Below, piece by piece: positions 1 through 24,032 of a stretch of DNA of 24,032 nt. Made by a program: the position numbers and the translations under genes. The stretch spans positions 1-24,032 of the forward strand of contig NW_003152147.1 in the NCBI RefSeq assembly GCF_000003605.2, in the 5' to 3' direction. The notes beneath the pieces were generated by a model, which was not told where the DNA came from, did no database searches, and was given only the letters and a program-made list of their open reading frames with translations. Source of the stretch: Saccoglossus kowalevskii (Eukaryota > Hemichordata > Enteropneusta > Harrimaniidae). The number at the start of each line of letters is the position of its first letter. Position 1 is the first letter of the stretch.

Positions 1-31
1 CCTTAGAAAAACCAGCGGTTGACACTTTTTT
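1..31 (+). pseudogene. 5S-derived segment, copy 0 (3' tail only)
   Basis: The window opens inside a 5S-like core: CCTTAGAAAAACCAGCGGTT, then GACAC and six T. Only the part equivalent to the last ~25 nucleotides is present; the rest lies left of the window. Confidence 0.75.
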
Positions 32-669
32 GAGTTTTTGCCGTCTGCACCTATTTGGTCCATGCTGTTAAAACAGCGTGCAAAGTTCTCCAAAGCGTTT
101 CCAAAGTTGCTAGATTTGTTTGTTTATTTGACCTAAGTTGTTGTTATATCGAACCATGCAGTTGTAAAGTATGAAAAATGACTAAAATTCATTTGAAACC
201 TTCTATGTTAGCAGACTGTCATATGAGCCGGCCGTAAAATGAACAAACACATATTGAAAATGTTAAAAGCGATTGAAAAGTTGGTGGATGTGCGTTTATA
301 TTCCCTCTAAGTCATTTCATGTCGAACCCCGCAGTTAAATTTAGAACAAAATTTTGTAAAAGTCAAAAACAGCTATTTATGTTGGCACATTGTACCACTA
401 CCCAAGCGCAAAGTGATTAACAAAGTGCTTACAAAGTTGTGAAAAGCTTGTGCAAAGTTGGTAGATTTGCATGGAAATGTTACCTATTCTGTTACATTAC
501 CGAGTCCAGTTGTTAAAAGTTCGCGAAAGTGAATGAATATGTTAGTAAAGGCTCTTTGAATATCGCAGTGGCCCTCGAAGGATGTATCATTTTTAAACAT
601 TTCCATCAATTACATGGCCACCAATAACAATAATTTTTAAACGACCCTGATAAATGAGTGGTCAGGTGA

Positions 670-760
670 ACGACCAATAATAGAAGTAAAGATCGATCGG
701 TCGTGGTTAGTACTTGCATGGGAGACAACCTTAGAAAACCAGCGGGTTGACACTTTTTTT
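670..760 (+). pseudogene. 5S-derived segment, copy 1
   Basis: Complete core with intact GGTTAGTACTTGCATGGGAG and T7. Private changes are AACGACC at the start, GATCGATCGG in the box A region and CCAGCGGGTTG near the end. Confidence 0.8.
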
Positions 761-1397
761 GAGTTTTTGCCGTCTGCACCTATTTGGTCCATGCTGTTAA
801 AACAGCGTGCAAAGTTCTCCAAAGCGTTTCCAAAGTTGCTAGATTTGATTGTTTATTTGACCTAAGTTGTTGTTATATCGAACCATGCAGTTGTAAAGTA
901 TGAAAAATGCCTAAATTCATTTGAAACCTTCCATGTTAGCAGACTGTCATATGAGCCGGCCGTAAAATGAACAACACATACTGAAAATGTTAAAGCGATT
1001 GAAAAGTTGGTGGATTTGCGTTTATATCCCCCTAAGTCATTTCATATAGCATCCCCGCAGTTAAATTAGAGCAATTTATGTAAAAGTCAAAAACAGCTAT
1101 TTATGTTGGCACATTGTACCACTACCCAAGCGCAATAGTGATTAACAAAGTGCTTACAAAGTTGTGAAAAAGCTTGTGCAAAGTTGGTAGATTTGCATAG
1201 AAAATGTTACCTATTCTGTTACATTATCGAGTCCAGTTGTTAAAAGTTTCGCGAAAGTGAATGAATATGTTATAAAAGGCTCTTTGAATATCGCAGTGGC
1301 CCTCGAAGGATGTAGAATTTTTAAACATTTCCATCAATTACATGGCCGCCAATAACAATAATTTTTCAACGATCCTGATAGATGAGTGGTCAGGTGA

Positions 1398-1488
1398 TCG
1401 AACCAATAATAGAAGTAAAGATCAATCGATCGTGGTTAGTACTTGCATGGGAGACAACCAGAGATTACCAGCGGTTGACACTTTTTTT
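1398..1488 (+). pseudogene. 5S-derived segment, copy 2
   Basis: Core with box C GCATGGGAGACAACC and T7. There is an extra A in TCGAACC, and CAGAGATTACCAGCGG replaces the usual CTGAGAAAACCAGCGG. Upstream it has TTTTTCAACGATCC, shared with the copies at 2126 and 10356. Confidence 0.8.
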
Positions 1489-2125
1489 GAGTTTTTGCCG
1501 TCTGCACTATTTTGTCCAAGCTGTTAAAACAGCGTGCAAAGTTCTCCAAAGCGTTTCCAAAGTTGCTAGATTTGTTTGTTTATTTGATCTAAGTTGTTGT
1601 TATATCGAACCATGCTGTTGTAAAGTATGAAAAATGACTAAAATTCATTTGAAACCTTCCATGTTAGCAGACTGTCATATGAGCCGGCCGTAAAATGAAC
1701 AAACACATACTGAAAATGTTAAAAGCGATTGAAAAGTTGGTGGATTTGCGTTTATATTCCCCCTAAGTCATTCCATATAGAACCCCGCAGTTAAATTTAG
1801 AACAAAATTATGTAAAAGTCAAAAACAGCTATATATGTTGGCACATTGTACCACTACCCAAGCGCAAAGTGATTAACAAAGTGCTTACAAAGTTGTGAAA
1901 AGCTTGTGCAAAGTTGGTAGATTTGCATAGAAATGTTACCTATTCTGTTACATTATCGAGTCCAGTTGTTAAAAGTTCGCGAAAGTGAATGAATATGTTA
2001 TAAAAGGCTCTTTGAATATCGCAGTGGCCCTCGAAGGATGTAGAATTTTTAAACATTTCCATCAATTACATGGCCGCCAATAACAATAATTTTTCAACGA
2101 TCCTGATAGATGAGTGGTCAGGTTA

Positions 2126-2213
2126 TCGACCAATAATAGAAGTAAAGATCAATCGGTCGTGGTTAGCACTTGCATGGGAAAACCTGAGAAAACCAGTGGT
2201 TGACACTTTTTTT
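2126..2213 (+). pseudogene. 5S-derived segment, copy 3 (3 bp lost in box C)
   Basis: GGGAAAACCTG replaces GGGAGACAACCTG and GGTTAGCACTT replaces GGTTAGTACTT. The same pair of changes recurs at 10356 and 12536, so these three cores share a recent ancestor although they are 8-10 kb apart. Confidence 0.8.
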
Positions 2214-2850
2214 GAGTTTTTGCCGTCTGCACCTATTTTGTCCAAGCTGTTAAAACAGCGTGCAAAGTTCTCCAAAGCGTTTCCAAATTTGCTAGATTTG
2301 TTTGTTTATTTGACCTAAGTTGTTGTTATATCGAACCATGCTGTTGTAAAGTATGAAAAATGACTAAAATTCATTTGAAACCTTCCATGTTAGCAGACTG
2401 TCATATGAGCCGGCCGTAAAATGAACAAACACATACTGAAAATGTTAAAAGCGATTGAAAAGTTGGTGGATTTGCGTTTATATTCCCCCTAAGTCATTCC
2501 ATATAGAACCCCGCAGTTAAATTTAGAACAAAATTATGTAAAAGTCAAAAACAGCTATTTATGTTGGCACATTGTACCCTACCCAAGCGCAAAGTGATTA
2601 ACAAAGTGCTTACAAAGTTGTGAAAAGCTTGTGCAAAGTTGGTAGATTTGCATAGAAATGTTACCTATTCTGTTACATTATCGAGTCCAGTTGTTAAAAG
2701 TTCGCGAAAGTGAATGAATATGTTATAAAAGGCACTTTGAATATCCCAGTGGCCCTCGAAGGATGTAGAATTTTTAAACATTTCCATCAATTACATGGCC
2801 GACAATAACAATAATTTTTAAACGACCCTGATGGATGAGTGGTCAGGTGA

Positions 2851-2940
2851 TCGACCAATAATAGAAGTAAAGATCAATCGGTCGTGGTTGGTACTTGCAT
2901 GGGAGACAACCTGAGAAAACCAGCGATTGACACTTTTTTT
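2851..2940 (+). pseudogene. 5S-derived segment, copy 4
   Basis: Near-consensus subfamily I core ending in T7. Private changes are GGTTGGTACTT and CCAGCGATTGACAC. It is preceded by CCTGATGGATGAG. Confidence 0.82.
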
Positions 2941-3573
2941 GAGTTTTTGCCTCTGCACCTATTTGGTCCATGCTGTTAAAACAGCGTGCAAAGTTCTCCA
3001 AAGCGTTTCCAAAGTTGCTAGATTTGTTTGTTTATTTTACCTAAGTTGTTGTTATATCGAACCATGCAGTTATAAAGTATGAAAAATGACTAAAATTCAT
3101 TTGAAACCTTCCATGTTAGCAGACTGTCATATGAGCCGGCCGGAAAATGAACAAACACATACTGAAAATGTTAAAAGCGATTGAAAAGTTGGTGAATTTG
3201 CGTTTATATTCCCCCTAAGTCATTTCATGTAGAACCCCGCAGTTAAATTTAGAACAAAATTATGTAAAAGTCAAAAACAGCTATTTATGTTGGCACATTG
3301 TACCCAAGCGCAAAGTGATTAACAAAGTGCTTACAAAGTTGTGAAAAGCTGTGCAAAGTTGGTAGATTTGCATGGAGATGTTTACCTATTCTGTTACATT
3401 ATCGAGTCCAGTTGTTAAAAGTTCGCGAAAGGTGAATGAATATGTTATAAAAGGCCCTTTGAATATCGCAGTGGCCCATCGAAAGATGTAGATTTTTTAA
3501 GCATTTCCATCAATTACATGGCCGCCAATAACAATAATTTTTAAACGATCCTGATAGATGAGTGGTCAGGTTA

Positions 3574-3664
3574 TCGACCAATAAAAGAAGTAAAGATCAA
3601 TCGGTCGTGGTTAGTGCTTGCATGGGGAGACAGCCTGAGAAAACCAGCGGTTGACACTTTTTTT
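3574..3664 (+). pseudogene. 5S-derived segment, copy 5
   Basis: Core with ATAAAAGAAG, GTGCTTGCATGGGGAGACAG (one extra G in box C) and T7. GTGCTTGCATGG is shared with the copy at 11081, and the two surrounding units share the GGTGAATTTG variant in subrepeat B. Confidence 0.8.
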
Positions 3665-4303
3665 GAGTTTTTGCCGTCTGCACCTATTTTTGTCCAAGCT
3701 GTTAAAACAGCATGCAAAGTTCTCCAAAGCGTTTCCAAAGTTGCTAGATTTGTTTGTTTATTTGACCTAAGTTGTTGTTATATCGAACCATGCAGTTGTA
3801 AAGTATGAAAAATGACTTAAATTCATTTGAAACCTTCCATGTTAGCAGACTGTCATATGAGCCGGCCGTAAAATGAACAAACACATACTGAAAATGTTAA
3901 AAGCGATTGAAAAGTTGGTGAATTTGCGTTTATATTCCCCCTAAGTCATTTCATATAGAACCCCGCAGTTAAATTTAGAACAAAATTATGTAAAAGTCAA
4001 AAACAGCTATTTATGTTGGCACATTGTACCACTACCCAAGCGCAAAGTGATTAACAAAGTGCTTACAAAGTTGTGAAAAGCTTGTGCAAAGTTGGTAGAT
4101 TTGCATGGAAATGTTACCTATTCTGTTACATTATCGAGTCCAGTTGTTAAAAGTTCGCGAAAGTGAATGAATATGTTATAAAAGGCCCTTTGAATATCGC
4201 AGTGGCCCTCGAATGATGTAGAATTTTTAAACATTTCCATCAATTACATGGCCGCCAATAACAATAATTTTTAAACGACCCTGATAGATGAGTGGTCAGG
4301 TGA

Positions 4304-4393
4304 TCGACCAATAATAGAAGTAAAGATCAATCGGTCGTGGTTAGTACTTGCATGGGAGACAACCTGAGAAAACCAGCGGTTGACACTTTTTTT
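4304..4393 (+). pseudogene. 5S-derived segment, copy 6
   Basis: Consensus subfamily I core, no private change seen, T7. The unit that follows has a 7 bp deletion in subrepeat B (TAGAAGTTAAATTT, near 4686) that recurs after the copy at 13262. Confidence 0.85.
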
Positions 4394-5024
4394 GAGTTTT
4401 TGTCGTCTGCACCTATTTTGTCCAAGCTGTTAAAACAGCGTGCAAAGTTCTCCAAAGCGTTTCCAAAGTTACTAGATTTGTTTGTTTATTTGACCTAAGT
4501 TGTTGATATATCGAACCATGCAGTTATAAAGTATGAAAAATGACTACAATTCATTTGAAACCTTCCATGTTAGCAGACTGTCATATGAGCCGGACGTAAA
4601 ATGAACAAACACATACTGAAAATGTTAAAAGCGATTGAAAAGTTGGTGGATTTGCGTTTATATTCCCCCTAAGTCATTTCATATAGAAGTTAAATTTAGA
4701 ACAAAATTATGTAAAAGTCAAAAACAGCTATTTATGTTGGCACATTGTACCTCTACCCAAGCGCAAAGTGATTAACAAAGTGCTTACAAAGTTGTGAAAA
4801 GCTTGTGCAAAGTTGGTAGATTTGCATGGAAATGTTACCTATTCTGTTACATTATCGAGTCCAGTTGTTAAAAGTTCGCGAATGTGAATGAATATGTTAT
4901 AAAAGGCCCTTTAAATATCGCAGTGGCCCTCGAAGGATGTAGAATTTTTAAACATTTCCATCAATTACATGGCCGCCAATAACAATAATTTTTAATCGAC
5001 CCTGATAGATGAGTGGTCAGGTGA

Positions 5025-5114
5025 TCGACCAATAATAGAAGTAAAGATCAATCGGTCGTGGTTAGTATTTGCATGGGAGACAACCTGAGAAAACCAGCGG
5101 TTGACACTTTTTTT
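5025..5114 (+). pseudogene. 5S-derived segment, copy 7
   Basis: Consensus core except GTTAGTATTTGC. The same change is found in the copy at 13983. T7 follows. Confidence 0.85.
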
Positions 5115-5550
5115 GAGTTTTTGCCGTCTGCACCTATTTTGTCCAAGCTGTTAAAACAGCGTGCAAAGTTCTCCAAAGCGTTTCCAAAGTTGCTAGATTT
5201 GTTTGTTTATTTGACCTAAGTTGTTGTTATATCGAACCATGCAGTTGTAAAGTATGAAAAATGACTAAAATTCATTTGAAACCTTCCATGTTAGCAGACT
5301 GTCATATGAGCCGGCCGTAAAATGAACAAACACATACTGAAAATGTTAAAAGCGATTGAAAAGTTGGTGGATTTGCGTTTATATTCCCCCTAAGTCATTT
5401 CATATAGAACCCCGCAGTTAAATTTAGAACAAAATTATGTAAAAGTCAAAAACAACTATTTATGTTGGCACATTGTACCACTACCCATGCCAAAGTGATT
5501 AACAAAGTGGTTACAAAGTTGTGAAAAGCTTGTGCAAAGTTGGTAGATTT

Positions 5551-5870
5551 ACATAGAAATGTTACCTATTCTGTTACATTATCGAGTCCAGTTGTTAAAA
5601 GTTTGCGAAAGTGAATGACTATGTCATAAAAGGCCGTTTGAATATCGTAGTGGCCCTCGAAGGATGTAGAATTTTTAAACATTTCCATAAATTAATGGCC
5701 GCCAATAACGTTAATTTTTAAACGAACCCTTATAGATGAGTGGTCAGTGATCGACCGATAATAGAAGTAAAGATCATCGGTCGTGTTAGTACTTGCATGG
5801 GAGACACCTTAAAAAACCAGCGGTTGACCCATTTTTTGAGTTTTGCCGTCTGCACCTATTTGGTCCAAGC
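5551..5870 (+). repeat. subfamily II-like island in subfamily I
   Basis: Marks of subfamily II appear together: GATTTACATAG, ATGTCATAAAAGGCCGTTTG, ATATCGTAGTGG, CATAAATTAATGG, GACCGATAATAG and TATTTGGTCCAAGCTG. On both sides the unit is typical subfamily I (GCGTTTCC from about 5899). Confidence 0.7.
5751..5837 (+). pseudogene. 5S-derived segment, copy 8 (degraded)
   Basis: Several single-base losses: GATCATCGG, CGTGTTAGT and GAGACACCTT. GACCGATAATAG is a subfamily II mark. The T-run is six long after ACCCA. The whole neighbourhood, 5.55-5.87 kb, looks like subfamily II inside the subfamily I block. Confidence 0.75.
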
Positions 5871-6472
5871 TGTAAAACAGCGTGCAAAGTTCTCCAAAGC
5901 GTTTCCAAAGTTGCTAGATTTGTTTGTTTAATTCACTAAGTTGTTGTTATATCAAACCATGCAGTTTTAAAGTATGAAAAATGACTAAAATTCATTTGAA
6001 ACCTTCCATGTTAGCAGACTGTCATATGAGCCGGCCGTAAAATGAACAAACACATACTGAAAATGTTAAAAGCGATTGAAAAGTTGATGGATTTGCGTTT
6101 ATATTCCCCCTAAGTCATTTCATGTAGAACCCCGCAGTTAAATTTAGAACAAAATTATGTAAAAGTCAAAAACAGCTCTTTATGTTGGCACATTGTACCA
6201 CTACCCAAGCGCAAAGTGATTAACAAAGTGCTTACAAAGTTGTGAAAAGCTTGTGCAAAGTTGGTAAATTTGCATGGAAATGTTACCTATTCTGTTACAT
6301 TATCGAGTCCAGTTGTTAAAAGTTCGCGAAAGTGAATGAATATGTTATAAAAGGCCCTTTGAATATCGCAGTGGCCCTCGAATGATGTAGAATTTTTAAA
6401 CATTTCCATCAATTACATGGCCGCCAATAACAATAATTTTTAAACGACCCTGATAGATGAGTGGTCAGGTGA

Positions 6473-6562
6473 TCGACCAATAATAGAAGTAAAGATCAAT
6501 CGGTCGTGGTTAGTACTTGCATGGGAGACAACCTGAGAAATCCAGCGGTTGACACTTTTTTT
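6473..6562 (+). pseudogene. 5S-derived segment, copy 9
   Basis: Consensus core with CTGAGAAATCCAGCGG and T7. The next copy, at 7201, has the same change, so these two adjacent monomers are near-identical recent duplicates. Confidence 0.85.
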
Positions 6563-7215
6563 GAGTTTTTGTCGTCTGCACCTATTTTGTCCAAGCTGTT
6601 AAAACAGCGTGCAAAGTTCTCCAAAGCGTTTCCAAAGTTACTAGATTTGTTTGTTTATTTGACCTAAGTTGTTGATATATCGAACCATGCAGTTATAAAG
6701 TATGAAAAATGACTAAAATTCATTTGAAACCTTCCATGTTAGCAGACTGTCATATGAGCCGGCCGTAAAAAGAACAAACACATACTGAAAATGTTAAAAG
6801 CGATTGAAAAGTTGGTGGATTTGCGTTTATATTCCCCCTAAGTCATTTCATGTAGAACCCCGCAGTTAAATTTAGAACAAAATTATGTAAAAGTCAAAAA
6901 CAGCTATTTATGTTGGCACATTGTACCACTACCCAAGCGCAAAGTGATTAACAAAGTGCTTACAAAGTTGTGAAAAGCTTGTGCAAAGTTGGTAGATTTG
7001 CATGGAAATGTTACCTATTCTGTTACATTATCGAGTCCAGTTGTTAAAAGTTCGCGAAAGTGAATGAATATGTTATAAAAGGCCCTTTGAATATCGCAGT
7101 GGCCCTCGAATGATGTAGAATTTTTAAACATTTCCATCAATTACATGGCCGCCAATAACAATAATTTTTAAACGACCCTGATAGATGAGTGGTCAGGTGA
7201 TCGACCAATAATAGA

Positions 7216-7263
7216 AGTAAAGATCAATCGGTCGTGGTTAGTACTTGCATGGGAGACAACCTG
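7216..7263 (+). promoter_or_regulatory. 5S-type internal control region remnant (box A, IE, box C)
   Basis: If TCGACC at 7201 is aligned with nucleotide 35 of vertebrate 5S rRNA, the three parts of the type 1 Pol III internal promoter fall as follows. Box A is at 7216-7230 (8 of 15 bases agree), the intermediate element at 7233-7238 (5 of 6) and box C at 7246-7263, TGCATGGGAGACAACCTG (15 of 18). Spacing is exactly that of a 5S gene, with no gaps. Counts were made by eye against a remembered 5S sequence. Box C, the main TFIIIA contact, is the best kept and box A the worst. Whether it binds TFIIIA or is transcribed cannot be told from sequence. Confidence 0.65.
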
Positions 7264-7283
7264 AGAAATCCAGCGGTTGACAC

Positions 7284-7290
7284 TTTTTTT
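7284..7290 (+). terminator. Pol III-type T7 terminator after 5S-like core (reference copy)
   Basis: A run of seven T directly follows GTTGACAC, about 90 bp after the start of the recognisable core, where the 3' end of a 5S gene would be. A second run of five T (7294-7298, after GAG) acts as a possible backup. Runs of four or more T on the coding strand terminate RNA polymerase III in animals. The same arrangement occurs in nearly every copy; exceptions are noted under the copies at 9627, 11081 and 21428. Confidence 0.6.
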
Positions 7291-7323
7291 GAGTTTTTGT
7301 CGTCTGCACCTATTTTGTCCAAG

Positions 7324-7497
7324 CTGTTAAAACAGCGTGCAAAGTTCTCCAAAGCGTTTCCAAAGTTGCTAGATTTGTTTGTTTATTTGACCTAAGTTGT
7401 TGTTATATCGAACCATGCAGTTGTAAAGTATGAAAAATGACTAAAATTCATTTGAAACCTTCCATGTTAGCAGACTGTCATATGAGCCGGCCGTAAA
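7324..7497 (+). repeat. subrepeat A of the reference monomer
   Basis: It begins CTGTTAAAACAGCGTGCAAAG. AAAGCGTTTCCAAAGTTGCT and AGATTTGTTTG follow, then CCTAAGTTGTTGTTATATCG and AACCATGCAGTT. Each block has a counterpart in B and C in the same order and near-equal spacing: AAAGC, then AAAGTTG and GATTTG, then CCTAAG or CCTATT, a T/A-rich ATAT or CATTAT, and finally CAGTT. The start was set 27 bp before the AAAGCG anchor because B and C show matching AAC/AAAG-rich leads there. Divergence among A, B and C is large, so the duplication is much older than the array's recent spread. Confidence 0.75.
7327..7338. other. short conserved inverted repeat GCTGT-TAAA-ACAGC
   Basis: About 30 bp after the T-run each monomer has GCTGTTAAAACAGC, a 5 bp stem with a four-base loop (the stem begins just before this span, at 7323). 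In some subfamily II copies (16.99, 17.73 and 23.73 kb) the sequence is CTGTTAACACAGC, which changes only the loop. It could be a weak hairpin or protein site; no function is shown. Confidence 0.4.
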
Positions 7498-7674
7498 ATG
7501 AACAAACACATACTGAAAATGTTAAAAGCGATTGAAAAGTTGGTGGATTTGCGTTTATATTCCCCCTAAGTCATTTCATGTAGAACCCCGCAGTTAAATT
7601 TAGAACAAAATTATGTAAAAGTCAAAAACAGCTATTTATGTTGGCACATTGTACCACTACCCAAGCGCAAAGTG
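7498..7674 (+). repeat. subrepeat B of the reference monomer
   Basis: Diverged relative of A and C. It has AAAAGCGATTGAAAAGTTGG, then TGGATTTGCG, CCCCCTAAGTCATTTCATG, GAACCCCGCAGTTAAATTT and later TATGTTGGCACATTGTACC. The last block resembles ATGTTAGCAGACTGTCATATG of A, so the relationship extends well past the anchor block. The shared GCGATT of A (subfamily II) and B is the site of the A duplication seen near 18.66 kb, which supports the homology. Confidence 0.75.
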
Positions 7675-7850
7675 ATTAACAAAGTGCTTGCAAAGTTGTG
7701 AAAAGCTTGTGCAAAGTTGGTAGATTTGCATGGAAATGTTACCTATTCTGTTACATTATCGAGTCCAGTTGTTAAAAGTTCGCGAAAGTGAATGAATATG
7801 TTATTAAAGGCCCTTTGAATATCGCAGTGGCCCTCGAAGGATGTAGAATT
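7675..7850 (+). repeat. subrepeat C of the reference monomer
   Basis: Third diverged subrepeat: AAAGCTTGTGCAAAGTTGG, TAGATTTGCATGG, then CCTATTCTGTTACATTATCG, GAGTCCAGTTGTTAAAAGTT, CGCGAAAGTGAATGAATATG and TATCGCAGTGGCCCTCG. The stretch from CCTATTCTG to GTGAATGAATATG is among the least changed in the window in both subfamilies. The right boundary is approximate because similarity to A and B fades before the 5S-containing module. Confidence 0.72.
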
Positions 7851-7928
7851 TTTAAACATTTCCATCAATTACATGGCCGCCAATAACAATAATTTTTAAA
7901 CGATCCTGATAGATGAGTGGTCAGGTGA

Positions 7929-8018
7929 TCGACCAACAATAGAAGTAAAGATCAATCGGTCGTGGTTAGTACGTGCATGGGAGACAACCTGAGAAAACCA
8001 GCGGTTGACACTTTTTTT
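7929..8018 (+). pseudogene. 5S-derived segment, copy 11
   Basis: Core with GACCAACAATAG and GTACGTGCATGG as private changes; box C is otherwise intact and followed by T7. Confidence 0.83.
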
Positions 8019-8589
8019 GAGTTTTTGTCGCCTGCACCTATTTTGTCCAAGCTGTTAAAACAGCGTGCAAAGTTCTCCAAAGCGTTTCCAAAGTTGCTAG
8101 ATTTGTTTGTTTATTTGACCTAAGTTGTTGTTATATCGAACCCATGCAGTTATAAAGTATGAAAAATGACTAAAATTCATTTGAAACCTTCCATGTTAGC
8201 AGACTGTTATATGAGCCGGCCGTAAAATGAACAAACACATACTGAAAATGTTAAAAGCGATTGAAAAGTTGGTGGATTTGCGTTTATATTCCCCCTAAGT
8301 CATTTCATGTAGAACCCCGCAGTTAAATTTAGAACAAAATTATGTAAAAGTCAAAAACAGCTATTTATGTTGGCACATTGTACCACTACCCAAGCGCAAA
8401 GTGATTAACAAAGTGCTTACAAAGTTGTGAAAAGCTTGTGCAAAGTTGGTAGATTGCATAGAAATGTTACCTATTCTGTTACATTATCGAGTCCAGTTGT
8501 TAAAAGTTCGCGAAAGTGAATGAATATGTTATAAAAGGCTCTTTGAATATCGCAGTGGCCCTCGAAGGATGTAGAATTTTTAAACATTT

Positions 8590-8830
8590 CCATAAATTAA
8601 ATGGCCGCCAATAACGATAATTGTTAAACGACCCTGATAGATGAGTGGACACGTGATCGACCAATAATGGAAGTAAAGATCAATCGGTCGTGGTTAGTAC
8701 TTGCATGGGAGACAACCTGAGAAAACCAGCGGTGACACTTTTTTGAGTTTTTGCCGTCTGCACCTATTTGGTCCATGCTGTTAAAACAGCGTGCAAAATT
8801 CTCCAAAGCGATTCCATGGTTGCTAAATTT
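8590..8830 (+). repeat. subfamily II-like island, first
   Basis: CATAAATTAAATGGCC, AATAACGATAATTG, AATAATGGAAG, GCGGTGACAC with T6 and GCGATTCCATGG are subfamily II-type states. The upstream C subrepeat (GCATAGAAATG, GTTATAAAAGG) is subfamily I. Confidence 0.65.
8657..8744 (+). pseudogene. 5S-derived segment, copy 12
   Basis: Preceded by GAGTGGACACGTGATCGACC and carrying AATAATGG, a subfamily II mark. CCAGCGGTGACAC leads into T6. It begins the first of the two shortened monomers. Confidence 0.83.
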
Positions 8831-9224
8831 GTTTGTTTATTTAACCTAAGTTGTTGTTATATCGAACCGCTACCCAAGCACAAAGTGATTAACAAAGTGC
8901 TTACAAAGTTGTGAAAAGCTTGTGCAAAGTTGGTAGATTTGCATAGAAATGTTACCTATTCTGTTACATTATCGAGTCCAGTTGTTAAAAGTTCGCGAAA
9001 GTGAATGAATATGTTATTAAAGGCCCTTTGAATATCGCAGTGGCCCTCGAAGGATGTAGAATTTTTAAACATTTCCATAAATTAAATGGCCGCCAATAAC
9101 GATAATTGTTAAACGACCCTGATAGATGAGTGGACACGTGATCGACCAATAATGGAAGTAAAGATCAATCGGTCGTGGTTAGTACTTGGATGGGAGACAA
9201 CCTGAGAAAACCAGCGGTGACACT
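8739..9224 (+). repeat. shortened monomer (485 bp), first of two
   Basis: Normal subrepeat A runs to ATATCGAACC (about 8868) and then continues directly with GCTACCCAAGCACAAAGTGA, which belongs near the end of subrepeat B. About 243 bp are missing: the rest of A and most of B. Both parental ends carry ACC (GAACC in A, GTACCACTACCC in B), so the break fits a short-homology deletion. Confidence 0.85.
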
Positions 9225-9315
9225 TTTTTGAGTTTTTGCCGTCTGCACCTATTTGGTCCATGCTGTTAAAACAGCGTGCAAAGTTCTCCAAAGCGATTCC
9301 ATGGTTGCTAAATTT
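9075..9315 (+). repeat. subfamily II-like island, second
   Basis: Same set of subfamily II-type states as the island one short monomer to the left; it was copied with the shortened unit. Confidence 0.65.
9142..9229 (+). pseudogene. 5S-derived segment, copy 13 (best box C)
   Basis: Same as copy 12 but with CTTGGATGGGAGAC, where nearly all other copies read CTTGCATGGG. From GGTTAG through GGGAGAC this gives 22 consecutive bases identical to vertebrate 5S rRNA as remembered, the longest perfect match in the window. T6 follows. Chance back-mutation, retention of the ancestral base and conversion from a real 5S gene are all possible. Confidence 0.85.
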
Positions 9316-9709
9316 GTTTGTTTATTTAACCTAAGTTGTTGTTATATCGAACCGCTGCCCAAGCACAAAGTGATTAACAAAGTGCTTACAAAGTTGTGAA
9401 AAGCTTGTGCAAAGTTGGTAGATTTGCATAGAAATGTTACCTATTCTGTTACATTATCGAGTCCAGTTGTTAAAAGTTCGCGAAAGTGAATGAATATGTT
9501 ATAAAAGGCCCTTTGAATATCGCAGTGGCCCTCGAAGGATGTAGAATTTTTAAACATTTCCATCAATTACATGGCCGCCAATAACAATAATTTTTAAACG
9601 ATCCTGATAGATGAGTGGTCAGGTTATCGACCAATAATAGAAGTAAAGATCAATCGGTCGTGGTTAGTACTTGCATGGGAGACAACCTGAGAAAACCAGT
9701 GGTTGACAC
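9224..9709 (+). repeat. shortened monomer (485 bp), second of two
   Basis: The same junction (ATATCGAACC to GCTGCCCAAGCAC, about 9353) and the same flanking variants (GCGATTCCATGG, TTAACCTAAG) as the unit before it. The deleted unit was thus duplicated as a whole after the deletion. One base differs at the junction (GCTACCC against GCTGCCC). Confidence 0.85.
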
Positions 9710-9716
9710 TATTTTT
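9627..9716 (+). pseudogene. 5S-derived segment, copy 14 (interrupted T-run)
   Basis: Core intact, but the terminal run reads CTATTTTTG, so the longest T stretch is five. The same change occurs at 11081. Confidence 0.83.
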
Positions 9717-10355
9717 GAGTTTTTGCCTTCTGCACCTATTTTGTCCAAGCTGTTAAAACAGCGTGCAAAGTTCTCCAAAGCGTTTTCCAAAGTTGCTAGA
9801 TTTGTTTGTTTATTTGACCTAAGTTGTTGTTATATCGAACCATGCTGTTGTAAAGTATGAAAAATGACTAAAATTCATTTGAAACCTTCCATGTTAGCAG
9901 ACTGTCATATGAGCCGGCCGTAAAATGAACAAACACATACTGAAAATGTTAAAAGCGATTGAAAAGTTGGTGGATTTGCGTTTATATTCCCCCTAAGTCA
10001 TTCCATATAGAACCCCGCTGTTAAATTTAGAACAAAATTTCGTAAAAGTCAAAAACAGCTATTTATGTTGGCACATTGTACCACTACCCAAGCGCAAAGT
10101 GATTAACAAAGTGCTTACAAAGTTGTGAAAAGCTTGTGCAAAGTTGGTAGATTTGCATAGAAATGTTACCTATTCTGTTACATTATCGAGTCCAGTTGTT
10201 AAAAGTTCGCGAAAGTGAATGAATATGTTATAAAAGGCTCTTTGAATATCGCAGTGGCCCTCGAAGGATGTAGAATTTTTAAACATTTCCATCAATTACA
10301 TGGCCGCCAATAACAATAATTTTTCAACGATCCTGATAGATGAGTGGTCAGGTTA

Positions 10356-10443
10356 TCGACCAATAATAGAAGTAAAGATCAGTCGGTCGTGGTTAGCACT
10401 TGCATGGGAAAACCTGAGAAAACCAGTGGTTGACACTTTTTTT
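10356..10443 (+). pseudogene. 5S-derived segment, copy 15 (3 bp lost in box C)
   Basis: Shares GGTTAGCACTT, GGGAAAACCTG and CCAGTGG with the copy at 2126, and TTTTTCAACGATCC upstream. The private change is GATCAGTCGG. T7 follows. Confidence 0.82.
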
Positions 10444-11080
10444 GAGTTTTTGCCGTCTGCACCTATTTTGTCCAAGCTGTTAAAACAGCGTGCAAAGTTC
10501 TCCAAAGCGTTTCCAAAGTTGCTAGATTTGTTTGTTTATTTGACCTAAGTTGTTGTTATATCGAACCATGCAGTTGTAAAGTATGAAAAATGACTAAAAT
10601 TCATTTGAAACCTTTCATGTTAGCAGACAGTCATATGAGCCGGCCGTAAAATGAACAAACACATACTGAAAATGTTAAAAGTGATTGAAAAGTTGGTGAA
10701 TTTGCGTTTATATTCCCCCAAAGTCATTTCATATAGAACCCCGCAGTTAAATTTAGAATAAAATTATGTAAAAGTCAAAAACAGCTATTTATGTTGGCAC
10801 ATTGTACCACTACCCAAGCGCAAAGTGATTAACGAAGTGCTTACAAAGTTGTGAAAAGCTTGTGCAAAGTTGGTAGATTTGCATGGAAATGTTACCTATT
10901 CTGTTACATTATCGAGTCCAGTTGTTAAATGTTCGCGAAAGTGAATGAATATGTTATAAAAGGCCCTTTGAATATCGCAGCGGCCCTCGAAGGATGTAGA
11001 ATTTTTAAGCATTTCCATCAATTACATGCCCGCCAATAAAAATAATTTTAAACGATCCTGATAGATGAGTGGTCAAGTTA

Positions 11081-11170
11081 TCGACCAATAATAGAAGTAA
11101 AGATCAATCGGTCGTGGTTAGTGCTTGCATGGGAGACAACCTGAGAAAACCAGCAGTTGACACTATTTTT
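11081..11170 (+). pseudogene. 5S-derived segment, copy 16 (interrupted T-run)
   Basis: GTGCTTGCATGGGAGAC and CCAGCAGTTGACAC, then TATTTTTG. Preceded by GTCAAGTTATCGACC. Confidence 0.82.
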
Positions 11171-11766
11171 GAGTTTTTGCCGTCTGCACATATTTTGTCC
11201 AAGCTGTTAAAACAGCGTGCAAAGTTCTCCAAAGCGTTTCCAAAGTTGCTAGATTTGTTTGTTTATTTGACCTAAGTTGTTGTTATATCGAACCATGCAG
11301 TTGTAAAGTATGAAAAATGACTAAAATTCATTTGAAACCTTCCATGTTAGCAGACTGTCATATGAGCCGGCCGTAAAATGAACAAACACATACTGAAAAT
11401 GTTAAAAGCGATTGAAAAGTTGGTGAATTTGCGTTTATATTCCCCCTAAGTCATTTCATATAGAACCCTGCAGTTAAATTTAGAACAAAATTATGTAAAA
11501 GTCAAAAACAGCTATTTATGTTGGCACATTGTACCACTACCCAAGCGCAAAGTGATTAACAAAGTGCTTACAAAGTTGTGAAAAGCTTGTGCAAAGTTGG
11601 TAGATTTGCATAGAAATGTTACCTATTCTGTTACATTATCGAGTCCAGTTGTTAAAAGTTCGCGAAAGTGAATGAATATGTTATAAAAGGCTCTTTGAAT
11701 ATCGCAGTGGCCCTCGAAAGATGTAGAATTTTTAAACATTTCCATCAATTACATGGCCGCCAATAA

Positions 11767-12170
11767 CGATAACGTTTAAACGACCCTGATAGATGAGTGG
11801 TCAGGTGGTCGACCAATAATGGAAGTAAAGGTCAATCGGTTGTGGTTAGTATTTGCATGGGAGACAACCTGAGAAAACCAGCAGGTGACACTTTTTTGAA
11901 TTTTTGCCGTCTGCACCTATTTGGTCCATGCTGTTAAAACAGCGTGCAAAGTTCTCCAAAGCGATTCCAAGGTTGCTAAATTTGTTTGATTATTTGACCT
12001 AAGTTGTTGTTATATCGAACCATGCAGTTATAAAGTATGAAAAATGACTAAAATCCATTTGAAACCTCCCATGTTAGCAGACTGTCAAATGAGCCGGCCG
12101 TAAAATGTACAAATACATCCTAAAAATGTTAAAAGTGATTGAAAAGATGGTGGATTTGCGTGTATATTCC
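11767..12170 (+). repeat. subfamily II-like island, longest
   Basis: AACGATAACG, AATAATGGAAG, GCAGGTGACAC with T6, GCGATTCC, AAAATCCATTTGAAACCTCC, AAATGTACAAATACATCC and GCGTGTATATT are all subfamily II states. Then AAGTCAAAAACAGC and GTAGATTTGCATGG return to subfamily I. The island spans about 400 bp and covers the 5S-like core and subrepeat A. Confidence 0.72.
11809..11897 (+). pseudogene. 5S-derived segment, copy 17 (subfamily II-like)
   Basis: GTGGTCGACC, AATAATGGAAGTAAAGGTC and GCAGGTGACAC before T6 are closer to subfamily II than to the neighbours on either side. It sits in the longest mosaic island (11.77-12.17 kb). Confidence 0.8.
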
Positions 12171-12535
12171 CCCTAAGTCATTTCATATAGAACCCCGCAG
12201 TTAAATTTAGAACAAAATTATGTAAAAGTCAAAAACAGCTAATTATGTTGGCACATTGTACCACTACCCAAGCGCAAAGTGATTAACAAAGTGCTTACAA
12301 AGTTGTGAAAAGCTTGTGCAAAGTTGGTAGATTTGCATGGAAATGTTACCTATTCTGTTACATTATCGAGTCCAGTTGTTAAAAGTTCGCGAAAGTGAAT
12401 GAATATGTTATAAAAGGCCCTTTGAATATCGCAGTGGCCCTCGAAGGATGTAGAATTTTTAAACATTTCCATCAATTACATGGCCGCCAATAACAATAAT
12501 TTTTAAACGATCCTGATAGATGAGTGGTCAGGTTA

Positions 12536-12623
12536 TCGACCAATAATAGAAGTAAAGATCAATCGGTCGTGGTTAGCACTTGCATGGGAAAACCTGAGAA
12601 AACCAGCGGTTGACATTTTTTTT
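12536..12623 (+). pseudogene. 5S-derived segment, copy 18 (3 bp lost in box C)
   Basis: Third copy with GGTTAGCACTT and GGGAAAACCTG. GACATTTTTTTT gives the longest T-run in the window, eight. Confidence 0.82.
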
Positions 12624-13261
12624 GAGTTTTTGCCGTCTGCACCTATTTTGTCCAAGCTGTTAAAACAGCGTGCAAAGTTCTCCAAAGCGTTTCCAAAGTT
12701 GCTAGATTTGTTTGTTTAATTCACCTAAGTTGTTGTTATATCGGACTATGCAGTTATAAAGTATGAAAAATGACTAAAATTCATTTGAAACTTTCCATGT
12801 TAGCAGACTGTCATATGAGCCGGCCGTAAAATGAACAAACACATACTGAAAATGTTAAAAGCGATTGAAAAGTTGGTGGATTTGCGTTTATATTCCCCCT
12901 AAGTCATTTCATGTAGAACCCCGCAGTTAAATTTAGAACAAAATTATGTAAAAGTTAAAAACAGCTATTTATGTTGGCACATTGTACCACTACCCAAGCG
13001 CAAAGTGATTAACAAAGTGCTTACAAAGTTGTGAAAAGCTTGTGCAAAGTTGGTAGATTTGCATGGAAATGTTACCTATTCTGTTACATTATCGAGTCCA
13101 GTTGTTAAAAGTTCGCGAAAGTGAATGAATATGTTATAAAAGGTCCTTTAAATATCGCAGTGGCCCTCGAATGATGTAGAATTTTTAAACATTTCCATCA
13201 ATTACATGGCCGCCAATAACAATAATTTTTAATCGACCCTGATAGATGAGTGGTCAGGTGA

Positions 13262-13351
13262 TCGACCAATAATAGAAGTAAAGATCAATCGGTCGTGGTT
13301 AGTACTTGCATGGGAGACAACCTGAGAAAACCAGCGGTTGACACTTTTTTT
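13262..13351 (+). pseudogene. 5S-derived segment, copy 19
   Basis: Consensus core with T7. The unit that follows has CCGGACG and the 7 bp loss TAGAAGTTAAATTT, as after the copy at 4304. Confidence 0.85.
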
Positions 13352-13982
13352 GAGTTTTTGTCGTCTGCACCTATTTTGTCCAAGCTGTTAAAACAGCGTG
13401 CAAAGTTCTCCAAAGCGTTTCCAAAGTTACTAGATTTGTTTGTTTATTTGACCTAAGTTGTTGATATATCGAACCATGCAGTTATAAAGTATGAAAAATG
13501 ACTAAAATTCATTTGAAACCTTCCATGTTAGCAGACTGTCATATGATCCGGACGTAAAATGAACAAACACATACTGAAAATGTTAAAAGCGATTGAAAAG
13601 TTGGTGGATTTGCGTTTATATTCCCCCTAAGTCATTTCATATAGAAGTTAAATTTAGAACAAAATTATGTAAAAGTCAAAAACAGCTATTTATGTTGGCA
13701 CATTGTACCACTACCCAAGCGCAAAGTGATTAACAAAGTGCTTACAAAGTTGTGAAAAGCTTGTGCAAAGTTGGTAGATTTGCATGGAAATGTTACCTAT
13801 TCTGTTACATTATCGAGTCCAGTTGTTAAAAGTTCGCGAAAGTGAATGAATATGTTATAAAAGGTCCTTTAAATATCGCAGTGGCCCTCGAAGGATGTGG
13901 AATTTTTAAACATTTCCATCAATTACATGGCCGCCAATAACAATAATTTTTAAACGACCCTGATAGATGAGTGGTCACGTGA

Positions 13983-14072
13983 TCGACCAATAATAGAAGT
14001 AAAGATCAATCGGTCGTGGTTAGTATTTGCATGGGAGACAACCTGAGAAAACCAGCGGTTGACACTTTTTTT
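13983..14072 (+). pseudogene. 5S-derived segment, copy 20
   Basis: Consensus apart from GTTAGTATTTGC, matching the copy at 5025 exactly 8958 bp to the left. T7 follows. Confidence 0.85.
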
Positions 14073-14710
14073 GAGTTTTTGTCGTCTGCACCTATTTTGT
14101 CCAAGCTGTTAAAGCAGCGTGCAAAGTTCTCCAAAGCGTTTCCAAAGTTGCTAGATTTGTTTGTTTAATTCACCTAAGTTGTTGATATATCGAACCATGC
14201 AGTTATAAAGTATGAAAAATGACTAAAATTCATTTGAAACCTTCCATGTTAGCAGACTGTCATATGAGCCGGCCGTAAAATGAACAAACACATACTGAAA
14301 ATGTTAAAAGCGATTGAAAAGTTGGTGGATTTGCGTTTATATTCCCCCTAAGTCATTTCATGTAGAACCCCGCAGTTAAATTTAGAACAAAATTATGTAA
14401 AAGTCAAAAACAGCTATTTATGTTGGCACATTGTACCACTACCCAAGCGCAAAGTGATTAACAAAGTGCTTACAAAGTTGTGAAAAGCTTGTGCAAATTT
14501 GGTAGATTTGCATGGAAATGTTACCTATTCTGTTACATTATCGAGTCCAGTTGTTAAAAGTTCGCGAAAGTGAATGAATATGTTATAAAAGGTCCTTTAA
14601 ATATCGCAGTGGCCCTCGAAGGAAGTAGAATTTTTAAACATTTCCATCAATTACATGGCCGCCAATAACAATAATTTTTAAACGACCCTGATAGATGAGT
14701 GGTCAGGTGA

Positions 14711-14800
14711 TCGACCAATAATAGAAGTAAAGATCAATCGGTCGTGGTTAGTACTTGCATGGGAGACAACCTGAGAAAACCAGCGGTTGACACTTTTTTT
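14711..14800 (+). pseudogene. 5S-derived segment, copy 21
   Basis: Consensus subfamily I core with T7; no private change seen. Confidence 0.85.
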
Positions 14801-15438
14801 GAGTTTTTGTCGTCTGCACCTATTTTGTCCAAGCTGTTAAAACAGCGTGCAAAGTTCTCCAAAGCGTTTCCAAAGTTACTAGATTTGTTTGTTTATTTGA
14901 CCTAAGTTGTTGATATATCGAACCATGCAGTTATAAAGTATGAAAAATGACTAAAATTCATTTGAAACCTTCCATGTTAGCAGACTGTCATATGAGCCGG
15001 CCGTAAAATGAACAAACACATACTGAAAATGTTAAAAGCGATTGAAAAGTTGGTGGATTTGCGTTTATATTCCCCCTAAGTCATTTCATGTAGAACCCCG
15101 CAGTTAAATTTAGAACAAAATTATGTAAAAGTCAAAAACAGCTATTTATGTTGGCACATTGTACCACTACCCAAGCGCAAAGTGATTAACAAAGTGCTTA
15201 CAAAGTTGTGAAAAGCTTGTGCAAATTTGGTAGATTTGCATGGAAATGTTACCTATTCTGTTACATTATCGAGTCCAGTTGTTAAAAGTTCGCGAAAGTG
15301 AATGAATATGTTATAAAAGGCCCTTTGAATATCGCAGTGGCCCTCGAATGATGTAGAATTTTTAAACATTTCCATCAATTACATGGCCGCCAATAACAAT
15401 AATTGTTAAACGACCCTGATAGATGAGTGGTCAGGTGA

Positions 15439-15516
15439 TCGACCAATAATAGAAGTAAAGATCAATCGGTCGTGGTTAGTACTTGCATGAGAAAACCAGC
15501 GGTTGACACTTTTTTT
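15439..15516 (+). pseudogene. 5S-derived segment, copy 22 (box C deleted)
   Basis: TTGCATGAGAAAACC replaces TTGCATGGGAGACAACCTGAG..., a 12 bp loss that removes the heart of box C. The deletion probably ran between the two GAG/ATG-like ends by slippage. The T-run is intact. If box C is needed for TFIIIA binding, this core should be inert. Confidence 0.85.
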
Positions 15517-16154
15517 GAGTTTTTGTCGTCTGCACCTATTTTGTCCAAGCTGTTAAAACAGCGTGCAAAGTTCTCCAAAGCGTTTCCAAAGTTACTAGAT
15601 TTGTTTGTTTATTTGACCTAAGTTGTTGATATATCGAACCATGCAGTTATAAAGTATGAAAAATGACTAAAATTCATTTGAAACCTTCCATGTTAGCAGA
15701 CTGTCATATGAGCCGGCCGTAAAATGAACAAACACATACTGAAAATGTTAAAAGCGATTGAAAAGTTGGTGGATTTGCGTTTATATTCCCCCTAAGTCAT
15801 TTCATGTAGAACCCCGCAGTTAAATTTAGAACAAAATTATGTAAAAGTTAAAAACAGCTATTTATGTTGGCACATTGTACCACTACCCAAGCGCAAAGTA
15901 ATTAACAAAGTGCTTACAAAGTTGTGAAAAGCTTGTGCAAAGTTGGTAGATTTGCATGGAAATGTTACCTATTCTGTTACATTATCGAGTCCAGTTGTTA
16001 AAAGTTCGCGAAAGTGAATGAATATGTTATAAAAGGCCCTTTGAATATCGCAGTGGCCCTCGAATGATGTAGAATTTTTAAACATTTCCATCAATTACAT
16101 GGCCGCCAATAACAATAATTGTTAAACGACCCTGATAGATGAGTGGTCAGGTGA

Positions 16155-16233
16155 TCGACCAATAATAGAAGTAAAGATCAATCGGTCGTGGTTAGTACTT
16201 GCATGAGAAAACCAGCGGGTTGACACTTTTTTT
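16155..16233 (+). pseudogene. 5S-derived segment, copy 23 (box C deleted)
   Basis: Same 12 bp loss as the adjacent copy at 15439, so the deleted form was duplicated with its monomer. It has one extra G (AGCGGGTTG). T7 follows. It is the last core of the subfamily I block. Confidence 0.85.
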
Positions 16234-16870
16234 GAGTTTTTGTCGTCTGCACCTATTTTGTCCAAGCTGTTAAAACAGCGTGCAAAGTTCTCCAAAGCGT
16301 TTCCAAAGTTACTAGATTTGTTTGTTTATTTGACCTAAGTTGTTGATATATCGAACCATGCAGTTATAAAGTATGAAAAATGACTGAAATCCATTTGAAA
16401 CCTCTCATGTTAGCAGAATGTCTATGAGCCGGCCGTAAAATGTGCAAATACATCTTAAAAATGTAAAAAGCGATTGAAAAGTTGGTGGATTTGCGTGTAT
16501 ATTCCCCCTATGTCATTTCATATAAAACCCCGCAGTTAAATTTACAACAAAATTATGTAAAACTTTAAAACAGCTATTTATGTTGGCACATTGTACCACT
16601 ACCCAAGGGCAAAGTGATTAACAAAGTGCTTACAAAGTTGTCAAAAGCTTGTGCAAAGTTGGCAGATTTACATGGAAATGTTACCTATTCTGTTACATTA
16701 TCAAATCCAGTTGTTAAAAGTTCGCGAAAGTGAATGAATATGTCATATAAGGCCGTTTGAATATCGTAATGGCTATCAAAGGATGTAGAATTTTTAAACA
16801 TTTCCATACATAAAATTGCTGCTAATTACGATAATTTTTAAATGAACCTGATATATGCGTGGTCAGATGA

Positions 16871-16961
16871 TCGACCGATAATGGAAGTAAAGTTCAATTC
16901 GGGCGTGGGTAGGACATGCATGGGTGACAATCTGAGAAATCCAGCGGGTGACACATTTTTT
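16871..16961 (+). pseudogene. 5S-derived segment, copy 24 (divergent)
   Basis: First full subfamily II core: GACCGATAATGG, but CAATTCGGGCGTGGGTAGG and ACATGCATGGGTGACAATC depart from the other copies inside the normally conserved GGTTAGTACTT. T6 after ACACA. Confidence 0.8.
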
Positions 16962-17603
16962 GAATTTTTTGCAGTCTGCACCTATTTGGTCCAAGCTGTT
17001 AACACAGCGTGCAAAGTTCTCCAAAGCGATTCCAAAGTTGCTAGATTTGTTTGTTTATTTGACCTAAGTTGTTGTTATATCGAACCGTGTAGTTATAAAG
17101 TATGAAAAATGACTAAAATCCATTTGAAACCTCTCATGTTAGCAGAATGTCATATGAGCCGGCCGTAAAATGTGCAAATACATCTTGAAAAATGTTAAAA
17201 GCGATTGAAAAGTGTGTTTATTTGCGTGTATATTCCCTCTAAGTCATTTCATATAGAACCCCGCAGTTAAATTTAGAACAAAATTATGTAAAAGTCTAAA
17301 ACAGCTATTTATGTAGGCACATTGTACCTCTACCCAAGCGCAAAGTGACTAACAAAGTGCTTACAAAGTTGTCAAAATCCCGTGGAAATTTGGCAGATTT
17401 ACATGGAAATGTTATTTATTCTGTTACATTATCGAATCCAGTAGTTAAAAGTTCGTGAAAGTGACTGAATATGTCATAAAAGGCCGTTTGAATATCGTAG
17501 TGGCTATCGAAGGATGTAGAACGTTTAAACATTTCAATACATAAAATGGCTGCCAATTACGATAATTTTTTAAATGACCCTGATAGATGAATGGTAAGAT
17601 TGA

Positions 17604-17695
17604 TCGACCGATAATGGAAGTAAAGTTCAATCGGTTCGTGAGTAGTACTTTGCATGGGTGACAACCTGAGAAATCCAGCTGGTGACACATTTTTT
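17604..17695 (+). pseudogene. 5S-derived segment, copy 25
   Basis: Subfamily II core with small insertions and a substitution (CGGTTCGTGAGTAGTACTTT). GCATGGGTGACAACCTGAG is kept. T6 follows. Confidence 0.8.
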
Positions 17696-18332
17696 GAGTT
17701 TTTGCAGTCTGCACCTATTTGGTCCAAGCTGTTAACACAGCGTGCAAAGTTCTTCAAAGCGATTCCAAAGTTGCTAAATTGTTTGTTTATTTGACCTAAG
17801 TTGTTGTTATATCGAACCCTGCAGTTATAAAGTATGAAAAAATGATAAAATCCATTTGAAACCTCCCATGTTAGCAGAATGTCATATGAACCGGCCGTAA
17901 AATATACAAATACATCCTAAAAATGTTAAATGCGATTGAAAAGTTGGTGGATTTGCGTGTATATTCCCCTTAAGTCATTTCATATAGAACACCGCAGTTA
18001 AATTTAGAACAAAATTATGTAAAAGTCTAAAACAGCTATTTATGTTGGCACATTGTACCACTACCCAAGCGCAAAGTGATTAACAAAGTGCTTACAAAAT
18101 TGTCAAAAGCTCGTGCAAAGTTGGCAGATTTACATGGAAATGTTACCTATTCTGTTACATTATCGAATCCAGTTGTTAAAAGTTCGCGAAAGTGAATGGA
18201 TATGTCATAAAAGGCCGTTTGAATATCGTAGTGGCCCTCGAAGGATGTAGAATTTTTAAACATTTCCATACATAAAATGGCCGCCAATTACGATAATTTT
18301 TAAATGATCCTGATAGATGAGTGGTCAGATGA

Positions 18333-18421
18333 TCGACCGATAATGGAAGTAAAGTTCAATCGGTCGTGGTTAGTACTTGTATGGGTGACAACCTGGGAAA
18401 AGCAGCGGGTGACACTTTTTT
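18333..18421 (+). pseudogene. 5S-derived segment, copy 26
   Basis: One of the cores closest to ordinary 5S: GACCGATAATGG, GTGGTTAGTACTTGTATGGG and CCTGGGAAAAG (CCTGGGAA as in 5S). T6. The unit that follows has the duplicated A subrepeat. Confidence 0.85.
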
Positions 18422-18484
18422 GAGTTTTTGCAGTCTGCACCTATTTGGTCCAAGCTGTTAAAACAGCGTGCAAAGTTCTCCAAA

Positions 18485-18839
18485 GCGATTCCAAAGTTGC
18501 TAGATTTGTTTGTTTATTTGACCTAAGTTGTTGTTATATCGAACCCTGCAGTTATAAAGTATGAAAAATGACTAAAATCCATTTGAAACCTCCCATGTTA
18601 GCAGAATGTCATATGAGCCGACCGTAAAATATACAAATACATCCTAAAAATGTTAAATGCGATTCCAAAGTTGCTAGATTTGTTTTCTTTATTTGACATA
18701 AGTTGTTGTTATATCGAACCCTGCAGTTATAAAGTATGAAAAATGACTAAAATCCATTTGAAACCTCCCATGTTAGCAGAATGTCATATGAACCGGCCGT
18801 AAAATGTGCAAATACATCTTAAAAATGTTAAAAGCGATT
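18485..18839 (+). repeat. tandem duplication of subrepeat A (A-A-B-C monomer)
   Basis: GCGATT occurs at 18485, 18659 and 18834, i.e. 174 and 175 bp apart. The first two are followed by CCAAAGTTGCTAGATTTGTT (subrepeat A); the third is followed by GAAAAGTTGGTGG (subrepeat B). The two A copies differ at a few sites (TTTGTTTATTTGACC against TTTTCTTTATTTGACAT; GAGCCGACCG against GAACCGGCCG). The first A runs straight into the second at GCGATT, which A and B share. This is the product expected of unequal exchange between A and B, and it makes the monomer 901 bp. Confidence 0.88.
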
Positions 18840-19233
18840 GAAAAGTTGGTGGATTTGCGTGTATATTCCCCTATGTCATTTCATATAGAACCCCGCAGTT
18901 AAATTTAGAACAAAATTATGTAAAAGTTTAAAACAGCTATCTATGTTGGCACATTGTACCACCAGCCAAGCGCAAAGTGATTAACATTGTGCTTACAAAG
19001 TTGTCAAAATCTTGTAAAAAGTTGGCAGATTTACATGGAAATGTTACCTATTCTGTTACATTATCGAATCCAGTTGTTAAAAGTTCGCGAAAGTGAATGA
19101 ATATGTCATAAAAGGCCATTTGAATATCGTAGTGGCTATCGAAGGATGTAGAATTTTTAAACATTTCCATACATTAAATGGCCGCCAATTACGATAATTT
19201 TTAAATGACACTGATAGATGAGTGGTCAGATGA

Positions 19234-19322
19234 TCGACCGATAATGGAAGTCAAGTTCAATCGGTTGTGATTAGTACTTGCATGGGAGACAGCCTGATAA
19301 AACCAGCGGGTGACACTTTTTT
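19234..19322 (+). pseudogene. 5S-derived segment, copy 27
   Basis: GACCGATAATGGAAGTCAAG, GTGATTAGTACTTGCATGGG, AGACAGCCTGATAAAACC, GCGGGTGACAC and T6. Confidence 0.83.
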
Positions 19323-19963
19323 GAGTTTTTGCAGTCTGCACCTATTTGGTCCAAGCTGTTAAAACAGCGTGCAAAGTTCTCCAAAGCGATTCCAAAATTG
19401 CTAGATTTGTTTGTATATTTGACCTAAGTTGTTGTTATATCGAACCATGCAGTTATAAAGTATGAAAAATGTCTAAAATCCATTTGAAACCTCTCATGTT
19501 AGCACACTGTCATATGAGCCGGCCGGTAAATGTGCAAATACATCTTAAAAATGTTAAAAGCGATTGAAAAGTTGGTGGATTTGCGTGTATATTCTCCCTA
19601 AGTCATTTCATATAGAACCCCGCAGTTAAATTTAGAACAAAATTATGTAAAAGTCTAAAACAGCTGTTTATGTTGGCACATTGTACCACTACCCAAGCGC
19701 AAAGTAATTAACAAAGTGCTTACAAAATTGTCAAAAGCTCGTGCAAAGTTGGCAGATTTACATTGAAATGTTACCTATTCTGTTACATTATCGAGTCCAG
19801 TTGTTAAAAATTCGCGAAAGTGAATGAATATGTCATAAAGGCCGTTTGAAATATCGTACTTGCCCTTTGAAGGATGTAGAATTTTTAAACATTTCCATAC
19901 ATTACATGACCGCCATTACGATAATTTTAAAAAAATGACCCTGATAGATGAGTGGTCAGGTGA

Positions 19964-20052
19964 TCGACCGATAAAAGTAGTAAAGTTCAATCTGACGTGG
20001 TTAGTACTTGCATGGGAGATAACTTGAGAAAACCAGCGGGTGAAATTTTTTT
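19964..20052 (+). pseudogene. 5S-derived segment, copy 28
   Basis: First IIb core: GACCGATAAAAGTAG, CAATCTGACGTGG, GGGAGATAACTTG, then GGGTGAAA and T7. An A-run with ATGACCCTG precedes it. Confidence 0.82.
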
Positions 20053-20693
20053 GAGTTTTTGCAGTCTGCACCTATTTGGTTCAAGCTGTTAAAACAGCGT
20101 GCAAAGTTCTCCAAAGCGATTCCAAAGTTGGTTGACTTGTTTGATTATTTGAAATAAGTTGTTGTTATATCGAACTCTGCAGTTATAAAGTATGAAAAAT
20201 GACTAAAATCCATTTGAAACCTCCCATGTTAGCAGACTGTCATATGAGCCGGCCGTAAAATGAACAAACACATACTAAAAATGTTAAAAGCGATTGAAAC
20301 GTTGGTGGATTTGCGTGTATATTCCCCCTGAGTCATTTCATATAGAACCCCGCAGTTAAATTTAGAACAAAATTATGTAAATGTCTAAAACAGCTATTTA
20401 TGTTGGCACATTGTACCACTACCCAAGCGCAAAGTGATTAACAAAATGCTTACAAAGTTGTGAAAAGCTTGTGCAAAGTTGGCAGATTTACATGGAAATG
20501 TTACCTATTCTGTTACATTATCGAGTCCAGTTGTTAAAAGTTCGCGAAAGTGAATGAATATGTCATAAAAGGCCATTTGAATATCGTACTTGCCCTTGAA
20601 GGATGTATAATTATTAAACATTTACATACATTAAATGACCGCCAATTACAATAATTTTAAAAAAATGACCCTGATAGATGAGTGGTCAGGTGA

Positions 20694-20782
20694 TCGACCG
20701 ATAAAAGAAGTAAAGTTCAATCTGTCGTGATTAGTACTTGCATGGGAAACAACCTGAGAAAACCAGCGGGTGAAATTTTTTT
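20694..20782 (+). pseudogene. 5S-derived segment, copy 29
   Basis: IIb core with GGGAAACAACCTG in box C, GGGTGAAA, T7 and then AAAGAG. The copy at 22161 shares these marks. Confidence 0.83.
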
Positions 20783-21427
20783 AAAGAGTTTTTGCAGTCT
20801 CCACCTATTTGGTCCAAGCTGTTAAAACAGCGTGCAATGTTCTCCAAAGCGATTCCAAAGTTGCTAGTTTTGTTTGATAATTTGACTTAAGATGTTGTTA
20901 TATCGAACCGTGCAGTTGTAAAGTATGAAAAATGACAAAAATCCATTTGAAACCTCCCATGTTAGCAGACTGTCATTTGAGCCGGCCGTCACATGAACAA
21001 ACACATACTAAAAATGTTAAAAGCGATTGAAAAGTTGGTGGATTTGCGTGTATATTCCCCCTACGTCATTTCCTATAGAACCCCGCAGTTCAATTTAGAA
21101 CAAAATTATGTAAATGTCTAAAACAGCTATTTTATGTTGGCACATTGTACCACTACCCAAGCGCAAAGTGATTAACAAAGTGCTTACAAATTTGTGAAAA
21201 GCTTGAGCAAAGTTGGCAGATTTACATGGAAATGTTACCTATTCTGTTACATTATCGAGTCCAGTTGTTAAAAGTTCGCGAAAGTGAATGAATATGTCAT
21301 AAAAGGCCGTTTGAATATCGTAATTGCCCTTGAAGGATGTAGAATTATTAAACATTTCCATACATTAAATGACCGCCAATTACGATAATTTTAAAAAAAT
21401 GACCCTGATAGATGAGTGGTCAGGTGA

Positions 21428-21515
21428 TCGACCGATAAAAGAAGTAAAGTTCAATCTGTCGTGGTTAGTACTTGCATGGGAGACAACCTGAGAAAACCAG
21501 TGGGTGAATTATTTT
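21428..21515 (+). pseudogene. 5S-derived segment, copy 30 (broken T-run)
   Basis: IIb core with GGGAGACAACCTG and CCAGTGGGTGAATTATTTTG. The terminal run is broken to TT-A-TTTT, the weakest terminator in the window; the T5 downstream (GAGTTTTTGC) remains. Confidence 0.83.
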
Positions 21516-22160
21516 GAAAGAGTTTTTGCAGTCTGCACCTATTTGGTCCAAGCTGTTAAAACAGCGTGCAATGTTCTCCAAAGCGATTCCAAAGTTGCTA
21601 GTTTTGTTTGATAATTTGACCTAAGTTGATGTTATATCGAACCGTGCAGTTATAAAGTATGAAAAATGACTAAAATCCATTTGAAACCTCCCATGTTAGC
21701 AGACTGTCATTTCAGCCGGCCGTCACATGAACAAACACATACTAAAAATGTTAAAAGCGATTGAAAAGTTGGTGGATTTGCGTGTATATCCCCCCTAAGT
21801 CATTTCATATAGAACCCCGCAGTTCAATTTAGAACAAAATTATGTAAATGTCTAAAACAGCTATTTATGTTGGCACATTGTACCACTACCCAAGCGCAAA
21901 GTGATTAACAAAGTGCTTACAAAGTTGTGAAAAGCTTGTGTAAAGTTGGCAGATTTACATGGAAATTTTACCTATTCTGTTACATTATCGAGTCCAGTTG
22001 TTAAAAGTTCGCGAAAGTGAATGAATATGTCATAAAAGGCCATTTGAATATCGTACTTGCCCTTGAAGGATGTATAATTATTAAACATTTCCATACATTA
22101 AATGACCGCCAATTACAATAATTTTAAAAAAATGACCCTGATAGATGAGTGGTCAGGTGA

Positions 22161-22249
22161 TCGACCGATAAAAGAAGTAAAGTTCAATCTGTCGTGGTTA
22201 GTACTTGCATGGGAAACAACCTGAGAAAACCAGCGGGTGAAATTTTTTT
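22161..22249 (+). pseudogene. 5S-derived segment, copy 31
   Basis: Nearly the same as the core at 20694 (GGGAAACAACC, GGGTGAAA, T7, AAAGAG), two monomers away. Confidence 0.83.
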
Positions 22250-22889
22250 AAAGAGTTTTTGCAGTCTCCACCTATTTGGTCCAAGCTGTTAAAACAGCGT
22301 GCAATGTTCTCCAAAGCGATTCCAAAGTTGCTAGTTTTGTTTGATAATTTGACCTAAGATGTTGTTATATCGAACCGTGCAGTTATAAAGTATGAAAAAT
22401 GACAAAAATCCATTTGAAACCTCCCATGTTAGCAGACTGTCATTTGAGCCGGCCGTCACATGAACAAACACATACTAAAAATGTTAAAAGCGATTGAAAA
22501 GTTGGATTTGCGTGTATATTCCCCCAACGTCATTTCATATAGAACCCCGCAGTTCAATTTAGAACAAAATTATGTAAATGTATAAAACAGCTATTTATGT
22601 TGGCACATTGTACCACTACCCAAGCGCAAAGTGATTAACAAAGTGCTTACAAATTTGTGAAAAGCTTGAGCAAAGTTGGCAGATTTACATGGAAATGTTA
22701 CCTATTCTGTTACATTATCGAGTCCAGTTGTTAAAAGTTCGCGAAAGTGAATGATTATGTCATAAAAGGCCGTTTGAATATCGTAGTTGCCCTCGAATGA
22801 AGTAGAATTTTTAAACATTTCCATACATTAAATGACCGCCAATTACGATAATTTTTAAAAATGACCATGATAGGTGAGTGGTCAGATGA

Positions 22890-22977
22890 TCGACCTATAA
22901 TGGAAGTAAAGTTCAATCTGTCGTGGTTAGTACTTGCATGGGAGATAACCTGAGAAATCCAGCGGGTGACATTTTTT
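22890..22977 (+). pseudogene. 5S-derived segment, copy 32
   Basis: GACCTATAATGG, CAATCTGTCGTGG, GCATGGGAGATAACC, GAAATCC, GCGGGTGAC, A, T6. It marks the return from IIb to the general subfamily II type. Confidence 0.82.
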
Positions 22978-23607
22978 GAGTTTTTGCAGTCTGCACCTAT
23001 TTGGTCCAAGCTGTTAGAACAGCGTGCAAAGTTCTGCAAAGCGAATCCAAAGTTGCTAGATTTGTTTGTATATTTGACCTAAGTTGTTGTTATATCGAAC
23101 GATGCAGCTATAAAGTATGAAAAATGACAAAAATCCATTTGAACCTCCCATGTTAGCAGACTGTCATTTGAGCCGGCCGTCCATGACAAACACATACTAA
23201 AAATGTTAAAAGCGATTGAAAAGTTGGTCGATTTGCGTGTATATTCCCCATATGTCATTCATATAGAACCCCGCAGTAAATTTAGAACAAATTATGTAAA
23301 AGTTTAAAACAGCTATTATGTGGCACAATATACCACTACCCAAGCGCAAAGTAACTAACAAAGTGCTTACAAAGTTGTCAAAATCTTGTGCAAAGTTGGC
23401 AGATTTACATGGAAATGGTACCTATTGTGTTACATTATCGAATCCAGTTGTTAAAAGTTCGCGAAAGTGAATGAATATGTCATAAAAGGCCGTTTGAATA
23501 TCGTAGTGGCTATCGAAGGATGTAGAATTTTTAAACATTTCCATACATAAAATGGACGCCAATTACGATAATATTTAAATGACCCTGATAGATGACTGGT
23601 CAGATGA

Positions 23608-23696
23608 TCGACCGATAATCGAAGTAAAGTTCAATCGGTCGTGGTTAGTACTTGCATGGGTGACAACCTGAGAAAACCAGCGGGTGACACATTTTT
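23608..23696 (+). pseudogene. 5S-derived segment, copy 33
   Basis: GACCGATAATCG, GTGGTTAGTACTTGCATGGG, TGACAACCTGAGAAAACC, GCGGGTGACACA, then T5. Last core in the window. Confidence 0.84.
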
Positions 23697-24032
23697 GAGT
23701 TTTTGCAGTCTGCACCTACTTGGTCCAATCTGTTAACACAGCGTGCAAAGTTCTCCAAAGCGATTCCTAAGTTGCTAGATGTGTTTGTTTATTTGACCTA
23801 AGCTGTTGTTATATCGAACCATGCAGTTATAAAGTATGAAAAATGACTAAATTCCATTTGAAACCTCTCATGTTAGCAGAATGTCATATGAGCCGGCCGT
23901 AAAATGTGCAAATACATCTTAAAAATGTAAAAAGCGATTGAAAAGTGTGTTTATTTGCGTGTATATTCCCTCTAAGTCATTAGCATAAAGAACCCCACAG
24001 TTAAATTTAGAACAAAATTATGTAAAAGTCTG

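Follow-up and report, generated by a model that had tools for sequence, protein, structure and literature searches.

The 24,032 b stretch of DNA analysed here (the window), which is one complete contig (C4221), is a tandem array of a composite satellite with a consensus monomer length of 728 b, and every monomer carries a segment that derives from the 5S rRNA gene of the host itself and has since decayed. The genome has several tandem families with 5S sequence, of which this satellite is one; their monomers measure about 728, 942 and 503 b. The internal promoter of the fragment was probably kept while these families diverged, perhaps because Pol III read it, and now seems to be drifting. The parts kept between families are box A, the intermediate element, the start of box C and the T-run; these look like what a type 1 Pol III gene requires, and the parts that make the RNA ribosomal are gone.

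The host is most likely an acorn worm of the genus Saccoglossus. Its mitochondrial contig (C4830, 17,037 b), on which cox1 was identified by Pfam and the other genes by their translations, has cox1 on the opposite strand, nad2 ahead of nad1 and nad5 adjacent to cob. Lysine sites read AAA, AGG is absent from cox1 and cob, and the anticodon of tRNA-Lys is TTT. For Saccoglossus kowalevskii, PMC3121625 and PMC2697986 describe an inverted cox1, a transposed nad1 or nad2, nad5 beside cob, AAA as Lys, no AGG and the anticodon UUU. ATA is also given as Ile for that species, in agreement with several ATA codons of the contig (as in MPIM-ATA-GGFG, GLTG-ATA-VL and YLH-ATA-GRG) at positions where other animals have isoleucine. 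On reading this contig, a coral or lancelet host was rejected. Its two ends carry tandem repeats of about 141 b and 191 b (L039, 1-671, and L040, 6271-7037).

A 5S-derived segment in every monomer

The window contains 33 satellite units, a loose search having returned 34 matches, of which that at 3360 was discounted as no unit. The head-to-tail arrangement characteristic of 5S-derived satellite DNA is evident from the 32 complete unit-to-unit intervals, 29 of which measure 716-735 b, while two are shorter (485 b) and one is longer (901 b; Table 1). Self-comparison of the consensus body revealed its ~175 b subrepeats (74% identity across 73 b, 82% across 38 b), and a TRF period of 175 at 18482-18857 represents a recent doubling. 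The proposal that 5S sequence joined a pre-existing 175 bp satellite is not borne out: the body does have such subrepeats, yet 5S and body are already joined in the related families examined. The best 40 of 1203 genome candidates for one ~175 b subrepeat fall on eight contigs, of which seven were seen with composite arrays, the eighth being C4637. Phage and viral origins of the window were also considered and rejected, 6601-8060 being without a match in a phage collection and the 33 b core without an exact match in viral contigs.

Table 1. Features of the window and of the monomer that contains the reported segment
Feature	Position	Strand	Basis
Satellite array	1..24032	+	33/33 units on one strand, cores from 704 (first) to 23642 (last)
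Complete monomer (728 b) containing the reported segment	7173..7900	+	Distances between units, alignment of monomers
5S-derived segment, gene nt 21-106, ungapped	7187..7272	+	Consensus 64/86 identical to host 5S gene
Box A-like part (gene nt 50-64)	7216..7230	+	Consensus 10/15 identical to host gene
Exact 25 nt run, gene nt 67-91 (covers the intermediate element and the beginning of box C)	7233..7257	+	Host gene comparison
T-run at the 5S terminator place, gene position 118-124	7284..7290	+	Window units and register
Repeat body, diverged ~175 b subrepeats (about 7335-7502, 7503-7672, 7673-7812)	7318..7900	+	Consensus self-comparison
Two short monomer intervals (485 b): 5S unit kept, body partly missing	8691..9683	+	TRF array 8382-9841

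The original prediction that a 5S-derived segment lies in every unit, on one strand and without gaps, holds. Scores against the host gene are 58-89 across all 33 units and no higher than 22 among 598 random non-unit stretches of the window. The consensus unit matches the host gene over nt 21-106, so that the homology begins nearer nt 21 than the predicted nt 35; beyond these limits identity is at chance level (4/20 for nt 1-20 and 3/13 for nt 107-119). A blastn comparison of the two aligned 72 nt at 77.8% identity (E = 1e-11), and the local alignment score of 84 was reached by none of 1000 shuffles, the highest of which gave 29. The core pattern, at up to three mismatches, has 30 matches in the window where 0 are expected. 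This core carries the host-type TTGCATGG, at a place where the human 5S gene has TTGGATGG. The match reaches beyond the 20-base core, because with nt 66-90 omitted 40 of 61 positions remain identical to the host gene (binomial p = 3e-11), and 25 matches is the most that any of the other 727 registers attains.

With the box limits assumed to be those of the frog gene (box A, nt 50-64; intermediate element, nt 67-72; box C, nt 80-97), identity between consensus and host gene is lowest in box A (Table 1), rising to 14/15 over nt 65-79 and 15/18 over nt 80-97. The T-run is found at the place where it had been expected. All 33 units have at least five consecutive T somewhere in gene positions 110-135, a span wide enough to include another T-run as well (consensus positions 128-132). 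The unit at 21462 has just four T together in its first T-run. A tRNA-like reading of GAGTGGTCAGGTGATCGACC, which resembles what we take to be the A box of tRNA-Ser/Leu, was discarded: in the alignment this stretch corresponds, without a shift of register, to nt 21-40 of 5S, and ARAGORN detected no tRNA in the window.

Relation to the true 5S genes and to other tandem families

When 7140-7320 was searched with Rfam, the only match was to the 5S model (RF00001), and it lies below threshold (15.5 bits, E = 0.76). A cmscan search of the whole window at E of up to 1 returned nothing, and the maximum in four other loci searched was 25.3 bits, also below the cut-off of 38. True 5S genes of the host score 105.3-112.9 bits with the same model in the same assembly; 47 places were scored of 18,217 first-look candidates, and all 47 are above the cut-off. 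At 15.5 bits against 38, the satellite segment is no 5S rRNA gene. The predicted RNA of the consensus unit folds with a z-score of -1.24 (21 of 200 shuffles being as good), compared with -3.01 for the gene, and closing helix I is absent from its predicted fold.

The true genes lie on C3485, C2212 and C3801 in two kinds of array, with units of about 1139 b and about 1579 b, and the copies read from both kinds are nearly identical in their genes. When the satellite was compared with two stretches of these arrays, significant alignment was restricted to the 72 b gene part; the remaining matches are of at most 15 b with E above 0.9, which indicates that the spacer is not common to both. One host 5S gene from the array on C3485 has a TATATA motif near -30, which the satellite consensus lacks at that place.

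A search of the assembly (572 Mb in 4830 contigs) yielded nine more stretches of the window family on seven other contigs (C590, C2554, C115, C2204, C1909, C883 and C2320), each in a single orientation; the array on C2320 is preceded by a long run of N (L041, 1-9424), which may be either a gap or a stretch withheld. The core, at up to three mismatches, occurs at 2408 places in the genome, a figure that gives no copy number for the window family because units of the relatives labelled family 2 can be included. An exact pattern excluding the letters usual in the true gene and in the window family has 1682 genome matches, and its reversed control has 0. The listing covered the first 100 places, and six loci were read; since these loci include different families, the 1682 matches mix families.

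Among the relatives, a ~942 b family has spacings of 943-965 b on C1529 (a stretch found by its body), 944-947 b on C324 (the other later stretch), 945 b on C124, and 914 and 1156 b on C203, and a ~503 b variant occurs in two copies on C6. The ~942 b and ~503 b loci have the same core, the T-run and a related body, and spacer lengths differ between the window consensus and the first family-2 unit. On C3898, an array of the window family ends at an edge and is followed by an inverted, diverged relative that is 66% identical in the body and 86% identical in the 5S part (56 nt). The inverted stretch at this junction (L042, 2175 to end; about 283674 onward) is related to the 942 b family, and an exact 57 b direct repeat adjoins its 5S unit.

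A separate satellite of 216 b on C111 and C242 consists of nearly whole 5S pseudogenes, and in the 14 units on C111 87-101 of 119 positions are identical to the 5S gene. These nearly full-length pseudogenes (L047 and L048 on C111, L051 on C242) are separated by a short spacer, an arrangement that resembles the frog satellite PcP190.

The promoter part between families and within arrays

Conservation between families was assessed with five representatives. Four of these are units from C1529, C203, C3898 and C6, avoiding those picked by the exact-core search, and the fifth is the window consensus. In the comparisons of the window family with its four relatives, nt 51-91, from box A to the middle of box C, are 83-93% identical, the other 5S parts 56-62% and the body 65-69%. 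The excess of nt 51-91 over the body is found in all four comparisons (Fisher p = 8.6e-5 to 0.026), which are not independent because they all share the window family. The box A-like part (nt 51-65) has a mean identity of 0.85 in these comparisons, and nt 92-97 of box C are poorly kept. When identity to the window family is profiled along the other representatives, the fixed core window takes rank 5 of 703 and the highest-scoring window of the core region rank 2; over all five representatives these ranks are 34 and 2. Within the three family-2 representatives alone there is no core excess (core 0.846 versus body 0.856; ranks 410 and 95 of 703). Relative to the gene, the five representatives keep 32-36 of 41 positions over nt 50-90, 3-6 of 20 over nt 1-20 and 3-5 of 13 over nt 107-119. 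All five have a T-run of at least four at gene position 115-126, the gene itself ending at 119. Such runs occur frequently in AT-rich DNA.

The core served to locate units, so that coreless units would escape, and those of C203 and C6 adjoin units found by the exact core. Because units were spotted in this way and exact-core loci supplied two of the four relatives, a residual selection for a kept core affects these values.

Within the present arrays the picture is the opposite. The window and the nine stretches together yielded 144 units, and the 125 intervals of 690-760 b were retained. Among these 125 full-size monomers, nucleotide diversity is higher in the core (pi = 0.083) than in the body (0.064; p = 0.01), and variability over the entire 5S-like stretch exceeds that of 85% of windows of equal length. 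The exact 24-mer core is kept in 36 of the 125 monomers and in 10 of the 33 units of the window. Of these 33 units, 5 have deletions in box C (about 12 b in the units at 15473 and 16189, and 2 b in those at 2160, 10390 and 12570). The present arrays of the window family are without special constraint on the promoter core. These small deletions are each common to several units, and the recurrence of the 2 b losses far apart suggests block exchange within the array.

The description of the segment as a Pol III unit is therefore supported as past constraint, with nt 51-91 being the stretch best kept between families, and finds no support in the present arrays, in which the core is the more variable part and box C is partly deleted in some units; the missing TATATA and the weak RNA fold also speak against present use. 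The older signal and the recent one point in opposite directions, a contrast that is itself testable.

The explanation that we favour, and regard as probable, is that of a 5S-derived composite satellite whose promoter mattered during family divergence. A fragment of a 5S gene would have been built into a composite repeat, the ancestor of a superfamily of 5S-bearing tandem repeats, in which the promoter part may still have bound TFIIIA. Pol III could then have made an RNA of ~115-120 nt ending at the T-run, and use of the promoter, or the factors bound to it, may have favoured its retention. The present arrays would spread and be homogenized by unequal exchange, with most units now drifting.

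The most serious alternative is a neutral one, in which a 5S pseudogene was caught in a satellite, its promoter never mattered and the conservation of the core between families is an effect of chance, sampling or alignment. The lack of constraint in the present arrays and among family-2 members, the broken box C of several units, the weak fold signal and the residual bias in unit finding are all consistent with such a relic. It accounts poorly for nt 51-91 exceeding both the body and the 5S flanks in each of the four window-family comparisons, and for the run of 25 exact matches to the gene, which has a probability of 0.0026 given the overall identity. This neutral history is possible, if somewhat doubtful.

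Transcription might also continue today, some copies being read by Pol III from the internal promoter into a small RNA and the arrays gaining a role in chromatin through bound TFIIIA or TFIIIC. The exact cores of 10 of the window units, with T-runs downstream, would allow it, and the 5S-derived frog satellite PcP190 is described as transcribed, although over the whole repeat, in the available text of PMC11675491. Present-day constraint is lacking, the upstream TATATA of the host gene is missing and box C is partly lost, and we therefore consider current transcription unlikely. Equally improbable is that these repeats form a superfamily in which a live type 1 Pol III promoter is the selected shared part and the rest of the monomer turns over freely; if true, TFIIIA and TFIIIC would occupy thousands of array promoters, with a short non-rRNA transcript or chromatin marking as the outcome.

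Gene conversion from the true 5S arrays could in principle have kept the cores alike in the absence of selection, since true 5S arrays and the 216 b pseudogene arrays coexist in the genome. Inside the kept part, GTTAAG of the gene (nt 51-56) is nevertheless replaced by GTAAAG both in the window consensus and in 14 of the 17 units from relatives, and conversion tracts would need near-identical borders every time, which makes this route very unlikely. An ancestral 5S-headed SINE that turned tandem would explain the keeping of boxes A and C and the intermediate element, as in the 5S-derived SINEs of the available text of PMC8010984, but is the least credible origin, given the T-run at the gene terminator and the two matches in long contigs (L046 and L050), which among the six loci read, from 100 of 1682 places listed, lie in clusters of at least two and at least three copies.

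Comparison with known 5S-derived repeats

The closest known counterpart of the window satellite is PcP190 of frogs, a satellite with a 5S-like region that is 69.40% similar to the host gene according to the available part of PMC11675491. Both are tandem repeats in which similarity between the 5S-like region and the host gene is about 70% (64/86 over nt 21-106 here), and both, as far as that text describes PcP190, lie on other contigs than the 5S arrays, the rest of the repeat being unlike the 5S spacer. They differ in size, the monomers of the window being ~728 bp and those of PcP190, in the same text, ~190 bp with a 120 bp conserved region similar to the transcribed region. The whole ~120 nt gene region that characterizes PcP190-type repeats is not recognizable in the window satellite, both ends of the gene being at chance level (see above); only nt 21-106 can be recognized, the internal promoter contains the best-kept stretch, and families of several sizes occur together.

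Other hosts also have 5S rDNA-derived satellites, with a 5S-derived centromeric repeat in the fish Hoplias malabaricus and a satellite on the B chromosome of Plantago lagopus, both compared here by their titles in the reference list of PMC12692304. The 5S-derived SINEs PxSE4 and PxSE5, as presented in the accessible portion of PMC8010984, likewise join the A, intermediate and C elements of 5S to other sequence; in contrast to the tandem arrays of the window satellite, they are retroposed and have a body and a 3' tail. The 5S rDNA of Acropora is linked with snRNA genes (PMC8167085, available text) and thus also places 5S in a composite tandem unit. The Acropora units hold U1 and U2 genes in that text, whereas Rfam identified none in the window at E of up to 1, in a search that also misses the decayed 5S. 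Among the open-licence literature matches listed, no report of a hemichordate satellite of this kind was found.

In the available text of PMC11675491, PcP190 raised a similar question, its gene part being conserved and the rest variable. The presence of several 5S-bearing families alongside true genes in one genome permits a direct test of whether a Pol III promoter helps satellites to arise or to persist. Satellites derived from 5S are thus already known; what is new in the present case is that mainly the promoter part is kept, that the monomers are long and composite, and that several families coexist.
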